Shown in pieces: positions 1-64,000 of a DNA stretch of 64,000 nt. Location: positions 51,598,558 to 51,662,557 of the forward strand of contig CM049310.1 of assembly GCA_026874595.1 (NCBI GenBank). The letters are read 5' to 3'. Every line of letters begins with the position of its first letter. The first letter of the stretch is position 1. Made by a program: the position numbers and the translations under genes. Below the pieces are notes generated by a model, which did no database searches, was not told the DNA's origin, and worked only from the letters and a program-made list of their open reading frames with translations. This stretch comes from Sipunculus nudus. Taxonomy: Eukaryota > Annelida > Sipuncula > Golfingiida > Sipunculidae.

Positions 1-591
1 CAAAAGGGAATTCACAAAACATAAGGGCGTTAGCACTCCCGAATACTGTGCTAATTTAACAGGGGGTTGTATAGGATGGGTGAACCATGCCATAGTGCAC
101 GTTGGAATCAGAACGTTCTGGCATGCCATCTGAGGCAACTATTACATCAGAATGTAGAACGTTTCGGACAGGGAGTCCCTGTCCAAAACGTCCGTCCACC
201 ATTTCTTCACATAGGCATTCATACCACACTTAAAAGGAGAAAGCCTATAGATTTATACGGGAGTTAACCGGCTTGCTATTTTCTTGCACAGCTGCTTTCT
301 AATTTTGGACAGATGGATTCCCATTTACAAATTTGTGAACATTTCTGATATGCGAAGGGATGCACTCCTCTGGTTTTTCTACATCCCGCGCGCAGTTGAT
401 AAATCTATTAATATGCTGTTATTTTAATGTCTGAACAACAATGTCTAAAACCGTATCTATAAGTCCGTCGAATAATATTTTTTTATGTTGCCTTATAAAG
501 CCATACATAATTGTATTCATAAATGAAATTGTATGATTAATAATACAGGGAAAAAGTAACCTAACATCAGAAAGTGAGTTCATGGACTTAC
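1..591 (-). other. Probable first intron of gene copy A (left edge)
   Basis: No coding exon is visible. The stretch lies directly downstream (minus strand) of the first exon of copy A, so it is probably its first intron, running out of the window. It holds one near-perfect palindrome at about 159-190, whose core GGACAGGGA-G-TCCCTGTCC at 166-184 is perfect and whose outer arms match with one mismatch. The 66-residue open frame over it shows no family features. Confidence 0.4.
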
Positions 592-614
592 CTGTGCATG
601 GTTGTTGGCTTCAT
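592..614 (-). CDS. Copy A, first coding exon (rest lies left of the window)
   Basis: Reading the minus strand from 614 gives MKPTTMH plus two bases (AG), then a canonical GTAAGT donor at 591. Copy B has MKPATMN plus CG and copy C has LKPTAMN plus CG at the equivalent place, also followed by a donor in the same phase (2). The upstream ATG used as the longest start in B and C is CTG here, which suggests that the Met of MKP is the conserved start. The exon sits about 65 bases below a TATA box. In copy B this exon splices to the signal-peptide exon. The other exons of A would be beyond the left edge. Confidence 0.55.
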
Positions 615-678
615 CCTAAGCAGACCAATCAGGTGTTCTCCGGATCTTCCTCTGCAGTGATCAAACGTTTTACCTTGG

Positions 679-712
679 TTTATATACTCTACCTGAATAC
701 TATACCGCTATA
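679..712 (-). promoter_or_regulatory. Promoter of copy A: TATA box and upstream block
   Basis: On the minus strand, TATATAAA lies at 686-679 and the block TATAGCGG at 712-705. The same two elements at nearly the same spacing occur in front of copies B and C, within the shared context AGAGTATATAAA. This is the core promoter of the family. Confidence 0.6.
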
Positions 713-869
713 GTCTGGTAGATAACTCCAGCATTACTGAGATAATGGATACGTTCACTCGTTAAATGTATCATAATGTACACCCGCATGGTGCATCTCA
801 GTTCCTATTTTATCTGTGAGATCATTGAGATTGAGAAGATGGACATTTAAATGTTTAAAGTCTACCTTT

Positions 870-1147
870 ATGCAAGATATAGCAATATCACATGCGGGAT
901 AGGGGTGTTTTACTTCTGAGTTATTGCTGAATGTTATTTGCACCTATCGTACTTGCACAAGCGATTATATCATAAAGGCATCTGCAGCACCTGTTTCACT
1001 TTTGTGCTTCAAGGTTAAGGTATGTTTCAAAGGATGTACCCCTGGCAAAAACACCCACAATTCATGTTCAGTCCGAATATAGTTCTATATTCATGTGAAG
1101 CCAGAGAGTCCTCATAATTTTAAGACGAATGCAGTACTCTTTCTAAT

Positions 1148-1202
<55 letters not shown>
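870..1202 (-). repeat. Promoter-upstream block of copy A with (TA)n; paralogous to 43.3-43.64 kb
   Basis: Read on the minus strand, this segment matches 43307-43640 on the plus strand in long collinear pieces: the (TA)n run, a stretch with GAAAGA.TTCTAC and GTCTTAAA, TTTTGCCAGG, AAGTAAAACAC and CCCGCATGTGA. Part of it (965-1150) also matches 42487-42660 and more weakly the upstream DNA of B (27776-27880) and C (33345-33450). It is therefore an upstream segment of this gene family rather than an unrelated repeat. The microsatellite (TA)n is at 1151-1202. Confidence 0.5.
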
Positions 1203-1204
<2 letters not shown>

Positions 1205-2815
1205 ATGAAATCGTCATTCATTATCATAATTTATGGAATCAAAATCTAATATTTGGTGGGCTTATATCTTAAACTGCATGACAATAGCTCGAAACGCTGT
1301 TTCTCTCTCATGTTCGTGTTTCCCTTGTATTGCAATTATTTCTATTTCCAATAAATTGAAATCAATAAGATTTCATTGTTAAACACATTCCACTGAAATG
1401 AACACTTTGCAACGTTTGAAGTGAAATATTTTTCACGAGGACTTTTATTATTATAAAACAACTTTTTGATTAATTTGAGCTAAAACGATTTGGCCAGTGT
1501 TAAAACAGAGAAAAAGAAAGCCTCAAAGGTTTGCTGGCACGTTGCTGTTCTACAGACTTAAATTAAAATTCAGAGATAAAATGGCATGATTAATATTTAT
1601 TTATTATTATTAGGAAACATCCTGATATTTTTCTAATATTTGGGGTAAAATGTATTGTATACCTAACTGAATTTATGAAGAAAACTCTGACTATTGTCAG
1701 ACTATTCTGACTAAGATTTTAACAGCTTTTGAAGAAATGGTTATTAAATTACGACTTTTTCTATTTGTTGGTATATTTTTTGGTATAAAGGTTGAATTAC
1801 TTGGCAAAATCCTTTTATTTTAAAGTAACGCAACAGTTTTTAATTCATATTAAACTATAAAAAGTATTCATTTTAAATCTGGCACTGTTGTCTTAATAAT
1901 GCATGGTATAAGTTTAAGAGTGAACTTTTTCCTATATTTTTACTGTGATAGAATTTACAATTTCAACTTTAGGAAGAGAAAAATGTGATGGGGAAAAACA
2001 AACTTTAAATTTATGGCTGTTTTCATGTTGTTTAACATATTAGTCCACTATCAGTGGCTTGCTTGTATACTAGGTACGTAAGGTAAAACATTTTAAAATT
2101 TAATTTTACTGATAGAAAACATGAAAATGCATTAAGGGTTCATTTATATATACACACACCATAAGAAGGAATACTGCATCAGGGACCAAAAAAAAATGAA
2201 CTAGGTGATGCGTTACTAATGCGTAACAGTTTGAAATAGTAATTGTTTGTAATTGTATGGTGCCTGCACATAATATTCAATATTAACTCGAACTGAAACC
2301 TCCCCGCATCCCGCTTATACGATATAGTTGAATCTTAAATGGAAGCGGACTTTTTACATTTAAACGTTGTTCTTCTCTATTCCAATGATCCCAAGGATAA
2401 AATATCAATGCCAGAAGCAGTACTGACCGCTAGCACTGCCTGAGCTTTGGTATTTACGTTTGCTACTAAAATGCCTAAAATAAAACGTTATTCCATGTAC
2501 CACGCCTCGAGGTGGTATAACCTGTTGTAAGAGTTACGACACAGCAAGAGTAAGTTTGGCTCTGATACTGGCAGGAATTATGTTTTAACCATTGCACTGA
2601 CCTGGCTAGTCTACATTGGCCGCCATCATCGGGGTATACAGTTTGATGAATTGAAAAATTGAATTCATCCTTTCTTTTAGTATTGCGTCCAGTGATGGGT
2701 GTAAAGTTGGTGGCAAATAAGTCGTTGCGGCAACATTTCTCATGGATAAGTGAGTATCACTGATATTGTTAAGATAACTGCTTGAAAAGTGGACCAGAAA
2801 CAAAATAATTTCGAA
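1203..2815. other. AT-rich intergenic stretch, no gene seen
   Basis: I see no exon or RNA gene. Around 1570-1640 a TTAATATTTATTTATTATTATTAGG segment resembles the DNA upstream of copy B (near 28150-28190), suggesting that homology of the A and B upstream regions extends at least to here. Confidence 0.4.
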
Positions 2816-3065
2816 AGGTGTGTCTGTTATATCTGCAGTTGATGTTACATTCTAGTAATTTCGACAAGTAGGTCTGTCTGTATCCCCAGATAGAGCAACT
2901 TTCTAGTAATCTCTAAAAAAGTCTCTGTGTGTGTATGTATGTGAAGCATCATTCTAGTAAACTCAAAAGTCTATCTTGCGCATCTTCAGTTGAAGCGAAA
3001 TTCTAGTTATTTCGAATTGTATGTCTGCTTGTATCTGCAGTTAACGCAACATTATGGTAATTTTC
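2816..3065. repeat. Degenerate tandem repeat, unit about 55-60 bp
   Basis: About four to five imperfect units share the pattern TCTGCAGTTGA...CATTCTAGTAATTTCGA...GTCTGTCTGTATC. No coding capacity is seen. Confidence 0.6.
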
Positions 3066-3680
3066 TTTATGCTATGGACGCAGCTGATTACATTTATAGA
3101 CAAAAGAATGGCGGATGTATGCACTTTCAGAGTGCATCTCTGGTATAATCTGGTTATCATGTAAGGGAAGCTGATCTATATTTATGCTGATTACATAATA
3201 GGTCGTTTTCCGCTTCCTTTATATGGAACAAATGGGGAGATACAAAATGGTGCGACTTAATAGCCCATATCGCCAACTAAGTACTTTTCTCCAGCACAAG
3301 TGATTTTCTTTTTTCCATATCTCAAATATTGTTTGATGTTACTTTGACGAAAAGAACTGTGGTAGGAATATACCCATGGAGGGCACGGAAAGTGCAGAGT
3401 CACTTGATATGAAAGATAGAATAAACTGTGTATAAGTAGAAACTTTATTATTCATTTATTTATCATGAAATACACTTTAAAAGTATTGAGCATCATATAA
3501 CGCATTCATAATTACTTGTACAGTTTTATTCTTAATGTAAAGGAAGATATCAATCTAACACGGAAAAATAGATTTGTAAAAAATAGTTTAAATTATTATA
3601 TAACATTATCGTTTAATAAATTACATACATTTTGTCCCTACTTCGTTTCATTCAGTAGATCAAATTAGGGAATGAAACAT
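3066..3680. other. Intergenic, nothing identified
   Basis: AT-rich unique-looking sequence. No splice-flanked open frame, RNA gene or repeat was recognised. Confidence 0.35.
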
Positions 3681-3785
3681 GCTTTGCTAGCGAAGCGGTT
3701 GATACGCCGGACTTGTGCGCCACCGACCTGGGTTGGACTCCCGGATCCGCCCAGGATTTTCACCCTCAACAATTTGCCTTCGTAA
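3681..3785 (+). repeat. tRNA-derived SINE, copy 1
   Basis: The sequence matches 38991-39096 over about 105 bases (GCTT.TCTAG..AAGCGGTTG..ACGC..GAC.TGTGCGCCACCGA, then a B-box-like GGGTTGGACTCCC, then CAATTTG.CTTCGTAA). The A-box-like AGCGGTTG and B-box-like segment are spaced as in a tRNA-derived polymerase III promoter. The B box is degenerate here (GGTTGGACT) but better preserved in copy 2 (AGTTCGAATT). Confidence 0.5.
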
Positions 3786-3932
3786 TAAAATCTCTCGTCG
3801 GGATGCTTAATAGTTTTCAAATTTATTAGGCCTTGATCTGGACATTGTTGTATCATACCTTGTTTACAAGATTACATATTGTTTACAAGATTTATCTCAG
3901 TGGTTTTTTTGTTATTGTTTTGACATCTTAAC

Positions 3933-4316
3933 ATGCAAGATTTCAAACCTGAGACATTTGTTGAACATTTGTCAAAAGACCAGTTGTTGCGTTTTGGACA
4001 ACACTTAGGGTTAAGTGTGAAAAAAACTTTGAGAAAGCCTGATATCATTGCTAAAATCATGCAAGATCAAGTTAGCAAAGGTTTAATTGAAGAGACTGAA
4101 GTTGAAACATCAAAAAATGACAGCCTTGCTATGCAATTAGAATTGAAAAAGTTGGAAATGCAACATGAGCTAGCATTAAAACCGTTAGAATTAGAAAAAA
4201 AGAGAGAACAGCAGAGCAGATTCCAGCGGACGCAGAAGCGTGTGCCAGGACCTTATCCGACGAATGCGGGAAATATATATTTCAAAGACTTTCTCCTGGA
4301 TTTTATGCATTTATAA
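3933..4316 (+). pseudogene. Gag-like N-terminal fragment of a second LTR element
   Basis: The 127-codon frame starts MQDFKPETFVEHL and continues with KDQLLRFGQHLGL and a charged helix (LELKKLEMQHELALK). The 5' gag frames of the LTR element at 51.1-51.5 kb have the same plan: a short N-terminal helical segment with a hydrophobic pattern followed by an E/K/L-rich coiled coil. After about residue 88 the frame loses this character, so the rest of gag and all of pol are missing. The following AT-rich 4300-4620 stretch, with an AATAAA at about 4531, could be LTR remains, but no LTR pair was found. Identification as gag is inference from the pattern. Confidence 0.45.
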
Positions 4317-4707
4317 TTCAGTTTACTTTCTGGATGTTGCAAGAGCTTTACACTGGACTGTCATTCTCCGACAGTTTACATTTAAAGGACTTATCGTTGT
4401 GATGGTGTTGGTATTCAGGTACTGTGCACATACATTATTTTCTCTGTGATCGATTGACTTGTTGCTATACCGCTGTTTACTGTATAATTGTATTGATTTA
4501 GTGTATTGTAATGTTAAGGTTGTTTTAAGAATAAATTATAGTTATTTGTTAACAAAAAAACACTGACTTCTTTATTCATTCCCCTAGACATTTCACGCTG
4601 CCTAGTGTTTCAGAATCTGATTTTTCTTTTATCTCCGTTACAGAATTTTTGTTCATCACTCATACGTGATCTGTTTATATTAGGTTCCGTAACATAAAAA
4701 TATATAA

Positions 4708-4749
<42 letters not shown>

Positions 4750-6189
4750 TCCAAGATAAATTGTACTTGTAAATAATACACACAAAAACAAAGGCAAAGA
4801 GGTTGTACTTGTTGGTTTAATATTTATGTTTTTTACATCACCAATATCATTAACAGCACCCCCCCCCCCCCCCACGCATCCAGTGCTGCTCGTCCTCTCG
4901 GTATTTCACTTAGTATAATACTGATTAAGTTTTCTAAAACACAAAAATGAAATTCCTACCACTGGTATCCCAATATTTGATACTTGTTTCTACATTTTAT
5001 TAGGTTTGATCTGTAGATATGACATTTAATCATCTTGTGCAATGATATTTCTAATTGGAATAAAAACAATACTAAATTGTGTGGAATAATTGTGAGGTGT
5101 TTATACAAAGACACACACACGCACATACCAGTACTCGAACCCATGATCTATGCTCTGTTGAGTCCTGTGTGCTGTCGAGCCCATGGACCCCGGTAAAATG
5201 CAAAGTTTAACATAAGACTTTAATATATCAGTTATTTAATCCCGAGCCTTATATTTAAAAGACAACATTTTGCATGTTATAAATGTAGGTGCGCCATATC
5301 GCCATTGACATAATATGTTGAAAACGATTGAAATTTTAATTGAAGTTTGGAGAAACATAAAATTGGATATTGAGCCCCTCTAAAGTTTGACTACATTATG
5401 CAAAGACATAAGAGAATAGTTTTCATAATACCTTTCACAAGCCTTCCTAACATTAGCGCCCTCCCCCCCCCCCGGTCCCAAATGGATGCATTTTCAAGGG
5501 ACATAATCAGGAGATAAATGATGCCTATTCTTTCACATTGTCAGTTCAGTTATGCTTTATACAAATGTTTTCGAGGAAAACCATCCCAACACACAGTCTT
5601 ATTTCCTCGCATACGGCTGTTACCACCATGTTATGGCTCTGCATGGTGGTAAACACAGTCTGTTTACCATAACAAGGCCTCGTGACCGGAGTTCCGATTA
5701 AGAGAGGCAACACGCGGTGTTTCAGCCAGCAAAAACATGTAATACATTTGTTGGGTCAAGTCAGACCGGGCATCTCCTGATTGATACCTGTTTTGGCTCA
5801 GCGATGCACACTGCCCCACGCGTTGTGTTTATGTTGACAGCTATCATCACGCCCGGTCCACTGTTTTTGACATTTGTTTACAGGAGAAAGCAAACGGTTT
5901 CAGGCAATATTTTGGCAGGTACAGATTTATTTTAAAGGGAAGAAGCTATTTTTCGTGTAAACTCAACATGCTTAATAGGTGATTGGGCCCCTTTAAGATC
6001 GTCAGCCTAGGTCGTCACTGATATGACGCAAGACCGTACATGTGTTCAGTTATATTTCTTTCTGAATTAATCATATATGTAATCCGGCCGTACAAGGGAG
6101 AGTATTTTGCTGTTAGATAATCGCCACATTTGTCTGCTTTGCCTCTGGGGTAAAAAAAGGTTAGTTTAAGTGCCTTTTATAAAAATTAT
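4317..6189. other. Intergenic with low-complexity tracts
   Basis: It contains (TA)n at 4710-4747 and C-runs at about 4860-4873 and 5462-5473. No exon was recognised; the 72-codon frame at 5717 has no supporting feature. Confidence 0.4.
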
Positions 6190-6515
6190 CACGAAAAAAA
6201 CAGGTGGACAGGGGTGGTGGAATGGAGTGTGGTTTCGAGGATACTATGTAGGACAGGTGCTAACCATTGTCATACGTACCCCAAAAAAATATTCCTTTAA
6301 AAATTTTCCTTAATACTTGATTTTATGACATTGTTGTAATCGATATACAAGAGTAATTTTAGTTACAAATTTGGCATATATCGAGATCGAAAGAGTTGCT
6401 AATCTGTTCTGTACAAGTGTATTGGTAAAAGTGTATTTCATAGGGGTTTCAAATTATGGCCTCCCTACATGTACTCATATTTTAGTATATTGTAGTATAT
6501 AGTCGTATTAAGGAG

Positions 6516-6571
<56 letters not shown>

Positions 6572-9060
6572 CTATCACCCCCCCCCCCCTCCGTGGGACA
6601 TATTGTTAGAAGTCCCACTCACTGTCGTTGTCGTTGTCAAATTATTTCTAAAATCTGGGACGAGACTTGAGAAGTTTTGCATATTTTCCTTTCAAATCCA
6701 CACATTACTTTTATAGTATTGCATATTTGTCCTCAAGTGATTTGAACTAAGTTCTTGAAAAATGATGACATTGGCTAGGATCATCAAGTTCAAATCAACC
6801 AAATTAGAGTTAATCAACTTACGGATTTCTTGTGAACGTGATAATTATGGAAGTATTGCATATTTCCCCCCTCAAATTTCCAACGCCAGTTGTTTCCATC
6901 AGGTTCTTGGATAATTCGAAAACTGATGGCCTTGACAATGAATTTCAATGTCCCATCTGCGGAATTTAGGATTGTTGTGATCCCTTTTACTTTTGAAGCA
7001 CTGCATTTTTTTCTTGAAGTTTGACACACCAGCTGTTTCCAACATGTTCTCGGCTTTATTCCATAACTGGTGACCTTGAACTTGATCTTCAAGGTCGAAT
7101 CTGCGTTAACCTAGTATGATTGTGGTTCCCATAAATTTTGCATTTCTGAAAATTTTTCCGTTACATTCGGCACACATCTTGTTAGCGCATACCCGAGGAC
7201 TGGAGGTATAAACATTTCCAGCTCAAGAATAACAGTCGTTCTAAAATTGAAACAGTACTATAGGCCATTCAGATGGATTTAAACTTTAAAATTTAGTGCT
7301 GTTCTGTTTCGTTTGGCTGAGATTTTTACGTTTGCCTGCGCGCCAACTTGCAAATATTTATTTTTCAGTAGTTGTAAGAACATATGTTCCTTCTTCTAAA
7401 ATAATAATTAAAAAATATACATTCGTAATATACATTTATCTGTCATATGTCTTACACGAGATTATTAATTGTAGAGCCTTTCCTTTATGTGTTCAATTCA
7501 GGGATTTGGACATCAATCATCACAGGTGTCAGCTAGCGGAAATTAAGCCAAGGTGAACAGCCAGTTAAAGTAGGTTCCCGGAAAGAACAGACGGACAGCT
7601 ACAGATGCTTGGTCTGACATACTAAAATTGTTTAGAATGACCAAGCCTATCTCAGTGATTTGGTCATACCCGATGACACTAGAGTATATTGATTTGAAGG
7701 ACTTCTTAGGGTGTTAGATTAGAGAGTCGGTAAAAATTGTAATTTAGAGCATAATGAAAGGCGCAATGCTTTAAATGGACACGGTGATCTCATCACACAA
7801 GTCAGAACAGCGTGAAATACTATTGAAGCCTATATAGGACATTTTCCTGAAGAAAGGCTTCAACAGTTGAAGTAAATCGTTAAATATATTTAACAAGATG
7901 TAATTGTGACATAGTCGCCAGCCCTGTCCATGCAGTAGACAGCTGTAGAAGATACCATACCATTCTCTCTTCTGGGCATTCTCGCGGACTGGCCCGTCGA
8001 ACTGCTTCACATGATAACACTTTTGAAAGAAACATGGCCATTTTTAATACCGCAAACAATTCGGACACACAAATGAAACTCAGTTTTGTTGTCATTGGTC
8101 TATGTTACTTCTATTCAAACTGCATTTACGAAGCTGCCACAACATTTGCTCCATTGAATCTTTACTGACAGTGATTATCTAAATCTGGGATATAACCATA
8201 TCCATTTTGAGTCCTACCAGGTACCCTAATTTGATAATTGCTCAAGCCGGGCTCATCAAAGGTGCATTCCTGTGTTCTCAATGCTGTTACGGTAAAGGGC
8301 AGTTTTCGGCTATTTCGCATTCAGGACATTTTTATTCTTTTTACAGGGATCAACCATTTTTACCACTCCGGACCTAAAACAGGGTACCTCCAGCTGGCTA
8401 TGTCAGAAGAATCCATAAATAAGACGGCTTTTGTTACCCACTGGATATATTACACTGAACTGTAACTACTTCCCTTCATTGCTCCACTGCCTCCCTATTT
8501 TCAGAAATCAAATCCAGTGTTGCCTAGAAAAATCGGCACCATAATTATCCTTTGCCAAGACTCTTGTTTAAATTCTGGTAAATATCCTGAAATGTTTTTA
8601 ACTCGGTTATTTGGGCTAATTAACCTGATTAATCCAAAATAATCTGCTAGTTTCATTTCATTTGAAGAAGCAGATTACCCATCTTTCGAATTTGTTTATT
8701 GTTAGATTTCGAATTTTCTTTTGTCTGAATTTGATGTCAAAAAGCTATATTGATGAAATTTCATAGATCTGGGATCCAATTATATTCTCTCTCTCTCTCT
8801 CTTCCTCTCTCTCTGAGATTGTCCGATAGATTTGTTACAGGAATATACTGGGAGAAATGTGCAAAAAGTGGTTAATGGACAGATGTGGTTAATCAAGTTC
8901 CCCTGTTCTGCGGGTGCAAAATACTCCTTAATACCATCATCCATTATTATATGAATGACAAAATACCAGGAGAAGAAGGAATTGCATATTCCACAATACT
9001 TAAGTAATTCATACATCTATCTCACATAATATGAACGAGGTTTAAAGATCAAATGCGTGG
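6190..9060. repeat. 3' flank of gene B; left copy of a segmental duplication
   Basis: It matches 44190-48640 collinearly and in the same orientation. Anchors are GAGGATACTATG at 6237 and 44207, CATTTATCTGTCATATG at 7433 and 46801, GAAATTAAGCCAAGGT at 7540 and 46909, and GGGAGAAATGTGCAAAAAGTGG at 8850 and 48551. It holds (TA)n at 6518-6570, a C-run at about 6579-6590, a tandem repeat of about 140 bp at 6640-7130 and a CT run at 8786-8815. A further copy of its gene-proximal part lies at 58500-58970, next to gene D. No gene is seen; the 92-codon frame at 7092-6814 is an accident of the tandem repeat. Confidence 0.65.
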
Positions 9061-9066
9061 TTTATT
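9061..9066 (-). terminator. Poly(A) signal of gene B
   Basis: AATAAA on the minus strand, 41 bases after the stop codon. Copy D has the same hexamer 41 bases after its stop, and copy C has one 40 bases after its stop. Confidence 0.65.
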
Positions 9067-9106
9067 TTAATCGATACATTGACCACTTCTGGGCTTTCAG
9101 ACACTC

Positions 9107-9201
9107 TCAGCGAAGGTTCTCAACTTCCTGGAAGATATCGTTGATGTTCCCTCCCTCCATCTCCTCAGGCACTGGATGCTGCGTCAGGATCTCGTGCACT
9201 T
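9107..9201 (-). CDS. Gene B exon 9 (C-terminus)
   Basis: Acceptor TTTGCAG at 9202; encodes EVHEILTQHPVPEEM, GGNINDIFQEVENLR and a TGA stop. The exon is 95 nt in copies B, C and D. It is acidic and probably helical. Confidence 0.8.
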
Positions 9202-12200
9202 CTGCAAATCAGGTAATGTAATTATATTTTCTGAGTATATTTAATGTCTGAAGAGCGGAAAAATGTGTGCTTCATTTTTCTCCATTTCATGTTTAACTTG
9301 TCGAACTACATTCAATGACTGAAATGCGGAAAAGTGTAAAGGCAATTCGTTTTGCCATCTAAAAATCATTTTTTTTAAGAATATGGTATGAGCATGACCC
9401 AGTTTAGATACCATCTCTAGAATGAACAAGCAGTTACAAATAATGAGTTCCTGTGATTTGTGTGTAAATATTTGCTTATATTCAAAACATGTAAACATGA
9501 ATGTCAATCACATTAAATCCTTATTTGTCCGTGTTTGACAATGCTTTGGAGCGGACTAGGTCTTATATTGTATTGCTGTGGATCATAACCACTATTTTTA
9601 TATGAATCGAATTTCTACGTAATATTATATCCAAAATACAAAACAGATGAATGCTTTAATCTCATTTTGGATCATGGAATGATTTTTAGCCTAATTTGAA
9701 TGATTGGCAAATGATATGTATATATATATATTGTTATTATGTTCAGGTGCATAATGTAGGTATTTACTAAATACGTTCTTTTTCTTATTTAAAGTAAAAA
9801 GTGGAAGTCGCATCACGTTCAGAATGACGGCTTAGTACTTGCCTCTTCTGACTTCCAGTATAGCTTGGTCGTCCATGCCGTTCAGGGCTTCCAGAAGTGG
9901 TGTGTAGTCATCCACAGATCTTTTGGCCAGACCCAAAGCTTTCTTCACCTCATGCACAAGACTGGACGCCATGGCTGATAATGACCTGTTGTTAACATAA
10001 ACATATTTCCAAAAAGCTATTATTCCAACAAACAGATCTGTAAACCCATGTTAAGTTTCGCATGTTCACGGAATCACACTTCTTTTGACTTATTGACAAC
10101 GCTTGTTCCTTAATTAAGTATGATAGGCATTAGTTGGTAGTTCATATTACTTAAGTCCATTATACATATACAGTGGAACTCCGCCTTGCGACCACCCCCG
10201 CTGTAACGACCACCCTTCCTGGACCCGAATATATTATTCATGTAATTAAGAATTTTACAAAATACGACCACCCCTAAATTACGACCACATTGGTCATTTC
10301 TTCAAAACAGAAAATATTCACCCTTGCTATTCATTACCCAAGCCGCCCAGGGTTATATAGTCTTTACATAGACATAAAAGAATGCGTATTTTGTTCTGAA
10401 AAACCCATATGGAAAGGGACATATACCAGTACCACCACAATACCATAAACCAAAAAAGAATATATCCTTGTTTAAAAGTAAGTATTGAGTTGCCTCTCGA
10501 TTTTTTTTAATCAGTTGAATACCCTGCTAGATATAAACTATCATATGACGCTCTAAGTCAAAATTATTTAAATAATATGGTTTATTTTGCTTACTGCAAT
10601 TTGACTTTAAATCCAAAAGTTGTAGGTGAACGTCTCAGGAAGCTGACAGTGATGCTGGCATCAAAGTGTCCGGATGTCGCCACGCCCAGTTTAACGTCAA
10701 AGTTGATTTGCCTTATGTCAATCAAACCGCCAAGACCAAGTGAAGCGACCTTTTGGGCAATCATGGTTCCGAAGCGATTGGCCAGTTTCACGGCTTCCAA
10801 GGCACCTTTGACGACATTTAAACTATACCTACAACATGGGACATAATGTACGGTATGGCTCATGGGACCTTTTGCGATGTATTGAGAAGAGTTTACGGAT
10901 TAAATGACAAAAGAATATGCTCCGCACCAGAAAAGCTCTACACCTTATGCCTTATTTATATGTATGACTTTACTCCTGGGAGTGTGAATATGCGTAAGTG
11001 TTTATTTAATTTTATCTATGTAGTTTCAGTAAAGCCTGGCCTGACAACAGCCTCTGTTTAGTGACCACTTCAAAACAACGACCACTGTTAACTGTTCGTC
11101 ATTTTTTCGGCTTTTTATATAAGACCTCGCTTAGACGTCCCCTGGCGAATGCGAACAAATAATCGAGGACCCAATGGTTGACATAATTTTGAGGAGGTTT
11201 TCATGTATATTCTTTTCACGTGACCATATTCACATACGCAAGTAATGCCTGGAAAACTGCGCCTGGAGTTCTTTTACAATAGTAGAAGTTTTCACGACTT
11301 CAGGAAGTGATGCAAAATAATATGAGCATTACAGTAATTAAAAATTATAAGGTGTCATGTGAACAGATTATGATGCGCTTTAAAGAGGAAACTCGATTTG
11401 TTTATGATCGAAAAATTGTTAGTGTTTTCATGTGTGCCTGCGTCTGTCACGTGTATCTCGCGCGCATTAGCTCAACCTTTGATGCGTGCTATATTTAATG
11501 TATATGCAGTTCCACGAATTAGATAACCAGCTGTTGTCATAACTAGCAGTTGTCCATTTTATATTAATATTCATGATATCTTATTTGACCAACCTGGATT
11601 TGTCCACAATGACCTTGGCAGCCGAGAGAGCGACGTTAGCAACATTCAGGGTAACTTTGGACTTATCAACCACCACCTGCGCCCCCTTGAGGACAAGATT
11701 TGCTGCATCGAGTAAAACTTTACTCTTATCAACCACCTTTTGAGCAACAGTCAAGGCCGCGTTTGCTGCATTTAAGGTATTCTTACTGGCTGATACGGCC
11801 GCCTGCAAACCCTGGAGAAGTAAATACAAAAAGTCGATATATTTTTTTCCTCAGACTAATTACAGATATAGATATATCATCGTTAAGATACTCCATGAAG
11901 AAGAATTCCTCAAGCCCCTACTGATACAGTTACTATCTGGAAAAAATAACCTTCATGTACCTAAACACGTGGAAAGGACCAACATAATTCTATGATTTGT
12001 TTAGGATAAGGAATTAATTTTATTTATAACCATACTTATGCGATCCCACACACAAACCTGCCAAGTCTAAAAACAACTCCATTATTGCGTCCATATAACC
12101 TGATGAAATGTGACAGTCTTCCTGTGCACCTTTCAAGTGCATGCGACATCTCAGTTGTTTGAATGACGCATGATCATGTGGGTATCGATAGAAACACATA

Positions 12201-15200
12201 CTGCGCGTGATAGTGTGTGTATGCGTATGTTAAACTTCAGCTATCTCACCCTCAGTACGCCAAGGCACGATTGTCTTGCGACCCATCTGGCCTTACACGA
12301 GACTTCACCTTAAAGTGACAAAAACAAAAATAATTATCTCATGCACTCACATTTAAGACAACAATATACAATTTACCACCAAACTCGTGATCAGCCATAT
12401 TTACGAGAATCATTATAATTATTATGATCATCAAACCCCTTAAAAAGTAGACATAATATAACAAACACTATTCATAATTAACTAAGTAAAAAAGTGTGTT
12501 AGTCCATTTTCATGTTTTTAAAACAGAAAATGTAACATTTTGCAGTTTAGTACACAGGATAAAAAACCTTGGGGCATATTTCAATCTTGAAACACACAAA
12601 TGAATAGTTTGACGGATCTCTGAAGGGTAACGGTTAATCTCAAACATAGCTTTTGGGTATTTTGTTACTGATACTGTACCAGTTTCGGAAACAGGATTTT
12701 GCTATATGGGGGTGCACGATTGTTAGACAGAACTTTCACCATCACTTTTCTCAGCATCTCTAGGAAAGGCATATGTTTAAATAATGCCATTTTAAGTCGG
12801 GGAGCGAGGATAAAAAAATTGGGTTTGTCGACCAAAAATAAGTATGTAACAAAAAAATTACCTAACAGCATATCCATCAACATTTTTCATTTTGTTTTAG
12901 GTGATAACAATAAATGTGATGAATTCCTTAATCATTAAAAAAAAACTACTTAAATGAAGGAACTGTTAAACTTGTTAACGCCTAAATTTACATGGGCTTC
13001 TCTTATCTAATGATTATTTTACAATATTAATGATAAAAAAGTATATTTAAAGCATTGAAATGACTAAAACTTCACGAAAATGCATAGATCACTGGCATAT
13101 TTGATAAAAATTATATACAATTAAGCAACTTCCATATACTTTGAGGCAGACCTACAGGGAATTTTGCTGGTTGTATCAGGTAAAAAATAGCCAGGGACAC
13201 TGGACAATGGACACAAGAAACCATCATAATCATTGCTATAGCATATTTTGTCGGAAAACATATGACGAATTTTATCCCACAATGCTGCTTAATAAATCAT
13301 CCATGAAGAAAAAATCCTTTTTTTCAGGCAATCTATCTACTACACACCTGCAGACATCAACTATTCAATTTAAATCAATATATTCATTGAAATTCATTTA
13401 CAGATACAAAACAAAGACTCATCAAACCCCAAGGCCCAAACTAGGTAATATATGTCAAGAATAAAGTTAATAAACTCTATTTGCGGTAGAATGGAATCAA
13501 ATAATGGTCTAAATGGACACGGTTTCCTGCCGTTTCCTACCAGTGGGGTCTGGGTCGTAAGAAAACAATGACCCCAATTACTTAAATAGGTATAGCTGTT
13601 GCTTTATAAATGTAGAGAATAATGTAAATGCATGCAATAGCAAGGGCTCTTCCATTCGGAAGGGCTGTAGGGTGTGCGGACAAAGGTAAAATAGTTCTTG
13701 TCAAAAATATGAAAAAACTTGACCTTATATGATATTTATAAAAAAAAATCTTATTCACTGAAAGAGACGTACCGAGTATGGAAGGCAGCCAAAAAAATGG
13801 AATTCTAAAGGGGGCACGTCACTCCTTCCCGCCGCCCCCCCCCCCCTCCCCCCCCTCCCCGGATCAGCCTATTTGTACTCATCACTGCAAAGGATTAATG
13901 AAGCATATTGCTTCTTATGTGAATTATAACCCAATATACAATGGTTTGATTTACCTAGGAGAGAGAAAGACAAGCTCATTCGAACCCTTTCAGTCGACAG
14001 TCTTTCAGTACTTCAATATGACCATGAATGTAAAATTGTACATTATACTGACTTTGTGATGTGGTGAGACTACGTGTATTACTACGGTTATGCACCAAAG
14101 GAAACGTAGAAAGTACTGCCCGTCTGTTCTTATTTTCGACAATAAATGAATTTCCAACTGGGCTATACCCCAATCCAGAGGGAACCCCATTAGTTATATC
14201 CCACGTTTTAATATGGACCGGTCAACTTAGGGAATCTGGTGTAGTAAGGGCAGATGGCATGACTGTTCGCCACCAACGGTGATCGCTTAATGAGAAGGGT
14301 GTGTCCAACAGCCATTTCACTAACAAGTGCCCCTTGGAGATATATCCTTTAATCTAACCACAACAAAAGGGATTATTACACATTCAGAGCCAATAGTAGG
14401 GGCCATTCAACCCTAGGATATTAAATATGATAAGGGTATGATACGTAGCCCAAAATGGGAATGGAATCTTGCACATGTACATAGTAGTCTCCGCCAGAGG
14501 GCGGGATTTTATTACCGGCGTTAGCTTATTCGTCTCTTTGTTTGTCTGGTTAGCAACATTACTCACAATGTTCTTTACCGAAAGCAGGCCAATAATACAA
14601 GGAACAATTTATACAATTTTGGGGTGATATGGATGACCATCTCGATCCAGGATTGTTTTAAAACCAAAAGTGCTGCATTTCTGACAATCCTTATGAGGGT
14701 AATTAGCTGTGATCTCTTAGTGCATCATTAGTTTAGATTAGGATAGTTTAACCAAATAGATTGATATTTTCACAAGTCAATAAAAGCACCATAGCATAAG
14801 TAATGTGAGTGCATTATAATCAAGAGAAAGAGTCGGGTAAAGATGGAAGCTGCTTATATCAAATTCGAACTCGCACATCATCGTTTCAAATATTCAGATC
14901 TGTATAAATCCCTGAACCACACACACTTATGGTGGTGAGACACAGCCTATAGTGCTTTGGGCGTTGAGATTTTATATGATCTCCTCCAGCACCCGATGTT
15001 GAAATGGTGAATTTCGAAAGAACACCAATGACATGATTTTTTCTTGCCCTGTCCAAATAGAAATCTGAAACCCAGAAGGCTTACCTTTTTTCGTCATAAT
15101 GCAATAAACAATTCTACCAACCCTATTTAGATCTATCCTCAAGACGTCTGACTTACGCGCTCTTTCCCTGGCAAACTCCCTGCCCTTCTCTACAGGGTTC

Positions 15201-15738
15201 CAACGCCGCCCCCATCCTCTCTTTGCACGTATTGGGACGAAAAATTGCTGAGCCTCATTCCCATCCATAAAAGCATTGACATCTCTTCCTGCAGAGGATT
15301 GGTGAAAGATTTTTTGCTGGCTTATTACTGTTCAAGTTTTGCAGATGCTCCATGGTAAAGATTAAGCAATATGCATACCTACTGTTTAAATTCCATTAAT
15401 TCCATCGATGAAACAAAAGAGATATATATGATAATGTAAGACAAGTCTATATGATATTTAATAACACATTCAGTCTTTTGGTTTTCAATGAATGGAACAC
15501 ATTTTACCTTCATTTTTCTGTTTTCGATCTGATAATATTATTTAAAATAGCCTCGCATATATCCACAACAAAAGCTTAAAGAGAAGATGATAAGATTGAT
15601 TGGTATATTGCTAAAAGAACCGCAGAATTTTAAAACAGAGTATAAAAAGGACAGGGTAAATTTCCAATCTGTAATTATAATTCTATTAAAAAAAATTCCG
15701 ATCTGTAGAATTTTATGAATTGTATAGATTTTGGGAGA

Positions 15739-15791
<53 letters not shown>

Positions 15792-18700
15792 ATTTTGCGT
15801 GGAAAATATTCAGCACTTCACGATTTATCGCGTTTACAAGAAATTCGGCAGACGACGATAGACGACGGGACTTGAAACATCTTGGGTCGACATAATAAAT
15901 GAAGACGTAAAAGTGCATTTCTGGCGGTAATATTGTCATGGAGGAGTTAATTACCGCGATCAATTTCTTTCCTGTCAGACCATGATAATGACTCCAATTC
16001 TGTTTTCGCTCTTATGATATTATTTAATATATATAGCGTCAAATATGTCTAGAACAAAAGCTTTAATCGAAGAGAAGATGAGGAGATCCATTGGTGTCTT
16101 GCTTATTGGAAGCGCAGAGGTTTAATAAAGAATTAAGAAAAGACAGTAAAATTTTCGCTCAGTATTATTTCATGAGGTGTATAGATTTCTCAATTTCGGA
16201 CGTTGTGACATTAGTTAAGCCTCCTCCTCTGTAAGGAAGGGGTCTTTAGGGATTGATGAGTTTATCTCAACATTGATAATTGGTTCACAACTTTTTGAGA
16301 GCAACAATTGTGGGATTACTGCTCCAGAGTGCCAGATCATTGATTATAGATCTTTTGCCGCATTTGCACTTGATCTCAAATAAAGCTGATTTTTTTAAAC
16401 CGACCATTACACAAATTATTAATCGTTGGGCATATATTTGCATCTGATATTTATTGTAACCAGACCTAATATCCAAAGTCATTCACCATATGCGCGCATC
16501 CGGGGCGGTTTCGAGTGATCGCTTGACGATTGTGAACATCTAGTTAATGTGAATTAGTGGAGCGGTGTAGCAAGAAATGTGATATAACATTGCACTTACG
16601 TCGTCGGCAGGCAGATGGACAAGAACCCTCTTTCCTCCTGAGTGAGTTCACGGCTGAGTCAAATTTAGCTTTTGCAGAGTTAACGGCGTTTTTCTTCGAT
16701 TGAAGTGTGCGCATTGCGTTGTCAAAATTTGCCTTCTGACTGTTAACTTTGTTCTGCGCTGATTTAAGAGAATTGAGAGCTTGATCAAATTTTGCTCTTG
16801 CACTGTTTACTTTGTTCTGAGCCGCTGTGACTTTAGCTACAGCTGAGTCAAATGCTTTAGTTGCTGACATCACCTTGGACTCTGCTTTACCGATTGCTGC
16901 ATCGGCTGCTTTCCTGTAATTATCAAGTGACGCCTTGACTTTGTTGTGCAGCTGCTGGAACAACTGCTGACGGAATTCACCCTTAACTTGGAATTCTGCC
17001 TTCTTCAGGTCTCCGTACTGAGCTCGCACATCAAATACAGAATCAAAGAGCCCAAGGAACTTGCCCTCCGTTCTAAAGTGTACACCTTGCGTATCAATGG
17101 TAAGGTTTGCGTATTTACTAATGCCGAGAACTTTCAGGCCTCCCTCAATCATGATTGCAGCTTGCTTAGGATTCCAACGGAGATCAACATATAATCGTGG
17201 TCCAAGACCACGTGAACCGAAAACCTTAATCAAACCACTTCCGATCTTAAAGGGTGACACACGGACATCAACAAGAAGCCCGTTAGTGTCTAGAGCAATA
17301 TCAGCATCTAATCTGAAGAACATAATTTGCAACGTTCCCTTCAGGAACAGGCCTTGAGGGATAGAGACGCCATTTGGTAAAGTTCTCTCGACAACTGAGA
17401 AGGAAGCGAAAACCCCGTTAGGAAATCCCATTTCTGAAATTGCTTTTGGCATAGGGACAGAAGCAGCAAATGCCTTTAATATACCACTGATCGTCAGTTT
17501 GCTTATATTGCCAAAGAAGTAGTTGTTCATTGGGTTAACTCGATCAATTCCAAAGTACGCTTTAGCCCCTATGGGAGTGGCTTTTGGGTTGTCTATCAAA
17601 CCTATGCGCACGTAAGCGCCCATTTCTAGAGCTGTGACAGCCAATGGATCGGGAAGTACGGCAATGCTAAAATGCATATCACCCACACTTAATATAGGAA
17701 TACCAAAAGGTTTCTTCCACATGCCCAAGGAAGACATGGTTAACTGTATGCCACTCTGAGAGAAACCAAATGACCCAGTGAAAGTAAGAGGCGGATCGTT
17801 CAACACCAAAGTTCCACGAAGAGCCACTGCAGTTCTCGAAGGACCAAGCTCAACTTCAAACCCTACATCCGTAATAACAGCACCTGCGATCAGATTGATA
17901 GGCTTGGGCACAGTGGCTGTGAGTTTAATACTATTAGAAAGAAGTTTTCCCCCGACAGTAAATGTTGCATTTTCCCCCAGGATTCGTTTGCTTATTCTAC
18001 ATACCAGATCACAAGGGTCGGGAAAAGCAAACACTCCACCAAACTCAATACCTTTCGTGATCTGAATCTCCCTCAGGCCATTAATTGTAAACTGCATGTG
18101 TTCCATGCTTCGTGGGATTGATCCTGAGGAAAGGATTAAAGAGGGCTGAGTATTATCCAGGATTGAACTGCCTGGGACTTTGCTGAGGTCCACTTTCCCA
18201 GCCGTCATCTTCTTTACCATATCAGTGATAGTAACTTCTCCCATGAGGAACCCAGCTGCGACGACCTTTTTACCACCGACGTCACCCATTACTAACTCCA
18301 CTCTATTGGCCTTCCACCCAGCTATTTTTGCTGTACCTGCCAGGTTCATAACCTTGTTGGTTCCCATATAGATTTTCATATATGGATTTACAACCGAAAA
18401 TGTGGACATTCCAATTCCTGATATAATAGACGCAAGAGGCCCTGAAGGAATAAATGAGAGCGCAAACTTTTCCATTAGTTTTCCGACAGGTATGTTGAAA
18501 TTTGGACTTGACTCAGCTATGAATACATTCTCACCAACTGGTTTAGATATTTTCAAGGGGATGCTCATGCTGCCTGTATCCCACACAGATGTCATGTCCA
18601 CTCCGAATTCAGCGCCTGTCCCTGATACCGTAACATGGAAGGTCAGTTCGACAGATGACAGCACTATAGCATTTGGGATTATAGTTAATGGGCCTGGGCT

Positions 18701-21700
18701 TCTAAGGGGAACCGAGAAAGATTTGCTTTCGCCGTTCAACAAAAGGTTGACGATTTCCCAGTTCAAGATGGCATCTAGTTCCAAGCCACTTGGAAAATTC
18801 ATGCTTGAGAGCTGTTGTTTAAATTTGGAGAATACATCATTAAGCCTCAACCCGCCACCCTGTGGGAGATTGAAGGTTAAATGTTTAGGCTTGACCAAGC
18901 GGATACTGACTGTATGTGTTTCTCCTGCAGCACTTGCGTCAAACTGGATAGTTGTCCCATTTACAATCTCTCCCATTCCATCAAGGGTTGCTTCAGGGTA
19001 AGCAAGGGCAGGCGTTGAAAGGTTCTTATTTGCATACCTAAAGCAGAATCCACTGAGAGACATTGTGTCAAACAAAGGGACCACTGAGATATCAACATCG
19101 GTGATTTCTTTAACCACTTCAGGCAACGAAAGTGTTTTCGAGCTGACACCTGCTACATCAAAGTAGGTCACCCAACCTTGGGTCGTATTCTTTTTGGTAA
19201 GTGTAATAAAGACCTGTGGATCACCAAGCTTTGTTGACGGGACAGTAAAACCAAAGCGGATTACCATGGTGGTGTTTGAAAATTCGCCAACCATATTGAC
19301 ATTAGACAGCTGGACATTGCCAATCTTTAGAGCCTGCAGGCCTGAGGAAAGTTGACTGCCAATTAAGAATTGGTTATTAGCAAGCTGTGAGATAGAGACA
19401 CTGCTGGCAACTAGGGCCCCATTTAAAATTAAAACCTTGGTTTGGTCGATTGATGCGGTGAAGGAATACTTGTTTGGGCCTAAGGTAACTACACCTGAAG
19501 ATGTCAAGGTGTAAGACTTGTCAGTTCCGTTATATGTTATAACTAAAGTAGTGCCTGGGTCGACCTGGAGGGCGTCATCGACGAGAGCGTACTTCTTGTC
19601 ATTCTGCATGGACATAGTTACCTCCTTAGCGCATACATCCAAGTCCACTCCGGTCATGAACGTGTTGCTAGGTATGACCTCTTTGGCCAACAGACTCAGT
19701 GGACTGTCTGCTCCAAAGGCTTTTGCTACAGCCATTTGAGGTGTGAAGCATTTCGGAGGGTTTGGGGCGAAGTTGTAGTCGCAGTCATTCGGGGAGGTCA
19801 CGATGATGGAACATGTGTCTGTTACTTTGTACTCGCCAAGCAAGAGTTCCTTCAGGCCACTTTTAGCAGTCGAAAAAATATCTTCAGCCGTAGGGAGATT
19901 CAGAACTGAAAGATGCATAGATAATAAATTTTGCAACAGATTGGAGAAATATCATCTATAAATAGGGGATGGATTTGGTTTTAACATTTTAAAGTTTGAT
20001 AGTTGCACTAATCTGAGATAGAATACAACCCTTTGCTAGATATTCCAGCATAAATCCAGCGACAGCAACCTACATTGTAGTTGCATTTTATAACTATGTA
20101 TAAGGTTATAATGTAATGAAAACGTGCTAACATGTTCAAATATTAATTTAACGGTCCTAAAAGTACATAGAAAAGGTAATATGACAGTTCTTGGTGATGC
20201 TGATGATTATTATTATGGGTACTGAATTTACATATAAACCAGGTAAGATATTCTCTCCATTGTTGTTCATCAAAACTTCAGAATATCCCGAAACTGAATC
20301 ACATTTTAGCGGACTGTTCGACGTGTTATTATATTTTTTATATCTAATGAATTTACATTGTATTCAGGACGTTCGATTTTAAAAATCATTTCAAAGAACA
20401 TTTCAATCAAACGCATTTTAAATTGAAATGCCATATTCGAAATGCAGTAATAAACATGAAATTTTTACACAAACAAAAAATTAGAGATTATCCTGTACCT
20501 TAGAATGATATCCCAGACATTTAGAAATGAAACATGTATAATTCTTATTTATTTTTATCTTTCTTAAATTAGCTGATTTATACCCTTCAATGATGAGAAT
20601 GTCCAAAGTATTCCAAAAAGTAGTCCGGGAATTTTTTTAGGAAAACGGAAACAATGTTTAAATACACCTATTTGCTAATTCTGACCTTAATATTAATTAT
20701 ATATAAATAAAAGCTTTGGTAAATCAATATCGAAAATAAACCTTGCCTAAGAGTTTTAGAAGGTAAAATAAATAGGTATCAGAGATAATAAATAGTGTCA
20801 AGATTTGCACTCACATTCCTTGACGGTGGCAATATTTTGTGCACGGGTCAATCCGATGACCAGGAGGATCAACACTTGCGCCCTCATCGGGAAACTTCAA
20901 TAAATTACACAACAATCAATATTTTCCATATCTCTCTTCTAAAACTGTATATATATATATATGTACCTCTGCTTTAAGCAATGTTTGCTGCGAAAATATT
21001 TTACATTTATTTATATACATCAAGGGACTATTCAGATGTTCAGAAAGAAAGAAATTGAAATGTGTCTGCATCATTCTTCCCGAACAAATTTGATTGTTCT
21101 TCTACCATCTTTCTTAGGTTTAGTTCACATGATATAGATTGTCTGAAATATAATTTTGAGTTAAGTATATTTTTAATATTGTAAAAGAAGACCTAAAAGT
21201 AGACCATCTTGATGAGAACCTATGACCGTTGTAAGTATAAGGCTGTGTATCTGGGTAACAGGGTTGTATTCCCCGTCATCTTAAAAAATACATAGGATAA
21301 ACATAGGACACAGAATATTAGGAGGGGGGAGGGCCTCACACATTCAATCAACAAGTAGTTGATCATTCATCTGATTCAGGGTTGCCAAGGCTTATATAAA
21401 TCAAGTGTGAAGTCGCACCCACCCTTTGGTGTAAAGCCTGCTTCCCACCGTCGATTTATTTCCTTCGACCATTTACAGACAATCGCCGACAGTCTGCGAA
21501 TGCTTGCGACTGGCGTTCAACGAGCCGACAAAGACTCGAGATCTCGGAGTTTCCCGAGTTGTTTATTCAAATTGGAAATGATAAATTTGTGTAAGCAAAA
21601 ATATCATTAAAAAAAATATCACAATATCAGATACAATTCACCAGTACAGCAAAATACCACGCCTAATTTATTACATGCCCTTAATTTTTGGTTTCGGTAG

Positions 21701-24700
21701 GGGTATTTGGGCGAATTCTGGTTGTAGGGAAACGGTATTTGATTCCACATCGACATCAATTAATCTCCCTTTCAGGGGACCAAACAATGCTAACTTGGTG
21801 CCACGCCACGTATCACATCTTTTAGCTCAGTCGCAAGGAACCGCATGAGTAGATGAACGCATGATCAGCGAATGGCGGTCGCAAGTCGGAAGTCGCGTCG
21901 CAAGGCCCGCTCACTTGCGATTTACATGCGTTTATAATGAGCGACCAGTCGCAGATCCCTTGTGATTTTAGTCGCATCGCATTGCGTCGCAAAATAAAAT
22001 CGCCAGTGGGCGGCAGGCTACACTTGATAAGGGATTTGATACAATTTTAATTAGAAAAGAGGAACAAGGGAAGCGTATATAGTACAAAGGAGTTTTCCAG
22101 TTTGATATTATAGACAAGTCGCGATACGGTGATTCGCATTTTTGCAATTTGGTTTTCATATATCGATATATTTTTTTACATATTTGAAAACGTGACTGAA
22201 GCTAAACTATTGATGTAAAAATAAGGTTTCTACTTCATATTTTGATATATAAATGGACTGAGTTTAGTGAAAGACATAATAACGAAAGCCGCTGCCATGT
22301 CTAGAGCCGATTATTAGGAAATTTTAAGAAGGCTTGATTGACCATATGATCAAAGGTTCGTCCCATTTGCCAGGGTATTTGATTTTCAACTCGAACAAAC
22401 AAAAGTGCCACAGAAAAAAGAGGTACCGAATATTGTCAAAATAATTGGTCATTAACATTCCGTTTCCGTGCAGTTCAAAATATTTTTAAATCTTGAAAAG
22501 AGAAATCATGAAATGACAGTTATAAAAAAATTAATAGTAGGGTCTGTAGAAACAATGGGCTACAAAAAAAATAATGTTACATATTCATGAATATTACATG
22601 CTCAGGTTTACAAGATCTTTAGATGTCACCTCTGGTGATCGTGATAAATTCTTAGAAGGTATTTATGGGTTACCAGACAGAAGCGGATCCAGGGGGAGTC
22701 AAGGGGGTCCGGAACCCCCTTTTTCACCCGAAGCAACCTTTTTAAAGGGTTTTAGACAAAATTTTGCTGCCTGGACCCCCTCCCCCTTTTTTTCCGGACC
22801 TGGTGACCTTTATTTTAGGATTTTTATTAGTCCTCCTGGTTTAGACCCCCCTTTTCCTAAATCCTGGATCCGCCCCGCCAGAACTAACCGAGGACGAGGC
22901 CTTGAAGTGTGAAGGTAACATCACTGTCACAGTGGTAATTTAATCTTTAAAAAAGTATGCAAAATAATAAAAGGAATGATGGAATAACAAATGAATTGTA
23001 TTTGGATATTTTTACTGATGTAGGTGTGGAAATAACTGCTTTTTTACATGAAGGGTATCATTTAGGAGAGTTATAGGAGAGCCAATAAAAACACATAGTT
23101 ATTTAGCTTTAAGAAAAATCGGGTAAGGACAAAGGATATATAAAATCCTGGAGACCAATAACTTAATAAATGTTGACTGTACACTCTAAGAAAAAAGGGT
23201 TCTTGACGGTTCTTTTAAGAACCCATATGGTTCTAGGTAGAACCATGGTTCCATCTAGAACTCTTTTCTCCGTAAAGAGGTTCCATCTGGCACTTGGAGG
23301 TTCGTGCCCTGACGATAACTTGATACAAGGTTCCAGGTGGAACCTGTGTGTTGACTGGATATCCCGATGATTATGACGAGCATGCGCAAGCTATTTGAAC
23401 TAATGAGTCCAACTGTTCATGGTCGGATGTTTTGGTCTATTAGAAGAGGGAATAATTGTGAGGTAATACCTATGTTTATATATATTTTTCATGTGAAGAA
23501 TGTTGAACTTATGACTAGAGATTAACTGTCCAGTGAATTAATGTATCCAGTTAGTCCCCGTCTGCAAAAGAAGTTACCAGTAGTGGCGGTACATTCACTC
23601 AATCTGAACGTGAATCAAGGCCGATGATAAACATGCTGTGCGTGCACGAATTGTTGCAGTCTATACCAGTTCATAGTAATATCAGTCATGTAGAATTTGA
23701 AACAGTTCTGGCAGTGCATGTAAAAGGAAATGACCGCTTTTTAACAACATTAACCAAACAAAATTATAATTCGGTTTCAGGGACTAAAACTAAACAAACC
23801 AGGCAACTGTACATGAAATACACCCAAAACATATTGTAGTGTTTATAGTATTACTCTATGATAGTCTATCCTTAGTCGTTTCCTTATATAGTCCTATAGA
23901 TAATTTATTATACAAATTAAGGATGTAAGAACGCATCGCCAAACCAGTTTTGAGCATAACCAGTATATGGGACTGAATGGAGCGCTGTGTTGAAAACTGG
24001 TTAAATGGGGTGTTCAACAAAGGGGCCTAAGGAACCACACGGCCTCTCCCAATGTTTGGTCACGCTTAATTACACATTACAAAGGTTACCTATCCACACT
24101 CTCTCTTTGCAGTGACCAGATACATCTGCCTTGATAGCTAAAGTGCGAATGAAAGAGAAGAAAGTATTTTCATTTTAAAATGCTGTTAATTATAACATGG
24201 TAAGTTATTTCAGAATTATTCCTAAATTGTAACGTGTCACGTGTTAATAATGCACATGGAATTGTGTATCACAGAGCAGAAAATCTAAGTTTGTTATGTC
24301 TGTATTTACATCTGATTATGAGGAACCTATAGATACATTAAGTGAATAATATAAGGTTACTTACTCTATATTGAAATATCGTTGCAAACAAATGCACACA
24401 TATACACTATATTTGTAATATGTTTATATTATGTTTTGGAAATTTTCACCTGAGTCTCTCTAGGTGTGGTCACGCTTTATTACACATTCGTTGAAGACGT
24501 TCTTTATTAATTTTTTAAAGTGTAGAATATACAAAAGTCGCCATCCATTCTCTCTTTGTAGGAACCAGATATATCTGCCTGGCTAGCGAGAAAGCAAATA
24601 AAAAAGAAGAGAGGATTGTTGTAACAAGAGCTGACGATTATAACATGATAGGTTATCCCAGAGACATTTCTAAATCATAACTCGTGTTAATTATGAACAT

Positions 24701-25941
24701 GGCATTGTGTATAAAAAATAGGGAAAAAGCAAAATTTTGTTGTGTTTACCATGTCATTGTTAACCACATAATTACAAAAAATCTACAAAAAATTCAACAA
24801 TGTTAATAAAAATTATGAGGTAAATCAGGAAAATTATGTATTCTACATGTTGATACACCGTTGTAAAAATACACGTATATTATGTTTATAACATTTAACG
24901 CGTTAATGCTGTTTCAAAAAACTTCACAAAATATAAGAAGGTTGTCGACATTAACATTCTCAATAAGATTCCTCTGAGGATAGAGGGAGGTTGGAATTAC
25001 CCAATTCACAAACGATAAACGTGTTTTAATGAACTCTCAATAACCAGTGGTAAGATACCCAAACTGTTTGCATATCTAAAGATTGCATAATTTCCTCCAC
25101 TGTGTTTAGGTGAGAGCAATTGTGTGACAGGAATTAACGGAATATATATACGTGTGAATATTTATTTTTTTTTCATTTGTGTATCTAATCTCTTTTTTTC
25201 CAGACTGAGTCTACGTACCGTACCGCTCCGTACCCTGTACGCATCACGCAATCAACGGATATGTTTACACGGAACTCTGATTATTTCGACCGTCGCGATG
25301 TTTTGGAGTTTATCGTTGATCACACAGGACATCAATTGTACCTAAAAGAACGTTTTAGTTGGAAGATTTGTATACATAGACACATTTGCCAAAGGTACTC
25401 GTATATGTTTGAAACACACACCAAAGCGTATTAGCTGTACTAGCCATACAACAATCGTATAAGACACTTAGCATCTCCAGTTGTTTGTCAATCATATGCT
25501 ACCTCGACTTTATATATTTATTTTTTTAAAACAGAGAAGTACTAAATTTATATTACAGATTTGCTACACAAGAGGACCCTAAGCCACAAAATGTAAACAT
25601 GTACCTAAGAACACGTAAACAATCAGAAATGTATTCTTGATGAACACCAGCTATCAAACCCAAAATGAACAGCACACATAGGGTCAGCATGGATGTTCAT
25701 TCATTCGCCATTTGTGTGTGTGTGGGGGTAGGACAGACAGTGCGAAGTATGCAATTTTCGTGTGAGTATATATATATCAAGAAAACTTAAATTTATTCAG
25801 TCCAAAACATAACATTTGCCTGCAGTATCAAAGACTCTACGTTTAATGATTCCAAGGAGATCTGAATGTACAAGTATTAATTATGAAAAAAAAATGATCG
25901 GAACTGTGTTGGGTGTTCGCGAACTCTGTATCGCGGATGCC

Positions 25942-25989
<48 letters not shown>

Positions 25990-27399
25990 TATTGGTGCAC
26001 ACATATGCTATTGCTTTTTGGTCGTTGCACTTTTTTCACAAATGGATTTTTACAACTAAATAAAAGATGTGTTTCTTAAAAAACGTGTTTTTATTTCAAC
26101 TGGAAGGATTAATCATATTTTCAGGACACGCGTATAAATATCATTATTCAGCTGTGATCCTTGCAGTTACCCACTTTCTATGAGATACATTTTCATATCA
26201 TCTATCTAAGATGTTTCCTTTAAATAATGATATATGACGTGATTAATTTATCCTAAACGTATGATATGACATCCTAGACTGTTTATTAAAATAAGCCTGC
26301 ATTGAAGGTTTTATAAAGAACCCTATACATGGGGTTACGCCCAGAACCTTTTAAGGTTCCCCACTCAGTCCATCGTGAAGAACCTTGGAGAGTTCCTCTT
26401 AGAACCTTCGAGAGGTTCTAGGTGGAACCGTTTAGGTTCCAGAAAAAAAAACCTTCGGGAGGTTCTAAAATTGAACCCTGCCTTTAAGGTTCCCTCTCAG
26501 TCCACTCTGAAGAACCCTTTTGGGTTCTACATAGAATCCTTTTTTTTTATTTAGAGTGTAAGGTGTTAAGTAAAATTCTAGTTTCACGATTTCGAAGAGT
26601 TTTGCAAAAAATGGTCCACTCAGATCAGAATGCTTTTGTTCTAGAACGCTTTATCGTGAATTCAGTTCACGTAATCAGTGATATGATGGGATATTGTGAT
26701 ACAGAACAGGAAGAAGAAGAAGCAACCAGGAAGAACAGGGAGAAGAAGCAATCCCCTTTCGAGCGGACTTAAAAGCAGCTTTTGACTCATGAGATCAGGT
26801 CTTCATTATAAGTGTTCTAAAAAAAAACTAGGCTTTGACCTAATGTTCATTAACTGGAAAAAAAATTTGCATAACAACATGAAAAAGCTGTGTTATTAAA
26901 AACGGTTTAACAACACCATACTTTTTGTTGTCTAGGGGTACTAAACAAGGGGATCCAGTTTCCCCATATTTGTTTATATTAGTTTTGTAAGTCTTAACAT
27001 ACCAAGTGGTATAAATAAAAATATCCAAGGATTCCATGTTGGCGCATATGAACTAAAAATGACATTTTTTTTGCAGATGACATAACTTTTTTCACCAGGA
27101 ATTGAGCTTTATTGGAACATTTAATTAGCACTATAAATGGGTTTTCACAATTTTCTTCCCTGCATGTCAGCCTGGGTAGGTGCAAATAAACACAGTATTT
27201 ACTACAACAAGTTTAATTTAATTGGTCAACCTGACAATATATGGTGTATAATATATGTTATATATACTTTTGAAATTTATAATTTACATATATAATTATA
27301 TATATTAACAATTATACGAAATAACCTTATATATAACAATATGAGAACATTGACTCACCGGTTCATCGTTGCTGGCTTCATCATTAGCAGACCAGTCAT
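9107..27399 (-). CDS. Gene B, complete: large secreted protein with beta-rich region, 21-residue helical repeats and furin-type sites
   Basis: Nine exons join in phase to 4308 nt, encoding 1435 residues from the first ATG (or 1429 from the conserved MKP Met). In order: basic leader and signal peptide (hydrophobic core LILLVIGL, residues about 17-32); N-terminal part with four Cys (72, 82, 93, 132); about 880 residues of alternating hydrophobic and polar strands with many N-x-S/T sites; helical region 1017-1130 with 21-residue repeats; RRRR at 1141-1144 and RAKR at 1163-1166 (furin-type); a short Cys pair; 21-residue helical repeats (about 1207-1279); a beta-rich exon ending SFLRRSPTTFGF; and an acidic C-terminus. 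I know no family name. Role as an extracellular structural or matrix protein is inference from secretion, repeats and glycosylation sites. Copy D conserves the last six exons, which supports the model. Confidence 0.75.
9202..9842 (-). other. Gene B intron 8 (GC-AG)
   Basis: AT-rich. No other coding sequence recognised; the 88-codon minus frame at 9507-9241 has no counterpart in copy D. Confidence 0.6.
9843..9985 (-). CDS. Gene B exon 8, followed by a GC donor
   Basis: 143 nt, phase 2 in, 1 out. Encodes SLSAMASSLVHEVKKALGL, then AKRSVDDYTPLLEALNGMD and ILEVRR. The acceptor is AACAACAG. The donor is GCAAGT, not GT: AGAAGAG|GCAAGT. D has the same exon length and AGAAAAG|GCATGT. Confidence 0.8.
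9986..10594 (-). other. Gene B intron 7, with a MITE-like fragment
   Basis: From 10171 the plus strand reads CAGTGGAACTCCGCCTTGCGACCAC, preceded by TA, then a series of ACGACCAC repeats to about 10290. This resembles the end of a TA-flanked DNA-transposon MITE; its other end was not found. A related ACGACCAC stretch is in intron 6. Confidence 0.5.
10595..10828 (-). CDS. Gene B exon 7: beta-rich exon
   Basis: 234 nt, phase 2 in and out. Encodes KLANRFGTMIAQK, then LIDIRQINFDVKLG and SGHFDASITVSFLRRSP. D has the same length and very similar sequence (60568-60801). The frame reads into TAA right after the donor, but the TAA is part of GTAAGC; in D it is GTAAGG. Splicing to exon 8 keeps the frame. 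Confidence 0.8.
10829..11593 (-). other. Gene B intron 6
   Basis: At 11027-11110 a stretch with CAGTAAAGCCTGGCCTGACAAC followed by GTGACCAC and ACGACCAC units resembles the MITE-like fragment of intron 7, suggesting a related insertion. Nothing else recognised. Confidence 0.45.
11594..11811 (-). CDS. Gene B exon 6: 21-residue helical repeats
   Basis: 218 nt, phase 0 in, 2 out, acceptor CTTCTCCAG, donor GTTGGT. Three units with the core VDKSKV.L..AN..L..AQ, spaced 21 residues. Same length as the D exon at 61514-61731. The period equals that of the helical tail of exon 3, which suggests the two regions pack in one coiled coil. Confidence 0.8.
11812..12249 (-). other. Gene B intron 5
   Basis: No feature recognised beyond the splice sites. 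Confidence 0.5.
12250..12308 (-). CDS. Gene B exon 5: small exon with two Cys
   Basis: 59 nt, phase 1 in, 0 out. Found by conservation with D (62429-62487): both encode WVARQ flanked by one Cys on each side (EVSCKARWVARQSCLG in B, EIKCAPIWVARQLCLAG in D). The exon is required: joining exon 4 directly to exon 6 would hit a stop at once. Confidence 0.75.
12309..15156 (-). other. Gene B intron 4
   Basis: 2.8 kb, AT-rich with a pyrimidine tract of mostly C at 13828-13860. Several open frames of 60-107 codons occur on both strands, none with splice context or similarity to copy D. Confidence 0.5.
15157..15288 (-). CDS. Gene B exon 4: short segment bracketed by furin-type sites
   Basis: 132 nt, phase 1 in and out, acceptor CTCTGCAG and donor GTAAGT. 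With exon 3 it makes CRRRRD; then come NAFMD, QQFF and RAKR followed by GW. The D copy (63578-63673) has RRDANAFMD, QQFF and RVRR followed by GW, so the two basic sites and the 22-residue spacing between them are conserved. B carries 12 extra residues after GW (including RR and VEKGREFARERA) compared with D. Confidence 0.8.
15289..16599 (-). other. Gene B intron 3, with an internal tandem duplication
   Basis: Segments at about 15515-15680 and 15995-16165 match each other (TTTTCG.TCT.ATAATATTATTTAA, ACAAAAGCTT, AGAGAAGATGA, TTGGT). (TA)n lies at 15743-15788, and the 141-codon frame across it is an artefact of that repeat. Confidence 0.5.
16600..19905 (-). CDS. Gene B exon 3: beta-rich region and first helical repeats
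   Basis: A single 3306-nt exon covering residues 41 to 1143. Acceptor CTTTCAG at 19906, donor GTAAGT at 16599, both phase 1. Four Cys lie near the N-terminus, then a PDPCDLVC motif and many repeated strand patterns such as PNGV...IPQGLFLKG and GLGPRLYVDLRWNP. Potential N-glycosylation sites include NGT, NTT, NAT, NIS and NLT motifs. The end is helical (residues 1017-1130) with three 21-residue units of the form AQNKVNSARAKFDQALNSL, which is three heptads each. The last residues, GSCPSAC followed by Arg codons, lead into exon 4. Antisense frames over this exon are shadows. Confidence 0.85.
19906..20814 (-). other. Gene B intron 2
   Basis: AT-rich. No repeat or exon recognised. Confidence 0.5.
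20815..20894 (-). CDS. Gene B exon 2 (signal peptide)
   Basis: Acceptor TTATTGAAG ends at 20895. The exon reads (R)FPMRAQVLILLVIGLTRAQ, then NIATVKE, and stops one base into a codon at a GTGAGT donor (20814). LILLVIGL is the hydrophobic core and TRA-Q a plausible signal-peptidase site. An in-frame TGA lies just upstream of the acceptor, so either exon 1 is used or translation starts at the ATG at 20887. Confidence 0.7.
21430..22020. mobile_element. MITE-like element with inverted ends
   Basis: The left end reads GCCTGCTTCCCACCGTCGATTTATTT and the right end, reverse-complemented, GCCTGCCGCCCACTGGCGATTTTATTT: an imperfect inverted repeat. The interior is rich in GTCGCA and GCGAC words, reading outward from both ends. 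No clear target duplication was found and no transposase is present. Confidence 0.5.
22023..22170 (+). mobile_element. hAT-like element end (partial)
   Basis: The stretch from TTGATAAGGGATTTGATAC through ACAAGGGAAGCGTAT and GCGATACGGTGATTCGCAT matches the reverse complement of the right end of the element at 34689-35814. Only this end is visible here. Confidence 0.4.
22683..22873. mobile_element. Short MITE with GCGGATCCAGG terminal inverted repeats
   Basis: GCGGATCCAGG at 22683-22693 and its exact reverse complement at 22863-22873 enclose a GC-rich interior with runs of G and C (GGGGGTCC, GGACCCCCTCCCCC). Non-coding; the 112-codon frame over it is not a gene. Confidence 0.6.
23180..23348 (+). 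mobile_element. AAGAACC-type short element, copy 1
   Basis: The element starts TACACTCTAAGAAAAAAGGG and contains palindromic words GGTTCTTTTAAGAACC, GGTTCTAGGTAGAACC and GGTTCCAGGTGGAACC. The 9-base TGTTGACTG is repeated at 23171-23179 and 23349-23357, directly at both borders. A second element with the same ACACTCTAA terminus lies at 26314-26559 in reverse. Confidence 0.55.
24040..24900. repeat. Tandem duplication, period about 430 bp
   Basis: Two diverged units, starting near 24055 and 24470, share GGTCACGCTT.ATTACACATT, CCATCCA...TCTCTCTTTG, ACCAGATA.ATCTGCC and CATGGAATTGTGTAT-like blocks in the same order. No coding sequence recognised. Confidence 0.5.
25204..25434 (+). CDS. Candidate exon on the plus strand inside intron 1 of gene B
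   Basis: After a strong acceptor (CTCTTTTTTTCCAG) the frame is open for 76 codons to a TAG. It begins TESTYRTAPYPVRITQS and includes FDRRDVLEFIVDHTGHQLY. It is more GC-rich and less repetitive than the surrounding DNA and its residue mix looks protein-like. No partner exon, promoter or poly(A) signal was tied to it, and I do not recognise the sequence. It could be a terminal exon of a nested gene or a transposon remnant. Confidence 0.25.
   Translation, partial: TESTYRTAPYPVRITQSTDMFTRNSDYFDRRDVLEFIVDHTGHQLYLKERFSWKICIHRHICQRYSYMFETHTKAY
25946..25992. repeat. (TA)n microsatellite
   Basis: Near-pure TA dinucleotides. The plus-strand open frame across it is meaningless. Confidence 0.9.
26314..26559 (-). 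mobile_element. AAGAACC-type short element, copy 2 (inverted)
   Basis: On the minus strand it starts ACACTCTAAATAAAAAAAAAGG, like copy 1, and contains repeated GGTTCT and GAACC words plus two ACTCAGTCCA-like blocks. It is bordered by AAGGTTTTA at 26305-26313 and AAGGTGTTA at 26560-26568, a 9-base near-duplication with one mismatch. The right-hand border is also the first part of a LINE reading frame, so it appears to have landed in or beside that LINE. Confidence 0.5.
26560..27200 (+). mobile_element. LINE reverse transcriptase fragment (decayed)
   Basis: The frame KVLSKILVSRFRRVL, then DQNAFVLER, KAAFDS, FGFDLMFINW-like, TKQGDPVSPYLF and FADDITF follow one another with stops and frame changes between them. 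These are the core blocks of a non-LTR reverse transcriptase, including the QGDPxSPxLF and ADD motifs. It is non-functional. The clade was not determined. Confidence 0.65.
27359..27399 (-). CDS. Gene B exon 1 (leader)
   Basis: Codons MTGLLMMKPATMN plus two bases, then donor GTGAGT at 27358-27353. Copies A and C keep this exon with the same phase. The longest start is at 27399; the third Met (27381, MKP) is the only one positionally shared with copy A. Splicing to 20894 keeps the frame open (CG|T = Arg, then FP and the Met of the signal-peptide exon). It could instead be partly untranslated, with translation starting at 20887. Confidence 0.55.
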
Positions 27400-28230
27400 G
27401 CATTTGTATATGAGACCAGACTGTGCTGTGGTTAGCCACTTGACGGGGGCTTTATATACTCTTCTTAACACGGGATCGCTATAAATATTTTGATGACTCC
27501 ACTATTACTAAAAGAAACGATGTACCCACATGAAGATATAATCGAACGATGCCGGCAAATGTTGTCAACTTTGTTGATAACATCTATCAGGTCTTAGGAG
27601 TTAAGAAGAATGACCTTACAATTTTCAAAAGTCGAAGTTTATTTAAGATAGAACGATAACATATATGCGGAGTCTGTTGTTTCATTTATGAAGAAAACCC
27701 GATACCTGTTGAATACGTATGCAGGTACCATATAGTCGTAAGTACATATAGCCGTGCAAACAATCGTAATACTGACGTCAGCGCCGCACCTGTTTAACTG
27801 ATGTAGTTGCATGTTAAGCCTGGGTTTAATAGGTATAATCCCTGGTAAACATAACTACATTTATAAGCAATCCAAATGTCGATGAAAATACTTCACATTT
27901 TGGTTCCAGGGGTGCCTTCTTATCAGGAGCTTTCATCAGCTTACTGTAAACCTGCGGGCCTGTGTTACAAAGCTACACAGCTTTTGTGTCTCAGTCGGTG
28001 CAAAAGGGGAACTCATAACAGACAAACATAGAGAAAGAAATACCTTTGAGCTCTGTTACAACGTCGCTGTTGCGATATAGGTTTATTATTTCATTTGAAG
28101 TGTTAATGAAAAAATAATATTAGAATTTAAAAAAAAGATTAATAACTAAATTGAATTTATTAATATTTATCTCTTATTATTAGGTAATATATAGAAACAT
28201 GTCTACTATTTTGAATGTGTTACCAACAAG
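27360..28230 (-). repeat. Left arm of an inverted duplication (upstream region of B)
   Basis: Reverse-complemented it matches 32990-33830 in order: ATAATAAGAGA.AAATATTAATAA, GCAACAGCGAC-like, TTTCTTTCTCTA, CCCTGGTAAACAT, CATCTTAAATAAACT, CAACAT.TGCCG, GTGGGTAC, and the promoter with exon 1. Confidence 0.65.
27451..27484 (-). promoter_or_regulatory. Promoter of gene B: TATA box and TATAGCG block
   Basis: TATATAAA at 27458-27451, 52 bases before the ATG, and TATAGCG at 27484-27478 on the minus strand. The intervening GATCCCGTGTTAAGAAGAG matches copy C (GTCCCGTGTTTAGATAGAG). Confidence 0.7.
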
Positions 28231-28589
28231 TCACGTTTTTTTAACAGGTTTAAATATTTCAATGTAAAAATTAAAGATAAAAATAACTATGGTACAGATT
28301 AAATTGTCATCGTCTTAGGTAATATAAATAAACATGATATGAATAAATATTTAGTGACGCATATATACAATTCTAAAAGCTGTATAGTTAAGTGCCCTTC
28401 TACCTTATTTTGGGTCATCATTTCTGATTTCCTAATTTCAATTTTTGTTTGTTTTAAACGACCAAGTAGGTCATTCAACAGCTCCCATTTAAAACCCCCT
28501 TGCGGTGTCGTATAACAGATGTTATTATTATTTTTTTTAAAGCTTTATTTTCCCGATAATAAACCTTTCGTGAAAATCTTGATACTTAA

Positions 28590-29060
28590 ATTATCGTAAA
28601 AAAGAACACTTAAAAAGGCGCATAAGCCCGTCGTGACCTCTGACCTAATGAATTATGCGTTAATTTTGCTGAGAATGTAATTCAGGTGAGAAACTATTGG
28701 TTAATATTTATAATGAGTTTCATGAAAATCATTCAGATTTTGAGTAAGCCATCACGGCGCCACCCAAGTCTGGTGACCTCTGACCTCATTAAACATGCAC
28801 GAGGTTTTGCTAGAAATCGAACTTAGGCGAGATTTAATATTGATTAATATTTCTGTTGAGTTTAATCAAAATCCATCATATTCCTGGTAATTAAGTTATC
28901 GCAGCGACACCGCAAAGTAGCCAAGTGACCTCTGACCTTATTAAATATGCATGGATTTTGCCAATAATCCAACTTGTGCGAGATATATTCGTTACTAGTC
29001 ATGTTAAGGTTTGTGAAAATCAATCGAAATCCCGTTCAGTTATCGCGGCGACACTAAAAG
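28590..29060. repeat. Tandem repeat, unit about 150 bp, three units
   Basis: Each unit contains GTGACCTCTGACCT.AT.AA..ATGC, TTTTGC, a glutamine/leucine-free AT-rich middle and ATCGCGGCGAC or ATCACGGCGCCAC. It lies in the spacer between the two inverted arms. Confidence 0.6.
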
Positions 29061-30699
29061 TTGACGGCGTATAATAAAAATACACCCACAGTAACCCCAC
29101 GGATTTACTTTGTCCTATCTACAGGTTTTATTCCTTTGCCTGTGTTCAGAAAACATGAATTCCGCATACTTAACAATTAACAATAAATCATTCTTTTCAT
29201 TCATTCTTATACAAAGACCTCCATGAACATGCAGACAGGTAAACCAATTCTTTTAAAATGTATTCTCACTGAATATGTTCATTTGAGTTTAATTACTTTA
29301 GCGACAGCCTTGAACACATTTATACGTTCTTGGGTGGCGCTTAACCATTTTTTAAACGCGAAGGTAAAGCCTATTATTGATGGGGCTTTTTCTGTTACCT
29401 TCCAAGGTTTAAGGTACACACTGGAGAATCTTTCCAGTATTTAAAATATGTTAATGGTCTCGATTTATTATATCTCCGTCTGGAGATATTTTAAAAAATT
29501 TTTTAAAAAAATAAAGCTGGGAATGGATTTTGATGAAATTGTAGTTTGGGATAACGCCTATTGAACAATCTTTTCAATTTTTTAGTTAGTACGGAACTTC
29601 GTCACGTTTTGAAGGATTCTTTACCAATGTATAACAAGGAAATTATCACAGCCGAGGGCCAGAACCTTTCATTTGTACTAAGGGCCACCTTTGCTCTTGT
29701 GAGCAGAGCTCACTTGTGATCAGATAACGGGGAGTGAAAAAAAGTGCCTGACCTTTTCACCAAATGTCATTATGATTCTGTTGGAGGTATCTCTGACTAC
29801 ATTCTAGTATTAAAATATGCTTCAACAAATAACCGACTGATACTGAAACAGCTTATCAATACCAACAAGTAATTATACGTCTGCAGCACAACTGATTTTC
29901 TATTAATGTTTCATGCACTACTTGATGTTTCAATGACGCCAATCACAAAAAGAATATATATACTGGGCATGTAAACTGCAGAGTCAGTTGGTTTGTACAA
30001 TTGTGCAATTCAGTTCACCATGTGAAAAAGTAACGCTATTGAATGTAACTATATGTCTCATTATTTATGTTAAGGTTGATACCAGCACTCGATTTTATGT
30101 ATTAAAATTAGTCATTTGCATTTTTATGTCTATACCTTTTGTATCTTTCTATCCATGTATGTTTAACATACCTTTTGATCTGGGTACAAAAAAAGTTTTT
30201 TCCAGAGCTTAAATGTCAAGTATCAGCAAGCTGATTGGAACAAAGGTTTTGAATGAAGAATAGGATAATTTGAACAGTAAAATATATTGAGTGAAATGTA
30301 ATTCAATTACTTCTTCATAAAACCTTTAATTAAAAACATCTATTGTTAAACTGGTTTTGAAACTTAACTTGTCAAAAAGCAACACACATTTTTTACCTTC
30401 ACCGAGACAGAAAAATATGGTGCGAGAGAGTAAATATGTGTTTGAATATTATCAGTCGAGACACAATCAGTGACATTTTCTAAGACTGTCAAGAAAAAAA
30501 AACACAAGTCCTAAAAGGCCTAATGCGAACTTATGATATGGGATATACATCAGTTATAATGCTTCCGTGCTTGACCATTACTTCTCAAGAACACGTGCCA
30601 CATGTATATGTACAAATGCAGGTACTAAACATTTTGAACATTTTGAGTATAAGCACCAATTTTTCAAACGTCACTTCTGAAAAACTGGCATGGATGTAA
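29061..30699. other. Spacer, no gene seen
   Basis: AT-rich; open frames at 29223 and 29988 have no supporting splice or promoter features. A CAGAGTCAGTTGG-containing stretch near 29980 has a TATATATA upstream but no related exon was found. Confidence 0.35.
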
Positions 30700-31280
30700 A
30701 CAACACAAAATTATCGTAGGGGGAACCACCAGTCTTGTGTAAGAGAAAGCCATTCGAAGATGTATGGACATGCAAAATTTAGGCGGATATTTCAAATCAC
30801 TCTTGGGCTATGTGCACAGAACAATTGTAGGTAGCGCCACAGGTCTTGTATAGAACAAAACTATCCGAGATGTATGGGCATGCATAGTTTAGGCTGATAT
30901 GTCAAATCACTTCTGGGAAATAAGCAAAAAATTATTGCAGGTGGCGCCACCAGTCTTACATACGACGTAGCTATCCCAGATGAATACATATGCCTAATTT
31001 CAGGCTGATCAAATCCTTCCTGAGAAATAAGCATCGATATACACTGTCCAACATTTATTGTACATGGTGCCACCAGTCTTGTATACGACGAAGCTGTCCG
31101 ATATGTATAGCTATGCACAATTAGGCTGATATATTAAATCCCTCATGAGAATAAGCAGGTAAATATACTTTAAAAAATCATTGTAGGTGGAGACACCATT
31201 CTTGTGAACGAGAAACCCATCAAAGATGCATGGACAGGCCAACATTTCAGGCAGATACATCTAATTTCTCTTGAGTCACG
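30700..31280. repeat. Tandem repeat, unit about 110-130 bp, five units
   Basis: Units share GGTGGCGCCACCAGTCTTGTATACGA..AAGC.ATCCGAGATGTATGG.CATGC, AATTTAGGCTGATAT, AAATC.CT..TGAGAAATAAGCA and ATT.TTG.A. They are diverged from one another. Confidence 0.65.
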
Positions 31281-32989
31281 TGCCCAGGGCTGACCAGGCT
31301 CAGCTGAGGCGGGCAGTTGCCCCAAGTTAAGCGAAGCTAATTGCTAGCTGCAGCTACTGCACTGAGTGCACTCTTGACTTTTACCTTGCTGCACTGAGTG
31401 AACTCTTGATTAATTATGAATTTTTAACAGGTGTGCATTTGATGGGACAATATCAATGCATTGTTACAATAGCAAACAGTACTGAGAGAGCAAAACTGTT
31501 CACATGTTTCATCGACAAAAACACATGCACCTGGAACTCACAAGTTTTACAAGAATTTATCTGATTGGTCAGATTCTCCATAATGCCTCCCATTGCCAGG
31601 CAGTTGGTCTAAAAATAGTTTACCTGCCAGACGGGCCATTTTCAGGCCAACTGATTGGTTCATTTGTCTTGAAATAGGATTCATAGTGACTCACTGAATC
31701 AAGGTCCCTGCCAACCAATCTTGAGACCTTGGTCCTAGAAATGCATAGGCAATGACAGATTTTATTGGGCAACCTAATAGCAATTGTAGATGTTAAGCTA
31801 AAAAGAAAAAATACATGGGGTCTGTAATCACGACCTAATCATCCATGAGGTTAAAATGAGAACCTTAATAAAAAAAAGTATTTATATCTACAAAGTCAAT
31901 GTGCATCATTTAATTCACAGCATTCACATTTATGAAATCTGGGAATATTAAATCGGGAAATTAAAATTCTTTTTTATGCAATATTGACTTCAATTTTATA
32001 TATTTGATGACCAATAAGAATGGGTTAAGCTCAAAAAAATTATATGCAGTTCATGACCCCCTGACTTTAACAGAAATGCCGAGTAATTTGAACTTTCTAC
32101 ATATATTAGACTTAAAGACATTAAAAATTCTAATTTTAGAGTTCAAAACAAAGAATACATTGGGATAACTGTTTCCAAAGTTTTTCAGCAGACCACAATT
32201 ATGTCCAATGGGCGTCTTTGAGACAAAATTTCTAGACAACTTTTAATATGAACATATTTCTACATATTTTAATTTAAAATTAAAATTGAAATATAATTCA
32301 TAGATGACGATTCAAGTGGATTAATTACACCAAGGATACGTCTCAAAATGCCCAAGATACGCTAGATATGCATTAGTATACAAACCTGGCTTTTAATATC
32401 GCGAAAACGGGCCGCTGAATAGGCCTATTATTTTGTTTTCTGTTTTTAAAATTCATAATTTTAAACTGTTCTAAACAATTTTGCCCGAGGATGCCAGAGT
32501 GGCACCAGTCTGATTATTAAAATATAGATCCTGGACTGCCATTCTTGTGCAAAAAATCATAATCCTACCCGATATCACAATAAAGGTTAGAACCGAGGTC
32601 TGTCTCACAGACTAAAGTTCTAAAACGTGATTTGGAGATATAAAGTTCTTGTGACGTAATGTTTTTGCTGAGGAAGCTTTAAATTCAGCCAAATTAACTA
32701 ATGGCGTGAGAGACCGCACATATTTTTGCAAATGTTTATGTACCTTTCAGAAATCAGACCTTAGGTAGTACGGCGCTCTAGCTTTTAGAACTGTATATAT
32801 GAGTCTATATATGTTTACTCAAATTTTGTTTATTTCTTTTATATTTATTAAACAGAATCCTCTAACATTGCTTAGATGATAGCAATTAAATCCCTACAAT
32901 GGTCCAGTTTTCTTCATGTATGAAAATGAGATTTTGAATGACAATTTGAGATTTGCAATGGAATATTTAAAACTGTTCTAAGACCGTGT
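31281..32989. other. Spacer, no gene seen
   Basis: A short direct duplication GCTGCACTGAGTG.ACTCTTGA is at 31358 and 31390. Otherwise no feature was recognised. Confidence 0.35.
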
Positions 32990-33702
32990 CCTATTTGAAA
33001 CACGTTCAAAATAGCTAACATGTAGGCCTATCTATATTTCATCTAATAATAAGAGAAAAATATTAATAATTTCATTAAAACTTAACTTTAATTGAAAATG
33101 TAAACCTATACTCGAACAGCGACATGGTATCAAAGCTCCGAGATATTCCTTTCTCTACATTTTGCTTGTTTTGGAACCAACTTTGCACTTATTTTGGAAT
33201 CAACTTTGCACGAATAGAACAAGGTGTTTAGGTCACGTGACACAGGCCCCTAGGTCTTCAACAAGCTGATGAAAGTTCCTGATATGATTAAGTGCCGAGA
33301 ACTGATATGAGAAGCTTTTCCATTGCCTTTTTGATTGATTAATGATGGATGTATGTTTACCAGGGATTCTATTAAACCCTGGCTTTACATGCAACACACT
33401 ACAAAGGTTAAACAAATGCGGCGGTGACATCAGCGTTACAAATGCATGACAATGCGGTACCTGCATACGGTATTCACAAGTATTGGTTAAATTCAGGCCT
33501 GTAACACCGCGCCCTGCAAAAATGTTGTTGTTTCATCTTAAATAAACTCTGACACTTTGATATTGAATGGTTATTCTCCATAACTTGAAAGACCTGGTAG
33601 TAATATCAGCATGGGTGGCAACATCTGCCGTCAGCGTTTGAGGACTTCTTTAAGTGGGTACGTCCTTTCATATACTAAGTAATACTGGGTTATCAATGTA
33701 GT

Positions 33703-33736
33703 TATAGCGGTCCCGTGTTTAGATAGAGTATATAAA
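33703..33736 (+). promoter_or_regulatory. Promoter of copy C: TATA box and TATAGCGG block
   Basis: TATAGCGG at 33703-33710 and TATATAAA at 33729-33736, 52 bases before the ATG, exactly the B spacing from TATA to ATG. Confidence 0.65.
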
Positions 33737-33787
33737 GCCACCGTAAAGCAGCTAACCAAAGCAGAGTCTGGTCCGGTATGCACCTGT

Positions 33788-33828
33788 ATGACTGATCTGC
33801 TAATGTTAAAGCCCACAGCAATGAACCG
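33788..33828 (+). CDS. Copy C, first exon
   Basis: 41 nt as in B: MTDLLMLKPTAMN plus CG, then donor GTAAGT. It differs from B at several codons but keeps length, phase and frame. No signal-peptide exon like that of B was found within the next 4 kb. Confidence 0.5.
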
Positions 33829-34688
33829 GTAAGTCATTTTTTAATGTAAGTTTATTTCTTTAATTAGTTAATTTATATATAATTTAGACATAATATTGAT
33901 TTACCGCGATGCAGTTTCTCGAAGAATAACAGAAGAATAAAGTGAAAAATGTGAAAACATACAGCATATTCACAGTATGTATATCTCCATATCGCTCTGG
34001 TTAAGAAAATTAGTTGTATTTTTTGGTGTAAAAAACTACTTTGGCAAGGCAGGAATGTTAGACGGAACATTGTTTATGAGAGATGAGCGTCTAACCAAAA
34101 CAATCCGCTTTTACAGCAAACTTGATAGAATTAAAACCTGTTCCCCAAGTAGTTTACGGATATGTATACGAATACTTATGGGCTTCAAAAAATGAACGTC
34201 TCCATGTAAGAGCATCTTAATTCTTGGAGGTAATGGAAAATTCAGTAAAAAAAAAAACAGCATACATAGCAGTTGTATCCCAGTGAAAATGTGCATAGAT
34301 TTTTAATGCTAATATCCTGTTTTTTTTATCCAAAATGCTTAGATCTTCACTAATCGCATAATCATAAAAAAGCGCGTAACTAAACATTGCTTTTGTTAAG
34401 TGAAATGTATAGATCTTGAAATACAATTAGAAAAGGATAAAATGCGTGTCCAACACGTCAACTTATTGTTAAAACAAATTACTTCGAAATATTAAAATAA
34501 ATCCAAGTTCTTATTACCGTCTGAAACTTTTAAAATATTCATTTTTTATAATATTAATAGAACACACTGGTCGTTAAAAACTCTATTTTGTCAAGAGACT
34601 TTTTCATGCGTTACATGTAACAACATTTTAGTAGATTTGTCAACAGCACGTGGGTTGTCGAATCTATACCAACACTGTACCTTACTTT
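33829..34688 (+). other. Between copy C exon 1 and the hAT-like element
   Basis: No homologue of exons 2-8 of gene B was recognised here. Confidence 0.4.
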
Positions 34689-35814
34689 CAGGGCTTGGTA
34701 ACGCCTACATTTTTCGAATTGCAATATATTGCCATATGTGTGCATGATCGCGTACGTATCGCGATATTTTTCGATGTATCAATTTTCAATGTATCAATGT
34801 ACTAGTATTTTCTTGTACCGGTATATACAACACATTAAATATATTATTATTTCATTTTAATGTTAAATATAATGATAAAATGAGAGTATATGCAGATCGG
34901 TTTATTTTACATAGGGTATGTTAACGAATTACTTAGCAAGGTACCAACTTATTGTTGACAGAACTCGAAGAATACTGATAATGTTTTTAAAAATATTTTC
35001 CTCAAGCCTTACATATGCAAGTAACTTAACAATAAGAGCTTTCTGAATGTCGAACGGAGATAGATAGATGGTGTACACAATAACGGTCGTGCATGACATT
35101 ACAAGGCTTCTTTTCTTTCTCAATAATAATTTTCTTTTAAAGCTTGATCTTCACACAAGATGTAAATACGGAATATTTATATATAATAAATAGTTAATTT
35201 TACAGCGATCGGCAATTATTTTTTTCTGAGACACCATTGTTAGGTCGAGTTAAAATTCAAATACCCTAGAAGAACCTTTCATCATATGGTCCATCAAGCC
35301 TACTTGATCAAGCCCAGTCCATGAAATTGGTTAAGACTTGTTACCTCTGACAGATAAATCAAACGTTCCCACGTTGTATCGCACTTAGTATCGGTACCGC
35401 CACCTTGCGGCAACTCATATAACTAATTTACCACTCTCTGACACTTTTTAGTTATAAGAGCCGAGACGGAGTTACCTTTATCGGTGCATGAAATCACGTT
35501 TTATTTACGCATTTTAGTACAAACTTAAATACTATCGCCCTTGCAGGGCAACTCAATAATCGGCTTGAGGGGTGTCTATGGACACGGTTTCGATTTCAGC
35601 CTTTCACTGAACTCAATTTATATATCAAAATCTGAAGCAGAAACCTTATTTTTACTGCAGCAGATCAGTTTCAGTCATGTAAAGTATGTCGGAAAATGTC
35701 GATATACGAAACTATATCGCGATCCGCAATATGCGAATCACCGTATCGCAATATCTCGATAACACATACGCTTCCCTTGTAGCTGTTGTCTATTTAATTT
35801 GTTTCCAATCCCTA
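34689..35814. mobile_element. hAT-like non-coding element
   Basis: Left end CAGGGCTTGGTAAC; right end reverse-complemented TAGGGATTGGAAAC (12 of 14 agree). These fit hAT-type ends. Interior near both ends is rich in TATCGCGATA-type words. A partial second copy is at 22023-22170. An 8-base target duplication was looked for and not found (CTTACTTT against ATCAAATA), which lowers confidence. Confidence 0.4.
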
Positions 35815-36214
35815 ATCAAATATTGAAGTCCATATTTTTTCCACAGCCACCATGTCAGGCTTGATCTAATTCTAAATACTCTCCTAGTCATGACATCGCA
35901 GCACTTACAGTGCTTACATCAATGGGTGGATACGAATTAACACTTGATTTATACACGCCTTGGGACCCCTGAATCGTGTGAATGATCAACTACATTGTTT
36001 GGGGCTCGCCACCACCCCCCCCCCCCCCCTCAAAAAATGTCTGTCAATCTAGAAGACAGTATATGCCAGCAATGAATTAAGAGTCTTAACGTTGACGATG
36101 TTTTCATCATAATGATATTTTTAAACCGTAAACTATATCTTTTTATACAGAAAAGTAGAAAGATTAATGGATATAAAACATATTGAAAATGCTACATATT
36201 TACGTTACGGAATA
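35815..36214. other. No gene seen; C-run
   Basis: Contains a run of C at about 36013-36028. No exon recognised. Confidence 0.4.
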
Positions 36215-37014
36215 CAGTAGAGCGCCGATTTTCCGAAAGCGTCAGGGACAAGATTTTTGTTCGTAAAAACGAACATTCGGAAATGCGGACAAGGGTCTAG
36301 CGGCAAGTTCGTACGAAGTTAATACTTAACTTAATGCCATTTTACCCGAGGAACACGGTGTTTCTTTTCGATATTCGTAATTGACGACCGGGACATATAA
36401 AAGATATTTGATTATTGCTGAGAATAATTGGCAAAGATCAGTCTAACCTGCTATAAGGATACGTGCTCTTTTTTTCATCAAATTCACTGGAGGGAAAGGT
36501 CAAATGACATCGCCAAGGAACACGGTGTTTCTTATCGATCTACGTAATTGGAGACCGGAATATATAAAAGCTGCTCGAGCACAAGCGTTTAATGAATTAT
36601 ACCTCACCAATGATGATGCGAGTAAACTGCTCAGTTATTTAGCATGGCATCCTGTCCCAAGCTGACCCACCATGCTTGCTTGAGTACAAACGAGATGTAG
36701 TTGATAACACAGGTGCTCTTGGATAAACTGCTCAGTCTCTTGCTAGAGGTGCAGGGGCCGGGTGTTGCGGGAATAGCTGTATTTTTCACACCTTTGCCCC
36801 GGCGACAACATCGGCCAAGAACTAATTGATTAGGGTCACCACTGGGCTTAACACATGACTGCAGGCCTCATGACTCGTAATTACAATACTCATTTAAGGT
36901 TTTTACATACTTGAAATATATTTCGGAAATACGAATAAATTTCGGTTCCCCATTTAAATTTTCGGAAAAACGAATTTTCGGAAATTCGGCATTCGGAAAT
37001 ACGGCGCTCTATTG
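36215..37014. mobile_element. Pogo/Tigger-like MITE flanked by TA
   Basis: Ends are CAGTAGAGCGCCGATTTTCC and, reverse-complemented at the right, CAATAGAGCGCCGTATTTCC. TA dinucleotides at 36213-36214 and 37015-37016 flank it, as expected of Tc1/mariner-type insertions. No transposase. The interior contains a duplicated stretch: GGAACACGGTGTTTCTT with CGTAATTG and ATATAAAAG at 36351 and again at 36516. Confidence 0.65.
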
Positions 37015-37020
37015 TATGTA

Positions 37021-37033
37021 TAATTATATATAT

Positions 37034-37071
<38 letters not shown>

Positions 37072-37072
37072 T
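37021..37072. repeat. (TA)n microsatellite
   Basis: TA dinucleotides with two single-base interruptions, directly beside the MITE. Confidence 0.9.
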
Positions 37073-37793
37073 ATTGTAACCTCCCTTATATTCTGGTTTG
37101 TATTTGTCCGTGTATTGGTTTTTTGACGACTGGGGGTGGAGTGGGGGATGGTGTCCATCTTTGTAACCAAGATACACATGAAAATTCTTGAATGGACACT
37201 CTCCCGGTGCTTGACCTTAAATAAGATAAATGGGCTCTCTCCTCGTATAGATATAGACATGTCCTCGCATAAATGGACACTGTCCGAGGGGACACATGAT
37301 TTCACCTGTGAACAAATTCATGAACCGTGAAAGACAAATGAAGCCTACATTTGTGTTCACTTCAACCATAAACGTACTTTGACAATGTATACAAAAATTG
37401 AGGAAAACAAATGTATAAAATACTTTTTCTGTACTTCAAATAATAAATGTTTTTGGACTGTGTACACACCGGGCCAAACAAACATAGGATACATTTCTCC
37501 ACTCTCCAGTCATTCAATGTACTTAGACAATATATACACGAATCCGGCAAAACAAATGTAGCATACATAATAGCCGCACTTCATAAATTGAATATACTTA
37601 TCATATTCCGCATGGTGTAGCCCAAAAATGGCATTATGTTCACAAATATGCAGATTAAATAATAAGCTGCAATGATGCAATGAGTCTGAGCGTTATTAAA
37701 CAGAAAAGAAACTTAAACAATAGCCATGAATTGCAAATTATTTATGAAATACAGTATGTTTAGTATTTAAGAAAAAAAGTTGTGTACTAAAGA

Positions 37794-37797
<4 letters not shown>
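37073..37797. other. Inside copy C; partial duplication, no exon
   Basis: GTACTTTGACAATGTATACA at 37375 and GTACTTAGACAATATATACA at 37519, each followed by AAACAAATGTA, indicate a duplication of about 145 bp. No homologue of exons 2-8 was recognised. Confidence 0.4.

Positions 37798-37856
<59 letters not shown>
37798..37856. repeat. (TA)n microsatellite
   Basis: Pure TA run immediately upstream of the last exon of copy C; it has replaced or expanded into the intron end. Confidence 0.9.
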
Positions 37857-37857
<1 letters not shown>

Positions 37858-37878
37858 CTTGACCTTAATAATTTGCAG

Positions 37879-37973
37879 AAGTACACGGGATCCAGGCGCA
37901 GTATCCGGTACAAGAAGAGATGGAAGGAGAGAACATTGACGACATCTTCCAGGAAGTTGAGAACCTTCCCTGA
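37879..37973 (+). pseudogene. Copy C, isolated last exon
   Basis: After acceptor AATTTGCAG, 95 nt encode EVHGIQAQYPVQEEMEG, ENIDDIFQEVENLP and TGA, matching exon 9 of B and of D (about four fifths identical to D's centre). With first exon 33788-33828 the phases do not fit (2 against 1), and no middle exon was found in the 4 kb between. The most likely reading is a copy that has lost its interior. AATAAA follows at 38013-38018. Confidence 0.65.
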
Positions 37974-38012
37974 GAGATCTCGCAAGCCCAGGAGGGTTTA
38001 CGTATCGAGTCA

Positions 38013-38018
38013 AATAAA
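38013..38018 (+). terminator. Poly(A) signal of copy C
   Basis: AATAAA followed by sequence resembling the reversed 3' flank of B (TCG.T.ATATTATGTGAGA), then a GA run at 38197-38231 that corresponds to the CT runs beside B and D. Confidence 0.55.
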
Positions 38019-38196
38019 GCATGCATTTATCAATGAATCTCCGTTATATTATGTGAGACCCTATGTTGCACATGCAATTCCAATTTTTTTCCGGCACAAC
38101 TTCGGTCGCAACTGAGAACTCAACTACCACGTTTCTTCTCTTAACTTCACGCATTTCTCGCAGTGCCTTACCGAAAATGGAATAATGGGACATCCT

Positions 38197-38197
38197 T

Positions 38198-38231
<34 letters not shown>
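38197..38231. repeat. (GA)n microsatellite
   Basis: GAGAGA run with two interruptions, part of the conserved 3' flank of the family. Confidence 0.8.
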
Positions 38232-38940
38232 TATAGGTACTTCAACCCGTTTGTCTTGAAGCCTTATGCACAAAAATCCCTAAATCAGTAAATTTCTCTG
38301 AAAATCAAATAAAAACATTTAATAGGGGAGGGGGTGTTCAAAATCGACGCACGCAATCCCTGTGAATTAAAGTCATGTATTAATCACATGACTCATTTAA
38401 ATTATTATAATCAATTCGCGAGAACACTATAGTATATTCATTACCATCACATGACTCTGATCATAAATAGCTTTTACTCTGCAGATGGTAAATATATTAC
38501 TCTAGCTTTAGACACAACAACAACAAAAATTAAAGTCGCATGAGAAAAAAATTATCAAAGGTTCCTATGTGAAAAAGGCAATTTTTTTCACCTTTAATCC
38601 TATTTTTAATTTACCTCTCGAGGCAAACAAGCGCAATGTTTGAAACTATCAGAAGGAACAAAAAGATACACTTTTATGTTCCTTAATTATCAATAAATGC
38701 AAACGACTCATAGTTGAGTGCTTTTTTTAATACCTTGATCAATTCTTTAAAAATATCGTGACAAGACCACAAATATTAAAAATAACGAAAACTTATCTGC
38801 CGTAAACTCATAAAAAAAGAAATAATCTGTGAAAAGTAGGAGAGGCTTATTCTGTTAAGTAAGATTTTTTTTTTTTGGGGGGGGGGGGGGGGAGGGGGGG
38901 ACCTGTCCTATGTACACCTAGTTCACCGAAGGTGGGACTC
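38232..38940. other. No gene seen; G-run
   Basis: AT-rich with a T-run and G-run at 38868-38900. Confidence 0.4.
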
Positions 38941-38942
38941 CT

Positions 38943-39090
38943 GGGATGGTCTTGTTCTGATAGCAGAACGCTCTTTAGAGGGGGTGTGTTGCTTTTCTAG
39001 TAAAGCGGTTGGAACGCTTGACATGTGCGCCACCGATATGAGTTCGAATTCTGGATCGGCCGTTTATTTCCCCTGTGCAATTTGTCTTCG

Positions 39091-39160
<70 letters not shown>
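38943..39160 (+). repeat. tRNA-derived SINE, copy 2, with (TA)n tail
   Basis: The body 38943-39096 matches 42661-42773 in its first part and 3681-3785 in its second. It carries an A-box-like AAGCGGTTGG and a B box AGTTCGAATTC. The 3' end CAATTTGTCTTCGTAAC runs straight into (TA)n at 39097-39160. Confidence 0.6.
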
Positions 39161-39163
<3 letters not shown>

Positions 39164-39164
39164 C

Positions 39165-40150
39165 TGTCACCAGGGTACAAATCGTAACGACTGGACCTAG
39201 AATCTTCATTCTTGACACACAGGGAGACCCATGAAAAGTCCCCATGGAAACCTGAAATTAGGTCTCTGTTACCCATATCCTTTGAGCACTCCAAAGTACA
39301 GCTCTGAATAATGGAAAATTTGATACAAAAGCTGAAGTATCTGAACAACTAATGCAGAGATCACCATAATTGTTTGCATGGATATTGATCATTGAGTGTT
39401 TCATCAGTTTCTGCAGACTGGTGGCACCATCTGTATTTGTTCGGGTGTTTTTATGAATTTTTTCTCAATTTTTGTGACCTTTAAAGACATGAACATCTGT
39501 TAACAGGGCACAAATCATAACAACTGAACCAAGAATCTTCATTCTTGACACACAGGGAGACCCATTAAAAGTCTCCATGGAAACCTGAAATTAGGTCTCT
39601 GTTACCCATATCCTTCAAGCTATAGGACTCTGAAGTATCCCTAAAAAAAATGGAAAGATTGATACAAAAGCTGACGTATCTGAACAACAAATGCAGAGAT
39701 CACCATGATTCTTTGCATGGATATTGACCATTAAGTGTTTTATTAGTTTCTGAAGACTGGTGGAGCCACCTATATTTTTTTTTTAAAGTTTACGCATTTT
39801 TTCTCTATTTTTGAGACATATAAATACAGACACAATCTTGGCCTGTTGGTTAATCTGTTTGATGCTTCAGTTGAAAGGGTAAATACTACCATTCAAATGA
39901 TAAAATTTCCTTTTGTGTCTCTTCCCTGTCAGCTGAGCGTCATGACCCATGGGTCACTTGTTCTTCTTTATTTTTGAGAATTTCAAAGAAGCTGTCATCG
40001 GTTAACAGGGCACAAATCGTAACCGCTGGACCTGGAATCTTCTAACTTGACATCAAGGGAAGTCTATGAAAAGTCTCTGTGGAAACCTGAAATTGGGTCT
40101 CTGTTACCAATATCCTCCAAGCTATGGGTCTCGTTAGTACCCTTTAGATA
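39165..40150. repeat. Tandem repeat, three long diverged units
   Basis: Units start near 39165, 39498 and 40000 with CAGGG.ACAAATC.TAAC..CTG.ACC.AGAATCTTC, then GGAAACCTGAAATT.GGTCTCTGTTACC.ATATCC. The first two are about 333 bp apart, the second and third about 500 bp, because unit two has extra sequence. GCTGAGCGTCATG...CCATGGG occurs near 39930 and 40255. Confidence 0.65.
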
Positions 40151-41085
40151 AATTAAACTGAAATCCATTTCTTAGGATTCCTCACAAAATTCATGATCGT
40201 TTTGCCTTGTCGCTGTCATTTTTACTCATTGTTAAACATTTCCTGAATTCAGCTGAGCGTCATGGACCATGGGCCTCTAGTTTCTAGACCACGGTTTACC
40301 CGCTTCCGTTCTGATTTGACTCACCAAATTCGGCAGACGTATCGGTGGCGTGCTCTTCTAGGACAAGTTTATTTTATTTTGCGGGATTATGCCCCGTTAA
40401 ACTGAATAATTAATAATTTTATTAGAGACTAGGTCCTCTACGCCTGTAACGCTTTTTCAGGAGGCGCCTCGAGGATTTTCATTCGCCTGTTAAAACCGTG
40501 GCCAGCGCGCATGTCCTGCCCAAAAAGCATTTCCGTGGAATACGCGGTCACTATAATCCCTATTGACCCCCCACATCCATTATAACGCCTCTCAAGGTAT
40601 TTTTCTCTCTCAAAGGAAGTAAAGACCACATGACTCCGCTTTCAATGCGAGGGCTTTTCAGTTTGGTTAACACTAGTCCAGTGATGTGACCACCGTTTAA
40701 AAAATTGTTTATGGGTTACAGGTATGTTGATTTTGGTACATTAAAAAAAATTTCCATGATAACCAAGGTTTCAAAAGTCCGGCCAAGTCATGTGTTTTAT
40801 TAATTTTTTATAAAGAAGCCCCAAAACTTAATTTCCATTCGTGTTTGGGGGGGGGGGGGGTCTGGGTGTGTGTTCTTTCTATGTTGATATTTTGGGGGAG
40901 GGTGTTCATGGAGAATTCTAGCAGAAGTAATCTTTATATCATATGTGAAACACATGACAGAAGTTCCTGCAAAAAACTTAATATTAAAATATGCGTCGTT
41001 TAGTTCCTATCAGCTCCTAAAATAGATATGATTCAGACAGAGCGGTGAACTTTCCACGGGTGCAGCTAGTATTAGTAATTATTCG
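40151..41085. other. No gene seen; GC-richer patch and G-run
   Basis: 40310-40680 is somewhat GC-richer than the neighbourhood without a convincing frame. A G-run is at 40846-40861. Confidence 0.35.
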
Positions 41086-42407
41086 TGCTATGCATGGTTT
41101 GTGGGGAACACGACAATCCGTACCCTGGTATCGGAAATCCACCCGTAATCCGAAGATACGGAAAATCATACAAATCGCGTTATGCTATTAATGTATATAG
41201 ATTCATTACATGTATGGTGTTGTGGATAAAAATCTTTCGGAACATGTTTTAGAACAGCGTACGTCGGGGTCTTTGACAAATAGTCACAAACACATGTACC
41301 ACATACTTAAAAAAGAAACCGTCCATGGAATAGACCTTAGAAGAATATGCAAAAATACCGGTTTTATTTGTGAATGGTAACAATGATGGCCATGACTTAT
41401 AGGCAATAAGCATATATATTGAATGAAAAAATAAAAAGTCCTTAAAAACAAAGAGTATTACATAAACATTATTGAAAATGAGATGGCACATGCATGTAAC
41501 AGATACAAATTAATACCAGTGAAAACGTATTAGATTTACATTTTTTACAGGAAGTTTATATTTGTAACTGCTGTAATGAGAAAAAATCTCGATTTTCAAA
41601 ACATTTTTGTCGATATTATGTGTTTACAACTTTTGTGGTGCAACTCCACAAGTGTACACGTCACACTAAACCAACCACGACGGGATTTTGGTTCACATTT
41701 TCTTTACATGTTACATAGTGGGCCTACAGGTGTTGGGGGAATATTTATCAAGGACCTCTATCCCATGCAAAGCCCTGCATGGGCTTCGCATGTCCGTGTG
41801 CGGCTGTATAACCACCACGGAATCCTGCGACCTAGTGGATGTGCACTCAAGCATATAAGGTCATGTGAAGGGGACGTAGGAAAGAGCCCTGTTCGTCCGA
41901 CCGCCCGGTCGCAGGAAGGCCTGCAAAACAATTCTTTCAAAGATCCGCCTTTTGAGAAGGGATCGCCGATGGGGATTTATGCTCCCGAGGCAGCGGAAAT
42001 TTGCGCATTTAAAGAAGCAACTGATTTTTTACGATATAGGTAGTAGGCCTATAGGTAAAGCGCTGTGTAAAGAGCGTAATGGGGATTGTTTTGGGCAGGT
42101 GACAGTGAAATGTACGCAAAACCCAGATAGGGCCCCAGGAGTAAAACGCTGTCCCGCCGGCGAGACAGAGTTTCCCGCCATCACACAGGCTGTGGCCATT
42201 TTGTTCCCAGGCCCGAAGACAAAGAAAAGAGGCGCCCGCAGGGGAGCAAATATTAACTTATTAATTATGCACGTTATACGCAAATATTGCAAATAAAAGT
42301 GAGTGGAATCTCTTCGAACAAACCCGGAGCATATGTATGTCGAACATCTCGGCAATCCGTACAGTGGTATCAGAGGAGATACGGAAAATTACAAAAATCG
42401 CCTTACG

Positions 42408-42411
<4 letters not shown>
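41086..42411. other. Unidentified segment bounded by related sequences
   Basis: AATCCGTAC..TGGTATC near 41118 with GATACGGAAAAT.A.A.AAATCGC.TTA.GCTAT near 41155 recurs at 42353-42410, so related blocks bracket about 1.2 kb. Between them 41640-42260 is clearly GC-richer than its surroundings and has long frames on both strands (155 codons at 41576 plus; 108 codons at 42355-42029 minus). None shows a recognisable domain, so I do not call a gene. It may be an inserted element. Confidence 0.3.

Positions 42412-42486
<75 letters not shown>
42412..42486. repeat. (TA)n microsatellite
   Basis: Long pure TA run. Confidence 0.9.
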
Positions 42487-42489
<3 letters not shown>

Positions 42490-42660
42490 GTATCATAAGA
42501 AAGAATACTACATGAGTCTTAAACTTATGAGCACTTTTATGTTTCTTATGAATTAAGAATTATTTTTGGACTGAATATAAATGGTGGTTTTGCCAGGAGT
42601 GCTTCCTATAAAACAGTAACTTAACCAGGAACCACAGAAGTGAAACAGGTGCTACCTCTG
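42487..42660 (+). repeat. Relict of the family's promoter-upstream block
   Basis: Matches 43358-43515 on the plus strand and 965-1150 on the minus strand (GTCTTAAACTTATGAGCAC, GGTTTTGCCAGGA.TGCTTCC, AGTGA.ACA.GTGCTAC). No promoter or exon follows. Confidence 0.5.
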
Positions 42661-42773
42661 GGATGGTCATGTTCTGATAGCAGAACGCTCTTTAGAGGAG
42701 GTGTGTTGCTTTTCTGGTGAAGCGGTTTCGAACGCTTGACATGTGCGCAACTGATATGGGTCAGACTTGGGTC
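42661..42773 (+). repeat. tRNA-derived SINE, copy 3 (truncated)
   Basis: Matches 38943-39050 closely (GGGATGGTC.TGTTCTGATAGC, GCTTTTCTGGTGAAGCGGTT, GCTTGACATGTGCGC). It breaks off at its B-box region. Confidence 0.55.
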
Positions 42774-42774
42774 C

Positions 42775-42930
42775 AAATAATTTTAAAGTAATCGATTACA
42801 AATACAATTACTTTTAAAAGTAATCGATTACAATTACAATTACTTTTGTGTTTCCAGAAAAGTAATCGATTACAATAACATTTACTTCTTAAAGTAATCG
42901 CAATTAATTTTTTAATTACTTTTGTGTTTA
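42775..42930. repeat. Cluster of AAGTAATCGATTACTTTT-type palindromes
   Basis: AAAAGTAATCGATTACAA occurs four times with ATTACTTTT-type complements between, forming nested inverted repeats. It looks like the end of a non-coding DNA element that interrupted SINE copy 3. Confidence 0.55.
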
Positions 42931-43218
42931 CGACCATTTACCTCATGCAAGAACAGCAACTTGGTTAGAGATTGGTTTTAGCTCTTAACATTTTTTTAAC
43001 AATCGTAACAAATTTAATATAGTGACAACCTACAAAATCTATATGATAAATTGAATCACAAGAGGATATGTACTAAGAGTCACCCTAAGTGGTAATGTCA
43101 TTTGAAATAAAACATTTCATATATAGTCCCCACAAAATGGATCCAGATTGTGATTTGTATCAATGAAGTTTGATGTAAAAAAAAAAAGAAAACAAATCAA
43201 CTAAACATTATTATAAAG
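42931..43218. other. No gene seen
   Basis: AT-rich short stretch without recognised features. Confidence 0.35.
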
Positions 43219-43306
43219 ACACAGCCGCACCGGAAATCGGAAGATCGTGTGTTCGAATCCCACTGGCAGTGAACCACTTTTCTGTGTATACCCTTTCCAT
43301 GTATGA
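43219..43306 (+). repeat. B-box-bearing tRNA-like fragment
   Basis: GATCGTGTGTTCGAATCCCACTGG contains a good polymerase III B box (GTTCGAATCCC). No matching A box, acceptor stem or anticodon arm was found, so it is a SINE fragment rather than a tRNA gene. Confidence 0.4.
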
Positions 43307-43351
<45 letters not shown>

Positions 43352-43640
43352 CATATAATTCGAAAGAATTCTACAGGAGTCTTAAACTTATGAGCACTCT
43401 GTGGTTTCTTATGAGTTTAGAAGAATTTTCGGACAGAATTTAAATGATGGTTTTGCCAGGAATGCTTCCTATAAAACAGTAAATTAACCGGGAACCACAA
43501 AAGTGAGACAAGTGCTACAAAAGCCATCATAAAATAATCGCTTTTAAAGTAGAGGCAAACGCTATTCAGCATTATTTCAAAAGTAAAACACCATGATCCC
43601 GCATGTGACATTAAACCTCTTTGTGGGTATCAGTTCTCTA
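43307..43640 (+). repeat. Relict of the family's promoter-upstream block, second copy
   Basis: (TA)n at 43307-43357 and the following sequence match 870-1202 (minus) far enough to include AAGTAAAACACCATGATCCCGCATGTGA. The match stops before the TATAGCG block and TATA box, so the core promoter is missing. Confidence 0.5.
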
Positions 43641-44189
43641 ACTGGCAGGGCAAGAAAAATCAGACCTCATGCATTTCGGTTGTCATTGTCACGAGTGACA
43701 TTTTTACACACCTTACATTTGGAGTCCAAAGACACTGACATATGTTTTGACCACAACCAGCTGCATTAAATAGACATCACACCAAAAATGTGATAACGAT
43801 CTAAATGGACGATACGTACTGAAGATGAAGCCACACCACAAAACCAGTGATCAACAGTGATCAATGGAGGGCACATTGGTCGCTTGCTGGAGACGCTATG
43901 ATTCACGGATACAAGGGCTTGAATTCACAGACAAGTCAGCTCGAAAGTAAAATAATTTTTTTTATTATGATAAAATCTTAAGGAATGATACGGCAAATTA
44001 CGCATTTTCCTCTTTCTTACTGTGGTGCTTGACCAGCCTGCTTAACCAAAAACTATCTATCAAGGTAACATACCATATTAATCTCAAAATCACTGCATTT
44101 CATTTACGTTGGTGATAGAGGTAGTGATATTACAATCTATTTAATATTCAACAGTTAATTAAATTTTCCTTGGTAAAACACATCCAAAC
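43641..44189. other. No gene seen
   Basis: Nothing recognised. Confidence 0.35.
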
Positions 44190-44734
44190 ATGACACCTAG
44201 TTCGGAGGATACTATGCAGGATAGGTGTTAACCATGGTCATACCGTTACAAATATTCTTTTTCCTTAATACTTGGTTTTATTACATTGATGTAATCGATT
44301 AATAAGGGTAATTTTAGTCAGAAATTTTACCTATATCGAAATTAAAATAATTGTTAAACTGTTTTGTATAAATGTAATGGTAAGTGCTTGGATGATTCGA
44401 AAAATGAAGACCTTGACCATGATCTTCAAAATCCACTCTGTGGAATTCTAGGGTTATTGTGATCCCTTTAACGTATAAAGCATTTAACACGCCAGTTGTT
44501 TCCAACATGTTCTTGAAAGAATCTGAATTTTTCCCTCCAATTTGGCACACATGTTGTAAGTAAGCCCGAGGAATGGAAGTATAATCATTTCCAGTTCAAG
44601 AGTAACAATCGTTCTAAAATTGAGACAGCACCTTAGGCCATTCAGATGGATTTAAATTTTAAATTTCCTGCTGTTCCGTTTCGTTTGGCTAAGATCTTTA
44701 CATTGGCCTGAGTGCTAACTTGCAAATTTTTATT

Positions 44735-45800
44735 CCCCCGCCGTAGCAGGGAGGATTTCTAAAATGGCCTGCGTCCGTCCGTCCGACTATCCGTCCGTCC
44801 GTCACGCCCCAATGTTTAACCACATAAATCTAAAACCCTTGCTGCTTTCTTCACCAAATTTTACACAATTACTCAGCACATGACCAACATATGATTTTCA
44901 CCTGAAGGTGGCGCCAACACTATATAACGTCTTTCTTCATTGAAAATGATCTTTTTTACCTTTGTTCAGATAAGTCAGGAAATAAGAAAAATTGAGCTAG
45001 GGGAATAAAATGAATATTTTACTTTTATTCAGATAAGTTAGTAAATAAGAACACTCTAGCCTTCAACTCATATACAATGATTCCTTGGAGCTAGTTGAAT
45101 TCACTCAATACTATATTAAATAGAATTATTTTCAGACTGATGTTTACACCGGAATTCAAATATTGCCGTCCCGCCCTTTTCTTACCATATTTCTTTAAGT
45201 CACTTGCCGTTTTAATCACCACATTTTACACACGCAGAACATGACCGACATGTCTTTATCACTTGCAGGTGGCGCCATCTCGGTGTTGTTTAACGACTTC
45301 CTTCGCTCCAAAATGATCTTTTTTTACCTTGGTTTAGATAAGGCAGGAAATAAGAACAATTGAGCTAGGGGAATAAAATGAATACTATATTGAACAGAAT
45401 AATTAGTCCCCTGCCGTAGGAGGGACTACTACTAAAATGGCCCGTATCCGTCTGTCCGTCCCACCCCGTCTTTAACCTGATGGCCCTATAACCCCTGCCG
45501 TTTTTTTGACCCAATGTTACACACATTTTTCACATGACGAGCTATCACTGTATCCTGCAGGTGGTCCCACCTATCTAAGACCCACTTTTTTCGCCCACAG
45601 TTGTTTCCCCTAAATTTGCATAATTCAGTAGATAATAAATAAGAAAGCTCAAGCCTCCGAATGATAGTTTGTATTTTCATAATTCCATTTTTTTGTGTGT
45701 GGCAAAGATCATAACCATGTTTGGCGGACCCAATCATAATGTGACTGCTGTTTGATATTTCACCGCCAGTTGGCACCACTCGTGGTCTTTTCATCTCTGC
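44735..45800. repeat. CCGCCGTAG / CGTCCGTCCG repeat blocks, two units
   Basis: CCCCCGCCGTAGCAGGGAGG with CTAAAATGGCC...CGTCCGTCCG at 44737 recurs as CCCCTGCCGTAGGAGGGAC...CTAAAATGGCC...CGTCTGTCCG at 45408. AATAAGAA.AATTGAGCTAGGGG occurs at 44980 and 45346. Known to me as a common kind of non-coding repeat in mollusc DNA (recollection, not checked). Confidence 0.5.
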
Positions 45801-46089
45801 GAGTCAGATAGTATTTTCTAGTTATTTTTTAAGTAGTCTGGAAATGTCAACAATATCATTCATATAGTATATATGCCTTGGTCACATCTATCGTGGAGCA
45901 GGAGAAATAAAAGGCATGTAACTTAAATATGCACTTAAATAACAATGAAATTCATTTGAATGGTTCATTGTATCCCCCAGACTAAGACGTCGGGGGACAC
46001 TAAGGGTCTGACTAATCCTGTGAGCATTTTTAAATGAGGTCATGATCTTTACCATGACACCTTGAATAGGTTCATTTTGACCCATGTTT

Positions 46090-46570
46090 GCATATAATCA
46101 CCTGTATCTGAGGAGTGGTTCATCATATTTGCTCCATCTTTATTTCTATGGAAAGCACTATTATTTATGTACTGAACTCTGCTGGGGCACCTGTAATTTT
46201 ATTTCCATTAGGCTATCTATGGGTCCATTTAAGGTGAAATATATCTCAGGAATACTGTATGCTTTCGGCCTTAAATTTTGCACAGTCATAGATTTTGGAT
46301 ATATTTATAACATACGTTAGACAGGTGGCGTCACTGATAATTGTTTTGCTGCTACAAAACATCACCATATCTCAGGACTCATTCAACAGATTTGCTCTAT
46401 GTTTGATTCTATGGAAAGCTCTTGGGCAGCTTTATCATTTACAGAAATCTGGGGCCGCCGTCTATAAATGTTTTTTTTTTTTCGTTATAGCCATTTACGC
46501 TTTAATGTTGATAGATTGGATAGGTTTATCGCATACATAAGACAGTTGGCGCCACTGATAATCGTTTTGT
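46090..46570. repeat. Tandem repeat, period about 225 bp
   Basis: ACAT..TTAGACAGGTGGCGTCACTGATAAT at 46309 and ACATAAGACAGTTGGCGCCACTGATAAT at 46533, together with ATATCTCAGGA and TTCTATGGAAAGC upstream of each. Confidence 0.5.
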
Positions 46571-48465
46571 ACGCCTGCTCTTCTTATTTAGTTGCATCCA
46601 TTACAAAAATACCTTTGGATCCTGAATTATCCTATTTTAGCCAATCCGAAGGGAAAGAATGTCCTAGAAAATACCCACGTTTGAGTTACGCATCGGGCGG
46701 GCCACTACTTGTGCCACTTGACCGTTGTAATTTTTCTGTAGTGGTAAGAACATTTGCCCTTCTTCAAATAGTAATAATAAAATAATGTTATCTTAATGAA
46801 CATTTATCTGTCATATGCACATCCCGGAAAGTGATGGTTGTAGAGTAATTCAGTTATGTTTCATTTCAGGGATGGGGATATCAGTTCATCTCAAGTGTCA
46901 GCCAGCAGAAATTAAGCCAAGGTAACAAGTTGTAATCGTAACAGAGTCGCTGGCCCTGTCCAGCAGACAGCTATAAACGATAGCATACCATTCTCGCTTC
47001 TTGGCATTCTCGCAGACTGCATGGCCCCTCGAACTGCTTCACACGATAACAATATCGAAAGAACCGCGTCCATTTTTAGTACCGCAAATAATTCAGACAC
47101 ACAAAGGCGCGATGTCTTGCCTTGGGTCCATTTCAAAATCTCAAAGTCCATGGCACTCCTAGCTACAGGTCTGTAACGCAAACAGTTTTTATTTTCTTGT
47201 TCTTTCTTGTTTGGAGAGTTCATCCTCTAAAGTTTGGTCAGATCCGACCAAGGTGGTCCAGACCACGATTTTCAGCGTGCATGAGGATTTGCAACAATCC
47301 CTACATATTACGCATAATACAGCTGTGTAGACTCAGTTGAGAAATACATTGTAACTTAATGTTAAGTATGTATGAAAATAATGGCACTTACTCTCAAGAA
47401 AACCAGATAATTGTTATCTCCATCGGCTGTTGTTTACAGTCTAGCAGGTTGTGCTGGGAAGGCTTAGGAGGGTCCATTTTGACCGACGTCACGGGGCTTT
47501 ATGAAGGAACCACCATCTGTTTGGAATTATTTGGAAAATTGCCTAGATCCCCTGTTTAATATTAAGAAGATTCCCGTTTTGGGTTGTCGAATACTCGGAT
47601 CAGAGGGGAAACTAACCCACAGGTGTTTGACTCCATTCCTATATAATGCTGAATGTTCGGGCTTTGGCCCTACGAGACAATATTGGGGTTCCAGGTAATG
47701 TGCGCTGATTTATCGTCAGGAACTCTCAAGCAGTGAGTGTATGGGCAACGCAATTTAAAAAAGAGGAAGTTGTGTTGAAAATACATACAATGAAACTTAG
47801 TTTTGTTGTCATTGGTCTATGTTGCTTCTATTCAAACTGCATTCATCCACCTGCCACAACATTTTGCTCCATTGAACCATTAATGACAGTGACTTTCTAG
47901 ATCTGGGAAATAACCATATCCAGTTTGAGTCCAACCAGCTACCATAATTTGATAATTGTTGAAGCCAGGCTCATCAGAGGTTACGTTCTCAATGCTCTAA
48001 CGGTAACGTGCAGTTTTCCGCTACCTAGCATTCAGGATATGTTTATTCATTACAGGGATCAACCTTTTTTACCACCTTAGACTTTAAACAGGGTACTACA
48101 AGCTGGCTATGTCAGAGGAATCATCAAATAAGGCGGCTTTTGTCACCCACTGTTGCCAGTTTGAATTGTAACTATTTTCCTTCAGCGCTCCACTGCCTCA
48201 CATTTTCAGAAATGAAATGCAGCGTTGCCTAGGAATTTTTTTATTTAAAAAAAATGCCATTTAATATATACGTCAGCGCCATAAATATCCGTTGCGAAGG
48301 CCCCTGTACAAATTTTTGTAAATATCCTGAAATTTGTTAAACTTAGTTTAAAACAAATAACTGGTGACTGGTATTTGGTCTTGTAAAAATATTCTTTTTT
48401 TGGTATTTTGATATTTATAAAATGTAAGCTATATTGATGAAAGATCATAGATCTTGGATCCTGGT

Positions 48466-48521
<56 letters not shown>

Positions 48522-48640
48522 TGTCCTGTAGATTCATTACCGGGATATACTGGGAGAAATGTGCAAAAAGTGGTTGATGGACAGACGTGGTTAATCAAGT
48601 TCCCCTGTTCTGCGGGTGCAAAATACTCCTAAATAGTATT

Positions 48641-49689
48641 TCTTACACTGTCAGTCCGATATTTTCAGGAAGGAATAAAAATAACAAGTATTGCTAGATA
48701 TAAGTCATTTCTAAATTTTGCCTGTGATATCACACTTTGCATCAGCCAATCAAATCAGGGCCCAGTCTCTCGATGACATTTACCTGCAAAAAACAAACCC
48801 ACGTGCTATTACGTTTACCTAACCTAATTAACTGTGACAAGTCTCGCATATCACATAACATGACCCAGAGTAGGGCACCAGCATTATTACCTGTTTGCTT
48901 ACAAAAGCCACTACATGGCCTGCTAGAGCAAGCTATAGAGCAGCTATAGTAGCTCGGGGCATACAATTTCCTTTTCCTTGAGTCTTGTTTTATATTTAAG
49001 CATCTATGCATACATTGTACATGGGACACATAAATAGGGACATGCCTGTTTATTTACCTATACATTATAATGAAAAAAAAAACTGATCCTTTAAGGTATG
49101 ATATTTTGCTATAAGCATTTAAGCCTTGCATGCAAGCTATTGAACATATACAATAAGGATGTTGTACAATGGTCCCTGGTCTTGGTTGCGTTTGGACAAT
49201 TAATCATTCATGACTAGGTTTAAAGTCTGTGTTCATACAAAATTGTAGGGACTACTTTATGATGAGCATATGTGATACACATTTTGTTGGAAAACAGTAG
49301 ATGTTGTTGTTATATAAACTATCTTTTTAATTTCCTGCAGATGATTCAATTAAATTTATATTATTTTTAGGTGCCCATTCCCGTACCTTTTGAAAGGGAA
49401 TTTATGTGATTTCTTGCTTCCTCTGTGGATATATTAATGATGTTAGTGTAGTTTTGTTGTGACAAGTTCTTGCAAGACCTCCCAGAAGGATGTATGATCT
49501 TGTTTATCAACAACATGTTTGTAATCACAGCAAAGTTAAACTAGGGACCTGTAGGTTAGTTGATAGTAATCATTTAAATGTAACCTTTTTTTTGAAGATA
49601 TTAGGAAACATGTTTGAAATCGAGAATAATATATTTGTAATGAAATTAAGCACTAATTATATGTATTATTAATATTTATAAATAATATG
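48641..49689. other. No gene seen
   Basis: AT-rich; no splice-flanked frame, promoter of the family or repeat recognised. Confidence 0.35.
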
Positions 49690-50210
49690 TAATATTAAAG
49701 CAACCGGAAGTTGATTACCGCTGGAGGAAGTAACACTTAATGTTAATAACCTGAAACGGAAAAAGTCGAAAGGTATAGATGATATTCCTAGCGAGATAAT
49801 CAAATGTAGAAACGTCATACGGTACATTTTCAAATTTATTACGTTTTCTTTACGTTTATGTAACCTGAAGCAGGTAAAGATTGCATTGAACCTTTTAATC
49901 ACATAGGGACTAGTCCATCGTCGTGTATCGGGAAGGTCTATAGTTCGGTAATAGAGAGAAGAATTGTAAATTACTGTGAAGCTTTCTCACCGATCGAAGA
50001 TGAAAAAAATGGTTTTTGAAGTGGTCGGTCTTGCATTGTTCAGATATTATTATATTAAGTAGTATAATAAAAAAATCGGAAGCAGACGTTTGTTGCAATG
50101 ATAGACATGAAAAAGGCTTTTGACTGGATATATAGAACTTAGCTTTTATATCGTTTAACAGAGTACAATATTGATGGCAAGATCTAAAATGCTATAAAAT
50201 CTATGTGTAC
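49690..50210 (+). mobile_element. LINE reverse transcriptase, 5' part, split by the LTR element
   Basis: Decayed frames read LKRKKSKGIDDIPSEIIKC, KVYSSVIERRIVNYCEA, then IDMKKAFDWIYR with stops. These are the early and central blocks of a non-LTR reverse transcriptase (the KKAFD block contains the first catalytic Asp). The frame continues on the other side of the LTR element at 56876. Non-functional; clade not determined. Confidence 0.65.
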
Positions 50211-50945
50211 TGTTGCATGGACGTCACCCGGACATCGGAGGATGGCGCCACGAAGTGGTGTGGCCGCCCCCGTTTCCACGCTTATGGATCCACCCCGCTA
50301 TCAGTGACTACTGACGCGCCTTGAGAAAACAACATCAAAACTATTCTTGGACCATTCAGTACTGGTTTTGCAGTTCTGCCGGCGCTATCGTTTCTCTCAA
50401 GCAAAACCACAAACTTCTGCGGTTTTCACCCATTGTTGAAAACCTATAAAACGAACTCGCCTGCAGTACGAGGCGGGACTATTGACTTGACTACGCCACG
50501 TTACAGTTTTCCCCGGGGACCGTGACCGTGGGCTCTTGGTCCCCAAGCCCACGGAATGCCATGAACCACGCCATGAACTTTATTATTTAAGAAGAGGAGA
50601 GACTTTGTTTGTTTGGTGCCACATGGATTAATACAGGACTTCAGTTTTGTGTGTGCCCGAATTATGTGTTGATGATGGACTTCAGTTTCTCGTATACCGG
50701 ATTCAGTTAAGTATTTCGTTACAGTTCGTTATTTAGAGACTCAGTTTTCGTCAGAGACTTGGTTATAAATTACGTTATGTATTGACTATTATATTATTTG
50801 TGTATGAATGTAAATATTGTAATCTAGTAATATAGTACTGTTTTTGCACCCATATTTTGGTTACGTATTCATTTGAAGAGAACGTGTCTGAGCATATGTG
50901 TTACGGTTCGGCCTGAGTTGTTTGGTGTGAAAAGGGACCGTAACA
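50211..50945 (+). repeat. 5' LTR
   Basis: 735 bp, TG...CA. It has 17 bases (within CAGTTTTGTGTGTGCCCG) that the 3' LTR lacks, and CAAGCAAAACC where the 3' LTR has CAATCAAAACC. Confidence 0.9.
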
Positions 50946-50948
50946 TAA

Positions 50949-50966
50949 TGGCGACCGCGACGAGAC
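50949..50966 (+). other. Candidate primer-binding site
   Basis: TGGCGACCGCGACGAGAC begins three bases after the LTR and starts with TGG, as expected for pairing with the CCA end of a tRNA. The tRNA was not identified. Confidence 0.45.
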
Positions 50967-51103
50967 CCTGTATTTCGTAATAACGGCTACATTTGGATGT
51001 AAAATTTCACAGTGGTCTCTATAACTTCTAGGTATTGAACTAGTATTTAACTACAATTGAACTCGGATATTTCTCAGACACGTTATCTTGATACTTTGCA
51101 AAT

Positions 51104-51926
51104 ATGGGTACGGAATTTAAACCAAATGAAATTATACCACAATTAAGAGAAAATAGGAGCTTATTGTATACGTTAAAGAAAAATGAACTTGAAATTGTTG
51201 CTCTACATTTAAATATTGACATCATGAATGTATGCACTGTAGAGGGTTTAAGAAATGTACTTAAGAAATCATTATATGGTGATGTATAAAGTAAAGAGGA
51301 ATCTGATTTGGAGGAAAAACCTATTAAGGAACCTCTTGGGGCAACAGCTATTGACCCGATAGAACTAGAATTGAGAAAGTATGAACTTAAATTGAAATAT
51401 GAAGCAGAAACAGAAATCCGTAGATGTGAAATCGAAAGAGAAACGCAAATTAAGTTGAAAGAGTTAGAGTTACAAAATCCTCAAAATCGTAAAAGCACAT
51501 GAGCCGTCTGAATTCCTATTCAGAAATTCGACAAAAGTACCTCCCTTCAATGAAAACGAAGTGGAGCGTTATTTCAGTTATTTTGAACGGGTGGCCACTT
51601 TAATGGCTTGGCCTAAAGGCCAGTGGACCCTGTTGTTACAAAGCGTTCTGGTTGGTCGCGCACAGGACGTTTACACTGCGCTCACAGACGAACAATGCAG
51701 GGATTACGACACTGTAAAAGAGGTCATTCTGAGAGCCTATGAATTAGTCCCCGAAGCGTATCGCTTAAAATTTAGGAATGCCACCAAAAGAGAAAATCAA
51801 ACTCATGTTGAATATGCTAGAGACAAAGAAAGTGCATTTAATAGATGGTGTCAGTCTATGAAAATTGATCAGGACTTTGAAAAACTCAAACAACTAATTT
51901 TGATAGAAGAGTTCAAAAGGAACTAA
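51104..51926 (+). pseudogene. Gag, 5' and central part, disrupted
   Basis: The start MGTEFKPNEIIPQL continues to an in-frame TAA at 51287-51289, then resumes in the same frame (IELELRKYELKLKYE coiled-coil region) to about 51480. The next part (PPFNENEVERYF, VEYARDKESAFNRW) lies in another frame, so there is a frame change near 51480. At 51894-51951 a 29-base segment is present twice in tandem and shifts the frame again. Three lesions make this copy unable to make a normal Gag by itself, unless the frame changes are bypassed. Confidence 0.7.
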
Positions 51927-51928
51927 TT

Positions 51929-52726
51929 TTGATAGAAGAGTTCAAAAGGCATATCCGTAGTGACATTAAAATATTTTTGGATGAACATAAAGTAAGAAAT
52001 GTAAACGAGGCTGGTGTCCTGGCAGATGAATTTGCCTTGACGCACCGCCCCAGTTATACCAGTCACAGGAGGAGGTATGGTGAGAAAAGAGAAGGTAGCA
52101 AAAGCCCAAAACTGGGTCGGAGAAAGGGTAGTCCCTACTATCGGGGTCACTTCGGCTCGGGTAAACCACAGTCCGATCATGGTAAACCCCAGTATAAAAG
52201 TCAATCTGACTCTCCTGCTCAACATAAAGAGGGACAACCTAGGACTGGACCCAAATATTGTACATTCTGTGAGTTCAAGGGGCATACAGAATCTGAGTGT
52301 TACAGAAAAAGATACGGTCAAAGTAAGCCTAAACCTAATGCGTTAACTGTTACGCAGAGCATGAAACCGGTAACAATGCCCAGTAAACTAGAGACTAAAG
52401 GTGAAACACAAAGCCCTGTCCACGAGAGCTTTCAGCCCTTTGTGTCAGATGGCTTTGTTCAGTTAGAGGGTAACCATGCAAGAAAGGCCCGTGTTAAAAT
52501 CTTAAGGGATACCGGGGCAACCCAAAGCCTCGTTTTGAAATCTGTTCTTCCCTTCTCTCAAGAGAGTTACGCGGGGTGTTCAGTTCTAGTCCAGGGCGTT
52601 AATTCGGAATTTTTAGAAGTTCCATTACACAGAGTGAAACTAGAATCTGATTTAGTCTCTGAATTTGTAACTGTAGGAGTTTCGCTCCTCCTAGGCAACG
52701 ATTTAGCTGGTGACAGTGAAAATTGA
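51929..52726 (+). CDS. Gag C-terminal part with CCHC knuckle, and protease
   Basis: The frame continues Gag after the 29-base duplication. A zinc knuckle C-x2-C-x4-H-x4-C (CTFCEFKGHTESEC) lies around residues 111-124. An aspartic protease follows with the active-site motif LRDTGATQSLV around residue 190 and LLLGNDL near the end. The frame stops at 52724-52726 and overlaps the start of the pol frame by 17 bases; the change of frame could be programmed or a mutation. Confidence 0.75.
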   Translation: MIEEFKRHIRSDIKIFLDEHKVRNVNEAGVLADEFALTHRPSYTSHRRRYGEKREGSKSPKLGRRKGSPYYRGHFGSGKPQSDHGKPQYKSQSDSPAQHKEGQPRTGPKYCTFCEFKGHTESECYRKRYGQSKPKPNALTVTQSMKPVTMPSKLETKGETQSPVHESFQPFVSDGFVQLEGNHARKARVKILRDTGATQSLVLKSVLPFSQESYAGCSVLVQGVNSEFLEVPLHRVKLESDLVSEFVTVGVSLLLGNDLAGDSEN

Positions 52727-55700
52727 TCCCAGAATGACAAAATTGCCGAGCACTGATAGGGACACAGACCTGCTTCAGCAGGAGTTTCCGGGCGTATTTC
52801 CAGGCTGTGTAGTGACTCGAGCGATGAGTAAAAAGGCAAGTCTGAAACCAGAGAGTTCTGTACTTGACCTCTCGCAAACCTTTATGGCGCATTCAAACGA
52901 TGACGTCAGTGGCTTAAAGCCTGTTACGCGAGTAAATATTAAATCGCCCGCGTGTGACCCAAGTGGCACACAAAGTCCAAAGGACTCGACTACAAATGTA
53001 GTACAGGGCAAACAGACCCTGAATAGAAATCTCCAAAGGAGTACAAACGGCGTGAAATCGCCTGATCAAAATGGGCATGAACAGATAAAGGATAGGAGTG
53101 TAAAGAATGTAGAAGTTAGCATGAAAACTGATGATTTGATAGAAATGCAAAAGAAAGATCCTGATATTGCCTCCCTTAGAGAAAATGCCTTGACTAAAGA
53201 GGAAGCAGATAAAGTTCCAACTTGTTTCACCTTACAGAATGATGTACTAGTCAGAAAATATAGACCTCCCACCATACCAGCGGACGAAACGTGGAATACT
53301 CTTTATCAAATTGTAGTTCCCCCCGAGTATCGCCCAGAAATCTTAAAACTTGCACACGATCATCCTATGGCAGGACATTTGGGTGTCAGGAAAACCAAAC
53401 ACAAAATTCTCCAACACTTCTATTGGCCCAAGTTAAAACGAGACGTGGCGAAATACTGTAAAACTTGTCATGTGTGTCAAATGATTGGAAAACCAACCCA
53501 CCAAATTAGTCCTGCGCCACTCTCGCCCATACCAACAACACATGATGCGTTTGAATCAGTAATACTTGACTGTGTAGGACCGCTAAGAAAAACTAAACAT
53601 GGCAATGAATATGTTCTAACAATCATGTGTACTGCAACTAGATTTCCAGAAGGTATTCCTCTTAGAACTATATCTGCAAAGAAAATTGTTGAAGCTCTGG
53701 TTAAATTTTTTACTACTTTTGGCTTACCAAGAACAATACAAACGGATCAAGGTTCAAATTTCATGTCAAATATATTTGCCCAGGTTATGGCAGAGCTAGG
53801 CATAAAACACTACAAATCCAGTGCCTACTATCCTGAGAGTCAAGGTGCTCTAGAGCGATTTCACCAAACTCTCAAAAACATGATTAGAGCTTATTGTCTT
53901 GACACTGGGAACCAGTGGGATGAGGGTTTACCCTTTTTGATATTTGCGGCCCGAGAAGCAGTGCAAGAAAGCTTAGGGTTTAGCCCTTTTGAATTAGTGT
54001 ATGGGCACTGTGTAAGAGGCCCCCTGGCGGTGTTAAAAGACACTTGGATGGAAAACAGTTCTCCAAGTAGCTTGTTAAAATATGTTCAGGAATTCAAGGA
54101 GAAATTAAGTAGGGCAAATGAAATCGCCCAAGAACATTTAAAGAAAGCCCAAAACAAAATGAAAGTATGGTATGACAAAATGACGACAAAAAGAGAATTT
54201 AAACCTGGTGATAAAGTTCTGGTATTATTCCCAATTCCAGGACATCCCCTGCAAGCAAAATACTCTGGACCATACAAAATTGTTGAGAAGAAATCAGATT
54301 TGAATTATGTGATTGATACTCCTGATCGTAGAAAGTCGCAACAACTTTGTCATATAAATATGTTGAAAGAATATCATGACAGATCAGCGGAAACATGTCA
54401 ATCTAGTCCTCCCCAAACAAATTTGGTACTCATTAAAGAAACTGAAAAGAATGCCGAGGATGTTCTCATGAAGAAAACTGAACATCCTGTAAAACTGAAC
54501 AACTCTGATATTTTAAATAATTTAGATCAGAAATTGTCACATTTGGATTTCGATCAGTTATCAGAGTTGAAGGAAATCCTGCTAAATTATGACTCTTTAT
54601 TTCCTGATGTCCCCAGTAGAACTAATGTACTACAGCATGATGTAGACGTAGGAGATGCTTCCCCTATTAAACAGGCACCATATAGAGCTGGTCCCCAAAA
54701 GTTACAAGCCATAAAGAATGAAATAAAGTATATGATAGAGAATGATATTATTGAAAACAGCAGTAGTGCCTGGAGTTCCCCATGTTTGTTGATAAAGAAG
54801 CCTGATATGACCTACAGATTTTGTACAGACTATCGAAAAGTTAACACTGTAACAATAACAGATACTTACCCTTTGCCCAGAGTGGAAGATTGCATTGATA
54901 GGAATGGATATGCTACGTATATTAGCAAGTTAGATCTGTTAAAAGGTTATTGGCAGGTACCTCTTACCGAAAGGGCTAAGCAAATATCTGCGTTTGTAAC
55001 GCCAAACGGTTTGTTCCAGTACAAAGTTATGCCCTTCGGAATGAAAAATGCGCCAGCCTGCTTCATGAGACTTATGAATTGTGTATTATCTGGCTTAGAT
55101 AACTGTACTTGCTATATTGATGATGTTGTTGTATACAATCACATATGGGAAGATCATAAACAAAGTTTGGTAGAACTCTTTGAGAGACTGAAAAAAGCAG
55201 GATTGACAGTTAATCTTGCCAAGAGTGATTTTTGTCGTGCAACTGTAACATATTTAGGGCACGAAGTAGGTCAAGGTTGTGTAAAACCAATTGCCAGTAA
55301 AGTATCTGCTATCGTAGAATTTCCAGTTCCTACTAATCGCAAGGAACTAATGCGATTCTTAGGAATGACTGGGTATTACAGGAAATTTTGTCAAAACTTT
55401 GCAGAAGTTGTAAATCCGTTAACGGACCTATTGAAAAAGGACAGAAAATTCCATTGGAATAAAAACTGTCAAAATGCTTTTGAAAGAGCCAAAGCTATAT
55501 TACAAAGTGCACCTGTGTTACAGGCTCCAAATTTTGATAAACCGTTTTCTCTCATGACGGATGCCAGCGATTGCGGTGTAGGCGCTGTGCTCATCCAAGA
55601 CGATGACTTTAACATAAGTCATCCGGTTTGCTATTATTCAAAGAAATTTTTACCTCATCAAAAGAATTATTCTACTATTGAAAAGGAAACTCTGTCACTA

Positions 55701-55919
55701 TTGATGGCGTTACAGCACTTTGAAGTATATTTGGGCTCTACGCCGTATGATATAACTGTTTATACAGATCATAATCCCATAACATTTCTTCATAAGATGA
55801 AGAATAAAAATCAGAGATTAATGAGATGGAGTCTAGCCCTGTCAGAGTTTAACCTAGTTATCAAACACATCAAGGGCTCCGATAACATAATCGCTGATAC
55901 GTTATCGAGACGTCATTAA
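52710..55919 (+). CDS. Pol: integrase, then reverse transcriptase and RNase H
   Basis: 1069 codons without a stop. Order: linker with FPGVFPGCVVTRAM; integrase H2C2 zinc domain (HDHPMAGHLG at about 215, CKTCHVC at about 250); integrase core with D287 (ILDCVGP), D346 (QTDQGSNF) and E382 (SQGALERFH), giving a D-x58-D-x35-E spacing; RT with FCTDYRKVN, LDLLKGYWQV, MPFGMKNAP and YIDD at 802-805; RNase H with LMTDAS (D951), IEKETL and YTDHNPI. All catalytic residues are present. No chromodomain was seen. Confidence 0.9.
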   Translation: MTVKIDPRMTKLPSTDRDTDLLQQEFPGVFPGCVVTRAMSKKASLKPESSVLDLSQTFMAHSNDDVSGLKPVTRVNIKSPACDPSGTQSPKDSTTNVVQGKQTLNRNLQRSTNGVKSPDQNGHEQIKDRSVKNVEVSMKTDDLIEMQKKDPDIASLRENALTKEEADKVPTCFTLQNDVLVRKYRPPTIPADETWNTLYQIVVPPEYRPEILKLAHDHPMAGHLGVRKTKHKILQHFYWPKLKRDVAKYCKTCHVCQMIGKPTHQISPAPLSPIPTTHDAFESVILDCVGPLRKTKHGNEYVLTIMCTATRFPEGIPLRTISAKKIVEALVKFFTTFGLPRTIQTDQGSNFMSNIFAQVMAELGIKHYKSSAYYPESQGALERFHQTLKNMIRAYCLDTGNQWDEGLPFLIFAAREAVQESLGFSPFELVYGHCVRGPLAVLKDTWMENSSPSSLLKYVQEFKEKLSRANEIAQEHLKKAQNKMKVWYDKMTTKREFKPGDKVLVLFPIPGHPLQAKYSGPYKIVEKKSDLNYVIDTPDRRKSQQLCHINMLKEYHDRSAETCQSSPPQTNLVLIKETEKNAEDVLMKKTEHPVKLNNSDILNNLDQKLSHLDFDQLSELKEILLNYDSLFPDVPSRTNVLQHDVDVGDASPIKQAPYRAGPQKLQAIKNEIKYMIENDIIENSSSAWSSPCLLIKKPDMTYRFCTDYRKVNTVTITDTYPLPRVEDCIDRNGYATYISKLDLLKGYWQVPLTERAKQISAFVTPNGLFQYKVMPFGMKNAPACFMRLMNCVLSGLDNCTCYIDDVVVYNHIWEDHKQSLVELFERLKKAGLTVNLAKSDFCRATVTYLGHEVGQGCVKPIASKVSAIVEFPVPTNRKELMRFLGMTGYYRKFCQNFAEVVNPLTDLLKKDRKFHWNKNCQNAFERAKAILQSAPVLQAPNFDKPFSLMTDASDCGVGAVLIQDDDFNISHPVCYYSKKFLPHQKNYSTIEKETLSLLMALQHFEVYLGSTPYDITVYTDHNPITFLHKMKNKNQRLMRWSLALSEFNLVIKHIKGSDNIIADTLSRRH

Positions 55920-56139
55920 TTTTGATCTGATGATTGCCTCTTGTTATAGCCTCGGACATGTTTTGTCCTTTGGAAGAGTTGTATTACATATATTACATGT
56001 ATTAAGATATTGCTGATTATACTATTTGTGATGATGATAATTAATTAGCTGTAAGAAGCATAAACTAATGCTTAAGATGTCAAACTACTCATATACTCGT
56101 CATACAGTGCTAATGCTTTGCTCTCCTTACCTTCTTTCT

Positions 56140-56153
56140 TTTAAGGGTGGGGG
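56140..56153 (+). other. Polypurine tract
   Basis: TTAAGGGTGGGGG directly before the 3' LTR; purine-rich, as needed to prime plus-strand synthesis. Confidence 0.6.
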
Positions 56154-56871
56154 TGTTGCATGGACGTCACCCGGACATCGGAGGATGGCGCCACGAAGTG
56201 GTGTGGCCGCCCCCGTTTCCACGCTTATGGATCCACCCCGCTATCAGTGACTACTGACGCGCCTTGAGAAAACAACATCAAAACTATTCTTGGACCATTC
56301 AGTACTGGTTTTGCAGTTCTGCCGGCGCTATCGTTTCTCTCAATCAAAACCACAAACTTCTGCGGTTTTCACCCATTGTTGAAAACCTATAAAACGAACT
56401 CGCCTGCAGTACGAGGCGGGACTATTGACTTGACTACGCCACGTTACAGTTTTCCCCGTGGACCGTGACCGTGGGCTCTTGGTCCCCAAGCCCACGGAAT
56501 GCCATGAACCACGCCATGAACTTTATTATTTAAGAAGAGGAGAGACTTTGTTTGTTTGGTGCCACATGGATTAATACAGGACTTCAGTTATGTGTTGATG
56601 ATGGACTTCAGTTTCTCGTATACCGGATTCAGTTAAGTATTTCGTTACAGTTCGTTATTTAGAGACTCAGTTTTCGTCAGAGACTTGGTTATAAATTACG
56701 TTATGTATTGACTATTATATTATTTGTGTATGAATGTAAATATTGTAATCTAGTAATATAGTACTGTTTTTGCACCCATATTTTGGTTACGTATTCATTT
56801 GAAGAGAACGTGTCTGAGCATATGTGTTACGGTTCGGCCTGAGTTGTTTGGTGTGAAAAGGGACCGTAACA
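56154..56871 (+). repeat. 3' LTR
   Basis: 718 bp, near-identical to the 5' LTR except for a 17-base deletion and a few substitutions. Confidence 0.9.
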
Positions 56872-56875
56872 GTAC

Positions 56876-57178
56876 GGACACAAAAGCATATGTCCATATA
56901 AATGTACATTTGAAAACTGAATGGTTCGATATGTCTAGAGAAGTAAGACAAGGGGCCCTATGTCCCCTACATTGTTCGATATATTTGTTAATTCCTTGGT
57001 AGATCACTTTGAACTTTTGAATATTGGCATAAAAATCAATATCAAAACAGTGTGCATGTTATTATATGCTGACGATATGGTACTCTTTGCTAAGTCAGCA
57101 GGAGAGTTCCAGACCTTAATTTCTGCTATGGAACACTGGCGTAATTACTAGCAATTAAAGGTAAACAATTTAAAAACT
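56876..57178 (+). mobile_element. LINE reverse transcriptase, 3' part
   Basis: Continues the frame left at 50206: TEWFDMSREVRQGAL, IFVNSLVDHFELLNIGI, LLYADDMVLFAKSAGEFQ and MEHWRN, then KVNNLKT, with frame changes. It contains the VRQG and YADD blocks of a non-LTR RT. Sequence after KVNNLKT no longer resembles a LINE. Confidence 0.7.
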
Positions 57179-58500
57179 AGACGCCTATAGGGCGAACGCT
57201 TGCCGGAAGGGGATATGCGGACATGAAGAGGTTAAAGGGACTTAGTCTTTAAGGTGGAAGTCATCCAATCTTCTTATGGAAAACAAGTGGTTGCGGCAAT
57301 AATTGAAAAAGGAGTGAGATGGCTATGTATATTTTTGACAAAGATTATAGGGAAAAAACGATTACGAGGTTTTTCAATGACCTTGACCATTGATCGTTTT
57401 AAATAATACACCTACAGCTTCAAGAATACGTTCCGATATACAACATATGTAAGTTACAAAGTGATTACTGTTAAACTGTGCCCTATAGAATGCTTAATGT
57501 AAGACGAAGAACTTGTAAGACGAAGAACTAGCAAGAAGGCAAACTTGAAGACAAACAGACAGACATACTGACAAAGTGACACATCTGAGATAACAGATGA
57601 CTAGATAATCTTATGCCGAAGGTTTAGAAGAACAGAATGAGATTTAGTTTATGTAGGTAAAATTTATAGTATTGGAGATATGGTAAAAAAATATATGTTG
57701 TGGTGTTAATATTGCAGCGCCTCCTATCGGCCATTTTCTAAAACGAAAAAAAAACAATTTCGAGATTTTGCGAGACTTGTAATAAACTCTTTTAGTTCTA
57801 ATTTAAATCTACCCAATCCAAAAGCTAGATCTCTGTAGCTTTAAAACTGACAAAGTAAGAAATATAAATCCCTTAATTTTCGAATATCATGAGATTTTCC
57901 CAAAAATAAGTCGCCATGGTAACGGCAGATTCGGGTCATCTACATATTAGAAAAAAAAGCCATGGAATCACAAACAAAATGAGGTGTGGTTAAGGTTGAT
58001 ATGACCACTTTTGACAGAGATATGAGGAAATAACAAGTTAAAGGTTTTTTGATGACCTTTGGCCTTGACCTTTGACCGATTTTTACCAAAATGCAAAATA
58101 TGCCATATGTTAAATACTTAACTGATAGATTTCAAAAGCTATTGCTTGAAAATTGTGACCTGTAGTGTGTTATAGGTCAGACAGATCAACAAGGCTATTG
58201 ACGAAATTAACAACAACTGACAAACAGACAGGTATTCTGATATAAGTGACGCAAGGTCAACGAAGGTTGATCATACCATGATATGGGGAATAGCAAGACG
58301 AACAAAATGAGGTAAAAATGAGGTTGATGCGACAATTTTTTCAAATTATGACAAATTATGAGGAAATAAGGTTTCGTGGTTTTTTGATAGCCTTGTTCTG
58401 GACCTTTTACCTATTTTGACCAAAAACAATAGGGCACCTAGAATTTTGGTTGTCCATCATCCCTGAAACTTTCAAGGTGAAATTGTGGCCAGGAGAGTAA
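57179..58500. repeat. Degenerate repeats, no gene
   Basis: Three diverged blocks near 57330, 57990 and 58340 share TATGAGGAAATAA, GGTTTTTTGATGACCTT and TTGACCTTTGACC-like words. No exon recognised. Confidence 0.45.
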
Positions 58501-58666
58501 GCCTTATAAATCACTAATACTCTGCTAGTTTCATATCATTTACAGAAGCAGGTATTCCATCTTTCAAATGTTTGTTAGGTTTTGAATTTCTTTTGTCGAG
58601 ACTTTGATTTATGTCAATAAAATAAAAAAATTTCACAGATCTTGGTTCCGATATGTATCTTCTTTC

Positions 58667-58720
<54 letters not shown>

Positions 58721-58964
58721 AGATTGTCCAGTAGATTCATTACAGGAATATATTGGGGGAAAGGTGCAAAACGTAGTAATGGACAGGCGTGGTTAATCGA
58801 TTCCCCCGCTCTGTGGATGCAAAGTTACTCCTCAATGCCACCATGGGTGGTTATAGGACTGCCCAAATACCAGGAGAGGAGGAATTGTATATTCCACTAT
58901 ACTTGAGCCATTAATATAGTATCATTCACTTAATATGAACGAGGTTAAAAATTCAAATGCGTGC
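58501..58964 (-). repeat. 3' flank of gene D, third copy of the family flank
   Basis: Matches 8635-9050: CTGCTAGTTTCAT.TCATTT..AGAAGCAG, CTCTCT run (58666-58718), GATTGTCC.GTAGATT.ATTACAGGAATAT, AACGAGGTT.AAA.ATCAAATGCGTG.TTTATT. Confidence 0.65.
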
Positions 58965-58970
58965 TTTATT
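58965..58970 (-). terminator. Poly(A) signal of gene D
   Basis: AATAAA on the minus strand, 41 bases after the stop codon. Confidence 0.6.
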
Positions 58971-59010
58971 TCAAATAATACTTTGGCCCCACCCAGGCTT
59001 GCAGAAAGTC

Positions 59011-59105
59011 TCAGCGGAAGTTCTCAACTTCCTTGAAGATGTCGTCGATGTTCTCTCCTTCCATCTCCTCCAGCACTGGGTGCTTGTCCAGGATCTTGTG
59101 CACTT
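59011..59105 (-). CDS. Gene D exon 9 equivalent (C-terminus)
   Basis: 95 nt; EVHKILDKHPVLEEMEG, ENIDDIFKEVENFR and TGA. Confidence 0.8.
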
Positions 59106-60963
59106 CTGCAAATAGTAAGTCATGTTATATAGTTCATTGCAAAGTCCCATTTAATGTCAGTACAAAAGTCCGGAAAAATGTAAGCTACATTTATTTTGTC
59201 TCATTCATGTTTTTGACCACACGTGAAGTCAGGTGTACCCCGGAACGGTGTCCATTTACATGGTTATACCAAAATTTGTTCTTGAAAAGAGTTTTATACC
59301 CCATGATTAAAAATCTCCATCACTCCCTGTAACTCCTGCATATGTCCAAAAAATTTCGAGGTTAATAATACATTTATATTTGCACAAACAAATTTCTGGC
59401 CCGCATATTTTATATGTATCGATCTTCCTTGCAACCTTTTCTTGTCCCCTGACTGCTATTTCGTAAGGTTTTATAGATATCCATAGATTAGAACGAAATC
59501 TCCAGAACGAAGGGTATTCCAGACAAATGACACTGGGCGAGTTCCTGTAACCAAGATTTGTGTGCTTACGTTTGGTTTTATTCTAAAATCTATAACTACG
59601 AGAGACGGCACGTGTAACCTGTTATAAGTTTCACCTTCTTAAACTACTGATACGGATTTCACACTCTTTTAAATATATGAATGAAATAATTTCCTAAGCT
59701 ACATTATGTTCCAAACATGAATCAGATCCATGATTATTCTTATGTTAATTTGGATCACAGAAACACTCTTATCGTAATTAGAATGAATAGAGAATCATAT
59801 TTATCTAATCTATGATGTTCAGGTGCATAATGTAGGAATGTATAACTTTATATTATTACTTTTGACATAGAATGATGTTACATTATGTTCAAAATAAAGG
59901 TTAGGTACATGCCTTTTCTAACTTCTAATACTTCTTTGTCGTCCATGTCGTGCAGGGCTTCTAGCAGTTGCGAGTAGTCATCCAACGATCTTTTGGCCAG
60001 ACCCAAAGTTTTCTTAAGGTAATCCACAAGACTGGATACCATGGCTGATATGGACCTGTTATTAAAATTGACATCTCTATTTAAAATTAGCTTTTATCTC
60101 ACCAAATATGGAAGACATTGACATAGACCTCCGTGTGAAAAACTTCGTACCAACGGTTTTACAGACATATTGACCCCCACATGTTCTTTATGTGCATTAG
60201 GCTGCGGTGGTTTACACCATTAAGCATTAACGATAAATCAATACCGCAATCTCGTCTAAATTATTCAAAATTTATTCATTAGCGGTTACGCTGGTGTCTA
60301 TTTGTTTTCTTTCTCACACTTTATAGGATTGCGCTGAAAATTCTAAACCGAACAGGATTAATTTTACATGGGCCTAAAAAAGCTGCTCCGGATGAAGAGA
60401 CGAATCTACAGAAATAATTATAAAAATTGTAATATAGATTAGTGTGAAAAACAAGTATTCTATTAGATACTGAAGACCGCTTTGTTATCATTAAAGTATA
60501 GTAAAAGAAATACGTTTGATCAGGGAGGGTTAAGATAGCGTTAAATTATATAGCCTAATGTCCTTACTGCAATTTGACTTCAAAGTCAAATGTTGTGGGC
60601 GAACGTCGAAGGAAACTGACAGTGATGCTTGCATCAAAGTGTCCTTTCGTAGCCATACCCAGTTTTACATCAAAGTAGATTCTTCTGATGTCAACTAAAC
60701 CGTCAAGACCAAGGGACGCGATCTTCTGCGAAATCATGGTTCCGAAGCGATTGGCCAGTTTCACTCCTTCCAAGACACCATTTGCGGCGTCTAAAGATTT
60801 CCTTCAACATGCGACCAAATACACGATGCATAACATGTCCAATTGTGGTGCGTATTCAGAAACGTATAAAAATTTGAAACTGTGCAGCTATTGCTAAATC
60901 TACGTTTCCAACATTTATATTTTCACCACTTCAGTTAAGTGATGCAAAATGTATATTCTGGAG

Positions 60964-61001
<38 letters not shown>

Positions 61002-62504
61002 TACATTATTTCATTTAATTAGTATAAGTTACCAAGTGAACCGAATACGGTATGCTTACATCAGCCAACTTAATTTGTTTATGATCGAAAACTGTCCTTT
61101 TTGTTTGAGATATTGCCGAAATATTTTGTCGGTCCACTTGGCTACCGGACCATTTTGTATCGGTCCAGAGATCCTTAACCAATCTGTATAGGACTGTGTC
61201 ATCTTGTTGAATCATCCGATTCAAGAAAATCTATGCATATAAATATTATATCTAAACTGGTATTACTTTTTCATTTTATTCTTAACGAATGATTTCTATT
61301 GCATTTAATATTTTAAAAGGCCAAAAAGGGGCAGCAACGTCTATATATGAGTAAATCTTCTACATTTTGGGATACACATTCTGAATTATAATGGAAATGC
61401 ATGATTATTTAACTCAATGTTGTAAAACTATATAAATTGGGTAGTGCCATGATAATAAATTAAGATACATCTAGTTTTAATAGTGTATTAAATGCATATT
61501 TTATTTCACCAACCTGGACTTGTCCACGACGAACTTAGCAGCAGAGAGAGCGGCATTAGCATGGTCCAAAGTTACTTTGGACTTATCCACCACCACCTGT
61601 GCTGCCTGGAGGATAGCAACTGCTGCATCGAGGAAACCTTTACTATTATCAACCACCTTTTGAGCAACAGTCAAAGCCGTATTTGCCGCATGAAGGGTAA
61701 TCTTACTGGCTTCCACGATCGCCTGCAGACCCTAGATGAGTTAATACGGAAAGTGATTTTGCATTATTATATGAATATATTGACTTTAAGACGAGCTTTG
61801 AAGAAGAATCCTCTAAGCTTCAGCCTGTTACGTTCTGCCTTGTGCTGCCAATCACTGGATACACTAGCTACAGGATGTACCGCTTGACCCCCAGTGTGCA
61901 AACGCTACGGGGGAGTACGATGAGAATTCACCTAACGGATCGTTGGACAGTGCCGTTCGAATAAATTCTGGCACATATTCCTTGGGTAGCGTGAAGACCT
62001 CAAATACACCCTATAAAATTATCAAATACCGGTAATCATATTGCATTTGGACCAACATAACTGCCGAAAGAACAGTATGTCCTAATGCATGGGCATTCTG
62101 CAGAGGTCCCTGCGGAGAAGATTTTTGCTAGTATATTTTATGCAGATTAATGATTAATAAAGTTTATAGTATTTACATACGTCAAGGAGGACCAACAGAA
62201 TTCGCTTAGTTTTAAGGATTCTAATTCATATTTACAAGCTTTTATTGATTAGCGATCCGGCAAACAAAAGGCTAAAACACTTACTGTATTACCATATCCA
62301 CATAATATGAAGGTCTTAATAAAATTGTTTAGATTACGTATGAACAGCTGGGTATTGACAGTACCACAGACCGTGTGTGTTTGTTTGTGTGTGTTTGCGG
62401 GTGTCCATTGTTATAAAAGATTTCTCACCTTCAATCCGGCAAGGCACAATTGTCTTGCGACCCATATGGGTGCGCACTTGATTTCACCTGGAAGACGTGA
62501 AATA

Positions 62505-62535
<31 letters not shown>

Positions 62536-63673
62536 TAGGGTCTCGTAATCAATTTGACTCTCAAGACTAAAGAAACCCCTGATCGATAACAATTCAATTT
62601 TGTGTCATTCTCCTTGACGGCTTACTTTTCTGTTTTTGCTGGAGTCACAAAAGATGGACTTTTTCCAATCTCTTTTATTTTCTAAAACGTCTTGTGTTAA
62701 GTATTTCATTCTATTTAATCGCACATTTCTTTTTTCATTCTGACGTTTGATAAATATCTGAGTGGTATTGCGCAATTACTGATGACTGAAACTTACCAGA
62801 TTTTTCAGGGATTATAAAACGACGTACCTGCAGGTTTTATATAGTTGAGAAGGCAATGATCTTTTGGGTAGGACCATACTTTTTTGGAGCTAGACATTGT
62901 TTTTTAGGGTTATAGTTAATCATAAACTATACCAGTCTGTTGCAAACAGTCCCGCTCTGAAGTTACTTGTACACATCCAGCCAAAAAGTATAGTTAAAGG
63001 TACTGTATGACCTTTGAGCAGGTTTACCGATGGCCGTGATTATGAAATTTGCCTTAGGCATTATACTTGCTAATCAAGGCGCTAGCCCATATATAGGGGT
63101 AAACTAAAGAATAGCAGTCATTTAGACATAAACATGAATATCTGATAATACATTTAAGGTCGTGTTGATGATAGAAACTTCAACTGCTGGTTCTGTTTGG
63201 TCTTCTTTTTCTCAACGAAATGAGTTAGCCGCTCGGATATGGCAAAATTCCAATGAATGTGGATTCGAATTCATTAACACGCATAAACGTGAGACATAGC
63301 CCGTAATTGCTAAGGCGTTAATATATATAAATATGATGGACGTCAAAATGGTTTTTCGAATATTCAACTAAAAGTTTTGTTCTGTACTATGACTGAGTCG
63401 GGCTCTGACTGTAACATATGTAAGAAATGTTACTCGTGACCATGACAAGTGAAGGGCATGAGATCTATTGTTTTTCCTAGCCCTTCAAAAATATAAAACT
63501 AATACCCTCAAATAGGCTTAATTTCCTTCATGCAACAAATAGTTGCCACAGACCTTTCCTTACGGCATCAGACTTACGTCCAAACTCGTTGGGATTCCAT
63601 CCTCTCCTTACACGTTTTTTAAGGAAAAACTGCTGCGCCTGACTGTCATCCATAAAGGCATTGGCATCTCTTC
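59011..63673 (-). CDS. Gene D, 3' part: six exons of a paralogue of gene B
   Basis: Exons equivalent to B exons 4-9 lie in order with the same phases (845 nt within the window). Five of six have exactly the B length; exon 4 is 36 nt shorter. All splice sites are canonical except the GC donor after exon 8, shared with B. No stop or frameshift interrupts the exons, and substitutions are largely conservative, so this copy looks functional. The signal peptide and large beta-rich exon should lie beyond 64000. Confidence 0.75.
59913..60055 (-). CDS. Gene D exon 8 equivalent, GC donor
   Basis: 143 nt as in B. Encodes SISAMVSSLVDYLKKTLGL, AKRSLDDYSQLLEALHDMD and VLEVRK. Donor AGAAAAG|GCATGT. Confidence 0.8.
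60568..60801 (-). CDS. Gene D exon 7 equivalent
   Basis: 234 nt as in B. KLANRFGTMISQKIASLGL and HFDASITVSFLRRSPTTF are nearly unchanged from B. Donor GTAAGG, which also contains an in-frame TAA if read through. Confidence 0.8.
61514..61731 (-). CDS. Gene D exon 6 equivalent: helical repeats
   Basis: 218 nt as in B, with the 21-residue units (VVDNSKGFLDAAVAILQAAQ, VVDKSKVTLDHANAALSAAK). Acceptor CATCTAG, donor GTTGGT as in B. Confidence 0.8.
62429..62487 (-). CDS. Gene D exon 5 equivalent
   Basis: 59 nt, acceptor TCTTCCAG, donor GTGAGA. Encodes EIKCAPIWVARQLCLAGLK, with the two Cys and WVARQ conserved. Confidence 0.75.
63578..63673 (-). CDS. Gene D exon 4 equivalent
   Basis: 96 nt, acceptor TTTGCAG, donor GTAAGT. 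Encodes RRDANAFMDDSQAQQFF, then LKKRVRR followed by GWNPNEFG. The RVRR furin-type site stands where B has RAKR. Confidence 0.75.
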
Positions 63674-64000
63674 CTGCAAAGTGTCGGTATACGATTATTT
63701 TTAAAGTCTATATCAGGGCATATTACTTTCCAAATCTAGTTGACGATGCATGTATTATGCTAAGAATCCGGTAACATACACACACTGTGTGAATGTCATG
63801 ATAATTTAACTGAAACAAATAGTAAACGCATATATAGGCAGTGTGGGCCATAAAATGATCCTCTAATTTTCAACCCAACATACAAGCGGGCCAAATAATA
63901 AAGGCCCATCTCATCGTTGCACAAGTTAACATTTATACACGAATCAAGCAAAATATAGCAAAACAAGAAAAATAAGTACACAAGTAATACTAGATATAAC
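63674..64000 (-). other. Gene D intron running off the right edge
   Basis: No exon recognised; the large exon 3 equivalent is expected further right. Confidence 0.5.

Follow-up and report, generated by a model that had tools for sequence, protein, structure and literature searches.

The locus examined here raises the question of whether the open frames strung along one strand of a 64,000-nucleotide stretch of Sipunculus nudus DNA (the window) belong to a single gene and, if so, what kind of product this gene might specify. The original prediction had described an unrecognised secreted protein of 1435 residues, assembled from nine in-phase exons, and had proposed for it an extracellular structural or matrix role.

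Gene structure and tandem array

The nine exons lie on the minus strand between positions 27399 and 9107. Their phases join without a break, giving exactly the predicted 1435 amino acids with a single stop at the end. All introns are bounded by GT-AG except intron 8, which is GC-AG in both copies of the gene (see below). A TATA box (TATATAAAG, 27450..27458, minus strand like all features of this gene) precedes exon 1 (27359..27399; 41 nt, MTGLLMMKPATMNR when taken together with the next exon). Exon 2 (20815..20894) encodes the signal peptide and contains a second in-frame ATG at 20887. Exon 3 (16600..19905; 3,306 nt) comprises a beta-patterned region of about 976 residues with an internal repeat, followed by a coiled coil (16622..16975) and the motif CPSAC. 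Exon 4 (15157..15288) carries the segment analysed in detail below, and exon 5 (12250..12308) a cysteine pair spaced C-x9-C. Helical repeats occupy exon 6 (11594..11811) and end in exon 7 (10595..10828), which also holds a small beta-patterned domain. Exon 8 (9843..9985), with its GC donor, and exon 9 (9107..9201), with the stop codon, are found in both copies.

The window gene is one of about 25 same-strand units of a tandem array spanning 0.65 Mb. Six exons had been reported as conserved in a second copy; in fact, the next array unit has the full set of nine. Exons 4 to 9 of this copy fall inside the window between 63673 and 59011, again on the minus strand (exon 4, 63578..63673; exon 5, 62429..62487; exon 6, 61514..61731; exon 7, 60568..60801; exon 8, 59913..60055; exon 9, 59011..59105), exons 2 and 3 lie beyond the window's end, and exon 1 is in L052. 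Exons 6 and 7 were each matched in 25 array units, and the four exons tested (2, 3, 6 and 7) occur in order in 22 of the 25. Sequence identity is 99% among the four A-type units and at least 98% in 13 of the 16 fetched B-type units. Outside the array the genome contains nine older relatives, whose large exon is 26-37% identical in the six that were aligned; exon 7 is present at nine older places as well. Comparison of two assembled array proteins over 1406 codons yielded a dN/dS of 0.28, so that purifying selection on the gene is clear.

The possibility that exon 1 is spurious, translation starting at the ATG of exon 2 with its signal peptide, was considered and rejected. The exon 1 block matched 19 array places, four at 99-100% and 15 at 76-82% identity, and its ATG, its 41-nt length, its donor and the upstream TATA box are preserved in all four sequences aligned (two A-type, two B-type). 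Exon 2 matched 22 array places (two of them weakly); it is present in 18 of 20 fetched units, measuring 80 nt in all 18. In four of these 18 another residue takes the place of the methionine within exon 2 and the reading frame remains open; therefore, translation of those units needs the exon 1 ATG. The gene model was drawn from genomic sequence alone, a point in favor of the view that unrelated open frames had been joined by chance. Against this stand the sharing of the same nine exons and phases by two units, the ordered recurrence of exons 2, 3, 6 and 7, the presence of exon 7 near the nine older large-exon places and the in-frame fusion of exons 4 and 5 in L048. These recurrence counts already refute chance joining, leaving it next to no probability.

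Character of the encoded protein

Besides signal peptides, both copies have N-glycosylation sequons (seven to eight) and eleven cysteines at matching places. These features bear out secretion; a structural or matrix function we continue to infer. The predicted helical repeats in two exons agree with the coiled-coil-type matches described next, and exon 3 appears beta-rich, judging solely from its sequence pattern.

The prediction that the protein belongs to no named family held within the libraries searched: no Pfam or NCBIfam model reached its cut-off with the window's protein, and no Pfam domain of known extracellular matrix families scored above its curated cut-off in exon 3. Its Pfam matches with E-values under 0.1 map to the coiled coil. 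Among the matches listed for the other eight family members, the best reached 0.00039 in Pfam (E-values from 25 of 40 families, taken without cut-offs) and 4.2e-6 in NCBIfam, under coiled-coil-type names. Membership in these coiled-coil families was rejected, the window protein's matches being below cut-off. Against solved chains, only weak matches were obtained; the best, with an E-value of 0.0019, covered 153 of the profile's 1104 positions. An origin from a virus or bacterium was likewise dismissed, since no relative turned up in viral contigs or prokaryote genomes in scans with a few degenerate peptide patterns, which a remote relative could escape. This is a real, undescribed and unannotated animal gene family encoding a large secreted protein. 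The original interpretation is therefore upheld in part; the tandem array and the exon 4 cassette had no place in it.

The exon 4 segment

Exon 4 encodes a short segment that leads up to a furin-type site; a helix bearing glutamates on one face follows. The segment contains the docking-like motif FMDGNEAQQFF (15239..15271). Among 11 distinct sequences of the family, all have the F of this motif and 10 have the A. Across the family, other positions vary around a conserved F, a conserved A and a residue that is either aliphatic or aromatic; both F and A, together with the second aromatic, occur in all 20 array copies read. The positions F, A, L and R are those named for known carboxylase recognition sequences (PMC4537219), and in the complex with factor IX, F and L ten residues apart contact the gamma-glutamyl carboxylase (GGCX; PMC12589487). 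Spacing as F-16, A-10, I/L-6 and R-1 is exact in five of the 11 sequences, all from older copies (L030, L039, L041, L042 and L050). The window's own exon 4 has two additional residues before the cut site and departs from the vertebrate spacing. Its motif occupies residues 1149-1159 of 1435, at a distance of about 1,150 residues from the N-terminal end, and is internal, whereas the propeptide of vertebrate Gla proteins adjoins the signal peptide.

A matrix derived solely from seven vertebrate propeptides ranked L030, L050, L042 and L041 first to fourth among 58,624 18-mers. Shuffled sequences scored as high in 0, 0, 0 and 3 of 5000 trials, respectively. The best family score, 17.3, is below the 20.0-26.4 of the real propeptides left out in turn. 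Ungapped scoring was not significant for the window's copy (524 of 5000 shuffles as high) nor for L048 and L029 (879 and 416 of 5000). Regular expressions for the motif were set after viewing the family and constitute weaker evidence than the matrix. Two of the five exact-spacing copies are damaged: L041 has a stop in the coiled coil, and the large exon of L050 is in fragments with stops. The L042 match also lists one stop, at an unlocated position. The stops in the two damaged copies being outside exon 4, the odds for the docking reading are unchanged. Searching the PDB with the exon 4 peptide of L030 led nowhere. Run against solved chains, the segment profile retrieved no vitamin K-dependent protein, only a chance match to ClpP (E 1.1), indicating that the pattern is a common one.

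Sites of the form RX[KR]R number only two in each of two assembled proteins and flank the docking-like motif. The first, RRRR, straddles the exon 3/4 junction; the second is RAKR in the window's protein (15218..15229) and RAKR or RVRR across the two. Past the site, 11 sequences contain 70 Glu and no Asp, with gaps between glutamates mostly of 3-4; the coils of nine family rows, by comparison, contain 60 Glu and 85 Asp. Because paralogues are not independent observations, the Fisher value for this contrast should not be read as a probability. Glutamates after the site number 5 to 12, with no Asp, in eight older sequences and only 2 to 4 in the array types.

The enzymatic machinery is encoded in the genome. 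Matching was at the level of exons rather than whole assembled genes: one of the GGCX exons matches the solved vitamin K-dependent gamma-carboxylase (E 1.9e-20), and a VKOR exon matches solved VKOR (E 1.8e-11). The canonical Gla domain (PF00594) had no Pfam match in exons 4-9 of either copy, and none was found genome-wide in a search in which one candidate scored and the positive control was silent. Nor did the UCMA model, which we take to be included in Pfam, give a match: exons 4-5 yielded no family in copy 1 and only a weak YozD match in copy 2. A literature search for bivalve or byssus Gla led nowhere.

Proposed mechanism and alternatives

We postulate, with a probability of about 0.4, that the family protein is a two-chain secreted precursor with an internal carboxylase-docking cassette and a carboxylated Glu helix. 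The signal peptide would take the chain into the ER, where the amphipathic exon 4 segment would dock on GGCX, allowing the enzyme to carboxylate glutamates on one face of the following helix. Furin-type proteases would then cut at the two basic sites (RRRR and RAKR in the window's protein) and free the docking peptide. This would leave a beta-rich/coiled-coil chain of about 1,100 residues and a helical chain of about 270, perhaps joined by disulfides of CPSxC and C-x9-C. Ca2+ would bind to the carboxylated helix, which would anchor the protein on mineral, membrane or matrix. Several older copies (C2 and C5:34.7 Mb) seem to have the complete cassette; in the array it may be weakened or lost, because of the two extra residues before the site and the presence of only two to four glutamates.

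A serious competitor, about equally probable, is an ordinary furin-processed extracellular structural protein in which exon 4 is no more than a helical linker presenting the cut site, and its Glu/Arg stretch forms an uncarboxylated, salt-bridged single helix. Helices generally prefer Glu over Asp, those of the F[LM]xxxEAxxF type arise by chance, as ClpP illustrates, and array copies with few glutamates are still under purifying selection. The motif has also proved misleading in periostin, which carries it and was found uncarboxylated (PMC4537219). However, this explanation does not account for five of 11 sequences having the vertebrate spacing, for the top four matrix ranks or for the 70:0 ratio of Glu to Asp beside Asp-bearing helices of the same family. 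Ancestral carboxylation might instead have been lost in the array, whose copies, the window's included, would be an uncarboxylated matrix protein amplified for dose. The altered site spacing, the drop in glutamates and the near identity of the array units would fit such a history, but that F, A and also the second aromatic persist in every one of the 20 array copies read speaks against it, and we regard it as rather unlikely. Quite improbable is a peptide-signal reading, in which the secreted product is the stretch bounded by the two basic sites and the large chains serve as carriers: this stretch does lie between such sites in two assembled proteins and has its own exon, yet F, A and the aliphatic/aromatic residue are kept while its remaining positions vary, and the rest of the protein is equally constrained.

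Returning to the two-chain precursor, the exon 4 cassette is the part of the protein that offers a testable mechanism. More tentatively still, the family could represent an invertebrate vitamin K-dependent lineage unlike those described, in which a giant, beta-rich secreted protein carries an internal cassette that is excised by furin-type proteases and directs carboxylation to an amphipathic Glu helix rather than a Gla domain. Such a protein would be a non-venom, endogenous GGCX substrate, whose gene then underwent a tandem amplification of about 25-fold. GGCX is present in insects and molluscs. The Drosophila enzyme is active and recognises human propeptides, although a classical Gla protein has yet to be described in the fly (PMC12112360). 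If correct, our proposal would provide a named candidate, with predicted residues, for the long-sought invertebrate GGCX targets. The protein family is also unannotated, and its tandem expansion is both recent and striking.

Like vertebrate Gla proteins (prothrombin, factor IX, protein S), the family protein is secreted in an organism whose genome encodes GGCX and VKOR, and its older copies combine F-16, A-10 and I/L-6 with a basic cut site and a Glu-rich sequence just after it. Unlike them, its segment is internal, the canonical Gla domain was not found, and the exons scanned gave no Pfam protease, EGF or kringle match. The docking stretch, cut site and Glu-rich helical mature part of Gla-rich protein (UCMA/GRP) presumably resemble those of exon 4; UCMA, however, is a small one-domain protein, and the family protein gives no match to its Pfam model. 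In Matrix Gla protein, too, the recognition sequence is embedded rather than removed as an N-terminal pro-sequence (PMC4537219, PMC9146348). While Matrix Gla protein retains this sequence when mature, that of the window's protein lies between two furin-type sites. Finally, whereas the gamma-carboxylated peptides of Conus are small venom components, the family protein extends to about 1,400 residues.

The gene and its tandem array

The window spans G000:C5:51598558-51662557. The nine exons, on the minus strand, join into one unbroken frame of 1435 residues closed by a single terminal stop, as the original prediction had it. All introns are bounded by GT-AG except intron 8, which carries a non-canonical GC-AG pair in both copies (window positions 9842-9202 and, in copy 2, 59912-59106). 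The second copy noticed earlier proved to be the next unit of a same-strand tandem array, with an identical exon set and phases; its exons 4-9 lie in the window, exons 2-3 directly past the window end and exon 1 in retrieved locus L052. Comparison of the two copies over 1406 codons gave a dN/dS of 0.28 (0.25 in the large exon, exon 3; 0.22 in exon 7); the two pieces with the fewest codons, 24 and 20, have values near 1. The duplicated unit reaches well beyond the last exon (window 7151-8527 and 44526-48232, up to 83% identity), and this flank of copy 2 is interrupted by other sequence. Downstream of copy 2 sits an LTR-type element (window 50211-56871) with direct repeats of roughly 735 bp, 97.4% identical; in its pol frame (52707-55919) the integrase precedes the reverse transcriptase, the order seen in gmr1-like elements.

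Searching the genome (1.43 Gb, 153 contigs, animal by its content) with the large exon yielded at least 37 matches, those at C5:51.098-51.744 Mb forming 24 units, all on one strand. Counted by exons 6 and 7, the array has 25 units, 24 of them with a large-exon match. The signal-peptide exon was also matched in 22 units (in 15 the match starts at the first Met and in five at residue 3; the other two matches are weak, at 69% and E about 0.003), and exon order is constant. A broken array copy, its large exon bearing stops, directly precedes the window (G000:C5:51589628-51592973). Among 20 fetched large-exon loci, the four of A type, the type of the window's copy, are 99% identical among themselves; 13 of the 16 B-type loci are mutually at least 98% identical (L016, L017 and L028 being more distant), and A and B types share 65-75% identity over exon and flanks. 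Judged from these sequence identities, amplification of the array is recent and two-layered. Exon 7 also occurs at nine older places (C5:34.65-34.77 Mb, C2:91.48-92.55 Mb and C15:24.6 Mb), and six older large exons align with that of the window at 26-37% identity.

Because exon 2 itself supplies an ATG and a signal peptide, exon 1 was considered as possibly spurious. The conservation of exon 1 and the loss of the exon 2 Met led us to reject this idea. The exon 1 block has matches at 19 array places, and all four aligned sequences (two A-type, two B-type) retain the upstream TATA box, the start codon, the exon length and the donor site. Exon 2 is present in 18 of 20 fetched units, always 80 nt long and in frame; in four of these (L013, L015, L019, L020) its internal Met-Arg is replaced by Ile-Trp, leaving the frame intact. 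Translation of these units must therefore start in exon 1, in support of the start codon initially proposed. Two older copies outside the array (L029, L030) are preceded by candidate signal-peptide exons of phase 1; none was found upstream of a third (L031).

Protein anatomy and the exon 4 motif

The predicted secreted protein opens with a signal peptide (core, residues 21-29), followed by a beta-patterned region (42-1017), a coiled coil (1018-1135), the sequence CPSAC (1136-1140) and a first furin-type site, RRRR (1141-1144). Beyond it come the docking-like motif (1149-1159), a second furin-type site, RAKR (1163-1166), and a Glu-bearing helix that begins at residue 1173. A C-x9-C begins at 1191 and the helical repeats at 1207; a small beta-patterned domain lies around 1314, and the tail is acidic. 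The "beta-rich" character of the large exon is a reading of its sequence pattern. Within this exon, residues 89-334 align with 390-636, as numbered in the first row of the large-exon alignment (profile self-comparison, E 8.8e-11, 13% identity). The view that the protein belongs to no named family held within the libraries searched: no Pfam or NCBIfam model exceeded its cut-off for the window's protein, and searches against solved structures gave weak matches only.

Exon 4 was compared across 11 distinct family sequences: eight older copies and array types A, B and B variant, which, with a one-residue variant, account for 20/20 fetched array loci. Phe is kept in all 11 and Ala in 10; the residue ten after the Phe is I, L, M or F throughout. 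The exception, L048 (the paralogue at C5:34.73 Mb), has Ser for the docking Ala and exons 4 and 5 fused in a single open frame (1381-1780). In L030, L039, L041, L042 and L050 the segment ends in RxKR, with F at -16, A at -10, I/L at -6 and R at -1; the remaining six sequences have at least two extra residues ahead of the last basic site. The positions in these five coincide with those named for known recognition sequences of gamma-glutamyl carboxylase (GGCX), in which F, A, L and R are spaced 6, 4 and 5 (PMC4537219, in part). In the GGCX-factor IX structure, the propeptide-binding domain is contacted by F31 and L41, ten apart (excerpt of PMC12589487). L050 is damaged, its large exon fragmented with stops, as is L041, by a stop within the coiled coil. 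The large-exon match of L042 lists one stop, its position not located; the stop listed for L039 falls after the exon end, and the match of L030 lists none. Used as a query against the genome, one older exon 4 hit six places, every one in this family; the array and two of the older copies went undetected, and the cassette may therefore also occur elsewhere in the genome.

A log-odds matrix was built from seven vertebrate propeptides, none from this family, and scanned over 58,624 distinct 18-mers from open stretches of at least 60 aa in the window and retrieved loci. Ranks 1-4 went to L030, L050, L042 and L041; L039 and the B variant tied for eighth. When each exon 4 was shuffled 5000 times, the real score was reached by no shuffle of L042, L030 or L050, by three of L041, nine of L039, 17 of the B variant, 54 of L031, 64 of B, 416 of L029, 524 of the window's A type and 879 of L048. 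When scoring is limited to the matrix's docking part, the window's copy ranks 99th of 58,624. Real propeptides left out in turn score 20.0-26.4, above the family's best (17.3). By ranks and shuffles, the signal is present in several older copies; the window's copy has it by homology, with two residues inserted.

A candidate internal docking cassette

Across the 11 sequences, the segments following the cut site, with ends placed in part by eye, contain 70 Glu but not a single Asp; for comparison, 60 Glu and 85 Asp were counted in the coiled coils of nine family rows. The Glu of the post-site segments mostly recur at intervals of 3, 4 or 7 residues, which places them on one face of a helix; in the array types these segments carry just 2 to 4 Glu. 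GGCX is encoded in the genome, with four exon matches at C2:37.18 Mb, one exon matching solved vitamin K-dependent gamma-carboxylase at E 1.9e-20. So is a protein of the VKOR family (C7:45.31 Mb; exon against solved VKOR, E 1.8e-11). Eight further VKOR matches, of equal score, are intronless 440-aa frames on contigs C61, C62, C66, C72, C74, C75 and C89. The two that were read (L043, L044) adjoin frames resembling, by eye, succinate dehydrogenase/fumarate reductase flavoprotein and oligopeptide-binding protein. The eight are probably bacterial DNA that entered the assembly of the animal genome as several close copies.

We tentatively propose, with a probability of about 0.42, that exon 4 is an internal carboxylase-docking cassette: GGCX would dock on the exon 4 segment, the Glu helix would be carboxylated first, and furin-type proteases would then excise the cassette. 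This is the simplest account that takes in these findings together. Counted against it, the motif is short, a profile of the segment found no vitamin K-dependent chain among solved structures, and periostin was found uncarboxylated although it has a motif of this kind (PMC4537219, in part). Periostin differs in that a folded module buries its motif residues; those of the present family occupy a separate exon beside basic sites. We hold an ordinary furin-cut matrix protein to be about equally likely. Among the matches listed from the open-licence PMC literature there was no protein of this kind. Known recognition sites are mostly N-terminal pro-sequences, matrix Gla protein being the exception (parts of PMC4537219 and PMC9146348); an internal cassette excised after carboxylation would differ from that usual arrangement.
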